Source: Procambarus clarkii
Lineage: Eukaryota > Arthropoda > Malacostraca > Decapoda > Cambaridae
DNA length: 64,000 nucleotides
Direction: 5' to 3'
Assembly: GCF_040958095.1 (NCBI RefSeq)
Contig: NC_091230.1
Span: 7,077,926 to 7,141,925, forward strand
Positions 1-64,000 of this stretch are shown piece by piece; positions within the stretch are counted from its first letter, which is position 1; each line of letters opens with the position of its first letter. The position numbers and the translations under genes are program-made. The notes under the pieces are model-generated. The model made no database searches, was not told where the DNA came from, and was given only the letters and a program-made list of their open reading frames with translations.

Positions 1-2156
1 AGTTCACCCGGGGCATATAACAACCAGCTCACCTGTAACAACCAGCTCACATGTAACAACCAGCTCACATGTAACAACCAGCTCACATGTAACAACCAGC
101 TCACCTGTAACAATCAGCTCACCTGTAACAACCAGCTCACCTGTAACAACCAGCTCACATGTAACAACCAGCTCCCATGTAACAACCAGCTCACATGTAA
201 CAACCAGCTCACATGTAACAACCAGCTCCCATGTAACAACCAGCTCACATGTAACAACCAGCTCCCATGTAACAACCAGCTCACATGTAACAACCAGCTC
301 ACATGTAACAACCAGCTCCCATGTAACAACCAGCTCACATGTAACAACCAGCTCACATGTAACAACCAGCTCCCATGTAACAACCAGCTCACATGTAACA
401 ACCAGCTCCCATGTAACAACCAGCTCACATGTAACAACCAGCTCCCATGTAACAACCAGCTCACATGTAACAACCAGCTCCCATGTAACAACCAGCTCAC
501 ATGTAACAACCAGCTCACCTGTAACAACCAGCTCACCTGTAACAACCAGCTCATATGTAACAACCAGCTCCCATGTAACAACCAGCTCACATGTAACAAC
601 CAGCTCACATGTAGGTAACAACCAGCTCACCTGTAACAACCAGCTCACATGTAACAACCAGCTCATCTGTAACAACCAGCTCACATATAACAACCAGCTC
701 ACAAGTAACAACCAGCTCCCATGTAACAACCAGCTCACCTGTAACAACCAGCTCACATGTAACAACCAGCTTACATGTAGGTAACAACCAGCTCACCTGT
801 AACAACCAGCTCACATGTAACAACCAGCTCACCTGTAACAACCAGCTCACATGTAACAACCAGCTCACCTCTAACAACCAGCTCACATGTAACAACCAGC
901 TCACATGTAACAACCAGCTCCCATGTAACAACCAGCTCACATGTAACAACCAGCTCACATGTAACAACCAGCTCACATGTAACAACCAGCTCACAAGTTA
1001 CAACCAGCTCACCTGTAACAACCAGCTCACATGTAACAACCAGCTCCCATGTAACAACCAGCTCACATGTAACAACCAGCTCACATGTAACAACCAGCTC
1101 CCATGTAACAACCAGCTCACCTGTAACAACCAGCTCACATGTAACAACCAGCTCACATGTAGGTAACAACCAGCTCACATGTAACAACCAGCTCACCTGT
1201 AACAACCAGCTCACATGTAACAACCAGCTCACCTGTAACAACCAGCTCACATGTAACAACCAGCTCACCTGTAACAACCAGCTCACATGTATCAACCAGC
1301 TCACATGTAACAAACAGCTCACATGTAGGTAACAACCAGCTCACCTGTAACAACCAGCTCACCTGTAACAACCAGCTCACAAGTAACAACCAGCTCCCAT
1401 GTAACAACCAGCTAACCAGTAACAACCAGCTCACCTGTAACAACCAGCTCACCTGTAACAACCAGCTCCCATGTAACAACCAGCTCACAAGTAACAACCA
1501 GCTCACCTGTAACAACCAGCTCCCATGTAACAACCAGCTAACCTGTAACAACCAGCTCACCTGTAACAACCAGCTCACCTGTAACAACCAGCTCCCATGT
1601 AACAACCAGCTCACAAGTAACAACCAGCTCACCTGTAACAACCAGCTCACATGTAACAACCAGCTCACATATAACAACCAGCTCACCTGTAACAACCAGC
1701 TCACATGTAACAACCAGCTCACCTGTAACAACCAGCTCACATGTAACAACCAGCTCACATGTAACAACCAGCTCACCTGTAACAACCAGCTCACCTGTAA
1801 CAACCAGCTCACCTGTAACAACCAGCTCACATGTAACAACCAGCTCACATGTAACAACCAGCTCACATGTAACAACCAGCTCACCTGTAACAATCAGCTC
1901 ACCTGTAACAACCAGCTCACCTGTAACAACCAGCTCACCTGTAACAACCAGCTCACATGTAACAACCAGCTCACATGTAACAACCAGCTCACATGTAACA
2001 ACCAGCTCACCTGTAACAACCAGCTCACCTGTAACAACCAGCTCACATGTAACAACCAGCTCACATGTAACAACCAGCTCACATGTAACAACCAGCTCAC
2101 ATGTAACAACCAGCTCACATGTAACAACCAGCTCACATGTAACAACCAGCTCACAT
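1..2156. repeat. 18-bp minisatellite (about 119 copies)
   Basis: Tandem array of the unit AACAACCAGCTCACATGT and close variants (CACCTGT, CCCATGT, CACAAGT), running in from the left window edge. Because 18 is a multiple of 3, several frames stay open for hundreds of codons on the minus strand; these are not credible genes. A 4-base insert (AGGT) appears in isolated units near 613, 777, 1159 and 1327, anticipating the 22-bp form that takes over downstream. Confidence 0.97.
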
Positions 2157-2637
2157 ATAAACAACAACCTGCTCACATGAAACAACCAGCTCATATGTAG
2201 GTAACAACCAGCTCACATGTAGGTAACAACCAGCTCACATGTAGGTAACAACCAGTTCACATGTAGGTAACAACCAGCTCACATGTAGGTAACAACCAGT
2301 TCACATGTAGGTAACAACCAGCTCACATGTAGGTAACAACCAGTTCACCTGTAGGTAACAACCAGTTCACGTGTAGCTAACAACCAGTTCACATGTAGGT
2401 AACAACCAGCTCACATGTAGGTAACAACCAGCACACATGCAGGTAACAACCAGCTCACATGCCGGTAACAACCAGCTCACATGTAGGTAACAACCAGCTC
2501 ATATGTAGGTAACAACCAGCTCACATGTACGTAACAACCAGCTCACATGTAGGTAACAACCAGCTCACATGTAGGTAACAACCAGCTCACATGTAGGTAA
2601 CAACCAGCTCACATGTAGGTAACAATCAGCTCACATG
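2157..2637. repeat. 22-bp derivative of the 18-bp minisatellite (about 21 copies)
   Basis: The 18-bp unit extended by AGGT repeats in tandem with few substitutions (CAGTTCAC, GCCGGT, TACGT). It follows directly on the 18-bp array and ends in unique AT-rich sequence at about 2638. A short transition near 2157-2200 contains disrupted units. Confidence 0.95.
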
Positions 2638-2964
2638 GCCTATATGATCTTATTAATTGTTCAGTGTGTGCCTCATTAAATTATTAATTTAGACTATTTT
2701 AATCTATTCTGTTATCTTTCAGTATTCTCACTAAATTATACCTTTAGTATTTCCGTTCAGTTATTAGTGTTGAAAACTCCTGTACTGTTGCAGGAACTAC
2801 AGACTCCACAGTGTAATAGTCTATGTCTGAATCATCATTAGGTATCACCTTTATATTGTACATCGTTTGTTATTTTTCTTTAACATTTTCACTTATACAC
2901 AAAGAAATCACATTAACGAGAATGTTCACATTCTCAGTTATGTCAGCCAACTTATCTTTCAGTA
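2638..2964. other. AT-rich spacer, nothing recognised
   Basis: No coding frame, tRNA-like block or repeat unit could be recognised. It immediately precedes the ATG of the 36-bp-repeat reading frame, so a promoter could lie here, but no convincing core-promoter element was identified. Confidence 0.6.
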
Positions 2965-4478
2965 TTGTGTTTACAACTTTACACCTTTAAATATTTAAAT
3001 TTGTTCTTAATTATTCTAAGTTTTGCGGGAAACGCTTTGCGTAATGTGTCTTCATTAGTATGTGTACTATCTGTCCCTGCAAGTGTCCGTTACTCTTATG
3101 TTCCACCTGTCCCTGCAAGTGTCCCTTATTCTTATGTACCACCTGTCCCTGCAAGTGTCCCTTACTCTTATGTACTACCTGTCCCTGCAAGTGCCCCTTA
3201 CTCTTATGTTCCACCTGTCCCTGCAAGTGTCCCTTATTCTTATGTACCACCTGTCCCTGCAAGTGTCCCTTACTCTTATGTTCCACCTGTCCCTGCAAGT
3301 GTCCCTTATTCTTATGTTCCACCTGTCCCTGCAAGTGTCCCTTATTCGTATGTACCACCTGTCCCTGCAAGTGTCCCTTATTCTTATGTACCACCTGTCC
3401 CTGCAAGTGTCCCTTATTCTTATGTACCACCTGTCCCTGCAAGTGTCCCTTATTCTTATGTACCACCTGTCCCTGTAAGTGTCCCTTATTCTTATGTACC
3501 ACCTGTCCCTGCAAGTGTCCCTTATTCTTATGTACCACCTGTCCCTGCAAGTGTCCCTTATTCTTATGTACCACCTGTCCCTGCAAGTGTCCCTTATTCT
3601 TATGTACCACCTGTCCCTGCAAGTGTCCCTTACTCTTATGTTCCACCTGTCCCTGCAAGTGTCCCTTATTCTTATGTTCCACCTGTCCCTGCAAGTGTCC
3701 CTTACTCTTATGTTCCACCTGTCCCTGCAAGTGTCCCTTATTCTTATGTTCCACCTGTCCCTGCAAGTGTCCCTTACTCTTATGTACCACCTGTCCCTGC
3801 AAGTGTCCCTTACTCTTATGTACCACCTGTCCCTACAAGTGTCCCTTATTCTTATGTTCCACCTGTCCCTGCAAGTGTCCCTTATTCTTATGTACCACCT
3901 GTCCCTGCAAGTGTCCCTTATTCTTATGTTCCACCTGTCCCTGCAAGTGCCCCTACTCTTATGTACCACCTGTCCCTGCAAGTGTCCCTTACTCTTATGT
4001 ACCACCTGTCCCTGCAAGTGTCCCTTACTCTTATGTACCACCTGTCCCTGCAAGTGTCCCTTACTCTTATGTACCACCTGTCCCTGCAAGTGCCCCTTAC
4101 TCTTATGTTCCACCTGTCCCTGCAAGTGCCCCTTACTCTTATGTACCACCTGTCCCTGCAAGTGCCCCTTACTCTTATGTACCACCTGTCCCTGCAAGTG
4201 TCCCTTACTCTTATGTACCACCTGTCCCTGCAAGTGTCCCTTACTCTTATGTACCACCTGTCCCTGCAAGTGTCCCTTACTCTTATGTACCACCTGTCCC
4301 TGCAAGTGTCCCTTACTCTTATGTACCACCTGTCCCTGCAAGTGCCCCTTACTCTTATGTACCACCTGTCCCTACAAATGCCTCTTACTCCTATGTTCCA
4401 CATGTCCCTACAAGTGTCCATTACTGTTATGTTCTTTCTTCACACATTCTGTTTAATAAATATTATTATTATTACTGA
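2965..4478 (+). CDS. Candidate repetitive Pro/Tyr/Val-rich protein (unverified, one frameshift)
   Basis: No recognised family. A frame from ATG 2965 starts with a hydrophobic N-terminus (core LNLFLIILSFA, residues about 11-21) that resembles a signal peptide, then enters a 12-residue repeat PVPASVPYSYVP repeated about 24 times. Near 3953 one T is missing from a CCTTACTC motif. The same repeat then continues one frame over to a stop at 4478, and restoring the base gives 504 codons. The two commonest unit variants fall at third codon positions only in this frame (Tyr TAT/TAC and Val GTA/GTT); in the other plus frames they change amino acids. Commonest replacements are Val to Ala, and rarer Ala to Thr or Val. 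This is what purifying selection on a protein would give, but a minisatellite whose unit is a multiple of 3 stays open by chance, and no intron, promoter or transcript evidence is available. The frameshift could be a sequencing error. Confidence 0.3.
3069..4432. repeat. 36-bp minisatellite (about 38 copies)
   Basis: Tandem 36-bp unit containing CTGTCCCTGCAAGTGTCCC followed by TTA(T/C)TCTTATGT(A/T)CCAC. Units are highly homogeneous. The last three (about 4370-4432) are diverged (CTACAAATG, CACATGTCCC), as is usual at array edges. All frames on both strands are open because the unit is divisible by 3. Confidence 0.97.
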
Positions 4479-4587
4479 CAGTGAAAGAAAGACCCAATAT
4501 ATGTGTAAGATTATTATCAACCAAATATGCAGATGTAACCTGAGTCTTTCTCATGGTACTGAATACACTTAGGAATTGTATACAATT

Positions 4588-4765
4588 AGTGTAAACAATC
4601 ATTCAGAACCTTGTATACTACATATTTCAAACTAAAGCTGAAGTATGCGGCTCCAGCATGGAGTCCAAATCTAGTGAAACACAAAATGACGTTAGAAAAG
4701 ATTCAGATGTATGCCACGAGGCTAGTCCCCGAGCTGAGAGTTATGAGCTACGAGGAAAGATTCTG
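4588..4765 (+). pseudogene. LINE-A RT C-terminal fragment
   Basis: A short piece of the region downstream of the RT core, translating to motifs shared with the other LINE-A copies in this window (YAAPAW-like, LVKHK, YATRLVPELR, MSYEER). The 5' and 3' parts are missing, and the fragment ends exactly where a 38-bp tandem repeat begins. It is too short to encode anything functional. Confidence 0.8.
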
Positions 4766-4915
4766 TCCTGTCGTCTCTAGTGTATAGGGAAGAGTGTAGG
4801 GTATCTTATCGTCGCCTGGGTATTGGGGAGAGTGTTGGACATCCTGTCGTCTCCTGGGTATTGGGGAAAGTGTGGGGTATGCTGTCGTCCCCTGGGTATA
4901 GGATAGAGTACTTCG
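4766..4915. repeat. 38-bp short tandem repeat (about 4 copies)
   Basis: About four copies of a 38-bp unit carrying CCTGTCGTCTCCTGGGTAT and GGGGAGAGTGT. It abuts the LINE-A fragment with no spacer. Confidence 0.8.
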
Positions 4916-5224
4916 AACACTCTCTGATTTCCGGTTCAGTTTTCCTTCTAGTTGGCTAGTTATCCGTTGTGTCTCGTGTCCATTGTTGATGGTGACGGTA
5001 AACATTGAATTTTGTACCTAACTCATCAAGATTGTAACTTGCTTAGCTAAATGAATTATGGGGTTCAGTCCCTGAGCCCTTCATGTGTCTCTGTAACCCT
5101 TTTCACTACTGCCCACAAGATGGGTATGGGGTGCATAATAAATAAACAAAACCTACTAACTAGTTTTATGTTGATATAAGACTTTGCTAAAATATACCTT
5201 TCCATCATACATGATATATTAGAT
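4916..5224. other. Non-coding spacer
   Basis: No gene recognised. 5010-5150 has the look of a dispersed-repeat 3' end (ends TGCATAATAAATAAACAAAACC), but it occurs only once in the window, so this is not proven. Confidence 0.4.
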
Positions 5225-5350
5225 TAAGGACCTGCCCAAAACGCTATGCGTGTTAGTGGCTTTGTATGAATGTACAAATACCAATCTTATGTAATTTCAC
5301 CAACCCATTGTATCTTCTTGTAAATATATATTATTATTATTATTATTACA
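5225..5350 (+). repeat. Dispersed repeat with (ATT)n tail, plus orientation
   Basis: Contains CACCAACCCATTGTATCTTC and TGTACAAATACCAATCTTAT and ends in (ATT)n. A clear inverted homologue lies at 35959-36150 with the tail on its left. A matched body and a simple-sequence tail in two independent places indicate a short retroposon-like family. Confidence 0.75.
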
Positions 5351-5475
5351 AATAAAAGCGAGAGTTTACATTAAGCAAACCACGTGTTGAGGATATCCAC
5401 TTCCTACACTGACAAGCTCTCTGTTACAAGATTACGCTCTATGAATTGTTTTGGTTCTTGCTGCTATACTAGAGT
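5351..5475. other. Spacer, nothing recognised
   Basis: Unique-looking sequence between the ATT-tailed repeat and the 41-bp array. Confidence 0.5.
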
Positions 5476-6553
5476 ATGATGTATATTAGCACCAGTTATC
5501 TTAGTGGGACACAGGGGTGATGTATATTAGCACCAGTTATCTTAGTGGGACACAGGGGAGATGAATATTAGCACCAGTTATCTTAGTGGGACACAGGGGT
5601 GATGAATATTAGCACCAGTTATCTTAGTGGGACACAGGGGTGATGAATATTAGCACCAGTTATCTTAGTGGGACACAGGGGTGATGAATATTAACACCAG
5701 TTATCTTAGTGGGACACAGGGGTGATGTATATTAACACCAGTTATCTTAGTGGGACACGGGAGTGATGTATATTAACACCAGCTGTGTTAATGGGACACG
5801 GGAGTGATGCATATTAACACCAGCTGTGTTAGTGAGACACGGGAGTGATGTATATTAACACCAGCTGTGTTAATGGGACACGGGAGTGATGTATATTAAC
5901 ACCAGCTGTGTTAGTGGGACACGGGGGTGATGTATATTAACACCAGCTGTGTTAGTGGGACACAGGGGTGATATATATTATCACCAGCTGTGTTAGTGGG
6001 ACACGGGAGTGATGCATATTAACACCAGCTGTGTTAGTGGGACACGGGAGTGATGTATATTAACACCAGCTGTGTTAGTGGGACACGGGAGTGATGTATA
6101 TTAACACCAGCTGTGTTAGTGGGACACGGGAGTGATGCATATTAACACCAGCTGTGTTAGTGGGACACAAGGGTGATGTATATTAACACCAGCTGTGTTA
6201 GTGGGACACGGGAGTGATGCATATTAACACCAGCTGTGTTAGTGGGACACAAGGGTGATGTATATTAACATGAGCTGTGTTAGTGGGACACAAGGGTGAT
6301 GTATATTAACACCAGCTGTGTTAGTGGGACACAAGGGTGATGTATATTAACACCAGCTGTGTTAGTGGGACACGGGGGTGATGTATATTAACATGAGCTG
6401 TGTTAGTGGGACACGGGGGTGATGTATATTAACATGAGCTGTGTTAGTGGGACACGGGGGTGATGTATATTAACATGAGCTGTGTTAGTGGGACACGGGG
6501 GTGATGTATATTAACACCAGCTGTGTTAGTGGGTCACGGAGGTGATGTATATT
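5476..6553. repeat. 41-bp minisatellite (about 26 copies)
   Basis: Period 41 (for example GATGTATATTAACACC-type starts at 6093 and 6134). Two regional subtypes are visible: the first units read TTAGCACCAGTTATCTTAG, and later units AACACCAGCTGTGTTAG. A further subtype with ACATGAGCTG occurs in the right half. The change from left to right shows local amplification of successive variants. Confidence 0.97.
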
Positions 6554-7350
6554 GTTACGTTATTCCTCTTCATATTTGTGGATTCCACATCTTCCTACCG
6601 TCCTCAATACTAGCATGCTAAATCAACACCAAGACCCGCCAGCCATGTGTAGAGAAACGTTTTGATCATGGCCCCCCCCCCCCTCCCCAGTCTACGAGAG
6701 TCGCCTGCCAGGGGGCTTGTCGGCTGATATTTCAACACAAGATAACGACCCTTATCCTGTCGGCTGATCGTTCCAACCCTTGCTACTCACTCTCTCGACG
6801 TGGTCTTGACTACGACGCACGAAGGAAAACGTTCAGCACAGTGTATTAAGTGTACAGTCACCTTAGATTTAAAAGTAATATAAATATTTATTTGCGTTTG
6901 CTAAGTCTTAAGCCAAATTTCCAGTTTTTTTTGGTGTCATTACTTGTTTGATATTATTTTATGTAAAGTTTATAATTTTTTGTTTAAGTAAAGAATTTAA
7001 ATGTTTGTTATCTCTTGTTTTTTCCCCTTCAACTGCCCCACACCGTAAAGGACGTAAGCAGCTGTATTTTAATTTGCTTAACTTTTTTTTTTTTGCTTTA
7101 TGTGAGTCAGGCATTTCCCATCTGCCAGGGTAGTACGCACCAATTATTTTTGCGTTTCTAAACGTGATAAAAACGACATTTCATTTTTTCGGCACGTTTT
7201 CAATTACGTTTAAAGCGGGAAAAAAACGTGAGTTCGTAACGTTTTAATAAAAAGTGTTTTAAATGTAATGATATAACGTTTTAGAACAAAGGTTTTTAGA
7301 ACGTTAATTGTAATGATTAATTATTGGATTTATTAGGTATAATTATCATT
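6554..7350. other. Non-coding sequence with homopolymers
   Basis: Contains a poly-C run near 6669-6685 and poly-T runs near 6925 and 7084. 6554 starts TGTTACG-like, which could be an LTR edge, but no partner LTR was found. The short frame at 6948-7133 has no recognisable domain. Confidence 0.4.
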
Positions 7351-8092
7351 ATTGAATTCAAAAAGAGACAGAGCGAGGAGAGAGAGACAGAGAGAGGGAG
7401 AGGAGAGAGAGAAAAGAGACAGCGCGAGAGAGAGAGAGAGGAGAGGGCGACAGAAAGGAGAGAGGGCGAAAGAAAGAGAGAGAAGAATTAGAGAGAGAGA
7501 GAGAGAGAGAGAGAGGTTGAGAGAAAGAAGCAAAAAGAGTGAGAAGAAGAGAGACAGAAAGTGAAGAAGAAAGGGAAAAGAGAAGGAGACAAAGAAGAAG
7601 AAGAGAGAGAAGAAGAGTGACGGAGAGAAGAAGGAATGAGAGAGAGAGGGGGGAGACCGAAGGGAGAGAGAGGATAGAAGGGAGAGAATGAGAAGAAGTA
7701 GAGAGAGAGAGTGAGAGAGAGAAGAAGAGTGAAATATAGAAGAAGAGAGAGAGAAGAGTGAAAGAAGAAGAGAGAAGGAGAGAGAGAGAGAGAGAGAAGA
7801 AAGAAAGATGAGAGAAAAAGAAAGAAGAGAGAGAGAATACAGAGAGAAGACAAAAAAGGGAGAGAATAGAAAGAGAGAGATAGAGCGAGAAGGGGGGAAG
7901 AGAGACAGAGAGATGAGAGAGAAGGAGAGAAAAGCGAGAGAGAAGAGAAGAATTAGAGAAAAGCGAGAGAGAAGAGAAGAAGAAGAGAGAAAGTGTGATG
8001 AAAGAAAAAGAGGAGAGAGAGAAAGAGAGAGAAGAAGAAGAGAGAAGAAGAGATAAGAGAGAGAAGAGGAGAAGAGGAGAGAAGAAGTTCTT
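7351..8092. repeat. Long polypurine GA-rich low-complexity tract
   Basis: About 740 bp almost purely A and G on the plus strand (GAGAGA, GAAGAA, AAGAGA mixtures). It generates spurious Glu/Arg/Lys-rich frames (+) and Ser/Leu-rich frames (-). A related 65-bp GA tract lies at 8361-8425. Confidence 0.95.
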
Positions 8093-8667
8093 AAAATATT
8101 ACCCCATTTTGCACCCCCCCCCCCCCCTTCAAGAAAACGTAAGATTTTAAGGTTTGACAGATGTTGATCTTCTCGTTTGAGGAGCTGTTCACTTGAGACA
8201 GTTAAGCAAGTCCCAGCTGTGTCTAGGTACAAGTGACAGGATGAACAACCCAGCGGAGTTTTCTTCCTATTGGGGGATGTTGTACATGCTGATATGGCCG
8301 TGTGACCACTCACAGGCTGAGTGACGCTGCCCAATAAACTCGCCCCTCGGGGCAAAATTTAAAAAGAGAAAACGAGAGAGGTAGAAGAAGAGAAATAGAA
8401 GGAGAGAAAGAGAGAGAGAGAGAGATGGCTGGTGGTGGTATACCATGGGCAGGCAGGAGCGACGATCCTGAGAGGCCTACAACAGCTAGAGTGACACCGA
8501 CTGCCAGCATGGTCTACCCTACCAACCTTTTGACCACAGACCAAGCCTGGCAGTATCGTATTACACTCCAGGCCTCAAGCATCATCATACCCACACACAA
8601 CACAAAACAATGCCCACCTATAAGTACATTAATTCCACACACTATCACACACACACACATACAGGCA
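8093..8667. other. Spacer between GA tract and LINE-A copy 1
   Basis: Holds a poly-C run (about 8115-8128), a 230-bp segment (about 8130-8360) with no recognised domain, a short GA tract (8361-8425), then unique-looking sequence with CA-rich patches near 8590-8665. No gene is supported. Confidence 0.45.
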
Positions 8668-10035
8668 AGTGTCCTTAACTTGTATACCATACAAGGTGAT
8701 GGAGAAGATCGTGAGAAAAAACCTGGTAGCACATCTGGAGAGGAGAGACTTCGTGACAACCCATCAACATGGGTTCAGGGAGGGTAAATCTTGCCTTACA
8801 GTCTTTACAGAATTCTACGATCAGAAGACAAAGATTAAGCAGGAAAGAGAAGTATGGGCGGACTGCATTTTTTTTGGTCTGTCGGAAAGCCTTTGACACA
8901 GTACCCCGTAAAAGGCTGATGCATAAGATGGAGAAACAGGCAGGGAGTAACTGGTAAGGCGCTCCAGTGGATAAGTGGATAAGGGAGTACCTAAGCAATA
9001 GGAAGCCGAGAGTTACAGTGAGGGATGAGACCTCAGATTGGCATGAAGTCACCAGTGGAGTCCCACAGGACTCGGTACTCGGACCTATCCTGTTTCAGAT
9101 ATACGTAAATGATCTCCCAGAGGGTATAGACTCATTCCTCTCAATGTTTGCAGACGATGCCAAAATTATGAGAAGGATTAAGACAGAGGAGGACAGCTTG
9201 AGGCTTCAAGAAGACCTGGATAAGCTGCAGGAATATTCGAACAAATGATTGTTAGAGTTTAACCCAAGCAAATGTAATGAAATGAGGATAGGTATAGGGA
9301 GTAGGAGACCAGGTACAAGGTATCATTTGGGAGATGAAATACTTCAGGAGTCAGAGAGAGAGAAAGACCTGGGGGTTGATATCACGCCAGACCTGTCCCC
9401 TGAAGCTCATATCAAGAGGATAACATCAGCGGCATATGCCAGGTTGGCTAAGATAAGAACGGCCTTAAGAAACTTGTGTAAGGAATCTTTCAGAACATTA
9501 TATACCACATATGTCAGAGCAATCATGGAGTATGTGCCTCCAGCTTAGAGTCCATATCTATAGTCAACCATAAGACTAAACTGGAAAAGGTTCAAAGGTT
9601 TGCCACCACACTAGTACCCGAACTGAGGGGTATTAGCTACGAAGAGAGACTACGGGAATTAAACCTCACGTCACTGGGAGACAGAAGAGTTAGAGGGGGA
9701 CATGATCACCACATACAAAATTCTAAGAGGAATTGATAGAGTAGATAGAGACAGATTACTTAACACAAGGGGCACATGCACTAGGGGACACAGGTGGAAA
9801 TTGAGTGCCCAAATGAGCCATAGAGACTTTAGAAAGAACTTTTTAAGTGTCAGAGTAGTAGACAAATGGAATGCATTAGGAAGCGATGTGATGGAGGCTG
9901 ACTCCATACACAGCTTCAAGTGTAGCTATGATAGAGCCCAGTAGGCTTAGAAACCTGTACATTAGTTGATTGATAGTTAAGAGGCGAGACTAAAGAGCCA
10001 GAGCTCAACCCCTGTAAGCACAACTAGGTAAGTAC
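8668..10035 (+). mobile_element. LINE-A copy 1, 5'-truncated non-LTR retrotransposon with RT remnant
   Basis: Non-LTR reverse transcriptase remnant, jockey/CR1-like. Readable pieces in order: the region before the catalytic core (8669-8790), KAFDTVP (about 8889), WIREYLSNR (8968 on), SGVPQDSVLGPILF (about 9055-9096), FADDAK (about 9148-9165, the catalytic Asp pair), then the thumb and C-terminal region to about 9940. The 3' UTR follows with AGAGGCGAGAC and ends near TAGGTAAGTACA plus CA repeats. Breaks: a T-run expansion at 8869 shifts frame, TGA at 9246-9248 replaces a Trp codon, TAG at 9546-9548 replaces another Trp codon. The family normally also has ORF1 and an endonuclease, absent here by 5' truncation. 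Confidence 0.88.
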
Positions 10036-10137
10036 ATACACACACATTCCCACAAACACACACACACACTCACACACACACAGGGCGACCCACACAACAC
10101 AGCTCTCATTTGCTGAAATGATTAAAAAGAGCCCTGA
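10036..10137 (+). mobile_element. CA-rich tail, then 5' piece of LINE-A copy 2 ORF1
   Basis: 10036-10080 is CA-rich simple sequence following copy 1. From about 10090 a plus frame reads into an ORF1-like sequence that is cut at 10137 by the BEL/Pao element. The same frame resumes at 17714 after the second target duplication, so the retrotransposon landed inside this LINE. Confidence 0.6.
10133..10137. repeat. Target-site duplication CCTGA (left)
   Basis: CCTGA directly precedes the left LTR and recurs directly after the right LTR at 17709-17713. Five bases is usual for BEL/Pao integration. Confidence 0.75.
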
Positions 10138-11157
10138 TGTGGGAACCGACCTGTGAGATTTATATTTATTTAATTTATATGAATTTATATAGAATTTATA
10201 TATACGTTAATTTATATATTTCGATAGCAATTAAGTGGACTGTATTCCTGCAATAATCTCACAAATCGATCGTTACACATTAGGGGGGGGATATTGAATT
10301 TATATATATGCAGCCAATCAAACTACAATATTAAACTACATATTAGTATACATTGAGGAGGTTCCTTATCTTATTATACAGCAGGCTTAGTTCACCAGAT
10401 ATAACTAGGATGTAGATACCAAATTTTCTCGTGTGAGGCAGCTTCCATCACCCAGTAACTGGTGCACAAACTTTGCTTTCTCTTCTTGACCTGTCAAAGG
10501 CACTAGCTATAAAGCCAGAATCCTAATATATGACAGCTATAGCAGAGAAAACACTGTACAATGAACCAAATAAGGACCAAGGCTTAATTACCTTTTTTGA
10601 GTCGATCATTTGTGCTCTCACTGGTTCGCCCAAAATATCTACCTAACATTAATGGCCAAAAATGATTAGATAAACGGGTTTCGGAAAGACACCTTCCTTG
10701 TATTTGTTGACAGCGTGTTGATGATGGAAGACCACTACTCTGATCTTCGTCACACTTCGTCCAAGAGAATTTATAGGAGCTGTTACTTGCTCCAACGACT
10801 CTGGTCTTAACAACAATGGCTGACCACTCCCTCACCACTGACGCTACTGGCCTACATTGTCCAGATAGAAGTAAGTGATAGAAGGGTCACATTTACTCTA
10901 TTTTGATTCTGATAATTAAATTAATTTATATGTGATGTTTTTATGATGGTAAAGTCCAAAGACTAATGTATTTAAGAATAATTCCCAGCAGAATAGCTGG
11001 TGAATTTATAATAGTATGTGGCAATGATATCCCGTTTTCTATAGACGGAAAATTCCACTACAAGTTACATTTTCTATGGGTTAACTTGTGTATACAATGG
11101 CAGCAATATTATCTGCAATTGCATTGATATTAGTAATTGGTGTCGGATTTTCCGACA
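10138..11157 (-). repeat. BEL/Pao-like LTR, left copy (3' LTR)
   Basis: About 1.02 kb, nearly identical to 16672-17708 over its whole length. On the minus strand it begins TGTCGGAAAATCCGACACC and ends CCCACA. A small minus-strand frame of 84 codons at 10584-10838 is kept in both LTRs with two amino-acid differences, more simply explained by LTR identity than by function. It lacks a 9-base segment (TTTGTATGA-like) present in the right copy near 16763. Confidence 0.9.
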
Positions 11158-11861
11158 TAATTCCCAGGGGGAGGGGGGGCTGTGCACGGGTCGAAGTCCA
11201 ATTTAGAGCAGACGAACATCGATACTCCACCTTCGAATTATTAGATAAATTTTATGTTAGTAGTTAGTAATCACACATTTGTGTGTCTGTTCGTACAAGA
11301 CGGATGTCCCGTACTAGAGTTACAGGGGGTTAGAAGTCTAATGCGAATTCATTTCCCTGTTAACTCTTGAAGGCTAAAATTCAAGCCTAAATACATATTA
11401 TTTAACCCAGAAGACTGGATGTGATCAAGTACTACAGTCAAGTATGATTCAGGGACAGCAGTGAGATCAGTGACATTAGATATAACTTGAAGTTTGTTCA
11501 GGTAACTGGTCACTGATATATAAACACTGAGGCCCATGGAATACATCTTGATTAAATAATAAATGTATCAAAATCAGTCATCAGATTTATTGGGGTTTAA
11601 TTTAGTTAATTGATTCAGAAGATTGAATAGCCCATCATTAAAGTAAAGAATGGTTCTGAGACTGCAGTGGGTTCAGTGACATTGGTCGCAGTCACTTGTA
11701 GCTGTTTAGGCTACTGTTCACTGATTTGCCACTGAGGCCTCATGAACTCATCTTCAGCTTTAAATGCTGATATTAACATCAACCTCTGTTACTATAGTCA
11801 GCTGTAATCTCCTTAGTATAATGCTACTGGAGAAATATAATCAGCTGACAAATTTAGATTT
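11158..11861 (-). other. Internal 3' region of the BEL/Pao-like element, no pol
   Basis: About 700 bp between the peptidase frame and the 3' LTR. It contains short near-duplicated motifs (CCTCATGAACTCATCTT-type against CCCATGGAATACATCTT; CAGTGGGTTCAGTGACAT against CAGTGAGATCAGTGACAT), suggesting an internal duplication. No RT/IN signature is seen. Confidence 0.55.
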
Positions 11862-12365
11862 CTATTGGTAATGTTTATCTGCAGCCATAGGTCTCCTCAG
11901 GCATGATACTGGGCCTGAGAGTAATTTACCTCCTGCAGAATTTAACATGGTTATGCCCTGATATTTAGTAGGGCTACCGATGAATCGATGGCAATAGTCT
12001 GTCTCTGCAAGGAGACCGAAGTCGGTGAGGTGATCAGACTTAATATTATCTGCCAATTTTATTCCTTTATTTCTCAGGAATTTGGCTGTGGCTCTCAGAC
12101 CTTGAACTTGTAGGTCTACTGGTATTTTGTCCACGACAATGGCTTGTACTCGACAGACGTACCTTCCTAAACGTACTGATGGTTGTACCACCTGGTAGAC
12201 TTGAGGTCCTGCATCTGTTACAAACCCTGAGATGTTGAATGACGTCTGGGCTACAGGCCTTAATTGTAGTTCATCTGCCAACTTTTTAGTGACATATGTT
12301 CTCTGGGACCCTTGGTCAAACAACCCACGGGTATGGACCTTGGCCCTCTTATTCAGGATCTTCTT
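11862..12365 (-). pseudogene. BEL/Pao retropepsin-like aspartic peptidase (DUF1758-type)
   Basis: Minus-strand frame with FDQGSQRTYV near its start, matching the D-x-G-S active-site region of BEL/Pao peptidases (family knowledge), followed by a beta-rich segment including VQAIVVDKIP and a downstream DFGLLAE. It is one frame off from the upstream gag frame (shift near 12350), so it cannot be expressed as an ordinary fusion here. The frame closes at 11862, before any RT. Confidence 0.75.
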
Positions 12366-13771
12366 CTTGAGATTATGGTAATTTGGGCAGTAGGCAAAGT
12401 TGTATTACCTTTAGACTTTGCCGATTGGACACTCTTCGTTTGTTGCACCTTGCAGTACTGTACTGTGGTGGGAATGCTATCTTCCACCTTGGGTCTTGAA
12501 TACGTTAATTTCGTATATTTGCACAGTGGTGCATGGTGCCTACCTCTTCTACACCTGTTGCAGATGTTGAATTGGGTATCACAATAGTGTATGTTGTGTG
12601 ACTTGAGACACCTTGCACATCTCCCTAATTCCTGGAGTCGCTCAATACGAGTGTCTCTGGTTGGATAATTAGCACAACAGTATGTTGAATGTTTCTTTTT
12701 GCAGAACATACATGTCCTCCAGCCTACTGCACGTTTGGAAGTTACCGGTTTGGGTGAACTAGTAACAGTAGGCTTGGAGGATTATGCTGCATTGTCAGAT
12801 TTTCTGCAACTTGATGTTAGAGTAATTGACTGATGTTTATTTGGGGTAGTTGTTTTACCCTTTAATTGACTATTATTTTCTATTTCTGAAGGATTGCAAG
12901 AGGCTTTAACTTCCTCATTTGCACGTCGTTCGTTTATGAAGGAATGCAAACCTTCAGTGATGTTCTGTACTGTCAGGATGGTGTTAGGTTGATGTGCGTA
13001 TAATTCATCTAGTATATCGCTGGACAATTTTCGTTGAAGGACTACTTTGGTCATCCATTCACTAGTAGTTATATCAACCTTAAGACTGAATGTTCTTAGT
13101 AGTGACTCAAACTCCATGCTGAAGGATTTTAATGAGTCAGCAGTCTGATCAGGTTGAGGTAAGTCCAGCAATTGTAGTACTAGATGTATGACAGTTTTCT
13201 CATTGCCAGCATTATTCCTAGGATGCTGGACTGGGAAATTAGTGCTGTCGCTATTTTCATTTACATTTTCTACTACTGGTTCAGCTTCACCTCTAATTTC
13301 AGTATGGAGGCATGTTAACTTAGTGGCCTCAGGTATTGGGTTTTCAGAATCCACAGAGACTGTGGATAAATTGTCTGAGAACTGCTTAATTTCTGGTGGT
13401 ATAATATTGGGTGATGCTGTAGTTGGTGAGACTTTATCCTCGTTGATTAAAGGATCTAATCTGGCTTGACATTTATTCTCAAAAGGATCCAGATTATCCA
13501 TAATATTGTCTACTTTATTTGATGTACTGGCTATTTGTTCTGATTCAATTATCCTGTGTAAATGTTCCAGCCTGGCTTGAGTTTCTTCATATTGTGCTAG
13601 GTCAGACAGGAATGGTTCCACATCTTCAACTACTATGTCGTCGTCGTCGTCATGGACCTGATTTTGGTAAGATTTCCTATTTGCTTTCAATATATGCAAT
13701 TGGGTTTGAATCTGTAACAGTGGTATTTTCAACCGACGATAATTAATTACAGGCTCATAACAACTGTTCAT
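12353..13771 (-). pseudogene. BEL/Pao gag with zinc-knuckle region
   Basis: Gag polyprotein remnant read from about 13771 downwards: an N-terminal helical part, an acidic linker, a capsid-like segment (LLDLPQPDQTADSLKSFS, EWMTKVVLQRKLSSDILDEL), then a Cys/His-rich segment (CMFCKKKHSTYCC, ARCLKSHNIHYC, CNRCRRGRHHAPLC) typical of the zinc-binding region before the BEL/Pao peptidase. An in-frame TAA at 12782 interrupts capsid and zinc regions, which share one frame. Not functional as it stands. Confidence 0.75.
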
Positions 13772-14085
13772 ATTGGTCGAGATCTGTTGTCAGTTGACGT
13801 TTACTTGCTACTAAAGCACGCTTTGCTTTCTGTGGATTAGTCATGGTGACTTGTTAATTGGATAGTACTAGCTCATAAATTTTTAGCAAGTACTGATGGT
13901 AGCCTAGGGTAAAAATTCTGCACTCACTAGGCGATAATCCTACCTCTACTAGAGGTTAGCACTTAAAATTAATACACATTATATATATATATATACACAA
14001 TCATACACACTAATGATTATTTGAGTGATAAACCAGTGTCATTGGTAGCACCTTTAGGTTAGCTCTTCTATATCACCCTAGGATG
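13772..14085 (-). other. BEL/Pao leader, part 1
   Basis: Non-coding region between gag and the hAT insertion. Includes a (TA)n stretch at about 13980-14000. The gag start may lie a little upstream of 13771, but an intact ATG could not be assigned. Confidence 0.5.
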
Positions 14086-14093
14086 GTATAGAC

Positions 14094-15883
14094 CAGGGGA
14101 GGGCAACCTCTGGCACGCGTGCCAAACTTGGCACGCCGATGACTTGTCTCTGGTACGCAAGAGCATAGGTTACCCTAAGCACAGATGCAAGTCCCCGTAA
14201 TGAAGACATGTTCAGACGATCTCAAACTCGTAACTCTCTCTCGCAGTCTTGCTTCGTAGTGTTTCTCACAGTTGCTCACTTGCCTCCTCCCCGAGAAGAA
14301 GGTCAGTACTTCATCTCCAGGTGAAAATTGTTCCCCTTATAAATCAATAACTTTGTGAAACTCAATATCATTGTAAGAATAGTCTTAATCCTTAAATTCA
14401 CACATACTCGCTCGCCTGCTCCCTAAGAACAGAGCTGACATAAGCAAGATGTCACCGACTCAACGATGTTTCGCCACAACACACCACACAAACACACAAA
14501 AACGGTTTTTGTCTATCGAACTAGCTGGCAAAAAAGAACCAGCTCTAGCAAAAGCTGGCCTAAAGGAACTGCAAGAAGTGATGCAAACAGTTACCAAGGT
14601 TGTTAACTACATTTGTGGTCGGCCTTTAAATAAGAGCCAATTTCAAACTCTACTGGATGAGGTAGAATCTGTGTACAAAGGACTGAAAATGTACAACCAT
14701 GTTCGTTGGCTTAGCAGAGGCTTGGTTCTGAAACGATTTATTGAATGCTTAGATGAGATAAAGCTCTATTTGAACGACCAACAAGTGTCATACCAGGAAT
14801 TGTCTGACATCGTGTGGGTTTGTAAAGTGATGTTTGTTTGCAGATTTTTGTGAACATTTAAGTGAATTGAATATTAAGTTACAGGGCTCTGGTAAGACAC
14901 TTGATGTTATGTTTTGTTACATAAAAGCTTTTGAAATGAAGCTTAAAGTTTTTAAAAGGGATGTAGATAATGAGAGATTTAGATACTTTCCAAACCTAAA
15001 GAGGTACATCAGTGATCTAAAAGATGACAGAACAGACCACAAATGTCTTCAAAAGCTGTTTGCAAACATTATCGAGTCAACAGTTTGTCAGTTCTCTACA
15101 AGATTTGCCAAATTCAGAGAACTGGAAGACACAGTAAAGTTCATCAAGTTTCCAGACAGCATCAAAATGGATGAACTAAACTTGCAAATGTTTTCATGGA
15201 TAGACATGGATTATTTTGAGATGCAGTTGATTGAATTTCAGAGTAGCTCAATTTGGAAGCAGAAATTTGTTGACCTTAGAAACTTGACTTGGAAAATATT
15301 GAAAGAGAGAGATTAGAGATGAAAGTAACAAAGAGAAATGCGGAAAACGAAGTATTAAGGACTTGAAATACTATTCCAGAAAATTATGTCTGTTTAAAAA
15401 ACCTTGCAACAGCATTGCTAACCATGTTTTCGTCTACATATGTTTGCGAATCTTTGTTCTCAATTATGAACTTTGTTAAGTCTCGTAACAGGAGTAGCAT
15501 GACAGATGAAACTAGCGCTGCATGCATATCTCTCAATGTTACTAAATATAAACCCGATGTAAAATCTTTGTCATCCATCGGTTATGCAGCAGCAGAAGTC
15601 TCACTGACAGTATATAAAAGGAGTCAACAAGTTTTTTATCTGTTGTATTCTGTTAAAGTCACAAAAGCTTAAAGGCTGTTGAAATGTACTTCTGACGGTT
15701 AAATAATTTTTTTTTATATATACTATGTTTTACTGCACTGAGGTAATTTATTATTTTTTCGTTTAAAAAGTTCTTAAGAGATACCAAATATGTTCTAAAA
15801 AAAATGGTTGGCACGTGGAAAAAGTTTGTGTCAGAGACTTGGCTGATTTTGGCACGCACTCTCAAAAAGGTTGCCCACCCCTG
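14094..15883 (+). mobile_element. hAT DNA transposon with TIRs and 8-bp TSD
   Basis: Terminal inverted repeats: left CAGGGGAGGGCAACCT, right end complement CAGGGGTGGGCAACCT (15 of 16 match), both followed inward by GGCACGC-containing subterminal sequence. The 8-bp duplication GTATAGAC lies at 14086-14093 and 15884-15891; eight bases is diagnostic of hAT. At 1790 bp the copy is shorter than an autonomous element, and its transposase is incomplete. It sits in the BEL/Pao leader, so it is younger than that insertion. Confidence 0.93.
14449..15671 (+). pseudogene. hAT transposase remnant (ZBED/SCAND3-like), N-terminus missing
   Basis: Three pieces. 14449-14853 includes VRWLSRGLVLKRF, which matches the conserved VRWLS segment of hAT transposases. 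14834-15316, one frame over, carries the middle helical region (KLKVFKRDV, FPNLKRYISDL). 15415-15672, another frame over, carries the hATC dimerisation motif (SSTYVCESLFSIMNFVKSR). The BED zinc finger and much of the catalytic N-terminal half are absent: roughly 400 of about 600 residues remain. Frameshifts near 14840 and 15315-15400 separate the pieces. Confidence 0.85.
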
Positions 15884-15891
15884 GTATAGAC

Positions 15892-16671
15892 ACTAATTAA
15901 TCACTCAAAGGTGTAATGATCATAAGTAAATTATTATATATACACAACTCAACTCGAGTTGATAACAATTATACCCAAAATAGGGTCTGCACCATTCATT
16001 AATGGTGCTAGGTTGTTCAATATAGTACAACTAGACTATGGTAATAAATGGGACTAGAATGAACAATAAATAGTTCAACTAGTCAATGGTAATATCGTAC
16101 CCTATTGTGGGTTGGCAATTGGTAAATATTGTATTGTGAACACTAGTGCAATATATTAAATAATTCTCTATTTTGGAGAAATAATATACACAATTATTGA
16201 TGATAGCCTCTTAATTAGCCTCTATGAAACTTCTAATATTATCAAGAAGTATTAAATATTATTAGTGACCTCGCGAAATTAACTCCACAAAATTCGTAGA
16301 TAATCTCTTGCGAAATTTAACACCACGAAATCCGTGAACAATCTCGCAAAGACACAGCCACTAATTTGGCTGGCTTCAATATTAGCGCTGTCATTTCACG
16401 GAATAACACGCCACGAAATATCTGTGGGTGATCCTGAAATCGCTGACTGAGGCTGAACTGAACTGAGGGGGGCTCCTTAGCTCGTTCGAGGCAATGCTGC
16501 CGTCGTTGACTGGCTCTGTATAAATCACACTGCACTAGTTTATTTAATGAATCCACTGGTTAACTGGTTCATCCGGTACAATGATTACCAAATAATCTGT
16601 CATCCAACTCGAAGATAACCAATCATGTGGGTTCAAAGGACCAAATAATCCGGTTCCGAAGGTCCAAATAA
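15892..16671 (-). other. BEL/Pao leader, part 2, with PBS-like region
   Basis: Non-coding leader between hAT and the 5' LTR. Just inside the LTR (about 16640-16668) the minus strand reads TTTGGACCTTCGGAACCGG, resembling a primer-binding site complementary to a tRNA 3' end and T arm, with a second partial copy nearby. 16255-16420 contains repeated CACGAAATCCGTG-like motifs. The 79-codon frame at 16317-16556 has no recognisable domain. Confidence 0.5.
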
Positions 16672-17708
16672 TGGCAACCGACCTGTGAGATTTATATTTA
16701 TTTAATTTATATGAATTTATATAGAATTTATATATACGTTAATTTATATATTTCGATAGCAATTTGTATGATATTAAGTGGACTGTATTTCTGCAATAAT
16801 CTCACAAATCGATCCTTACACATTAGGGGGGGGGGTTATATTGAATCTATATATATATATGCAGCCAATCAAACTACAGTATTAAACTACATATTAGTAT
16901 ACATTGAGGAGGTTCCTTATCTTATTATACTGCAGGCTTAGTTCACCAGATATAACTAGGATGTAGACACCAAATTTCCTCGTGTGAGGCAGCTTCCATC
17001 ATCCAGTAACTGGTGCACAAACTTTGCTTCCTCTTCTTGACCTGTCAAAGGCACTAGCTATAAAGCCAGAATCCTAATATATGACAGCTATATCAGAGAA
17101 AACACTATACAATGAACCAAATAAGGACCAAGGCTTAATTACCTTTTTTGAGTCGATCATTTGTGCTCTCACTGGTTCGCCCAAAATATCTACCTAACAT
17201 TAATGGCCAAAAATGATTAGATAAACGGGTTTCGGAAAGACACCTTCCTTGTATTTGTTGACAGCGTGTTGATGATGGAAGACCACTACTCTGATCTTCG
17301 TCACACTTCATCCAAGAGAATTTATAGGAGCTGTTACTTTCTCCAACGACTCTGGTCTTAACAACAATGGCTGACCACTCCCTCACCACTGACGCTACTG
17401 GCCTACATTGTCCAGACAGAAATAAGTGATAGAAGGGTCACATTTACTCTATTTTGATTCTGATAATTAAATTAATTTATATGAGATGTTTTTATGATGG
17501 TAAAGTCCAAAGACTAATGTATTTAAGAATAATTCCCAACAGAATAGCTGGTGAATTTATAATAGTATGTGGCAATAATATCCCGTTTTCTATAAACGGA
17601 AAATTCCACTACACGTTACATTTTCTATGGGTTAGCTTGTGTATACAATGGCAGCAATATTATCTGCAATTGCATTGACATTAGTAATTGGTGTCGGATT
17701 TTCCAACA
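16672..17708 (-). repeat. BEL/Pao-like LTR, right copy (5' LTR)
   Basis: About 1.04 kb partner of 10138-11157. The outer end on the minus strand starts TGTTGGAAAATCC, one substitution from the other LTR. Scattered substitutions and small indels separate the copies, so the insertion is not brand new. CCTGA follows at 17709-17713. Confidence 0.9.
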
Positions 17709-17713
17709 CCTGA

Positions 17714-18121
17714 AGCTAGGTCTGCAGTTAGGGAAGTTTCCATGGAAGTGGTTTCCTCTCAGGAAGCAGCTAGATGTACCACCGACTGATAGAGAGAAAA
17801 AGAGCAGTAGTAGTAGCAGGCATTAAAGAGCAAACAGGGACCAGTCCAAAGGAGCAGTGAGACAAGGACAAAAACATAGTTACCGAGATCCTTGAAAAGG
17901 TAAGGATGGAGGGAACTGACCAAAATATTGAAAAGATTTTCAGACTTGGAAAGTACAACCAGGACAGAGACCAATTGATACAGGTGGTATTCATGAGCGA
18001 GATCACGAAAGAGGAACTGTTAGCAAGGAAGAGAGGTCTAGCAAATGTACAGAAGTTAAAAAAAGTATTCCTGCAGAGGGATATGACAAGGGAAGAGAGT
18101 TCCCCTGGAAACACAAATTGA
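17714..18121 (+). pseudogene. LINE-A copy 2 ORF1 (C-terminal part)
   Basis: Continues the frame cut at 10137. Readable motifs: RAVVVAGI (about 17795) and, from 17906, a basic segment with IFRLGKYNQDRDQLIQVVF and RKRGLANVQK. This resembles the RRM-like or nucleic-acid-binding end of ORF1 proteins in arthropod LINEs (inference from pattern). A TGA at about 17785 and a second stop near 17855 break the frame. The product would be an RNA chaperone-type protein. Confidence 0.6.
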
Positions 18122-18255
18122 AAATGTCTCTATTTTCCGCTTGTTACAGCTTATAATAAAATTGTTACATCATGGCTTAACGTGTTTATGACGTATTAGG
18201 ACATTGTTACAACTTGCTATATTGGTTGTTATAACTGGTTAGGAGGTGTTAAATC

Positions 18256-19095
18256 TTGTTCGAACGTTGTACCAACGTCGTAGTTTCGGTGTATGTTTGG
18301 CGGGAAGGCAGGAAGCAGACGCAAGGAAGGAGGGCTGGGAGAGAGAAAGGAATCAGAGAACCACAACCGCAAAACCTACAATCCCAGAGGGGAGTGGGGA
18401 ACCCTCCTCGAACAGTGCAACAGCCACAGGGAGTGGAGCACCACCCCCACATTCTACCCAACAGACTCCCTACCTGCCCCATCTCCTGTCAGCCCCCCAC
18501 TAAGTACCCACCAAGGGCACCCCCCTCCTCCCACTCACCCCCCCCCTCCCACTCACCCTTTTCCCCAGTACCTCCCTTCTCTCCCATCCCCCAAGCCCTC
18601 CTTTCTCCCACATGCCCTCCTGTCTCTATCACCCCCAAGCCCTCCATTCTCCCCCACTCCCCTAAGCCCCCCCCCCATTCTCCCCGACCCCACCTAAGCC
18701 TACCCCTCTCCACCACTCCCCTAAACCCTCCCCTCTTCCTTATCCACCTCAGCCTTTCCTTTGCCCCAACGTCCACCAAGCCCTCCCCCCTTTTCTGCCC
18801 CCAAGCCCTCCCCCCCCCTTTTCTGCCCCCCAAGCCCCCCCCCTTCTCCCCCTATCCCCCCAAGCCTCTTCTCCCCCCATGCTCCCCCAACCCTCCCCCT
18901 CTCACCCCCCCCCCCAACCCTTCCCCTTTTACTCTTCCCGAACCCTCCCTCTCTCACTCTCCCCCCTACCCTCCCCCTCTCATCTCCCTACCCTCCCCTT
19001 CTACCCTCCCCCTCTCCCCGAGCCCTTCCTCCTCCACCAGTCTCCCCGTACCAGATCCTCCCAGCTCCCGCTCACCCCAGATCCCACAGGTCCCC
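18256..19095 (+). repeat. C-rich, proline-encoding ORF2 leader
   Basis: Extremely C-rich plus strand (CCCTCCCC, CCCCCAAGCCC) with open frames rich in Pro, Ser and Leu. One frame runs into the endonuclease, so it is a low-complexity N-terminal extension of LINE-A ORF2, probably enlarged by slippage. A comparable but shorter C-rich tract precedes the endonuclease of copy 3 at 22190-22640. Confidence 0.7.
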
Positions 19096-20075
19096 CAGAG
19101 GAGAAGCAGAAGAGAATCAGTTTCAGGGTACTGTACCTGAACATAAATGGGATCACAAGCAAGGCAAGTGAACTAAGGGAAAGAGCACAAGAAGTGAACC
19201 CAGATGTAATTGGACTCACTGAAACAAAACTCTCAGGAATCATAACAAATGCCGTGTTTCATCGGGAGTACACAGTAATAAGGAAAGAGAGGAAAGGTAG
19301 GGGAGGAGGCGGAGTGGCCCTACTCATGAAAAAGGAATGGAGTTTTAAGGAGATGGCTATCCCGGGCTGTGAGGGTTTCAGAGACTACATAGCAGGCACC
19401 ATGACAATGGGAGGACCAAGAATAGTAGTAGCAGTAATATATAACCCTCTACCAAATGACAGAAGACCCAGTCAAGAGTATGAAAATAACAACATGGCAG
19501 TTAACACTATAATTGAGAGGGCAGCCTCTGCTGCCTGTAGAAATAGATCCCACCTGCTCATCATGAGGGACTTCAATCAAGGCAGGATTGACTGAGAGAA
19601 CAAGGAACCGCATGGAGGCGAGGATACGCGGAGAGCCAAACTATTGGAGGTGGTGCCTAGAAACATTTTAACCCAGCATGTCAGAGAACCCACAAGGATG
19701 AGAGGAAATGACGAACCAGCGACACTCTACCTAGTCTTCACTCTGAACGACTCCGACATAAGAGAAATCGGTTTTGAGGCCCCAGTAGGAATGAGCGACC
19801 ACAGTGTACTGGTGTTTGAGTATCTGAGTGAAGAAGGGTTATTGAACTCGAAGAGCGATACTGAAAACAAAAGGTTGGCATACCAAAAGGGAAACAATGA
19901 GGAGATAAGAAAATTCCTAACATATATAGCATGGGAAACAGAGCTCAGGGGAAAGACGGCCCAAGACATGATGGACTACATCACGCAGAAGTGCAAGGAA
20001 GCAGCAAACAAGTTTGTCCCAGTCCAAAAGGAAAACAGTGAAATGAAGATGAGAAACCCATGGTTTAATCAGTGA
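19096..20075 (+). pseudogene. LINE-A copy 2 ORF2: endonuclease/exonuclease/phosphatase domain
   Basis: EEP-fold nuclease that nicks target DNA for target-primed reverse transcription. Motifs: VLYLNINGI near 19130, GLTETKLSG near 19210, a Gly-rich GGGGVALLM near 19308, IMRDFNQGRID near 19565 (usually GDFN, so the Gly has changed), and SDHSVLVFEY near 19795. A TGA at 19593 replaces the residue after RID (Trp in related elements) and another TGA ends the piece at 20073. Not active. Confidence 0.85.
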
Positions 20076-22030
20076 TGTAGGCTAGCTAAGCAGCAAAGTA
20101 AAAGGACATGGAGAAACTATAGGAATAACAGGACACTTGAGTGCAGAGAAAGATACCAGAGTGCTAGGAAGGAATATGTTAAGATGAGAAGAGAGGCAGA
20201 AACACAATACGAAAATGACATCGCAAGCAAGGCAAAGACTCAGCTTAAATTGCTGCATAGCTACATCAGGGGAAAAACAACAGTAAAGGAACAGGTTATG
20301 AAGTTAAGGATAGGGGCAGAAAGATTCACTACAAACGACAAGGAAGTGTGTGAGGAATTGAATAAGAAATTCCAGGAGGTCTTCACCTTACAGCAAGGAG
20401 AAATTCCAGAGATAAGAGAGGGAATAGTTAAATTCCAGAGAATAAGAATAAATTTCCAAAGTGAAATTCCAGAGATAAAAGAGGGAATAGCTAACCTGGA
20501 ACCAATGGAAGAGTTTGAGATTACCAGCGGGGAAGTAAGGAAGTGTTTACTAGAGTTGGATGTGACAAAGGGTATAGGCCCAGATGGAATCTCCCCTTGA
20601 ATACTAAAGGAAGGAGCAGAAGAACTGTGCCTGCCATTCTCCATAGTGTATAACAAATCACTGGCAACAGGGGAACTGCCAGAAATTTGGAAAGCAGCTA
20701 ACGTAGTCCCAATATACAAGAAAGGGGATAGACAGGAGGCACTGAACTACAGGCCACTGTCCCTAACCTACATACCATGCAAGCTGATGAAGAAGATTGT
20801 GTGAAGAAAGCTAGTGGAACATCTGGAGCGAAAGAACTTTGAAACACAGCATCAACATGGGTTCAGGTATGGCAGGTCCTGCCTGCCATCCCTGAACCCT
20901 TCCATCCCTTCAAGGGTTACTTGAATTCTACGACCAGGCAACAAAAATCAGGCAAGAAAGAGAAGGGTGGGCAGACTGCATATTTTTGGATTGTCAGAAA
21001 GCCTTTGATACAGTACCACACAAGAGGCTAGTGAAAAAGCTGGAGATGCAGGCTGGAGTGAAAGGGAAGGTACTCCATTGGATAAAGGAGTACCTAAGCA
21101 ATAGGAGACAACGAGTCAGTGTGAGGGGTGAGGTCTCAGATTGTCGAGACGTTACAAGTGGAGTCCCGCACGGTTCAGTCCTTGGACCTATATTGTTTCT
21201 GATATATGTAAATGATCTCCCAGAGGGTATAGACTCGTTTCTCTCAATGTTTGCTGATGATGCAAAAATTATGAGGAGGATTGAAACAGAGGATGATAGT
21301 AGGAGGCTACAAGATGACCTAGGCAGACTGAGTGAATGGTCCAACAAATGACTGCTGAAGTTCAACCTGAGTAAATGCAAAGTAATGAAACTAGGCAGTG
21401 GAAACAAGAGGCCAGACACATGATACAGAATAGGAGATGAAGTTCTTAATGAAACGGACAGAGAGAAAGAACTAGGAGTTGATATCCCACCAAACCTGTC
21501 TCCTGAAGCTCATATAAAAAGAATAACGCCTGCGGCATATGCGAGGCTGGCTAACATCAGAACTGCGTTCAGGAACTTGTTTAAGGAATCATTCAGAATC
21601 TTGTACACCACATATGTAAGACCAATCCGGGAGTATGCAGCCCCAGCATGGAGGCCGTACCTTGTCAAGCACAAGACGAAGCTGGAAAAAGTTCAAAGGT
21701 ATGCCACTAGACTAGTCCCAGAACTAAGAGGCATGAGTTACGAGGAAAGGCTGCGGGAAATGCACCTTACGACACTAGAAGACAGAAGAGTAAGGGGAGG
21801 GAGACATGATCACAACCTACAAAATCCTCAGGGGAATCGACCGGTTAAACAAGGATAAACTATTCAACACTGGTAGTATGCAAACAAGGGGACATAGGTG
21901 GAAACTGAGTACCCACATGTGCCACAGGGACATTAGAAGGAACGTTTTCAGTGTCAGAGTAGTTAACTGATGGAATGCATTAGGCAGTGATGTGGTGGAG
22001 GCTGACTCCATACACAGTTTCAAATATAGA
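20076..22030 (+). pseudogene. LINE-A copy 2 ORF2: RT and C-terminal region
   Basis: Reverse transcriptase. In order: a charged linker (EAETQYENDIASKAK), GIGPDGISP (about 20572), NVVPIYKKGDRQ, a diverged segment with a short duplication near 20885-20920, DCQKAFDTVP (20986 on), SGVPHGSVLGPILF, FADDAKIM (about 21253), then KCKVMKLGS and the YTTYVRPI and YATRLVPELR C-terminal region. Stops include TGA at 20598 (after ISP, where related copies have Trp), TGA at 20803, TGA at 21349 and TGA near 21421, most at Trp positions. A frameshift lies near 21800. Confidence 0.88.
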
Positions 22031-22150
22031 TATGATAGAGCCCAGTAGGCGCAGGAATTTGTACATCAGTTGATTGACAGTTGAGAGGCGGGACCAAAGA
22101 GCCAAAGCTCAACCCCCGCAAGCACAAATAGGTGAGTACAAATAGATAAG

Positions 22151-22475
22151 TACACACCCTCACTCTTACTCTGCACCCCCGGCTCCCATATAACCCCCTC
22201 ACCTTGTGACCCCCTAACACCTTTCCTCATCTCCCTCTTCCCCTCTTCTACCCCAAAACCCCCACCTAGTATGATTCCTCCCTGACTAATACATCCTCTC
22301 TTCCACTCCCAGCACCCACGCTCCGTTCTCCCCTCAGCCCTCTGCCCTCACTATCCCTCTCCCCCACAGCCTCTCAACCTCTATCTGACTCAGCATAACT
22401 ACTTCTCAACCCCCCTACGCCATTCAGACCCTCCCAAATTTTCAGACCCACTATTCCCTTTCTACCCCCCCCCCC
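22151..22475. other. C-rich spacer between LINE-A copies 2 and 3
   Basis: Pyrimidine-rich sequence, probably belonging to the C-rich ORF2 leader of copy 3. No gene is supported. Confidence 0.5.
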
Positions 22476-23443
22476 CAAGATGCCCAGCCCTCATGCTACC
22501 AGGCACCTCCCCCTTTTTAGTACCACCATGGACACCCCCCCCCAGCCAACAATCGCCCCCCAGACCCCCAATCGCCCCCAGTCCCCCGAGACCCCCAGTG
22601 AAAAGGGGAACTCTGGCACCAGAGTTTCCAAGAAGAATATCAAGGTTTGGTACTCCAGTGCTGATCCAACAAAGCAGAAGAGATAAAAGAAAGAGTCAGT
22701 GAGGCAGACCCAGACATAGTTGCAATAATGGAAACTAAAATAAATGGCATGATCTCGGATGCAATCTTTCCAGAGGGGTACCAGGTGATAAGAAAAGAAA
22801 GGACGTAGAGACAGGGTGGGGGAGTGGCACTCTTAATAAAGCAGAAATGGAAGTTTAATGATCTGAAAAATCCGGGTACCAATGAGAGCACAAGCTTCAT
22901 ACATGGAATTCTGACAGCAGATGGGAAGAAGATTGTGATCTTGATACTCTACATCCCCCACCAAACAGTAGAAGGCACAGGCAGGAGTATGATGACAGCA
23001 ACAAGGCATGTGTAGATGAACTGTAGAAGGCAGCAACAATAGCGCATAGAATGAGAGCGAAGTTGCTGGTCATAGGGGACCTAAATCACGGAGAGATAAA
23101 TTAGGAAACAAGGAATCCCCATGGCGGGGAGGAAACGTGGGGAGCGAAGTTAGTAAACGTTATTGACAGGAATTTCCTAACACAGCACGTGAAGGAAGAC
23201 ACAAGGGAATAAGGAGGGAATACGCCAAATCTATTAGACCTAATTTTCACCCAGAATGTAGAAGACATCGAGAATTTGGAACATGAAATACCACTAGGAG
23301 CCAGTGACGATTGTGTCCTAGTCTTTGACTGCATGATGGAACTCAAAGTTGTGACCAAAGGACAAGAGGTCCGGGAAAGGAGAGTTGATTACAGGAAAGG
23401 GGACTACAGACGGATAAGGTACTACCTGGGAGAAGTACAGTGG
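22476..23443 (+). pseudogene. LINE-A copy 3 ORF2, endonuclease half
   Basis: Pro-rich leader (22480-22620) then EEP nuclease motifs: ADPDIVAIMETK (about 22705), QGGGVALL (about 22812), ILILYIPHQTVEG. It is much more decayed than copy 2, with many stops after 23015. It ends at 23443 where a long LTR-like insertion begins; the linker region resumes at 25712. Confidence 0.8.
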
Positions 23444-23447
23444 GAGG
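23444..23447. repeat. Target-site duplication GAGG (left)
   Basis: GAGG before TGTGACGG at 23448 recurs at 25708-25711. Removing the insertion plus one GAGG restores the LINE-A frame (Trp-Glu then a charged pair and RGKT), matching the equivalent site in copy 2. Confidence 0.65.
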
Positions 23448-25707
23448 TGTGACGGTGTTCCCCTCCTTATATTTCTCCCACGCCTGCAGTAAGAGTCATG
23501 TCCACTTTACCCAAGCGTTCTCTACGTTGCAGGCATCAATTTGATATATGTAGGAGAGTGGAGTGTTCTCGGAGAGCCGAGAAATTTGTGAAACAATAAT
23601 GTTTTGGCCTGTGGTTTAGGCCCTTTAGGAAGCCAAGATGGCGCTGGCTCTCCTGTTTCCCCGCCAAAACTGTGTGACGTCAGTGACACCGGATTGGTCA
23701 CCGACAGCAATGTGGCACAGGGAGCCAATGAAAACCTCCCGTGGGGAAAGTGACGTCACGAAGGAAAGGGGGTCCGGGCAGCGCACCGCGTTGGCGCCAT
23801 CAGTCAGACACGACACGTCAAGGAGGTTGGACGTGCAACGATTGGTCCTGTCAGTTTGACAGTTGTTTCCCGCTCCCGTGGATTTTACGCGTCACCTGAA
23901 GTCTGCCAGTACTCTGTGAGGTCTTCCTTAGTTCATGTGTTGAACCAGAGAGGGAATCGACGGTTATTGAGCAACAAGTGCTCCAGGACAGGTACTGTGC
24001 AAGAAGCAGTGAAGTCTGTGCAGTGACGTAGGCGACGTCTGAGGCAGTTCACCCAGTCGTGACGGCGTAGTGGCTGACCAGAGCCACTGGGTAGCAGAGG
24101 AAGAAGAGGACTAGTTGGGAATCCGGACGACTGCAGCCGAGACGTAGGCGGCAGCCGTAGCTGGGAGAAGTCGACGGTCATGGAGACCGACTCCAACCCT
24201 ACAGGAAGTCGAGGAGGAACACGGACCTGCTGGGAAGAAGGCACGGAGACGACGCGCTAACGGTGGGACATTGGTTGAGATTCCTGGAGGACACGACAAC
24301 GTGTGTGTGGGGGCGTTCCCGACACGAGGCAGGAGCCAGGACCAGGAGCTACAACTCAACTCTCATCGGAGGATAGGTGGAAGTAGGTGTTTCTAGTTTC
24401 CCTCCCCATTCCCCTTTAGTCAGCTATATTATTCAGCTATATTATCTAGCCTGAGGATTTTGTATGTCGTGAGCAAGTCTCACCAATGTCACAGTAAGGC
24501 ACCAGTGTGCAGAATAGTACTATCAAGAGTACTCACGATACTTATATATATTATTATTGGTGTGTACAGGCACCCGGATTAAGTGACGAATTTACTGTGT
24601 CGAGAATGTCTTTCATGAGACTTTAATGTGAACAAATAGTGAGAAATTATATATAATATTATGCCGGTATTTGGAAGTTAGGCCATGCGCCCAGTAACTA
24701 TTTATTTACCATTTATTGATGTCTGATTTATCTATATTATATATGTCTATGTTCGTGCATTGAATAACCATTTGTGAGTGCAGTGATTTATTGTGTTATC
24801 GCCCACGAAAGGAAGTACTGAGAACTCCAGTGTTAAATACTTCATAAGATATCATTGAATGAAGGGCAGTGTAAAACCATTACAGTGAATTATTGTCGCA
24901 TTTATTATAGAAACGATTGTTTGAGCCCAAGTACAGTGTAGCGAAGTAATACGTGCTATTGTTGCAAATATCGAGTGTGCGAACTTCTAGTGATCTTTGA
25001 GAACTTAAAGAAACAGCGCGCGTGCCGCTTGAAAAACAAGCAATAAACTTTCGCGCGGAAGGGGGGCGCTCAGCTGATCGTGACATTGACGAGAGGGGGG
25101 AAGTGTTGCCACCGTAGTGAGCGTATAATATTCGTGGGAACGAACGACTCCCGCCTGGATCAGCTGATTTATTTATTGATTTAACCTTGTGACATCTTTC
25201 AATGAGTTTTAAGTAAAATACAAAATATATTTGTGTTTATATCATCCCCTCCATTTATCTTGTGGCTATATTATACTTGAAAGCAAAGAGTGATAAAAGT
25301 AAGTACCTGCCTGAGATCCTGATCTATTGAGTGTGACCTTGCCCAGGATACCACAATTCAACCAGTCCACTGACGTGTTACTGGACACCGAAAACACCAG
25401 TTGACGACCTTGTGGTTAATAGTAAAGCCCTATTGTTGGGGCGGGCACATAACAGTTAAGTGTACTAGTTGTGTTCCCACTCCTTCTCAATCAGAGGCCG
25501 GTTGGGATTGACTGGGATACTCTCCTGGCGCACAGTGGCGCCGAGAGGATTAGAGTGAAGACCCGCAGGGCTACGGTGAGTGACATTGAGTATACTGCTG
25601 CTCACCCAGAGTAAGAGTAAAGAGACATAATCCCCGACATTGGCGACCTTGCCAGGATCAGTACTGATACGGTTGCTCACCGGAGAGTGGAAGAGTAAAC
25701 CCCAACA
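23448..25707 (+). mobile_element. Gypsy-type solo-LTR-like insertion
   Basis: About 2.26 kb starting TGTGACGG and ending CCCCAACA (TGT...ACA), with a 4-bp duplication GAGG, as expected for a Gypsy-class LTR. No gag/pol coding is found. Near the right end, CCCCGACA followed by TTGGCGACCTTGCCAGGATC looks like an LTR end plus primer-binding site, and a second similar end (GAGTAAACCCCAACA) lies 60 bp further. So this may be an LTR with a duplicated end or a remnant with a little internal sequence. The left 400 bp is promoter-like. Confidence 0.6.
23675..23845 (+). promoter_or_regulatory. CRE/CCAAT cluster in the LTR
   Basis: Two perfect TGACGTCA palindromes (23675-23682, 23751-23758) alternate with CCAAT-box sequences (ATTGG 23693, CCAAT 23725, ATTGG 23841). 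This is the classical binding combination for CREB/ATF and NF-Y, consistent with a U3 promoter. No TATA box was assigned. Confidence 0.5.
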
Positions 25708-25711
25708 GAGG

Positions 25712-26740
25712 ACGAAATTAGAGGAAAAACAGTGCAAGATATGATGAACCAAGTCATATGGAATTGTAAGGAGACTGAAGAGAGATTTATTCCAACAGTA
25801 AAGGAAAAAAGCAGGAATGAATATAATAACCCATGGTTTAATAGACAGTGTCAGGAAGTAAAAATGAGAAGCAGGAGGGAGTGGAGGAAGTACAGAAGAC
25901 AAAGGTCAGCAGACAACAGGATTAGATGTATCAGAGCTAGGAACGATTACGTTAACATAAGACGAGCATCGGAAAGAAATTACGAGAATGATATTGCAAT
26001 CAAGGCGAAAAAAAAAAACTTAAACTACTACGTGTGGTACCATATAAGAAGGAATATGTCGGTAAATGGCCAAGTGACAAGACTGAGGAAAACACAAAGG
26101 GCATATACAGAAAGTGACAAGGAAATCTGCGAGATACTGAATGCAAGTTTCCATGGAGCGTTCACAACCGAGCCTGAGCAACTCCCTTTGTTAGAAGAGA
26201 TTACCCTAGACGGAAGACTATCAGATATATAGGTGATAGCAGAGGAGATAATGAAACAGTTGACAACACTGGATGCAAATAAAGCGATTGGAGCTGACAA
26301 AGTATCACCGTGGGTACTAAAAGAGGCAGTGCAGGCCCTCAGTGTGCCTCTGGAAAACTGGAAAAGGTTCAAAAGTTAGCGACGAGGCTTATCCCAGAGT
26401 TACGAGGGATGGGATATGAAGAGCACCTGAAAGAACTGAACCTTTCGACACTAGAAAAAATATGGGAGAGAGGGTATATGATAGGAACATATAAAATACT
26501 CAGGGGAATTGACAAAGTGGAAATATATAAAATGTTCACACGTAATAGTAACAGAACGAGGGGACATGGGTGGAAGCTGGAAACTCAAATGAGTCACAGA
26601 GATGTTAGGAAGTATTCTTTTAGCGTGAGGGTAGTGGTGAAACGGAATGCACTTAAGGGACAAGTTGTGGAGGCAAACTCTATTCATAATTTTAAAACTA
26701 GATATGATAAGGAAATGGGACAGGAGTCATTGCTGTAAAC
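25712..26740 (+). pseudogene. LINE-A copy 3 ORF2, linker and C-terminus with RT core deleted
   Basis: 25732-26232 carries the linker (NPWFNRQCQEVK, RRASERNYENDIAIKAK). The frame continues past a TAG at 26230 to KAIGADKVSPWVLKE (about 26280). At about 26350 the sequence jumps straight to the post-RT region (KLATRLIPELRGMGYEEHL), omitting all RT palm motifs. CTGGAAAA occurs twice in tandem at the junction, consistent with a microhomology deletion. It ends with the usual 3' UTR, GCACAAATAGGTGAGTAC, at about 26805. Confidence 0.85.
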
Positions 26741-26841
26741 AACCGATGGCTAAAAAGGTGGGATCCAAGAGTCAATGTTCGATCCTGCAAGCACAAATAG
26801 GTGAGTACACACACCCACACACACACAGGAGCAGGGAGTAT

Positions 26842-26898
26842 GAGTAGGGAGCAGGAGACCAGATACAAGGAATCATTTGGGTGATGAAATACTTCAAG

Positions 26899-26936
<38 letters not shown>

Positions 26937-28045
26937 CTGGGGGTTGATATCACGCCAGACCTGTCAGCTGAATCCCATATCAAGTGGATAACATCAGTGG
27001 CATATGCTAGGTTGGCTAACATATGAACGGCCTTTAGAAACTTGTGTAAGGAATTTTTCAGAACGTTATATACCACATTTGTCAGACCAATCATGGAGTT
27101 TGAGGCTCCAGCATAGAGTCCATATCTAGTCAAGCATAAGATTAAACTGGAAAAAGTTCAAAGGTTTGCCACCAGACTAGTACCCAAACTAAGAGGTATT
27201 AGCTACGAGGAGAGGTTATGGGAATTAAACCTCAAGTCACTGGGAGACAGAAGAGTTAGAGGGGACATGATCACGGTATACAAGATTCTCAGAGGAATTG
27301 ATAGTGGTAGACAAAGACAAACTATTTAACACAAGGGAACACGTGGAAACACGTGGAAAACAACGTGGAACGTGGAAAATTTACACGTGGAATTTACACG
27401 TGGAAAATAATTGAGGGGCTGGTCCCAAACCTGCACACAGAAATAACACCACATGAGACCAGAAGACATGGCAGGATGTGCAGAATACCCCCGTTGAAAA
27501 GCAGAGGTGCAACAGGTACTCTGAGAGAGAACTCTATCAACATCAGAGGCCCGAGACTGTTCAACACGCTTCCACTACACATAAGGGGCATAACTGGCAA
27601 ACCCCTCACAGTGTTCAAGAGAGAACTGGATAAGCACCTCCAAAGGATACCTGATCAACCAGGCTATGACTCATACGTCAGGCTGCGAGCAGCCCCGTCT
27701 AACAGCCTGGTTGATCAGTCCAGCAACCAGGAGGCCTGGTCGACGACCGGGCCGCGGGGACACTAAGCCCCGGAAGCACCTCAAGGTAGCCTCAAGGTAA
27801 GGGGCACACGCACCAGGAGACACAGGTTGAAATTGAAAACCCCCAGATAAGCCATAGAGACGTTAGAAATAATTTTTTCAGTGTCAGAGTAGTAGACAAA
27901 TGGAATGCATTAGGAAGTGATGTGGTGGAGGCTGGCCCCATACACAGCTTCATGTGTAGATATGATAGAGCCCAATAGGCTCAGGAACATGTACATTAGT
28001 TGATTGACAGTTGAGAGGCGGGACCAAAGAGACAGAGCTCAAACC
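26842..28045 (+). mobile_element. LINE-A copy 4, 5'-truncated and interrupted by LINE-B
   Basis: Begins inside the post-RT region (GAGACCAGATACAAGGAATC), directly after the CA tail of copy 3. The Glu-Ser-Glu-Arg-Glu segment has become a pure GA microsatellite at 26903-26931. C-terminal motifs appear at 27130-27290, then again at 27800-27980 after the LINE-B insertion. The 3' UTR ends near 28045 with CA repeats. TAG at 27114 replaces a Trp codon. Confidence 0.82.
27338..27798 (+). mobile_element. LINE-B 3' fragment inserted in LINE-A copy 4
   Basis: Flanked by AAGGG at 27333-27337 and 27799-27803. 27353-27766 encodes the extreme C-terminus of a different LINE RT (YTWKIIEGLVPNL, ETRRHGRMCRIPPLK, GPRLFNTLPLHIRGITG, FKRELDKHLQRIPDQPG). 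The 3' end (27731-27798) is GC-rich with GACCGGGCCGCGGGGACACT and finishes in CTCAAGGTA repeats. The same tail terminates the SINE at 42278-42524. The first 70 bp is a repeat of ACACGTGGAA-like units, probably 5'-junction filler. Confidence 0.8.
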
Positions 28046-28340
28046 CCGCAAGCACACACACACACACAAGATATACTTGGTGAGTATACAGGCCGCCCTT
28101 GTAACCACACAACACAAGGGGAGAACGTGTGACCAAATGTTTCTGATACCCAGGTGGCATGTGATTTATTTACCTCCAGCACTCAACGGGAATAGGGAAG
28201 AGAGGGGAGTGGGAGGAAGGAGAGAGGAGAAGGGAGAGAGAAGAGGGGGAAGGAGAGAGGAAGAGAGAGAGGGAGGAGAGGCATACATTTCTTGGCTGAC
28301 CGTTAAAATGTGCATTGTTATGCTTAACTTGCTATGTGTT
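28046..28340. other. Spacer with GA-rich patch
   Basis: Unique-looking sequence containing a GA/AGG-rich patch at about 28190-28285. No gene recognised. Confidence 0.5.
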
Positions 28341-30340
28341 GTATTTTTTATGTTAAGAAGCATTCCCCAGTTTTCTGACCATTTGTGGAGTTCGTGTTCT
28401 CTTCATGATGTTCTCTTCATTAAGCCTCAATTAAATTTTCACTTCCAACTTTACCATAAATCATCTGCATTTATCATTGTACCATCAGCAAATCTGATTA
28501 TATAATTTGTAATATTCTCACCTACGTCACTGATGTATATGACAAACATGGTTGGTCCCAAAATGGAGCCTTGCGGTACCACATTCACCACATTTCTCCG
28601 GCAGGTTCATTTCTGCTTAGGACGACCTTTTGCCTTCTTTGTGTTAACCATTATTTTATCCATTCTAATATTCTAACATTTATTCCATGTGCTTGAAATT
28701 TCCTTGCCAGTGCTTCATGTGGTACATTATCAAAAACTTTCAGAGCAGGCCATGTATACTACATCAACTGGAAGTCCGTTGTCTGAATAGCTTGTTTCCA
28801 TTTCCTAAAAATGTGAGCAGGATTATAGGGTAGGATCTGTTTTTAACAATAATCCATATGTTGCATTGATTTTAAACGATTGTTCAATGTGAGATGAGTG
28901 ATTCCTTCCTTTAGAATTCTCTCCATGAGCTTGCAGATGTGTGATGTCAAGTTGATCTGACGATAGTTTTCGAGTGAGCACTATTTGCCTTCTTTGAAAA
29001 TAGGGGTAACATTTGCATACTTTCAATCAGTGGAGAACTATCCCTTGGTCCAGAGATATTCTGAAATATCGGAGTTTCGGTGGTAGATATTGTTCATCTG
29101 CCAGTTCCTTTACGACTTTGGATTGAATTCCATCCATACCTTGGGCTTTTGAATGTGTTAGATTGTCAATGCTCCTCTTAATTACATCGTATGTTATGGG
29201 AGTATCTCTTAATTCGTACTCTTCATCTGCTTCAAACTTTAGTGGGGGTTTTGCGTGTTTGGGGAAAATGTTTAATCTTTCTTGTGTGAACGCTGATGTA
29301 ATGTATTCATTATCAGTGTTTTAGAAAGTTTTCTTTCGTAGTTTCCTATGGCTGATCTGATTTTCCGGTTGACTGAATTTAATATATTTAAGGTCTCTCA
29401 TTATATCTCATAATCTATGTTATTCTTTGTTGAAGTGCCACCTGCTCCAGAGGTTCAGCTCTTACATTACTGCCTGTGTCATCACTTTTGTTCTCTTTTT
29501 TTCTTGTCACATATTTTTAACAAGTTCAGTGATGACTTATATGAAGTTTTCCCACGATGCTTCCATGCTTTGATCACCTATTAACTCCTTCAGGAGGTGT
29601 TTTACAATTCCTCTCTCATTCCTTGATAGTCTCCTCGACAGTGGTCTAGAAAGTCATCATTCTAGACCCTTACAAGTGTTTCTATAATTGTAATCCATCT
29701 TAGAATATTGTGATCACACGAAGGGGCGGGCATTTCTTCCCCACCTGTATAGGACATGTCATGCCCTCTTCTGATGTTAGCACAAGATCTGGAAGGCTGT
29801 TACTTCCACTGTCAGTTTGCTACTATCTTGAGTTAGCATGTTGCACCGTACAGACTCTGAAGAGCCCATGGCGTTCAATTTCTCATTGCTGATTATATTC
29901 ATGTTCTCGTTTACATACAGCATCACACCATCTGCTCTTGTTGTTCTGAGAGGTGGACGGTATCCTGGGAGATGGAATTTCCCTTCAATTATCTCCTCTC
30001 GTCCCCATGTTTAACTTCAACCACTTGGGCTGGACGGTAGAACGACGGTCTCGCTTCATGCTGGTCGGCGTTCAATCCCTGACCGTCTAAGTGGTTAGGC
30101 ATCATTCCTTTCCCCCGTCCCATCCCAAATCCTTATCCTAACCCGTACCAAGTGCTATATAGTCGTAATGACTTGGCGCTTTCTCCTGATAGCACCCTTC
30201 CATGTTTCACTGATGGCAATGTGGCCGAGATTCTCAGCCTCAGCGCATGTACACTGCATCAAATTTATTTATTAAGCTTCTGACCTTCGTATAAAGTCAT
30301 TCAAACTGCTGACATTGTTCCTAGAGCTGGGAGATTGCTC
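28341..30340 (-). mobile_element. LINE-C, decayed non-LTR retrotransposon
   Basis: Reading the minus strand from 30340 down: an EEP endonuclease start (IAISETW at about 30210), interrupted by a SINE, then resumption (IIEGKFHLPGYRPP, VMLYVNENMN), a linker, GMDGIQSKVVKELADEQ (about 29110), KVFDNVPHEALARKF (about 28710), QGSILGPTMFVIYISDV (about 28540) and FADGTM (about 28490, the second catalytic Asp of the usual FADD changed to Gly). Many stops and indels mark an old copy. Its sequence differs from LINE-A and from the CR1-like element at 59 kb. Confidence 0.8.
30010..30190 (+). mobile_element. tRNA-derived SINE inside LINE-C endonuclease
   Basis: tRNA-like head with box A-like GGGCTGGACGGTAGAACG and box B-like GGCGTTCAATCCC; CCACTTG and TAAGTGG at its ends can pair as an acceptor stem. 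The body ends with AAGTGCTATATAGTCGTAAT and CTTGGCGCTTTCTCCTGATAG. The same tail occurs alone at 34685-34735. LINE-C coding sequence continues on both sides. Confidence 0.8.
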
Positions 30341-30650
30341 AAGCATTTTGCTCCCTATTATTTCCTACATTGTCATTTAGATTTTATGCGTGTTTGTCGT
30401 CCGAGATATACAGGGTTAGTTCAGCCTGGCTGAGTGAAGGACTCCGTCCTCTCTTCCCTCCTCTGTCACGACCACTCGCTCTCTGGGTCGTCAGCTTGCA
30501 ATATCTGTATTGGTCCGTGTTTATTATTTCTTTTAGTTTGTTTCTGTCATGACCCAACATATACCAATTAAGACTGGATACACTGTGGTCACTCTATAAG
30601 TGTCAGTTATTACCATTATTACCATTTGTAATTTGGCACACTATATACAC
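30341..30650. other. Spacer, nothing recognised
   Basis: Between LINE-C and the 40-bp array. No domain or repeat was recognised; the short frame at 30370-30552 has no support. Confidence 0.5.
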
Positions 30651-33600
30651 GGAGCATGTGTGGCGAGGTGTCCCATGGTCAGACCAGCACGGAGCATGTG
30701 TGGCCAGGTGTCCCATGGTCAGACCAGCACGGAGCATGTGTGGCGAGGTGTCCCATGGTCAGACCAGCACGGAGCATGTGTGGCGAGGTGACCCATGGTC
30801 AGACCAGCACGGAGCATGTGTGGCCAGGTGTCTCATGGTCAGACCAGCACGGAGCATGTGTGGCCAGGTGTTCCATGGTCAGACCAGCACGGAGCATGTG
30901 TGGCGAGGTGACCCATGGTCAGACCAGCACGGAGCATGTGTGGCGAGGTGTTCCATGGTCAGACCAGCACGGAGCATGTGTGGCGAGGTGACCCATGGTC
31001 AGACCAGCACGGAGCATGTGTGGCGAGGTGACCCATGGTCAGACCAGCACGGAGCATGTGTGGCGAGGTGTCCCATGGTCAGACCAGCACGGAGCATGTG
31101 TGGCGAGGTGACCCATGGTCAGACCAGCACGGAGCATGTGTGGCGAGGTGTCCCATGGTCAGACCAGCACGGAGCATGTGTGGCCAGGTGTCCCATGGTC
31201 AGACCAGCACGGAGCATGTGTGGCGAGGTGTCCCATGGTCAGACCAGCACGGAGCATGTGTGGCGAGGTGACCCATGGTCAGACCAGCACGGAGCATGTG
31301 TGGCCAGGTGTCTCATGGTCAGACCAGCACGGAGCATGTGTGGCCAGGTGTTCCATGGTCAGACCAGCACGGAGCATGTGTGGCGAGGTGACCCATGGTC
31401 AGACCAGCACGGAGCATGTGTGGCGAGGTGACCCATGGTCAGACCAGCACGGAGCATGTGTGGCGAGGTGTCCCATGGTCAGACCAGCACGGAGCATGTG
31501 TGGCGAGGTGACCCATGGTCAGACCAGCACGGAGCATGTGTGGCGAGGTGTCCCATGGTCAGACCAGCACGGAGCATGTGTGGCCAGGTGTCCCATGGTC
31601 AGACCAGCACGGAGCATGTGTGGCGAGGTGTCCCATGGTCAGACCAGCACGGAGCATGTGTGGCCAGGTGTCCCATGGTCAGACCAGCATGGAGCATGTG
31701 TGGCGAGGTGTCCCATGGTCAGACCAGCACGGAGCATGTGTGGCCAGGTGTCCCATGGTCAGACCAGCACGGAGCATGTGTGGCGAGGTGTCCCATGGTC
31801 AGACCAGCACGGAGCATGTGTGGCGAGGTGACCCATGGTCAGACCAGCATGGAGCATGTGTGGCGAGGTGTCCCATGGTCAGACCAGCACGGAGCATGTG
31901 TGGCCAGGTGTCCCATGGTCAAACCAGCACGGAGCATGTGTGGCGAGGTGTCCCATGGTCAGACCAGCACGGAGCATGTGTGGCCAGGTGTCCCATGGTC
32001 AGACCAGCACGGAGCATGTGTGGCGAGGTGTCCCATGGTCAGACCAGCACGGAGCATGTGTGGCGAGGTGTCCCATGGTCAGACCAGCACTGAGCATGTG
32101 TGGCGAGGTGTCCCATGGTCAGACCAGCACGGAGCATGTGTGGCGAGGTGTCCCATGGTCAGACCAGCACGGAGCATGTGTGGCCAGGTGTCCCATGGTC
32201 AGACCAGCACGGAGCATGTGTGGCCAGGTGTCCCATGGTCAGACCAGCACGGAGAATGTGTGGCCAGGTGTCCCACGGTCAGACCAGCACGGAGCATGTG
32301 TGGCCAGGTGTCCCATGGTCAGACCAGCACGGAGCATGTGTGGCCAGGTGTCCCATGGTCAGACCAGCACGGAGCATGTGTGGCCAGGTGTCCCATGGTC
32401 AGACCAGCACGGAGCATGTGTGGCCAGGTGTCCCATGGTCAGACCAGCACGGAGCATGTGTGGCGAGATGACCCATGGTCAGACCAGCACGGAGCATGTG
32501 TGGCGAGGTGTCCCATGGTCAGACCAGCACGGAGAATGTGTGGCCAGGTGTCCCACGGTCAGACCAGCACGGAGCATGTGTGGCGAGGTGTCCCATGGTC
32601 AGACCAGCACGGAGCATGTGTGGCGAGGTGACCCATGGTCAGACCAGCACGGAGCATGTGTGGCCAGGTGTCCCATGGTCAGACCAGCACGGAGCATGTG
32701 TGGCGAGGTGTCCCATTTGCAGACCAGCACGGAGCATGTGTGGCCAGGTGACCCATGGTCAGACCAGCACGGAGTATGTGTGGCCAGGTGTCCCATGGTC
32801 AGACCAGCACGGAGCATGTGTGGCGAGGTGTCCCATGGTCAGACCAGAACGGAGCATGTGTGGCCAGGTGTCCCATGGTCAGACCAGCACGGAGCATGTG
32901 TGGCGAGGTGTCCCATGGTCAGACCAGCACGGAGCATGTGTGGCCAGGTGTCCCATGGTCAGACCAGCACGGAGCATGTGTGGCCAGGTGTCCTATGGTC
33001 AGACCAGCACGGAGCATGTGTGGCGAGGTGTCCCATGGTCAGACCAGCACGGAGCATGTGTGGCCAGGTGTCCCATGGTCAGACCAGCACGGAGCATGTG
33101 TGGCGAAGTGTCCCATGGTCAGACCAGCACGGAGCATGTGTGGTCAGGTGTCCCATGGTCAGACCAGCACGGAGCATGTGTGGCGAGGTGTCCCATGGTC
33201 AGACCAGCACGGAGCATGTGTGGCCAGGTGTCCCATGGTCAGACCAGCACGGAGCATGTGTGGCGAGGTGTCCCATGGTCAGACCAGCACGGAGCATGTG
33301 TGGCCAGGTGTCCCATGGTCAGACCAGCACGGAGCATGTGTGGCGAGGTGTTCCATGGTCAGACCAGCACGGAGCATGTGTGGCGAGGTGTCCCATGGTC
33401 AGACCAGCACGGAGCATGTGTGGCGAGGTGTCCCATGGTCAGACCAGCACGGAGCGTGTGTGGCGAGGTGTCCCATGGTCAGACCAGCGAGGAGCATGTG
33501 TGGCGAGGTGTCCCATGGTCAGGCCAGCACGGAGCATGCGTGGCGAGGTGTCCCATTGTCAGACCAGCACGGAGCATGTGTGGCCAGGTGTCCCATGGTC

Positions 33601-34300
33601 AGACCAGCACGGAGCATGTGTGTCGAGGTGTCCCATGGTCAGACCAGCACGGAGCATGTGTGGCGAGGTGTCCCATGGTCAGACCAGCACGGAGCATGTG
33701 TGGCCAGGTGTCCCATGGTCAGACCAGCACGGAGCATGTGTGGCCAGGTGTCCCATGGTCAGACCAGCACGGAGCATGTGTGGCCAGGTGTCCCATGGTC
33801 AGACCAGCACGGAGCATGTGTGGCGAGGTGTCCCATGGTCAGACCAGCACGGAGCATGTGTGGCGAGGTGACCCATGGTCAGACCAGCACGGAGCATGTG
33901 TGGCGAGGTGTCCCATGGTCAGACCAGCACGGAGCATGTGTGGCGAGGTGTCCCATGGTCAGACCAGCACGGAGCATGTGTGGCCAGGTGTCCCATGGTC
34001 AGACCAGCACGGAGCATGTGTGGCGAGGTGACCCATGGTCAGACCAGCGCGGAGCATGTGTGGCGAGGTGACCCATGGTCAGACCAGCACGGAGCATGTG
34101 TGGCCAGGTGTCCCATGGTCAGACCAGCACGGAGCATGTGTGGCGAGGTGACCCATGGTCAGACCAGCACGGAGCATGTGTGGCGAGGTGTCCCATGGTC
34201 AGACCAGCAGGGAGCATGTGTGGCGAGGTGTCCCATGGTCAGACCAGCACGGAGCATGTGTGGCCAGGTGTCCCATGGTCAGACCAGCACGGAGCATGTG
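30651..34300. repeat. 40-bp minisatellite (about 91 copies)
   Basis: Perfectly phased 40-bp unit beginning GGAGCATGTGTGG and containing CCCATGGTCAGACCAGCAC. Variation is almost binary: G or C at unit position 14, and T or A at position 21, with rare private variants. The 120-bp period in codons leaves three plus frames open for up to 678 codons; these are artefacts. Shared runs of variants reveal segmental duplications of 12 and 7 units. Confidence 0.98.
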
Positions 34301-34930
34301 CAGTGAGGGTGGGAGATGTATGACAACATAGAGTACTGTCTCACACAAGAAGTAGAACTTGATACAAAAGAGAGCTAATTGACAGCATCAGCAGCGAATA
34401 ACACTCGACATATATAAACCACCATGGTTGAAGAATCAGTTGGTCCACGACGCCCAGACCATTATATCGCCTCAAACTGTCTGGTTGGTTATCGTAGCAG
34501 CTAAATGATCCACCTGAGGGAGGGGGAAGCGTGTCACAATAACTAATACAATGTTACATTTTATAATATATTTGGCAGAATAAGAACAGTAATTAAACAC
34601 GATCATTATATATTAACTTTTTTATGAAGCCTTATTATATATGTTATATTAACTCTAACATTTTCTGGCCTGATTCTTTTCCTGACCCCTTCCAAGTGCT
34701 ATATAGTCGTAATTGCTTGGCGCTTTCTCCTGATAGTTCCCTTCCCCTCCCTCATAATTAGTCAATATTGTGCTATTGTCATATGACACCATAAATATGA
34801 CACTATAGATATGTCCCCATATATACATATAATACCATACATACGGCACTATCAATATCTGTATCTATAAAATTGAATGTCAATCCGTCCTTTTGCCGGG
34901 GCGAGATTGAAGGGCAGAGTTTTGGTTAGT
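34301..34930. other. AT-rich spacer with an isolated SINE tail
   Basis: Mostly unique AT-rich sequence. 34685-34735 repeats the 3' tail of the SINE at 30010-30190 (CAAGTGCTATATAGTCGTAA, GCTTGGCGCTTTCTCCTGAT) without a head, so it is a 5'-truncated copy. Confidence 0.7.
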
Positions 34931-35013
34931 TCTTCCCGGCCAGGGCTCGAACCTAGAGGAAGTTGGTAGTGAGGCACGACGAGTCATGCTCCACTACGCC
35001 ACCAGGAACTGTC
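34931..35013 (-). mobile_element. tRNA-like SINE head
   Basis: On the minus strand a box A-like TGGCGTAGTGGAGCATG is followed by a box B-like AGGTTCGAGCCCT about 40 bp on, and TTCCTGG/CCGGGAA can pair as an acceptor stem. The flanking body to about 34865 may belong to the same SINE. It is too degenerate to be a tRNA gene. Confidence 0.6.
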
Positions 35014-35958
35014 TTAGTGACGCTGCAATGTTCCACTACAGATTATTCTCTCTTGAACGGTTCTAATGTTCCATCTTCTCACCAGTGAAATATATGTTTA
35101 TTGAAGTGGGAAAGTTTCCAAATAATTCCATATGACAAGCATCATTTAATAACAAATAGGCATCATCAACATATATTTTATAAAAGAACCGCATTAAAGT
35201 GTAAAAGGAAAATCATCATATCAAATGTGTTCATTATGTTATAAAAGTACATAACCCAAATATGGTCTCATAGGAGCCAGGGCTACACCATCTGTTTGAC
35301 ACTACTATTTATTATTGAATAATACTCCTTAACAGCAGCTTTAATTTGGCTTTACAAATACCAACAACATTATAACATTATCTGAATTAGAAGACAAAAT
35401 ATGAAAGCAAATGTCAATAGTTTCATGCAATGGAACATTTGTAAATAATAGTTTCACATATAAACAAACATAACCGCCTGCAGGTTGTGGCCCAAACTGA
35501 CCAGACACTTAAAGTCCATTAAAGTTTTAACGGAAAATTAACTGTCAAAGAATATAAAATAAAAATAAAAAAATTTCAAATTATAATTGAATGTTCCACT
35601 GACTATATTTCACCCTAATGGGTGAAATTGGCACCCATTTCACCCAATATACCAGATGAAGTCTTCACCAGAGGAAGATTACACTGTATACCAGGAAAGG
35701 AACCTGAACTAAATAGAATAGAATAACTATCATCAGACTTAAAATATTTATTATTTAAATCGAGTAAAGTTCTGTTAAGTTAGTCTTCTCGTGTAAGTGT
35801 GAATATAAGTACCAACACCAAGTTCGGTACACTTGTAAACCTAGTGTACCCAAGTGTCCACACCAAAATGTACAAAGTGTCATATTAACCTTGTTTACAT
35901 TATAAGATTTATTAAAAGCCAGACTCCACTCACTCTATCTCCGTAACGATGTATTTTT
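35014..35958. other. AT-rich spacer, nothing recognised
   Basis: About 940 bp without a credible frame, repeat unit or RNA-like block. 35595-35650 has a short local duplication (TTTCACCC and CACCCATTTCACCC). Confidence 0.55.
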
Positions 35959-36031
<73 letters not shown>

Positions 36032-36150
36032 GTCATTTATTCACAAGAAGGTACAATGGGTTGGGGAGATTACATAAGATTGGTATTTGTACATTCTTGC
36101 AAAGCCACTAACACGCAGTGTTTCGGGCAGCTCCTTAATCTAACACATCA
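35959..36150 (-). repeat. Dispersed repeat with (ATT)n tail, minus orientation
   Basis: (AAT)n at 35959-36030 followed by GAAGGTACAATGGGTTGG, AAGATTGGTATTTGTACATT and CTAACACGCAGTGTTTCGGG. This is the reverse complement of 5225-5350, tail included. The simple-sequence tail is longer here. Confidence 0.8.
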
Positions 36151-36887
36151 GGTAAGACGAAAAGTACATTGTAGCAGGGATATACATATATATAAATATA
36201 TATAACTACAATATAAATTGGCAGAGGTGATTACACTGGTGAAGATATATGTCTTAAGTACAAATATTACAGTAGTACAGATAGAGTTTATCAGCCTTTA
36301 AATTATTCATTTTTGTAATGAACCACAAAGGCATTCTAGACACAAAATGATTAACAAAATTGATTGTCTTACTCAACAACCCAAAAGACAAGAATTAATA
36401 TTTAAGGAAGATAATTTCCAATTATGAACCTTTTTTTTTTAACATTTCTAGTCATTATTTTGTATAATCTCTTGCGAACGAAACAGAATAATTAAGTGTA
36501 AAAGAGACGTTCATCTGGACTTTAAACTTTTCCTGTCTACCTGGAGGTTCTCCGCCTAGGTGGACACTTTCTTGTCTACCTGGAGGTTCTCCGTCCAAGC
36601 GGACACGGACATGTATACCAGCCATAGCCAACGAGGAATACGTATACATATATACGTCAGCGGCGTAGCCACGTTCTAAAGTTCACACCAAAAAGGCGCC
36701 ATCACACAGCAAATCATTTTAAACAAAATACATTGATAATGTGTTTAAAATATAAACCAAAGGAAGGTAAAGTTTTATAGGAAAGCATAATTGTTATTTT
36801 GTTTTATATTTAAAAAGCTTTACAGTAAGCTCATCAATAACAAAACATAATTAATCATGCGTGTTATTCAATTATTACTGTTAGGGT
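36151..36887. other. AT-rich spacer with a 42-bp tandem duplication
   Basis: No gene recognised. 36528-36606 contains two copies of a 42-bp segment (TCTACCTGGAGGTTCTCCG in each) with several differences. Confidence 0.55.
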
Positions 36888-37105
36888 GGTCATCTGAGAT
36901 GTCCACGATTGCTGAGAGCTGGCAGGGTGTTGAGCTAGGATGTCCATAATGGCTGAGAGCTGTTAGGGTGGTCAGCTGAGTTGTCAACAATGACTGAGAG
37001 CTAGCAGAGTATTCAACCAAGTGTGCCACAGTGGTTGAGGAATGGCTGGGTGCTCAGCCGAAGGATTCTACGTGGTTGAAGACTGCCAGGAAGGTGAAGT
37101 CTTGC
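36888..37105. repeat. Degenerate 41-42-bp tandem repeat (about 5 copies)
   Basis: Units carry GGGTGGTCAGCTGAG, TGTCCAC(G/A)ATGGCTGAGAGC and decay progressively rightwards (GTGGTTGAGGAATGGCTGGG). It looks like a minisatellite that stopped being homogenised. Confidence 0.7.
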
Positions 37106-37630
37106 AGGAAGATCAAGTGAAGTTTTTATAAGCATTGAAGGCGTTCAGGTGGCGGATGGTCGCCGTGTGCAGGAAGTTGTACTGTTCCTGTGGAGTTTAC
37201 ACAACACATTATCTCAAGTAGTTTATGTATTTCCTTCCCCTTCACCAACCATAATACAACATGCTCGGAATTTTCATATATTCTGTCTATTTACTATATA
37301 TACATAAAATATTTTATTATAAATTATAACGTCACTACCAACAGTGTCAATAGTTCACACCCAAAAATTATTGAGCTTTACTTAAAAGCCTTAAAGTCTT
37401 CACAAGTCTGAGAACATCAACCGATTATCACAATGTATTATTTAGCGGCATCAACAAAGTTTCCTATTAATGTTACATCTAAGAAAGATGAATGTAAAAC
37501 AGCTCCATGCAACCTTCTCAATAAATTCTGCCAAACAGAAATACTTATTTTTCATCATTTAAGTTTGTATACAGTAAAACAAATAGATATAAAGATAACT
37601 ATTTCACACTCATTGAGAAGTAAAGAAAGT
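37106..37630. other. AT-rich spacer, nothing recognised
   Basis: No domain, RNA or repeat recognised. Short frames at 37190-37411 and 37433-37672 are unsupported. Confidence 0.5.
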
Positions 37631-38722
37631 GGCAGAGATCCCCCAGTGTGGCAGAGAGGTCACATAGTGTAGAAGAGAGAGTTGTCACACAGTGTGGGAG
37701 AAGAGAGAGTGGTCACACAGTGTGGGAGAAGAGAGAGCGGTCACACAGTGTGGGAGAAGAGAGAGTGGTCACACAGTGTGGGAGAAGAGAGAGCGGTCAC
37801 ACAGTGTGGGAGAAGAGAGAGTGGTCACACAGTGTGGGAGAAGAGAGAGTGGTCACACAGTGCGGGAGAAGAGAGGGTGGTCACACAGTGTGGGAGAAGA
37901 GAGAGTGGTCACACAGTGTGGGAGAAGAGAGAGTGGTCACACAGTATGGGAGAAGAGAGAGCGGTCACACAGTGTGGGAGAAGAGAGAGTGGTCACACAG
38001 TGTGGGAGAAGAGAGAGTGGTCACACAGTGTGGGAGAAGAGAGAGTGGTAACACAGTGTGGGAGAAGAGAGGGTGGTAACACAATATTAGAGAGTGGTCA
38101 CACAGCGTAGGAAAGTGGTCACACAGTGTGGAAGAGTGGTCACGCAGTGTGGGGGAGTAGTCGCACAGTGTGGGAGAGTGGTCGCACAGTGTGGGAGAAG
38201 AGAGAGCGGTCACACAGTGTGGGAGAAGAGAGAGTGGACACACTGTGTGGGAGAAGAGAGAGTGGTCACAGTGTAAGAGAAGATAGAGCGGTCAAACAGT
38301 GTGGGAGAAGAGAGAGCTGTCACACAGTGTGGGAGAAGAGAGAGAGTGGTAACACAATGTGGGAGAAGAGAGAGTGGCCATACAGTGTGGGAGAAGAGAG
38401 AGTAGTCACACAGTGTGGGAGAAGATAGAGCGGTCACCCAGTGTAGGAGAAGAGAGAGTAGTCACACAGTGTGGGAGAAGAGAGAGCGGTTACACAATGT
38501 GGGAGAAGAGAGAGCGGTTACACAGTGTGGGAGAAGAGAGAGTGGTAACACAGTGTGGGAGAAGAGAGAGCGGTTACACAGTGTGGGAGAAGAGAGAGCG
38601 GTCACACAGTGTGGGAGAAGAGAGAGCGGTCACACAGTGTGGGAGAAGAGAGAGCGGTTACACAGTGTGGGAGAAGAGAGAGCAGTCACACAGTGTGGGA
38701 GAAGAAAGAGCGGTCATACAGT
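37631..38722. repeat. 28-bp minisatellite (about 39 copies)
   Basis: Unit of 28 bp containing GTGGTCACACAGTGTGGGAG and AAGAGAGA. 38085-38195 holds shortened units lacking the AAGAGAGA part. The right half is enriched in the variant GCGGTTACAC. Frames of up to about 140 codons are artefacts. Confidence 0.97.
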
Positions 38723-39180
38723 TCACACTCGTCTAAATCAGCTGGTTTTCTTTTAAAACTGTAAGGTTATTAAAATTCTAAATCAAACTATGTTAGGTTA
38801 GGAGAGGCTTGATCAGTCTATTCTAGGTTATTGCTTGAGTGGGTTGTGTTAGGTTACGTTGCGAAAGTTAGGATTCATTTCATACAATTAGACCTGTCGT
38901 CGACCGTCTTGTAGAGGAAAGTAGATGCAGGAGAGAAAAATTTTCACTACGAAACATACGTCTTGAGAAGATGGAAGAGGAACATAATGAGGTGCAGGAG
39001 TGAGAAGTCTTCATGTGAGAGAATGAATTACCAGCGAGCTTATAAATGAGTGGTAGTGAGTGTACTCATTTATGGTAGTGAGCTATCAGAAAATAGCACG
39101 GTGGCCGCAGTAGCAAATTTCATAAGGAAACTTCACCCATAATAATAGGTAGAAATCCTAAAAAGGTAAAATCAACTTAT
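38723..39180. other. Spacer, nothing recognised
   Basis: Contains a few TTAGGTTA motifs near 38790-38850 but no gene. The left edge of the Gypsy LTR may lie here. Confidence 0.45.
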
Positions 39181-41565
39181 TGAGTGGCGGAGTACTGGCA
39201 GGAGTTTGTGGTCAGTCGGCTACGACCCTTCAACCATCTGTGTGTACAGAGGCCTCCACCTGTTACGTCACGAGGCACCACGTGACCCAAGGAACACTTG
39301 TGATTCATGGCGCCTCCCTGAGCCTACTATCTGATTGGCTCTTTCAAAAAAAGAAGGGACAGTGAGGAAGCGGGAGGCTAGGCTGCCCAGGACACCGGAC
39401 AGGCATTCTGTCTTGTGTCGCGACACCTGTGAGACGTGGTTCTTTGGTTACGGCCACAACTAGAGAGTTGTCACGTCTAAACGCGACACTAAGCTCATCT
39501 CGCTATCTTTGTTCCGACAACGCGAGTCATTCTACAGAATCTGGGTTTTGGAACGATAGGAATTACTATATTACGAGCGAAAAGAGATATATAGAGATTT
39601 TGTACAAACGTGTGATCTCAGCAGAGTGATAAAGACTGCAGTGTTAAGATCCGTGATCGTCGTCAGCATCTGTAGCGATCCGTCAACATATTGCTATGAT
39701 AGCTGACTAGATGGGAATAAGCAAAGGTTTCCCAGAGATCTATGATTCCTTCGGAATACATTAGGCTAATTACAGTTATCTTTGTGGACATAAAAATTTT
39801 CCCCCAAACCGTGCCTCCGAGCGTGGTGTTCAGCTCACTTTTAGAGCGAGCAAATTTCATCCATACGGGAGGGACGCTACCCACTCTCGCCTCACCAGTG
39901 TCACCCAGTGCTCTGCGCCGTGGTGCTCGATTTGAACAGCCGACATCGTCGCCTGTCCATCAGCAGGTCATCCTCCACGTTGTCACGCAAGTCCCCCAGG
40001 TGCAAAAATTGCTGAGTTGGACCTTCAATCAACTGCAGAATTAATCACTGTATGTATGAGGAGAGATTGAATGGGAAGGCCGGTCTATTAATGTGATTAC
40101 TCATAAAATTATCTCTGTGTTGTTTGTGCTGAGTTCCTAGTCTTGACTTTACATCAACTTTTCGACTTGACGTTGTCCATTAGCACCTGTACAGGTGAGG
40201 GAAGCGTTGTCGAGGAACTCACGTGTAAAGGACGATTACAGTAAGTCTGTGGGATTACTGTGATTCAGTCTCTGTTGTTGTAAATATGTTACACATATTT
40301 ACACATTTATTCAGGTTGCACTATTCTGTTGAAGTTGAAGTGCGGTTCAATACATACCAACACTGTAAAATTCCATATGTATACCTGTATCTCTTTTCAG
40401 GGGAAAATCAGTCTTGAGCTGTTAAGAAGTGTGATTGCAGGGTAAAATGTTACTGTGTTTTCTGAATTGTCTGCATAACAAGAATTTATTTGATCTTTTA
40501 TTATTTAAATTGAAGGATCAGTGTTTCATCATTGAGATTAGCTGTCCGTTGAGGCAGTATAATTAGCGAAGTTAGAACAGTGTTGACTGATTCTTGTTTG
40601 ACAAGCTATCGTGTGTGATAGCGTAGTGTTAACGTAATTCGTCTTCATTAATTATCTGTCCGCATGACAATAATTTATATAATGGCTTACTGATTGTTTA
40701 ATTGAGTAACACAATAATTACTGTAGAGAATTATTGTTTTATTGATTGTCTGTAGTGACAGAGTAATTAACGTAAATTATTTTTGATTGTTTGAATGACA
40801 TCTAACAGGAATTAACATTAATTGTTTTGTTTTGATTGAATTTATTGAAGTCAATTGTTTTGGCCTGTGATAGAACGATTAATTATTTTGATTGCCGTCC
40901 TTAGAGACATGTGTTAACGTAATTTAGTTCTTTACCGAAGACTGTCTCAGTGACCAGCCTGGCGGTGTTTGTTGTTTATTAATTGTTTTGCAGCAATTGT
41001 TTTGATTGCATTTTTTGAGTACAAGTGAGCACCCACTTGTTCAGTCTAGTTCTTTGTATCAGCCCAAAGCGGCAAGGACAGGAATCTGTCCTATATTTAT
41101 CTGTTTGAATTTGTGTCACTGACAGACAATTAACGTAACGTTAAACTGAATGTGCTTTGGATTAGTATTAGGTTTTTGTTAATAAATTGTTTTGTTGCCA
41201 AGAAAAGTGTCTTTATGTCAATACCTTTCAACAATATTGACGCCCATGTTTCAAGCTCCATCAAATTTCTTTTCTCTTGCTTTTAACAAAGGCCTGCTTC
41301 TGGATTCGAACCTGATTTATAGACATTACCACTGAATACAAATTCGGTGTGAGGACCCATTAGTTACCTCTTTTGATTGTCACAACAATAGAGGAGCTAT
41401 GACCTAGTGGATAGCAGATTCAAGCAGTTGGACCCCAGAGGCTGCTCTCGCCTGTTATTCCAGTCATTCGAAGTATAATCTTGACATCTGGCACTTATGT
41501 GTTGGCTCTGTGCAGTCCTCCTGACTGGGTTCACTTAACAGTGTTAAATAATAGGAAATCTCACA
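39181..41565 (+). repeat. Probable Gypsy LTR / 5' region (left edge not located)
   Basis: Called from its right end: CTCACA at 41560-41565 followed by a primer-binding site and gag. The left part has promoter-like elements (TTACGTCACG at 39263, CACGTGAC at 39279, CTGATTGGCT at 39331). 40590-41000 has loosely periodic ATTGTTTTGATTG / TTAACGTAA motifs. No second LTR is inside the window, so the length is unknown. Confidence 0.5.
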
Positions 41566-41567
41566 TC

Positions 41568-41584
41568 TGGCGCCCAACGTGGAG
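41568..41584 (+). promoter_or_regulatory. Retrotransposon primer-binding site
   Basis: TGGCGCCCAACGTGGAG two bases after the LTR end. TGGCGCCCAACGTGG is the complement of a tRNA-Lys 3' end used as primer by many retroelements (established knowledge). Its position between LTR end and gag supports the assignment. Confidence 0.8.
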
Positions 41585-41705
41585 CTATGCAACTTGAGTT
41601 TGAGCCCCATGAGCAAACACTTGAGTAAAGTAGACATTGTTGCAGTGTTTGAGTGGGAATCAGTACTGTTGAAGGTTGTGGTTGTTCACTGTTGTCATCA
41701 GTTAG

Positions 41706-41876
<171 letters not shown>

Positions 41877-43165
41877 ATGTCTGAAACTCTCAAGGTCAGG
41901 TACTTGGAAATTTATGTTGCTTTCCAAGGCTGCGTGCTAGTGGACTATGACAGCCTCACTGAAGAAGAATGTCAAGTGGAGGTGTGTAGGTACCAAGCTA
42001 GAGTGCAACATATGTTGCAAGGGAGCACTCAGGAGTTGCCTGGATTGCATGATGCAAGCTTTTACACTGTGGAGGAAGTCAGTGAAAGCAAACATGGGAA
42101 GGAGGACTTCCCAGTGGATGACAACGTTGTTGTCAGGGGGTGTCAGATGGTGTGACAGCTAGTACACCCTGGAAACAGGATGAGGAATCGAGACCTCAGT
42201 CCAGGATTCAAGTTGAGCCCCTCAGCAAAGGGAGTATTTCATCTGTAGACAGACAGATGCAGGAACTTCTCTCCAGGGGCCTGGTAGCCTGGTGGATAGC
42301 GCGCAGGACTCGTAATTCTGTGGCGTGGGTTCGATTCCCGCACGAGGCAGAAACAAATGGGCAAAGTTTCTTTCACCCTGAATGCCCCTGTTACCTAGCA
42401 GTAAATAGGTACCTGGGTGTTAGTCAGCTGTCACGGGCTGCTTCCTGGGGGTGGAGGCCTGGTCAAGGACCGGGCCGCGGGGACACTAAAGCCCCGAAAT
42501 CAACTCAAGATAACCTCAAGATAACCAGGATGGGGAGTGGACAACCCCAGGAGGGAATTCCCTATTGCAGAGCTGAGAGATCAAGCCGAGGGTCTGGATC
42601 TCCAGGATGACAAGAAAGCCAGCTATATAGCTGACATGTGGATTTTTTAGCAGAGCAGGTTAAGCAGAGAAAGGATTGCTGTCTTGCACGCGCAAGCAGT
42701 TAACACTGCTCAGATGCCACCACTTAGCCCAGCCATTCAGACAGGGCAAGGTTAAGATGCCACGCATGGAACCATTTGATGAAAAGGTCGACTCGATGGA
42801 TGCATACATCCGACACTTTGAACGAATGGTTTCCGATGCAGAATAGAAGAAAACATTCTAGGCAGGAGCTCTTGTGACTTTAGTGAAAGGCCGTGCTCTA
42901 GAGATTTACCATGCATTGGGGCCCCAGCAGCATTGTGAAGTTGATGCCCTAAAGATCGCCTTAATGAAGGGCTTTAGCATTTCAGCTGATGGAATGATGT
43001 AATCAGAATTACAGTGTATCTGCAGTTGGGGCAAACGGTGTTGAACTACTTTACCCTTCACCCGAGTGCTTGGGGGTCACTTGTAAAAAACTTGGCCTGG
43101 GTTCAGGACTTCCAGACTTGCTGTGATTTCAGGAGAAGTCCGGTGTTAAAACTTTTAACAAGTCA
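41877..43165 (+). pseudogene. Gypsy gag, disrupted by a SINE and stops
   Basis: Starts at ATG 41877 (SETLKVRYLEIYVAF, LTEEECQVEVCRYQ). A frameshift near 42140 moves to the frame with RQMQELLSR, then a SINE occupies 42278-42524. The capsid-like part follows (PRMEPFDEKVDSMDAYIRHF at about 42770, TLVKGRALEIYHAL at about 42890, ALMKGFSISADG at about 42960, VLNYFT at about 43035), the pattern of a Gypsy Gag core domain. TAG stops at about 42844 and 42857 replace Trp or similar codons. No protease or pol follows; the element is cut off near 43165 by a tRNA-like segment. Confidence 0.75.
42278..42524 (+). mobile_element. tRNA-derived SINE (Thr-like head) with LINE-B tail
   Basis: Head: box A region TAGCCTGGTGGATAGCG, an anticodon-like stem-loop CAGGA-CTCGTAA-TTCTG (anticodon CGT, Thr-like), and box B GGGTTCGATTCCCGC. 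Body to about 42450; tail GACCGGGCCGCGGGGACACT then two TCAAGATAACC repeats. CCAGG flanks it at 42273-42277 and 42525-42529. The tail matches the 3' end of LINE-B at 27731-27798, the expected signature of a SINE mobilised by that LINE. Confidence 0.88.
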
Positions 43166-43246
43166 GTGATGGTACAGTGGTAAAGTATGTGGCTGGCAAT
43201 GTCTTGGTCGCGGGGTTCGTGTCGCCTCACAACCAAAGTGGGGTTT

Positions 43247-43255
<9 letters not shown>
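43162..43255 (+). mobile_element. Degenerate tRNA-like SINE head with (ATT)n tail
   Basis: Box A-like TGATGGTACAGTGGTAAAG and box B-like GGGGTTCGTGTCGC 35 bp downstream, followed within 30 bp by a long ATT repeat. A short tRNA-headed retroposon is the simplest reading; a decayed tRNA gene is less likely. Confidence 0.5.
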
Positions 43256-43290
<35 letters not shown>

Positions 43291-43312
43291 TTTAATTATT
43301 ATTGTTAATATA

Positions 43313-43343
<31 letters not shown>

Positions 43344-43430
43344 GTAGTAGCAGTAGTGGTAGTAATAGTAGTAGTAACAGTAGTAGTAGTAACTGTAGTA
43401 GTAGTAGTAGTTGTTGAAATAGTAGTAATA
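43247..43430. repeat. Compound (ATT)n-(AGT)n microsatellite
   Basis: ATT repeats to about 43343 switch to AGT/AGC/GGT trinucleotide repeats to about 43430. Confidence 0.95.
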
Positions 43431-43620
43431 GAAGTGGTAAATTTTTTATTTATATAATAAATATATGTTATTATTAATTATAATTTATATATTATAATCA
43501 AAATAATATTCAAGACTGTTATATCATGTAAGGTTTATTTCCTACAATTTTAGAATAACACATTTAATGTAGCCCTAAATAGATCTTTCAAGACCATAAA
43601 CAGTGATAAATGGGTCTTAC
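43431..43620. other. AT-rich intronic spacer downstream of exon B
   Basis: AT-rich, no gene. On the minus strand it follows the GTAAG donor of the exon at 43621-43685. Confidence 0.5.
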
Positions 43621-43685
43621 CGTGAGGAAGATGGTGACGGGTGTCCAGCTTGTCACTGATGGTGAGGCCGGCCTCTGTGTGGGAC
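43621..43685 (-). CDS. Putative host exon B (65 bp) of an unidentified membrane protein
   Basis: On the minus strand a pyrimidine-containing CACCCTACAG acceptor precedes GTCCCACACAGAGG, and the segment ends at CACG followed by GTAAGA (donor at 43616-43620). Length 65. Exon A ends two bases into a codon; joined here, the frame stays open and reads on as SHTEAGLTISDKLDTRHHLP, a hydrophilic and plausibly cytoplasmic tail. The other two phases contain a stop or a low-complexity reading. No family recognised. The acceptor is also the first unit of the adjacent 45-bp array. The support is splice consensus plus phase agreement only. Confidence 0.5.
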
Positions 43686-44712
43686 CTGTAGGGTGAAGCA
43701 CAGGGTGAATGTGTAAACAGTGTGTGGGACCTGTAGGGTGACACACAGGGTGAATGTGTAAACAGTGTGTGGGACCTGTAGGGTGAGGCACAGGGTGAAT
43801 GTGTACACACTGTGAGAGACCTGTAGGGTGACACACAGGGTGAATGTGTACACACTGTGTGGGATCTGTAGGGTGACACACAGGGTGAATGTGTACACAC
43901 TGTGAGAGACCTGTAGGGTGACACACAGGGTGGGACCTGTAGGGTGACACACAGGATGAATGTGTACACACTGTGTGGGACCTGTAGGGTGACACACAGG
44001 GTAAATATGTACACACTGTGTGGAACCTGTAGCGTGACACACAGGGTGAATGTGTACACACTGTATGGGACCTGTAGGGTGACACACAGGGTGAATGTGT
44101 ACACACTGTGTGGGACCTGTAGGGTGACACACAGGGTGAATGTGAACACACTGTGTGGGACCTGTAGGAAGAGGCACAGGGTGAATGTGTACACACTGTC
44201 TGGGATCTGTAGGGTGACACACAGGGTGAATGTGTACACACTGTGTGAGACCTGTAGGAAGAGTCACAGGGTGAATGTGTACACACTGTGTGAGACCTGT
44301 AGGAAGAGGCACAGGGGGAATGTGTACACACTGTGTGGGACCTGTAGGGTGACACACAGGGTGAATGTGTACACACTGTGTGGGACCTGTAGGAAGAGTC
44401 ACAGGGTGAATGTGTACACACTGTGTGGGACCTGTAGGGAGACACATAGGGTGAATGTGTACACACTGTGTGGGACCTGTAGGGTGACACACAGGGTGAA
44501 TGTGTACACACTGTGTGAGACCTGTAGGGAGACACACAGGGTGAATGTGTACACACTGTGTGAGACCTGTAGGGTGACACACAGGGTGAATGTGTACACA
44601 CTGTGTGGGACCTGTAGGGTGACACACAGGGTGAATGTGAACACACTGTGTGGGACCTGTAGGAAGAGTCACAGGGTGAATGTGTACACACTGTGTGGGA
44701 CCTGATGTGACA
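43686..44712. repeat. 45-bp minisatellite carrying the 3' splice site (about 23 copies)
   Basis: Period 45 (for example CCTGTAGG at 44341 and 44386). On the minus strand each full unit contains CCCTACAG followed by GTCCCACACAG, identical to the exon B acceptor and its first 11 exonic bases, then TGTGTACACATTCACCCTGT. Variants replace the GGTGACACAC part (GAAGAGTCAC, GAAGAGGCAC, GGAGACACAC). Long frames on both strands are artefacts of a period divisible by 3. Confidence 0.97.
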
Positions 44713-44821
44713 CACAGGGTGAATGTGTAAACATTGCCCACAGTTGTTTAGGGCTGATGCATCCTGTCTTATGTGGCAATATTTCTTTGACTTGGTTTAC
44801 CTTATGATATTAGTTTATTAA
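44713..44821. other. Unique spacer between the two intronic arrays
   Basis: About 110 bp with no repeat identity after a final partial 45-bp unit; pyrimidine-poor on the minus strand. It separates the 45-bp and 20-bp arrays. Confidence 0.6.
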
Positions 44822-47821
44822 CCACCTGTGTAACGCCCAGCCTACCTGTGTAACACCCAGCCTACCTGTGTAACACCCAGCCTACCTGTGTAACACCCAG
44901 CCTACCTGTGTAACACCCAGCCTACCTGTGTAACACCCAGCCTACCTGTGTAACACCCAGCCTACCTGTGTAACACCCAGCCTACCTGTGTAACACCCAG
45001 CATACCTGTGTAACACCCAGCCTACCTGAGTAACACCCAGCCTACCTGTGTAACACCCAGCCTACCTGTGTAACACCCAGCCTACCTGTGTAACACCCAG
45101 CCTACCTGTGTAACACCCAGCATACCTGTGTAACACCCAGCCTACATGAGTAACACCCAGCCTACCTGTGTAACACCCAGCCTACCTGTGTAACACCCAG
45201 CATACCTGTGTAACACCCAGCCTACCTGAGTAACACCCAGCCTACCTGTGTAACACCCAGCCTACCTGTGTAACACCCAGCCTACCTGTGTAACACCCAG
45301 CCTACCTGTGTAACACCCAGCATACCTGTGTAACACCCAGCCTACCTGTGTAACACCCAGCATACCTGTGTAACACCCAGCCTACCTGAGTAACACCCAG
45401 CCTACCTGTGTAACACCCAGCATACCTGTGTAACACCCAGCCTACCTGAGTAACACCCAGCCTACCTGTGTAACACCCAGCTAACCTGTGTAACACCCAG
45501 CCAACCTGTGTAACACCCAGCCAACCTGTGTAACACCCAGCCTACCTGTGTAACACCAAGCCAACCTGTGTAACACCCAGCCTACCTGTGTAACACCCAG
45601 CCAACCTGTGTAACACCCAGCCTACCTGTGTAACACCCAGCCAACCTGTGTAACACCCAGCCTACCTGTGTAACACCCAGCCTACCTGTGTAACACCCAG
45701 CCAACCTGTGTAACACCCAGCCTACCTGTGTAACACCCAGCCTACCTGTGTAACACTAAGCCTACCTGTGTAACACCCAGCCAACCTGTGTAACACCAAG
45801 CCTACCTGTGTAACACCCAGCCTGCCTGTGTCACACCCAGCCTACCTGTGTAACACCCAGCCTACCTGTGTAACACCCAGCCTACCTGTGTAACACCCAG
45901 CCTACCTGTGTAACACCCATCCAACCTGTGCAACACCCGGCCTACCTGTGTAACACTAAGCCTACCTGTGTAACACCCAGCCAACCTGTGTAACACCAAG
46001 CCTACCTGTGTAACACCCAGCCTACCTGTGTCACACCCAGCCTACCTGTGTAACACCCAGCCTACCTGTGTAACACCCAGCCTACCTGTGTAACACCCAG
46101 GCTACCTGTGTAACACTAAGCCTACCTGTGTAACACCCAGCCAACCTGTGTAACACCAAGCCTACCTGTGTAACACCCAGCCTACCTGTGTCACACCCAG
46201 CCTACCTGTGTAACACCCAGCCTACCTGTGTAACACCCAGCCTACCTGTGTCACACCCAGCCTACCTGTGTAACACCCAGCCTACCTGTGTAACACCCAG
46301 CCTACCTGTGTAACACCCAGGCTACCTGTGTAACACTAAGCCTACCTGTGTAACACCCAGCCAACCTGTGTAACACCAAGCCTACCTGTGTAACACCCAG
46401 CCTACCTGTGTCACACCCAGCCTACCTGTGTAACACCCAGCCTACCTGTGTAACACCCAGCCTACCTGTGTAACACCCAGCCAACCTGTGTAACACCCAG
46501 CCTACCTGTGTAACACCCAGCCTACCTGTGTAACACCCAGCCTACCTGTGTAACACCCAGCCAACTTGTGTAACACCAAGCCTACCTGTGTAACACCCAG
46601 TCTACCTGTGTAACACCCAGCCAACCTGTGTAACACCAAGCCTACCTGTGTAACACCCAGCCTACCTGTGTCACACCCAGCCTACCTGTGTAACACCCAG
46701 CCTACCTGTGTAACACCCAGCCTACCTGTGTAACACCCAGCCAACCTGTGTAACACCCAGCCTACCTGTGTAACACCCAGCCTACCTGTGTAACACCCAG
46801 CCTACCTGTGTAACACCCAGCCAACTTGTGTAACACCAAGCCTACCTGTGTAACACCCAGTCTACCTGTGTAACGCCAAGCCTACCTGTGTAACACCAAG
46901 CCTACCTGTGTAACACCAAGCCTACCTGTGTAACACTAAGCCTACCTGTATAACACCCAGCCAACCTGTGTAACACCCAGCCAACCTGTGTAACACCCAG
47001 CCTACCTGTGTAACACCCAGACTACCTGTGTAACACCCAGCCTACCTGTGTAACACTAAGCCTACCTGTGTAACACCAAGCCTACCAGTGTAACACTAAG
47101 CCTACCTGTGTAACACCCAGCCTACCTGTGTAACACCCAGCCTACCTGTGTAACACTAAGCCTACCTGTGTAACACCCAGCCTACCTGTGTAACACCAAG
47201 CCTACCTGTGTAACACTAAGCCTACCTGTGTAACACCCAGCCTACCTGTGTAACACCCAGCCTACCTGTATAACACCCAGCCTACCTGTGTAACACCCAG
47301 CCTACCTGTGTAACACCCAGCCTACCTGTGTAACACTAAGCCTACCTGTGTAACTCCCAGCCTACCTGTGTAACACCCAGCCTACCTGTGTAACACTAAG
47401 CCTACCTGTGTAACACCCAGCCTACCTGTGTAACACCCAGCCTACCTGTGTAACACCCAGCCTACCTGTGTAACACCCAGCCTACCTGTGTAACACCCAG
47501 CCTACCTGTATAACACCCAGCCTACCTGTGTAACACCCAGCCTACCTGTGTAACACCCAGCCTACCTGTGTAACACTAAGCCTACCTGTGTATCTCCCAG
47601 CCTACCTGTGTAACACCCAGCCTACCTGTGTAACACTAAGCCTACCTGTGTAACACCCAGCCTACCTGTGTAACACCCAGCCTACCTGTGTAACACCCAG
47701 CCTACCTGTGTAACACCCAGCCTACCTGTGTAACACCCAGCCTACCTGTATAACACCCAGCCTACCTGTGTAACACCCAGCCTACCTGTGTAACACCCAG
47801 CCTACCTGTGTAACACCCAGC
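44822..47821. repeat. 20-bp minisatellite (about 150 copies)
   Basis: Unit TAACACCCAGCCTACCTGTG with a few recurring variants (CCAACCTG, CATACCTG, CTAAGCC, CCAAGCC). Blocks with identical variant order recur (for example 45755-45920 against 45955-46100 and 46110-46260; 47160-47400 against 47400-47640), showing repeated segmental duplication. On the minus strand each unit contains CAGGTAGGCTGGGT. The array continues at 49795-49898 and 55077-55236 on the far side of two insertions. Confidence 0.98.
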
Positions 47822-49772
47822 CAGCCCGAGTTATATAATCCATCTTTGTCTACCCTGTCAATTTCCCTCAGAATTTTGTATATGATGATCATGTCTCTGT
47901 GAGCTCTTCTGTCTTCCAGCAACGTGAGGTGCAGTTCACACAGCCTTTCTTCGTAACTCATGCCTCTTAGTTCTGGGACTAGCCTAGTGGCATACTCTGA
48001 ACTTTCTTCAGCTTCGTCTTGTGCTTGACAATGTACGTGTTTCATGTTGGGGCTCCATACTCCAGGATTGGTCGTACATATGTGGCAAACAAGGTTCTGA
48101 ATTATTTCTTACACAGGTTCCTGATGGATGTTCTCATGTTAGCCAGCCTCGAATACACTGCCGATGTTATTCTTATTATGTGGGCTTCACGAGACAGGTT
48201 TCGCATGATATAAACTCATAGATCTTTCTCTCTGTCCGTTTCTTGAAGGACTTCATCTCCCATTCGGTATTAAGTGTCTGGAGCCCTATTTCCTCTGTCT
48301 AGTTTTATTACCTTACATTTTCTTGGGGCTAAACTTTAGTAGCCATTTGTTGGACCATTCCTTCAGTTTGTCTAGGTCATCTTGTAGCCTCATACTAAAT
48401 TCCTCTGTCTTGATCCTCCTCATAATTTTTGCATCATCAGCAAATATTGAAAGGAACGAGTCTATTCACTCTGGGAGAACATTTACGTATTTCAAAAACA
48501 GTATAGGTTCAAGGACTGATCACTGTGGGACTCCACTGGTGATTCCTCGCAACTCCGAGACCTCACCCCTCACAGTGATTCGCTGTCTTCTGTTCCTTAG
48601 GTACTCCCTTTTCTAGTGGAGTACTTCGCTGTCACTCCTGCCACATCTCCAACTTGTGCACTAGTCTCTTACGTGGTATTGTGTCAAAGTCTTTCTGGCA
48701 GTCCAGAAAAATGCAGTCTGCCTAGCCCTCTTTATGTTGCCTAATTTTTATTGACTGGTCATAAAACTCAATTAAACCTGTTATGCATGATTTATAATCC
48801 TTGAACCCCATGCTGATGTTGTGTTACAAAGTTCTTTTGCTCTAGATGTTCCACTAGCATTTTTCGCACAATCTTCTCCATCAGCTTGCATGGAATGCAA
48901 GTTAGGGACACTGGCCTGTAGTTCAGTGCCTCCTGCCTATCACCTCTTCTTAAATATCAGAACTACATTAGCCGTTTTCCTAATTTTTAGCAGTTCACCT
49001 GTTACCATTGGTTTGTTGTACACCATGGAGAGTGGCAGGCACAGCGCTTCTGCTCTTTCCTTTAGAATCCATGGTGAGAATCCATCCGGGCCTATAGCCT
49101 GTGTTACATTCAAATCTAGCAGATGCTTCTTCTCCTCCGCACTGGTAATCACAAACTCGACTAGTGGTGTCTAGTTAGATATTCCCTCTCTTATCTCTAG
49201 GACTTCTCCTTGCTCTGATGTGAAGACCTCCTGGCATTTTTTATTGAGTACCCCGCACACTTCCTTGTCGTTTGTAGTGAATCTGTCTGCCAACATCCTC
49301 AGTTTCATTACCTGTTGCTATACTGTAGTTTGGGTTGAGCATGCCTTGCTCGCCATGTCATTTTTAATTTGCCTCTCTGCCTCTCTTCTCACCCTGACAT
49401 ATTCATTCCGGGCGCTCTGGTATATTTCTCTGCCCTCTAATGTCCTTTTATTTCTATAGTTTATCCACGCCCTTGTGCTTAGTTGCTTTGCTAGCTAACA
49501 TCTCTGATTAAATCATGGGTTTCTCGTCTGCAATTAATTTGTTCTTTTTGGACTAAGACGAACTGGTCTGCTGCCTCCTTACACTTCTGCGTGTTGTAGT
49601 CTATCATGTATTGGGCCGTCTTTCCTCTGAGCTCTGTTGCCCATGCTATATCAGTTAGGAATTTCTTTATCTCCTCATAGTTTCCCATCCGGAATGCCGG
49701 CCTTTTGTTTTCTGGTCCCTTCCTTAAGTACATTAACCCTTCTTTGACTAGATACTCAAACATTAATACACT
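47822..49772 (-). mobile_element. LINE-A copy 5, truncated at both ends, inside the 20-bp array
   Basis: Minus-strand LINE-A from the end of the endonuclease (SVLMFEYLVKEG near 49755) through the linker, AIGPDGFSPWILKE (about 49085), AFDTIP-like and GVPQ-like remnants, FADDAKIMRR (about 48430), to ATRLVPELRGMSYEERL (about 47975) and the C-terminal region. It stops at 47822, short of the usual 3' UTR. Stops and frameshifts are frequent. The Trp codon that became TGA in copies 1 and 2 is intact here (48343-48345). Confidence 0.85.
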
Positions 49773-49898
49773 GTGATGTTTACACAGTTGTACTGTGTTC
49801 ACCTGCGTAGCACATAGCCTACCTGTGTAACACACAGCCTACCTGTATAACACCCAGCCTATCTGTGTAACACCCAGCCTACCTGTGTAACACCCAGC
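49773..49898. repeat. Continuation of the 20-bp array
   Basis: Six or so 20-bp units, the first ones diverged, between LINE-A copy 5 and the Gypsy-like element. Ends with CCAGC (49894-49898), the left target duplication. Confidence 0.9.
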
Positions 49899-50814
49899 TG
49901 TTACGGCCACAATGGATCGCAACCGGGTTCTTTACTGGTGGAGCTAAAGTTCTGGTATCCGGCCCCAAGTTAGTAGTGGCTTTCAAGGAGTGAGCTCGGT
50001 AATGCAAGTAAAACACAATGGGGAAGGTGCAATTGAATACGACACTTCATCAATTATCAATATATTCACATATAAACACTTTCCCATCACCTCGTATATA
50101 ATCCTAAAGGAAGTATTACTACACTTAATATGTACACAAGTGTCTCTCTCATAGGACATTAAGCGCTCCTCGATGCTCAATCGATGCAGTCTTGTCAACT
50201 ACCGTGTTTCCTCAACACAAGTACCGTCCTCAACCAGTACTGGGAAACACCAACGAGTCTACCCTGGCCACGGACCAGCCAAAACACAGTCTCACTAGGT
50301 GCTCTTCGTGCACGCCCACAATCACTCTCCAGCCTGGTGCTGGCAGAGAACATCAGCCTCGCGCTGCTGGGCCTCTTCACGTACAAATACAAGGGTAGCG
50401 AACCCTTGGCAGGAGCTTCTTGCAACTCGCTGGTTACACTCCTCCATAGCACCTTACTATCAGTCGCCTCTTCCGTTAGCCAGTCCCGGGTACGCCGAAT
50501 TCTGTCACTGCCACTTCACAGGTAGACAGTAGAACACTACATAGTTCTTCTCCGGCAGTGGCTCACTGCCGGAGAAGAACTCCTTACAACTCCTCCTATA
50601 ATAGATGGCGCTGCTTTTCAAGGAGCCACCTCACCAGAGGTCAGCACCAGCTACCTCTTGAGCTGACTAGGACAGGAATCTAGCGCCTCTTGCTGGTATA
50701 ATTCTGTCACCACTAGATGGCGTCGTCCATTTTGTAAGGGATTTCGAGAGCGGACTCACAGATGGCATTGACATCGCTGCTCCATGCTCAGACGATGGAA
50801 TCGGGTTCGTAACA
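49899..50814 (-). repeat. Gypsy-like LTR, left copy (3' LTR)
   Basis: 916 bp; on the minus strand it starts TGTTACG and ends CGTAACA, a perfect 7-bp inverted terminus. It matches 54012-55076 except that a roughly 170-bp segment of the right LTR is replaced by a perfect hairpin at 50544-50580. The PPT-like GTTGGGGAGG lies directly outside it on the minus strand. Confidence 0.93.
50544..50580. repeat. Perfect 17-bp inverted repeat (hairpin) in the 3' LTR
   Basis: GTTCTTCTCCGGCAGTG, a 3-base loop GCT, then its exact reverse complement. In the other LTR the left arm occurs once (54656-54672, one mismatch) and is followed by unrelated sequence to about 54847. Confidence 0.95.
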
Positions 50815-51079
50815 CCTCCCCAACAAAAGGAATTTGGTTTGGGTTTCTACAAAGGAGAAAACAAACCAAATTTGTACGTTAGTATAATACCAAACAGACG
50901 CACATAAACAATGGACTGATGTGGCGAGGATGTCCTGTCTGCAAAACTGCCTTAATAGGAGACTCTGGCACAAGGAAAACTCGAAGATCATAGGCAATGA
51001 CCTGCCTGATGTGACTTCCAGAAACCTTACTGGGATGCCCGTCAAAGGCACAATTATCTTATGTATCTTGGGTAAGGAT

Positions 51080-51620
51080 CTATAGAGGCTCGATCTGGGG
51101 TGAATAGACACCTCCCTGTGTTGTAGCACCACTGGTGGCTGGTCGCAGAAGGCATTTTTTTTCACCGGTCTGGCAGTCTTTCAGGGAGACTGAAATCTGG
51201 AATACAGGGGACTGATGATTCGGAGTAACAGCGATAGGCTTTACACCTGTACTTACAGCATAACTGCTTACTAGTCCCACACCTAGTCCCAACAGGACCG
51301 CTTGTACATTGAAGATTGTGTTCGCTCTTCCACCATCAGGTCGACCAACGTTCCGTATAATGTTGAATCCAAGCTCAGCAATTATGCGGGGGGCATCAAC
51401 CTGATGGGAATAGTCACTCATTAAAACATTTCTCCTGCTCCCTGTATCATCAATCACATTCTGGGTCCCTTCTTCATCTGACGGTTCGTCCACTGATCTT
51501 CGCTTAGGACACACACGAGAATAATACAAAATACCACTAAGAAACATTTTGCTAACTTAGGAATAATTTTCATGAGCCTGTAATATCCATTGCTGGCTAT
51601 ATCCATTAGCCTGGCTTGGA
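51080..51620 (-). pseudogene. Unidentified ORF X downstream of the protease in the Gypsy-like element
   Basis: At about 51590-51520 the minus strand encodes a hydrophobic stretch (CFLVVFCIILVCVLS) preceded by Lys residues, like a signal or membrane anchor, in the frame of the gag-protease ORF. The next frame over (51080-51547) is open for 155 codons with a hydrophilic first half and a second hydrophobic run (LLGLGVGLVSSYAVS). One frameshift separates the two. No family recognised. Its position, where env would be if pol is deleted, makes a decayed envelope-like gene one possibility; a captured host segment or a C-terminal pol remnant are others. Confidence 0.4.
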
Positions 51621-53775
51621 TCAAAGAGGGCACTAGAACTTGCGCACATACCTCTGACGTCTGGGGAATCTCTGGCCGGATCAGTGAATACAGTACCTTG
51701 CCATACCGCAAGTACTTATCTGCCATCACTCCAGACTCTTGGTTATCCATGGGCGCTAGTACATGAGGCCCCTCTTCTTGCTCAGTTGCTTCTGTTACCG
51801 TAAGCCCATGTTTCTCGTTGGGAGAAGAGTCAGCAGAATCTGTTGGAATGCTCTCAATCTGTTGGGTAGAGGGAGAATTAAACATGTTATGTAATTTCAC
51901 GTCTGCCAGTACCTGGGTATTAATGTTTTCTGCTGTCACCTCAGACCTTATTACTGAATCGTCCACCATCTTGAGATGTTCGTAGTTCAAACCTGTCGCC
52001 AAGTCGTTGCCTAGTACTACGTCTATCCCAGCTATGGGCAGGGTATCAACTACTGCCAACGCACATGTGCCACTGAAGTAAGGCGAGTCTAGGTGTACTT
52101 GCACTAAGGGGGCAACGTACCGCATCTAAGGAAACCCAACTAGAATAACTTTTTGTCTCCCGTCAACATTCATTCCCTCGGGTAGCGAGTCGCTCACGAT
52201 CAGGGACTGGGCTGCTCCACTATCTCCGAGCACTAAAACTGATCTACCAGTATGATCATTCGTTACATACCCGCCTGAAGTGTGAGGGGCAAATAATCCT
52301 GATCCTTCTCTACTCATCATTAGAGACTGGGTTCCCACTGGTGGTGTCGTACAACCCATCAGCATTACTTCTCTGTGTGGGTCGTTACCTGTCCCTCCTT
52401 GGCACCTGGCAGCAACATGCCCTCTCTGCCCGCAAGTCCAACACACTACATTCCTCCTTGGACTACGGTGTGTTGGTCTGTTAGGACTAGTCCTTCGGGG
52501 ACTACCTGGGAGCGTCTTCAAGGCGCTTAGTGGGACGTGTTTCTCTTCTTCTTCTTCTTGTCGAGATTTGCCAAACAGACGTTGGTAACTCTTCGGGAAA
52601 TACTTCATAGAGGATCGATAAGTTAGGATGTACTCCTCAGCCATAGTGGCAGCCGCACTCAAGGTCTCCACCTGCTGTTCTTCTAAGTATGTCTTCAGAT
52701 CCCCAGACAGGCAATCTTTGAAATCCTCCAACAGTATGAGCTGCTCGAGTTGTTCTTTCGTCTTCACCTTTCGAGATGCACACCATTCTTGAAAAAGCCG
52801 TTCCTTGATGTTCGCAAACTCTGTGAACGTGTGCTCCGAGGTCTTCTTCAGGTTCCTGAACTTTTGCCTATAGGCCTCTGGCACAAACTGATAAGCCATG
52901 AGCACTACCTTCTTCACAGTGTCGTAATCACTGGAATCATCAAGTGACAACGTGGAGTAGGCAATTTGAGCCTTTCAAGTCAAGACGGACTAGATCATGA
53001 TGGTCCAATTATCCTTTGGCCAATCCAAAGAGGCAGCAACCTTTTCGAAGGCGGCGAAGAACTTTGAAACTTCCTTTTCATTGAATTTTGGGACCATCTT
53101 TATATTTCTCACTGGATCGAAACTACTTGTTTCCTTTGTTTTCCTCTGACCACCTAATAGTACCACTTCTAACTCCAGGAGTCTTTCCTTCTCCTTTACT
53201 TGTCTTTCTCGTTCTTCTTTTTCCCTTATTCTTCTTTCTTCTCTTTCTTTTTCTCGCTCTTCTCTTTCTTTTTCTCGCTCTTCTCTTTCTCTTCTTTCTT
53301 CTCTTTCCTTCTCTTTTTCTTGTAATTCCAAACTTTTCATTTCCGTTTCCTTCTCTTTCAAAGCCATTTCCTTTTCTATCTCCTTTTCTTTCATTTCTCG
53401 TTCTATTTCTAATTTCTTCCACTCTATCACACGATTTATTTCTAAGGCACGCATTTTGACAGTTAGAAAACTTATATTCAGATCTCCCGCATCACTTTCA
53501 CCGTCACTGCCTTTATCTTCCTTTTCAGTGGAAGTCACCACACTTTCCTTTGTACTCTGTGCCTCGCTTTCCTGCTTCTCCCCGGCCTTCAAGTGCTTAT
53601 GAACCTTTGATAAGATTTCAACCCGGGAATCCCTCTCACGTATTTTGATCTCTAAATAGGCACTTACTAGCACAAGTTCCTACTTTCCCAGATGTTTCAA
53701 TCTAGCAAGACAGTCCTCCTTATTCAGAAAGTCCGGAACATCGTCTAGATCCTCGATGGTTATTTTCACTGCCAT
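51454..53775 (-). pseudogene. Gypsy-like gag-protease polyprotein with four in-frame stops
   Basis: One continuous minus-strand frame from the ATG at 53773-53775. Parts in order: N-terminal segment; acidic linker; a long charged coiled coil rich in Glu/Arg/Lys (about 53420-53200); capsid with PKFNEKEVSKFFAAFEKVA and VPEAYRQKFRNLKK; zinc knuckle CWTCGQRGHVAARC (about 52445); retropepsin site LGDSGAAQSLI (about 52225) and flap/C-terminal part GIDVVLGNDLA (about 52015). Stops: TAG 53680-53682, TAG 52990-52992, TGA 52975-52977, TAG 52126-52128, the last inside the protease. No frameshift occurs over 2.3 kb up to ORF X. Normal products would be virus-like-particle coat, nucleocapsid and polyprotein protease. 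Confidence 0.85.
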
Positions 53776-54011
53776 TATGTCACCAAGTTGTGCACGAGCA
53801 AGTAATACACCGCTTCACTTAACACTGGACACTTATAATAACTGAGCACCGCGATCGCCAATACTGCAATTAATCACACTTAGCACTGCACAGGACATGT
53901 AACGTCCTAAAAATAACGAACAGGGGAATTATCCACAGAGGGTTGCACTACGTCACCACCCCTGTCAAACGTACTTGACAAGAGATCGGATCCCGCGGCG
54001 GATGCCAATTA
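53776..54011 (-). other. Gypsy-like leader with PBS-like sequence
   Basis: Between gag and the 5' LTR. Immediately inside the LTR the minus strand reads TTGGCATCCGCCGCGGGATC, beginning with TGG as expected where a tRNA CCA end pairs; the matching tRNA was not identified. Confidence 0.55.
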
Positions 54012-55076
54012 TCTTATGGCCACAATGGGTCGCAACCGGGTTATTTACTAGTGGAACTAAAGTTCGGGTATCCGGCCCCAAGTTAGCAGTGGCTTTCAAG
54101 GAGTGAGCTCGGTAATGCAAGTAAAACACAATGGGGGAGGTGCAATTGAATACGACACTTCATCAATTATCAATATATTCACATATAAACACTTTCCCAT
54201 CACCTCGTATATAATCCTAAAGGAAGTATTACTACACTTAATATGTACACAAGTGTCTCTCTCATAGGACACTAAGCGCTCCTCGATGCTCAATCGATGC
54301 AGTCTTGTCAACTACCGTGTTTCCTCAACACAAGTACCGTCCTCAACCAGTACTGGGAAACACCAACGAGTCTACCCTGGCCACGGACCAGCCAAAACAC
54401 AGTCTCAGTCTCAGGTGCTCTTCGTGCACGCCCACAATCACTCTCCAGCCTGGTGCTGGCAGAAAACATCAGCCTCGCGCTGCTGGGCCTCTTCACGTAC
54501 AAATACAAGGGTAGCGAACCCTTGGCAGGAGCTTCTTCTCGCTGGTTACACTCCTCTGTAGCACCTTACTATCAGTCGTCTCTTCCGTTAGCCAGTCCTG
54601 GGTACGCCGAATTTTGTCACTGCCACTTCACAGGCAGACAGTAGAACACTACACAGTTCTTCTCCGGCAGTGACTTACTGCTTCCGTAAAGCAGAATGGA
54701 TTAGAGAGCTATTGGCTTCCCTGGGTAGACTGACTGTCCTCGTACCACAGCAGCCCTATGTCGACTCTGTGCATACAGACACATCATCAGTACACTGGTC
54801 AGTACATGGGACACTAGGAAACATTACTTACATACTCTGACAGACATACAACTCCTCCTATACTAGATGATGCTGCTTTTCTAGGCGCCACCTCAACATA
54901 GGTCAGCACCAGCTACCTCTCGAGCTGACTAGGGCAGGAATCTAGCGCCTCTTGCTAGTATAATCCTGTCACCACTACATGGCGTCGTCCATTTTGTGGG
55001 GGATTTCGAGAGCGGACTCACAGATGGCATTGACGTCGCTGCTCCATGCTCCGACGATGGAATCGGGTTCGTAACA
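54012..55076 (-). repeat. Gypsy-like LTR, right copy (5' LTR)
   Basis: 1065 bp partner of 49899-50814, longer by the 54673-54847 segment. The inner end is mutated (TCTTATGG against TGTTACGG). The outer end TTCGTAACA is followed by CCAGC and the 20-bp array. Confidence 0.93.
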
Positions 55077-55236
55077 CCAGCCTACCTGTGTAGCACCCAG
55101 CTTACCTGTGTAACACCTAGCCTACCTGTGTAACACCCAGGCTACCTGTGTAACACTCAGCCTACCTATGTAACACCCAGCCTACCTGTGTAACACCCAG
55201 CCTACCTGTGTAACACCCAGCCTACCTGTGTAACCT
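55077..55236. repeat. Right-hand end of the 20-bp array
   Basis: About eight 20-bp units, some diverged, ending 55 bp before the exon A donor. Confidence 0.92.
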
Positions 55237-55295
55237 CCCACCCCAGCGTTTTTGAGTAGGCCCCAACCAACGTCCACAAGACCCAGCCTACTTAC

Positions 55296-55434
55296 CTGCG
55301 GCGCCACAGGAAGAAAGCAGCCAGCTCCACAAGCAGTTCAATGGCGAGTACCAGGCCCAGGTAGAGGGCTGCACAGGCGGTGGTGTTGACTGTGTAGCGG
55401 TGAGGGGGAGACACCACCATTTCCCGGTGGGGAC
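55296..55434 (-). CDS. Putative host exon A (139 bp): transmembrane segment of an unidentified protein
   Basis: On the minus strand this reads an open, balanced-codon frame: [18 protein letters not shown] (with an N-x-T glycosylation motif), then a roughly 20-residue hydrophobic helix ([19 protein letters not shown]), then LWRR and a donor CGCAG/GTAAGTAGG at 55296/55295, close to the perfect consensus. The right edge is uncertain: ...GGCACAG at 55435-55437 is a weak acceptor (poor pyrimidine tract) and an in-frame ATG lies at 55418-55420, so this could be an internal or a first coding exon. A TGA closes the frame just upstream at about 55448. Two acidic residues in the helix hint at a multi-pass or partner-binding protein (inference). 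Confidence 0.5.
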
Positions 55435-55492
55435 CTGTGCCACCACGAGGTCACTGTGTTATTACTCTTATGGCATAAGTTCATCATATACA

Positions 55493-55496
<4 letters not shown>
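55435..55496. other. Flank of exon A
   Basis: Short unique segment up to a (TA)n tract; would contain the branch region if exon A is internal. Confidence 0.4.
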
Positions 55497-55695
<199 letters not shown>

Positions 55696-55696
55696 G

Positions 55697-56420
55697 TGTC
55701 TTCTAGCTGTGCAAGCTCCCCATGCCGGGGACTTCCTGTTGGCAGTCCCTAATTCCGCCTTGGGCACCCGCCTGGACCATCGGACCCTAAGTATTGGTGT
55801 TGCTCTGCGCCTTGCCGCCTCTACTCCACCGAGCACCGGTGTATATGTGGCCATGCACGGGCAGACCAATACGGCAGCCATGGTCTCATCTGTCGTAAGA
55901 CACAGGGAAAGATTGCCAGACATGAAGCAGTCAATGACATCATCAAGAGAAGTTTGGCTTCAGCTGGGTGCCCAGCACAAAGGGAACCTCAGTTGTGCAG
56001 GCCTGACAACAGCCAAAAACGCCCAGATGGAGTCACCCTGCAGCCGTGGAGGGAAGGTAAACAGGTCGTGTGGGACTACACGTGTGCATCCACATTAGCT
56101 GATACCTATCTACCTTACAGCGCAGCTGAGGAGGCGGGGCGGCCACCTTCAGGGAGACCCAGAAAACTAACAAGTACAGGGACCTAGAACGTTGTTACAG
56201 GTTCGTGCCAATAGGCTCTGAGACTCTGGGCGCCTGGGGTAAATGTGCACTTAAGTTCCTGAAGGAGCTGGGCGAGGAACTCATTGGGAAGACTAGAGAC
56301 CCAAGAGCGGCCAGTTTTATGTTCCAGAGCCTCAGTGTCGCTGTTCAGAGGGGAAATGCGTGCTGTATCTTTGGTACGCACCCGACCCCCGAGGAGCTGG
56401 ACGAGGTCTTCGAACACTGA
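55697..56420 (+). pseudogene. 3' end of a retroelement ORF with RLE-type endonuclease signature
   Basis: C-terminal coding segment in three frame pieces: [20 protein letters not shown] (55703 on); a Cys/His cluster ([20 protein letters not shown], about 55880); [11 protein letters not shown] then VVWDYTC (about 56020-56085); and FVPIGSETLGAWGKCALKFL to LSVAVQRGNACCIFGT, ending TGA 56418. The zinc-knuckle-like cluster followed by R-P-D-x(15)-D resembles the restriction-like endonuclease placed after RT in R2-type LINEs (family knowledge); the assignment is inference. Frameshifts lie near 55850 and 56140. Confidence 0.6.
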
Positions 56421-58281
<1,861 letters not shown>

Positions 58282-58284
<3 letters not shown>

Positions 58285-58668
58285 GTACCTAGTAGCCAGA
58301 ACGCACTTTTCAGCATACTATGCAAGGCCCGATTTGCCTAATAAGCCAAGTTTTCATGAATTAATGTTTTTTCGACTACCTAACCTACCTAACCTAACCT
58401 AACCTAACTTTTTCGGCTACCTAACCGAACCTAACCTATAAAGATAGGTTAGGTTAGGTTAGGTAGGGTTGGTTAGGTTCGGTCATATATCTACGTTAAT
58501 TTTAACTCCAATAAAAATTTTGTTTACCTCATACATAATGAAATGGGTAGCTTTATCATTTCATAAGAAAAAAATTAGAGAAAATATATTAATTCAGGAA
58601 AACTTGGCTTATTAGGCAAATTGGGCCTTGCATAGTAGGCTGAAAAGTGCGTTCTGGCTACTAGGTAC

Positions 58669-58671
<3 letters not shown>
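58282..58671 (+). mobile_element. MITE-like element, copy 4
   Basis: 390 bp in the orientation of copy 1. Its right (TA)n tract leads directly into the Penelope-like fragment. Confidence 0.9.
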
Positions 58672-58741
<70 letters not shown>

Positions 58742-58744
<3 letters not shown>

Positions 58745-58960
58745 TCATTGAATATGACCGCATATTCTGTATTTATTATTTTCTGGTTTAGGGCTTCTAT
58801 CCCTCTAACTATTTTCTTAGCATCAGGGCTTAGTTGAAATAGGAGTTCTCCAAAACTCATTTTCGTACTTTTAAGGTGAAGAAAAGAAGTGATTTACTAT
58901 AGAGTGTATTACACTTTTTTATACAATTTGCACAACGTTTCGAACCTCCATGGTTCATTC
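58742..58960 (-). mobile_element. Penelope-like element fragment with hammerhead-like motif
   Basis: Minus strand 58860 to 58742 encodes MSFGELLFQLSPDAKKIVRG and then a Lys/Ile-rich helix ending IFNET, which I read as the N-terminal region of a Penelope-like retroelement ORF (pattern memory, not searched). Upstream on the same strand (58925-58960) CACCTGAATGAACC pairs with GGTTCGAAACG, resembling a decayed hammerhead ribozyme as found in Penelope terminal repeats. The TA tract cuts off the rest. Confidence 0.4.
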
Positions 58961-59027
58961 AGGTGCAGTCACAGTGAGAGGTTGTGTTAGCTGGAGCTCC
59001 GATTCTAATAACATTATTATTGCAATA

Positions 59028-59912
59028 ATGGAAGGATTAGTGAAGGATTTGGTGAGTCTGGTTGGAGCTCTGAGAGCAGAGATGGATTCCCTGCGGGAGG
59101 AGGTACGACGGCTGAGACTTCGGGAGGAAACGAAGGAGGAGGCCAGTGTTGACGGGAACTCATTAAGAAGGACTGACGGGACCAGTATTAAGAAGTCCTC
59201 GTCTTGGCAAGTTGTGAAAGACAGGGGTCATAAGAAGACCTTGGCAAAACCGACTACTAATAGCCTACACCTAAGGACTTTTAACACATTTGACGTATTA
59301 AAGGACGAGTGCTGTGTTGAACCTGTTGTTCAACGAGGTGGCAAAGACAAAGTAACGAGGAGCATTGAAGCGCAGGCCCCTCAAACTGCTCGAAAGGAAA
59401 AGGGAGAATCGAAGCGAATTTTGGTTGTGGGAGATTCCCAGGTGAGGTATTTAGACAGAACGTTTTGTGCCAGAGATAGGGGGAACAGATTAAGGGCTTG
59501 CTATCCGGGAGCTGGAATTGGTGATATTGTTGAAAACATGAATGATATTATGACAGGAAATGGGAACAAACCCATTATTTGTATTAGTGCAGGGGGTAAT
59601 GATGTTGGGCGAGTTAGGAGTGAGGAACTAATACAGAGATTTAGGACAGCCATTGAATTAGTTAGGAGCAAGGGAGGAATCCTGATCATATGTGGCATTC
59701 TTCCAAGAAAGGGAGTGGGAAATGAATGGATGTCGAGGGCACTTGGTGTCAATTGCCGGCTGGAAAGATATTGCAAATCAAATGCAATATCTTTCATAGA
59801 CAACTGGGAACACTTCTATGGAAGAAATGAAATGTATGCTCGTGATGGGGTGCATCTATCGACGGCTGGGGTTGTTGCTGTTGCAAACTCGTTGGAACCA
59901 GTGGTTAGTTAG
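59028..59912 (+). CDS. LINE ORF1: SGNH/GDSL-esterase-type protein with coiled coil (intact)
   Basis: 294 residues from the ATG at 59028, chosen over the ATG at 58950 because a typical ORF1 coiled coil starts here (LVKDLVSLVGALRAEMDSLR, residues about 4-23, then Glu/Arg-rich to about 35). A low-complexity basic linker follows, then an SGNH hydrolase core: block I VVGDSQ (Asp136-Ser137, the nucleophile Ser), a Gly/Asn block SAGGNDVG (Asn191), and block V DGVHLS (Asp273, His276). All catalytic positions are present and the frame has no stop, unlike every other element ORF here. In CR1-type LINEs the esterase ORF1 is thought to bind and carry the element RNA, possibly at lipid membranes; its substrate is not known. 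The next ORF follows after about 100 bp. Confidence 0.85.
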   Translation: MEGLVKDLVSLVGALRAEMDSLREEVRRLRLREETKEEASVDGNSLRRTDGTSIKKSSSWQVVKDRGHKKTLAKPTTNSLHLRTFNTFDVLKDECCVEPVVQRGGKDKVTRSIEAQAPQTARKEKGESKRILVVGDSQVRYLDRTFCARDRGNRLRACYPGAGIGDIVENMNDIMTGNGNKPIICISAGGNDVGRVRSEELIQRFRTAIELVRSKGGILIICGILPRKGVGNEWMSRALGVNCRLERYCKSNAISFIDNWEHFYGRNEMYARDGVHLSTAGVVAVANSLEPVVS

Positions 59913-60008
59913 TGGTTTGTTTGGGTTTAAACTGTTAGTAGTTAGTGGTATGGGAATTGATTTGGAGGAAGGAGGTAATAAAAGTATGTGTTCGTGGGAG
60001 AAAAGAAT

Positions 60009-60911
60009 TGGCAAAATGATCAGGGAAAGAAAAGGGCCTCAAAATAACAATTCATTTAGGATATATTACACTAACAGTAGAAGTCTAAGAAATAAAATAA
60101 TGAATTAAATGCTCTTGTCTGCACAGAAAAAATAGATATTATTGCACTTACCGAAACGTGGATGAACATAGAAAATAGAGAACTATTAGCTGAATATCAG
60201 ATAAATGTATTTAAACTATTTCACACAGATAGATATATTAGACGAGGAGGGGGAGTAGCCATATATGTTAGGGACAATTTGAAATGTAGTCTCAAAGAGG
60301 GAATCAAAACTGAGCCACACACAGAAACTATTTGGATAGAATTAAACGAAAGAGCAAATAATATTATAATAGGAGTTATATATAGGCCACCAAATTTAGA
60401 CAGAATGGAAGCAAAGCATCTATGGGATGAAATATCTAGAGCATCTAGATCTAACAGTATTTATGTCATGGGTGACTTTAATTTTAGTGGAATAAACTGG
60501 GTGAACAAAACAGGGAATAGTGAAGCAGAAGATTTTCTAGAATTAATTGACGATTGCTTTCTTACACAACACATTAAGGAACCAACGCGGGAAAATAATA
60601 TTTTAGATTTAGTGTTAACTAACAGGGAAACACAAATTAATGACATCGAAATAGGGAGTGAGCTAAGGAACAGTGATCACAAAGTAATCAGATTTAGCAT
60701 AGGAGAAAATTCTGTTAAAGTGCCAGATTTTCGAAAAGCTGATTTTAATAGCCTAAGAAATTTTTTGGGTCAAATAGATTGGAAACTCTTGGGTATGGGG
60801 TGTGGGCCGGTCTTAGAGCGAGACATGAACCAAGCGATAGGTGACGTAAAAGGGGATTTCGATGTGGATTTAATATATAACTTATTTAAGAATATTCTAA
60901 ACAAAGCATAG
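60009..60911 (+). pseudogene. CR1-like ORF2, endonuclease domain
   Basis: EEP nuclease: FRIYYTNSRSLRNKI (about 60057), one-base frameshift near 60102, IIALTETWMN (about 60140), RRGGGVAIYVRDNL (about 60240), VIYRPPN (about 60376), VMGDFNFSGINW (about 60465), LDLVLTN and SDHKVIRFS (about 60673). The catalytic Glu, Asp/Asn and terminal Asp-His pairs are all present. A TAG at 60909 breaks the frame before the linker. Confidence 0.85.
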
Positions 60912-62866
60912 GAACGTAGTATACCATACAAATTGAATAGGTCGAATACTAATGACCCAAATTGGATAGCAAATAATTTAAAGAACCTTATAGGTAAAAA
61001 GAGAGCTTGGTACAAAAGGATTAAGAATGGGGAAGTCAGGTTAGAACAGGAATTCATACAACTGGTTAGAAATGTTAAAAAAAGAGATTAGGAAAGCAAA
61101 AAGATACTATGAAGTTCGCATAGCAGAGCAAGCAAAGTCAAATCCTAAAGGGTTTTTTCAGTTATATCGAACTAAGACTAGGTAAAGGATAGGTCCATTA
61201 AAATCTGAGACAGGTCAAATAACGGATAATGACAAGGAGATGAGTAGTATTTTTAATAAATATTTTATATCTGTATTTACTAAAGAAGAACTTAACAATA
61301 TGCCTTCAGCTGAACAAGTCTATGTGGGTGGGGATGATGACAGGTTGACTAGTTTAGCAGTTACCAGGGAGGATGTAATTAAACAATTAGAAAAACTGAA
61401 ACCAAACAAATCCCCGGGGCCGGATGAAGTGTTTGCCAGGGTGCTTAAAGAATGCAAAGAGGAGCTTTCCGAGCCACTGTCTACCATATTTAATAAATCA
61501 ATAGAGTCAGGCAGAGTGCCAGAGTCATGGAAGGTAGCTAATGTGGTACCAATTTTTAAGAAAGGAGATAGATCACTTGCGTCAAACTATCGGCCAATTA
61601 GCCTAACGTCTATTGTGGGAAAGTTACTTGAATCAATAATTGCAAATACAATTCGTCTCCATCTTGAAAAACATAAATTAATAAATGAGTCGCAACATGG
61701 TTTTACAAATGACCGTTCATGTTTTACAAATTTGCTAACTTTTTATGCCAGCATAGTTGAGGCAGTTGATAGTGGTAAGGATTGTGATGTTGTGTACCTT
61801 GACTTTAGCAAAGCTTTTGATACAGTGCTACACGAAAGACTAATTAAAAAAATAGAAGCTCATGGTATTGGGGGTGCTATATTAACTTGGATTAGGGCAT
61901 GGCTATTCCAAAGGAAACAGAGTTAGTATAAATGGGGTTAAGTCAGAGTGGGATAATGTTGTTAGTGGAGTACCTCAGGGCTCTGTCCTGGGACCTCTGT
62001 TGTTTATAATATATATCAATGATTTAGATTCAGGTTTGAGTAGCAACATTTGCAAATTTGCCGATGATACGAAAATCGGTAGGGAAATTAATTTGGAGGA
62101 GGACTCACTATCACTTCAAGTTGATCTAAATAGGGTTTTGAAATTGTCAAATGATTGGCAAATGCAGTTTAATGCTGATAAATGTAAAGTTCTGAGGCTA
62201 GGTAATGATGATAGAGTTACAAGATACGAGCTAGATGGTGTTGAGATTGCGAAGTCGGATTGCGAAAGGGATCTGGGAGTTATGATTAGTAAGAATTTAA
62301 AACAAAAGGATCAATGCATGAATGTTCGTAATAAGGCGAATAGGACACTGAGATTTATTAATCGAAGCGTTAGTAACAAGACACCTGGTGTGGTTCTTAA
62401 CCTATATCTGGCTCTGGTTAGGCCCCATTTAGATTATGCAGTTCAGTTTTGGTCGCCGTATTATAGAATGGATATAAATTCACTTGAACATGTCCAGCGT
62501 AGGATGACTAAGTTAATTCCCCAAATTAGAAATCTTTCATATGAAGAAAGATTAACAAAGCTTAAGTTGCATTCACTGGAAAGGCGAAGAGTTAAGGGTG
62601 ACATGATAGAGGTTTTCAAGTGGATGAATGGACATAACAGGGGGGATATTAATAGGGTATTAAAAATATCAACACAAGACAGAACACGAAACAATGGATA
62701 TAAATTGGATAAGTTTAGATTTAGGAAAGACTTGGGTAAATACTGGTTCAGTAACAGGGTTGTTGATTTGTGGAACCAATTGCCGCGTAACATTGTGGAG
62801 GTGGGGTCCCTCGATTGTTTCAAGCACGGGTTGGACAAGTATATGAGTGGGATTGGGTTGTTATAA
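60912..62866 (+). pseudogene. CR1-like ORF2, reverse transcriptase domain
   Basis: Linker, then KYFISVFTKEE, KPNKSPGPDEV (about 61400), NVVPIFKKGDRS (about 61540), NYRPISLTS, SQHGFTNDRSC, VYLDFSKAFDTV (about 61792), SGVPQGSVLGPLLF (about 61962), FADDTK (about 62056, catalytic pair intact), NADKCKVLRLG, and a C-terminal domain to GIGLL and the stop at 62866. Breaks: a frameshift at about 61070, TAA at 61183 (GAA in copy 2), and a 2-base deletion near 61919 shown by comparison with 63705. Only a few lesions, so a young copy. Confidence 0.9.
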
Positions 62867-62925
62867 ATAGGACCTGCCTCGTATGGGCCAATAGGCCTTC
62901 TGCAGTTGCCTTTGTTTTTATGTTT

Positions 62926-64000
62926 TTAAATCCTAAAGGGATTTTTCAGTTATATCGTACTAAGACTAGGGAAAGGATAGGTCCATTAAAAACTGAGACA
63001 GGTCAAATAACAGATAGTGATGAAGAGATGAGTAGTATTTTTAATAAATATTTTGTATCTGTATTTACTAAAGAGGAACTTAACAATATGCCTTCAGCCG
63101 AACAAGTCTATGTGGGTGGGGACGAGGACAGGTTGACGAGTTTAGCAGTTACCAGGGAGGATATTCTTAAACAAATAGTAAAACTCAAACCAAACAAATC
63201 CCCAGGGCCGGATGAAGTGTTTGCCAGGGTGCTAAAGAATGCAAAGAGGAGCTTTGTGACCCACTGTCAACCATATTTAATAAATCAATAGAGTCAGGCA
63301 GAGTGCCAGAGTTTTGGAAAGTTGCTAATGTGATACCAGCTTTTAAGAAAGGAGATAGATCACTTGCGTCTAACTATCGACCAATTAGCCTAACGTCTAT
63401 TGTGGGAAAGTTACTCGAATCTATAACAGCAAATAAAATTCGTCTTCATCTTGAAAAACATAAATTAATAATTGAGTCGCAACATGGTTTTATAAATGGC
63501 CGTTCATGTTTAACAAATATGTTATCTTTTTATTCTAGCATTGTTGAGGCAGTTGATAGTGGTAAGGATTGCGATGTTGTGTACCTTGACTTTAGCAAAG
63601 CTTTTGATACAGTGCCACATGAAAGACTGATTAAAAAGATAGAGTCTCATGGTATTGGGGGTGCTATATTAAGCTGGATTAGGGCATGGCTATACCAAAG
63701 GAAACAGAGAGTTAGTATAAATGGAGTCAAGTCAGAGTGGGAAAATGTTGTAAGTGGGGTGCCTCAGGGCGCTGTCCTGGGACCTCTGTTGTTTATAATA
63801 TATATAAATGATTTAGATTCAGGTTTGAGTAGCAACATTTGCAAATTTGCCGATGATACGAAAATCGGTAAGGAAATTAATTCGGAGGAGGACTCACTAT
63901 CCCTTCAAGTTGATCTAGATAGGGTTTTGAAATGGTCGAAGGATTGGCAGATGCAGTTTAATGCTGATAAATGTAAAGTTCTGAGGTTAGGTAATGATGA
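62926..64000 (+). mobile_element. CR1-like LINE, second copy, 5'-truncated, running off the window
   Basis: Starts in the ORF2 linker at the position equivalent to 61139 (TAAATCCTAAAGGGATTTTT) directly after the first copy's 3' end. It repeats the RT motifs (LDFSKAFDTVPHERL, SGVPQGAVLGPLLF, FADDTK). A one-base deletion near 63233 shifts frame; otherwise it is about as well preserved as copy 1. The window ends within the NADKCKVLRLG region. Confidence 0.92.

Follow-up and report, generated by a model that had tools for sequence, protein, structure and literature searches.

The locus lies on the minus strand of a 64-kb stretch of the Procambarus clarkii genome, analysed whole and referred to here as the window, and comprises three exons with a very long, repeat-rich intron between the first two. 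Exon 1 (55434-55296), which encodes a probable transmembrane segment, and exon 2 (43685-43621; SHTEAGLTISDKLDTRHHLPH), whose first 11 bases double as array sequence, had been proposed as putative exons in an earlier, sequence-only reading, and tblastn with the P. clarkii protein P0001 confirms both on evidence independent of the arrays. Residues 60-106 of P0001 map to exon 1 (87% identity), residues 105-132 to exon 2, and residues 128-147 to a third exon (37187-37129), with 80/87 residues matching across the three joined exons. Exon 3, an addition to the pair first proposed, runs with its stop codon over 37126-37187 (GTVQLPAHGDHPPPERLQCL) and is identical to P. clarkii at 20/20 residues. The exon 1/exon 2 junction recurs in a second P. 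clarkii protein, P0002, which carries the annotation of receptor tyrosine phosphatase, and the junction residues R/SHT, encoded by the first 11 bases of exon 2, are kept in both proteins. In P0002, the counterparts of exons 1 and 2 are joined to phosphatase domain PF00102. A tblastn search with this domain gave no convincing match in the window, the single match (residues 177-223, E = 0.14) containing a stop codon and lying on the opposite strand within an LTR element. A Pfam search with the exon 1 and 2 peptide found nothing, and P0001 itself was the only relative of P0001 among 51 candidate proteins. An alternative frame of exon 3 (EQYNFLH...), which we took to resemble a phosphatase C-terminus, was rejected after Pfam and PDB searches both came back empty. 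The locus is best explained as a transmembrane, receptor-phosphatase-related crayfish gene, its membrane span being judged by eye.

The intron between exons 1 and 2 measures 11,610 bp, which by script count divides into 7,150 bp of inserted elements, 4,309 bp of arrays, and 151 bp of other sequence, bearing out the original description of an intron made almost entirely of tandem repeat outside its mobile elements. A 45-bp array adjoins the acceptor and a 20-bp array extends toward the donor, the two being separated by 90 bp of non-array intron (44734-44823). The 20-bp array is interrupted twice. An LTR retroelement (49899-55076, ends read by eye), whose direct repeats agree at 93-96% over two blocks and whose frames are interrupted, has the 5-bp repeat GCTGG on either flank and lies within a 20-bp unit, and the array is thus older than the insertion. 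A decayed reverse-transcriptase element (47823-49800), classed as LINE-like by eye from its open reading frames, lies between stretches of the same array, and no target duplication was recognised around it. Minisatellites make up 22.5% of the window as a whole, a density at which the nearness of an array to a splice junction could be incidental.

The acceptor-side array (43675-44733, minus strand; 23.0 copies by Tandem Repeats Finder) has a consensus that carries CCCTACAG followed directly by GTCCCACACAG, that is, the acceptor and the first 11 exonic bases, each unit spanning the junction with 34 intronic and 11 exonic bases. The start of exon 2 matches the unit at 11/11 bases, and GTCCCACACAG is exact in 10/23 upstream units and 1-2 bases off in the other 13, as expected from the earlier proposal that this array was seeded by the intron-exon boundary, which we retain. 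The true acceptor, CCCTGTGCTTCACCCTACAG (43686-43705), is the last of 24 located by script. The 23 decoys upstream of it, counted with a pattern ending in AG, equal the copy number given by Tandem Repeats Finder, and 22/23 match the true acceptor at 16-19/20 bases over positions -20 to -1, the most distal matching at 10/20. A branch-like yUnAy motif stands at -21 in 21/24 acceptors, real and decoy together. One unit is only 26 bp long (43936-43911). By eye, the form TGTTTACAC is common to units 22-23 and the distal edge of the array, and such a variant at both edges would fit a homogenisation of inner units that spared the edge ones. In a crude control that set eight units against five junctions (40 bases either side of each), the 45-bp unit at its own acceptor scored 43.

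On the donor side, the true site CAG/GTAAGT (55290-55298, minus strand) matches the U1 consensus at 9/9 positions. Tandem Repeats Finder divides the 20-bp array into a donor-proximal fragment of 8.2 copies (55071-55234, of which positions up to 55076 belong to the LTR element), a second fragment of 4.9 copies (49801-49898), and a main array of 149.9 copies (44824-47822; unit AGGTAGGCTGGGTGTTACAC) with a mean identity to consensus of 97%, all on the minus strand and amounting to about 163 copies in the intron. Most units of the main array contain the donor-like CAG/GTAGGC, and the 157 AG/GT sites of the 20-bp array match U1 at 7/9 in 131 cases, at 8/9 in one, and at fewer positions in 25. The detected array ends 61 bp before the donor, and the gap is bridged by degenerate 20-bp units (55235-55291): when the 66 bases round the donor are aligned to the unit, they run ungapped and in register over 50 bases, 34 of them identical, before a short insertion. 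Of 4275 segments drawn at random from the non-array part of the window, none (0/4275) scores as high, and dinucleotide shuffles give p = 0.0015 under permissive and 0.0065 under strict scoring. In the crude control, the 20-bp unit was the best of the eight at the donor with a score of 14, followed by the 18-bp unit of another array with 11.

The array therefore reaches the donor in register, and its descent from this donor is likely. That origin is nevertheless not established, because the exon contributes no more than 3 bases to the unit, CAG, and these belong to the splice consensus as well, and because a related array exists elsewhere. This 18-bp array (14-2617) lies on the same strand more than 40 kb away and has the core GCTGG[GT]TGTTACA in common with the 20-bp unit at 12/13 bases. 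It contains 34 CAG/GTGAG sites, and no exon was recognised by eye in its upstream flank, the other flank being 13 bases within the window. These features would fit a minisatellite kind that has this core, emerges or spreads in several places, and came to abut the donor by chance, leaving the acceptor array as the only one derived from a junction. The likeness of the two units has a shuffle p of 0.0008, and the crude control adds that the donor pair is unremarkable, one foreign pair, in which the 40-bp unit was set against the acceptor of exon 2, scoring 15 against its 14. Against such an origin, the shuffle value weakens to about 0.045 when 56 comparisons are allowed for, and the donor region fits the 20-bp unit, in register, far better than the 18-bp unit (alignment scores of 18 and 9). 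We regard a foreign source for the donor array as unlikely, although it is one of the two alternatives that survive best, and on these comparisons it is doubtful that the 20-bp unit is independent of other loci. What stands of the earlier description is a single real intron with an array at either end, one seeded by the acceptor junction and the other reaching the donor in register.

Other unit likenesses in the window are less informative, as about one with p up to 0.02 is expected by chance among 56 comparisons. The 18-bp unit resembles the 41-bp unit of 5477-6553 (p = 0.017), and the 45-bp unit resembles a 28-bp unit in two orientations (p = 0.013 and 0.0067), which is ascribed to a palindromic core. 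A dispersed element was also considered as the source of the 20-bp unit and rejected: the lone lookalike stretch, starting at 42404, is the only place among 45,877 plus-strand 18-mers to reach the score of the 18-bp unit and may be chance. Searches of viral contigs gave 0 matches for each of two array-unit patterns, a result that says little about animals.

Although the sequence-only reading knew of no named system of this kind, one exists in the mirages of lancelets, described in two reports for Adh3, the globins BflGb6 and BflGb9, TnC, and PGBD5 (PMC3087553; PMC3902484). Many copies in these introns retain AG/GT signals, regular splicing is reported there as undisturbed (PMC3087553; PMC3902484), and the BflGb6 mirage has 6 and 3 repeats in its two haplotypes (PMC3087553). 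The acceptor array fits the definition given in the first report, with a tandem unit spanning the intron-exon boundary (PMC3087553). The crayfish copies likewise keep their AG/GT signals (23 upstream acceptors and 157 AG/GT sites). Mirages also combine homogenised inner units with divergent edge units (PMC3087553), and the crayfish intron may resemble them in this: its donor-side edge is degenerate and, by eye, the TGTTTACAC variant stands at either edge of the 45-bp array. The donor array, in register with the donor, spans its junction by no more than those three bases. The crayfish case differs in coming from a crustacean, in having arrays at the two ends of a single intron, and in its copy numbers of 23 and about 163. 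We see in it a remarkable instance of something already described, and not a new system.

The minisatellite of human IFI6 (6-16) reportedly sits at the donor of an exon. Its units provide multiple splice donors, two downstream units being used, according to a later summary of the original study (Turri et al., 1995, via PMC4526556). The crayfish units resemble it in being donor-like by sequence, but the IFI6 units used are downstream ones, whereas in the crayfish the real donor is stronger than the decoys, which are not known to be used. The Rogers model of intron gain, as outlined for potato RdRp, involves tandem duplication of an AGGT segment bearing AG/GT and a 3' splice module (PMC4974935); the duplications here carry the same elements but lengthen an existing intron, and no new intron is shown. 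CeRep25B, an intronic 24-base minisatellite of C. elegans, is over-represented near alternative splicing regions with a suggested influence on splicing, but unlike the crayfish arrays it is dispersed, and the excerpted account does not mention units that span junctions (PMC4039745). The 20-bp unit also recalls a recursive splice site in that acceptor and donor dinucleotides abut in CAG/GTAGGC. Recursive (ratchet) sites are defined by a polypyrimidine tract before AG/GT, and the candidate was rejected for want of one, the 20-bp unit having a pyrimidine score of 4 compared with 12 for the 45-bp unit (16 positions before the AG, minus 3 if an AG lies inside).

We consider it probable that both arrays grew as minisatellites ordinarily do, and that this was tolerated because the true site survives in the outermost copy; in lancelet terms, a mirage. 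The ancestral intron would have been short, about 150-300 bp, and would have undergone two separate tandem amplifications, one of a unit spanning the acceptor (34 intron and 11 exon bases) and one of a unit starting at the donor. Duplicating a splice junction in tandem should always leave one outermost copy attached to the intact exon, and would therefore be nearly neutral. Further slippage or unequal exchange may then have lengthened both arrays, and two retroelements would later have inserted into the donor-side one. The true donor is probably chosen for its better match to U1 (9/9, against mostly 7/9 for the decoys), and the last acceptor probably because exon definition would pair it with the 65-nt exon body and the downstream donor. 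The earlier argument that two such arrays are unlikely to be chance was overstated. Arrays and mobile elements leave only about 150 bp of the intron, which makes a short ancestral intron probable; any array in it would have been born near a junction, and a simple random-placement model makes the arrangement a 1.8-5.4% coincidence.

The alternatives to this tolerated growth are not mutually exclusive, and their likelihoods need not sum to one. About as doubtful as a foreign source for the donor array is the possibility that we are looking at an incomplete and decaying copy of a receptor phosphatase gene, with splice sites little constrained and arrays without bearing on splicing. The joining of both exons to PF00102 in P0002, the lack of a convincing match to that domain in the window, and the origin of P0001 and P0002 from contigs listed with equal lengths would fit such a duplicate, but the copy in the window has open frames and canonical junctions and, at the protein level, matches P0001 at 80/87 residues, with full identity in exon 3.

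A functional role for the 45-bp units is improbable. Upstream acceptors would be used in some transcripts to add 15-residue repeats of the SHTVCTHSPCVSPYR type after the membrane segment, with selection keeping the units open. The frame is indeed open from exon 1 into exon 3 for 24/24 acceptors, and the five decoys nearest exon 2 would keep the normal C-terminus in exons of 110-290 nt. However, a unit length is divisible by three 1 time in 3, which makes open frames weak evidence, and reading through the 26-bp unit puts the 18 distal acceptors into a different frame. The annotated protein sequences of P0001 and P0002 both use the exon-proximal acceptor without a repeat, selection for decoy splice sites, once suggested for the arrays, likewise finding no support here, and a protein search with a repeat-bearing isoform returned 2 matches among 96 candidates (about 89-283 residues), both lacking the repeat. 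We speculate, at slightly longer reach still, that amplification starts preferentially at splice junctions in minisatellite-rich crayfish genomes, with introns growing from their ends; nearly every 45-bp unit would supply a whole 3' splice module, with branch-like motif, tract, and AG, the nearest would be used at a low level, and the 15-residue repeats next to the membrane segment would vary in number with array length. Pairing of the two arrays at the RNA level was rejected, the duplex energy of -51.3 kcal/mol lying close to the shuffle mean of -48.0 (p = 0.285) and sequence complementarity giving p = 0.109. Least credible is that misassembly has enlarged or created the arrays: long stretches of near-identical repeats are difficult to assemble, but 24 distinct forms among 149 units vary along the 20-bp array and two insertions split it at distinct places.

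No crustacean mirage-like case was found among the literature matches listed, those for crayfish or Procambarus included, which is not proof of absence. This locus takes mirages beyond the lancelets into a crustacean, where a single intron is affected at its two ends. It offers a natural test of splice-site choice, with 24 acceptors, 23 of them near-identical and differing chiefly in their distance to the exon body, and it suggests a route by which short introns may become long ones with their splice sites retained.

The sequence-only reading had placed two minisatellites at opposite ends of one intron, each seeded by its own splice junction. Its weak point was the exons, since their choice could have been guided by the array ends. 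Both putative exons (exon 1, 55434-55296; exon 2, 43685-43621; minus strand) proved to be real. When the joined translation of exons 1, 2, and 3 was used as a query, the sole match among six candidates was P0001, an uncharacterized 147-residue P. clarkii protein, with 80 of 87 residues identical. An identity of 92% would suggest a source close to P. clarkii, probably another crayfish than that species itself, unless this locus is a further copy of the gene. Using tblastn, residues 60-106, 105-132, and 128-147 of P0001 map to exons 1, 2, and 3, respectively, the last of these (37187-37129, minus strand) having also been read from the sequence. Furthermore, P0002, named as a P. clarkii receptor-type tyrosine-protein phosphatase epsilon, shares exons 1 and 2 and the identical junction between them, and Pfam identifies a phosphatase domain after these exons. 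That domain gave no convincing tblastn match within the window, the one weak match (E = 0.14) containing a stop codon and lying on the other strand, nor did the first 59 residues of P0001. A protein search (51 candidates) returned no relatives of P0001 except itself. The gene at 37126-43685 resembles a truncated receptor tyrosine phosphatase copy.

The acceptor-side array (43675-44733; 45 bp, 23.0 copies by TRF) supports the proposed junction origin. Its unit contains the acceptor plus GTCCCACACAG, the opening 11 bases of exon 2. Of 23 units upstream, 10 reproduce these bases exactly and 13 with one or two differences; exon and unit part ways at exon base 12. Within exon 2, GTCCCACACAG completes an R codon and then encodes SHT, and because these residues are kept in both P0001 and P0002, the exon is likely the source of the 11 exonic bases and the array the copy. 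Including the real one there are 24 acceptors, and 22 of the 23 others match it at 16-19 of 20 bases, the most distal at only 10. A yUnAy motif at -21 is present in 21 of the 24. The frame is open from all 24 acceptors; six, the real one among them, keep the normal C-terminus, while from the other 18 the reading passes through a 26-bp unit and finishes in a different frame. These open frames are weak evidence for a coding role, as a unit length is divisible by three one time in three. A 28-bp array in the next intron (37653-38722) ends ~465 bp ahead of the exon 3 acceptor, and its unit resembles this junction little (score 8); its palindrome CACACTGTGTG resembles part of the 45-bp unit.

For the donor-side 20-bp array (44824-47822, 149.9 copies; displaced fragments at 49801-49898, 4.9 copies, and 55071-55234, 8.2 copies; all TRF), a junction origin is plausible. 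Sequence between the real donor and the nearest listed unit matches the 20-bp unit in register over 50 ungapped bases (34 identical), a score reached by none of 4275 random non-array segments (shuffle p = 0.0015 with permissive scoring, 0.0065 with strict). Among 15 flanks of eight arrays, 14 score 5-12 and one 17, versus 18 at the donor; the flank scoring 17, on the right of an 18-bp array, by eye contains one further unit. In a cruder control, comparing each of eight units with 40 bases either side of five junctions, scores at the adjacent junction are 43 for the 45-bp unit (acceptor) and 14 for the 20-bp unit (donor); at this donor the 20-bp unit ranks first of the eight (18-bp unit second, 11). 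The highest of 38 foreign pairs is 15 (exon 2 acceptor with the 40-bp unit), and the next 13. However, the only exonic bases inside the 20-bp unit are CAG, and its core is shared by the 18-bp array >40 kb away, both of which count against a junction origin. Compared with U1, the 157 AG|GT sites in the 20-bp array match at seven of nine positions in 131 cases, at eight in one, and at 4-6 in 25, and the real donor at nine. Donor-like sites scoring at least 7 occur about once per thousand positions of non-array sequence, giving a ~2% chance per strand that a 20-bp unit holds one; two of eight array consensus units, the 20-bp and 18-bp, do. The 18-bp array (14-2617; minus-strand unit TGAGCTGGTTGTTACATG) has the common core GCTGG[GT]TGTTACA and carries 34 CAG|GTGAG donor-like sites. 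By eye, its upstream flank showed no recognizable exon; of the other flank, just 13 bases lie in the window.

The arrangement had been judged unlikely to be chance, and it is unusual. Under a post hoc model with array edges random in the window and a long intron assumed, at least two of five known junctions fall within 15, 25, or 61 bp of an array edge with p = 0.0006, 0.0016, or 0.009. A residue of 150 bp suggests an ancestral intron of 160-300 bp, in which one array would span a junction and its partner start at the opposite one with a probability of 5.4% to 1.8%. No junction-seeking mechanism is demanded.

Nor is such a system without a name, as had been supposed. Lancelet workers call tandem arrays whose unit spans an intron-exon boundary mirages, a name that covers the acceptor array and may also apply to the donor array (PMC3087553). 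The human IFI6 donor minisatellite, as cited in PMC4526556, is a second precedent, and the C. elegans minisatellite CeRep25B is reported as over-represented near alternative splicing regions (PMC4039745).

The dimensions first given for both arrays agree with TRF. By script count, with an element boundary six bases off its listed position, the 11,610 bp intron comprises 7,150 bp of inserted elements, 4,309 bp of array, and 151 bp of other sequence. An LTR element read by eye (49899-55076) is flanked on both sides by GCTGG inside a 20-bp unit, so the 20-bp array predates its insertion; the element's direct repeats, aligned in two blocks (672 and 232 columns), differ by 36 mismatches, and the insertion is therefore not fresh. 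Minisatellites make up a high share of the 64-kb window (22.5%, from eleven selected TRF stretches of period at least 18). Elsewhere lie a near-identical pair of minus-strand 100-residue ORFs (10584-10886 and 17135-17437) that probably represent a single repeat present twice; several long AT microsatellites (56600-58745), partly within a 455-bp tandem unit and beside stretches of short AACCT-like repeat; and LINE-like ORFs in pieces (58893-63291, plus strand), by eye endonuclease-like and reverse-transcriptase-like.

Under exon definition, the last acceptor would be expected to win, being paired with the exon body and the exon's donor. Upstream acceptors may leak at times; a protein search restricted to proteins of about 89-283 residues gave no sign of their use. 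Since a duplication over a junction would leave one intact outer junction, both arrays could lengthen almost unseen.
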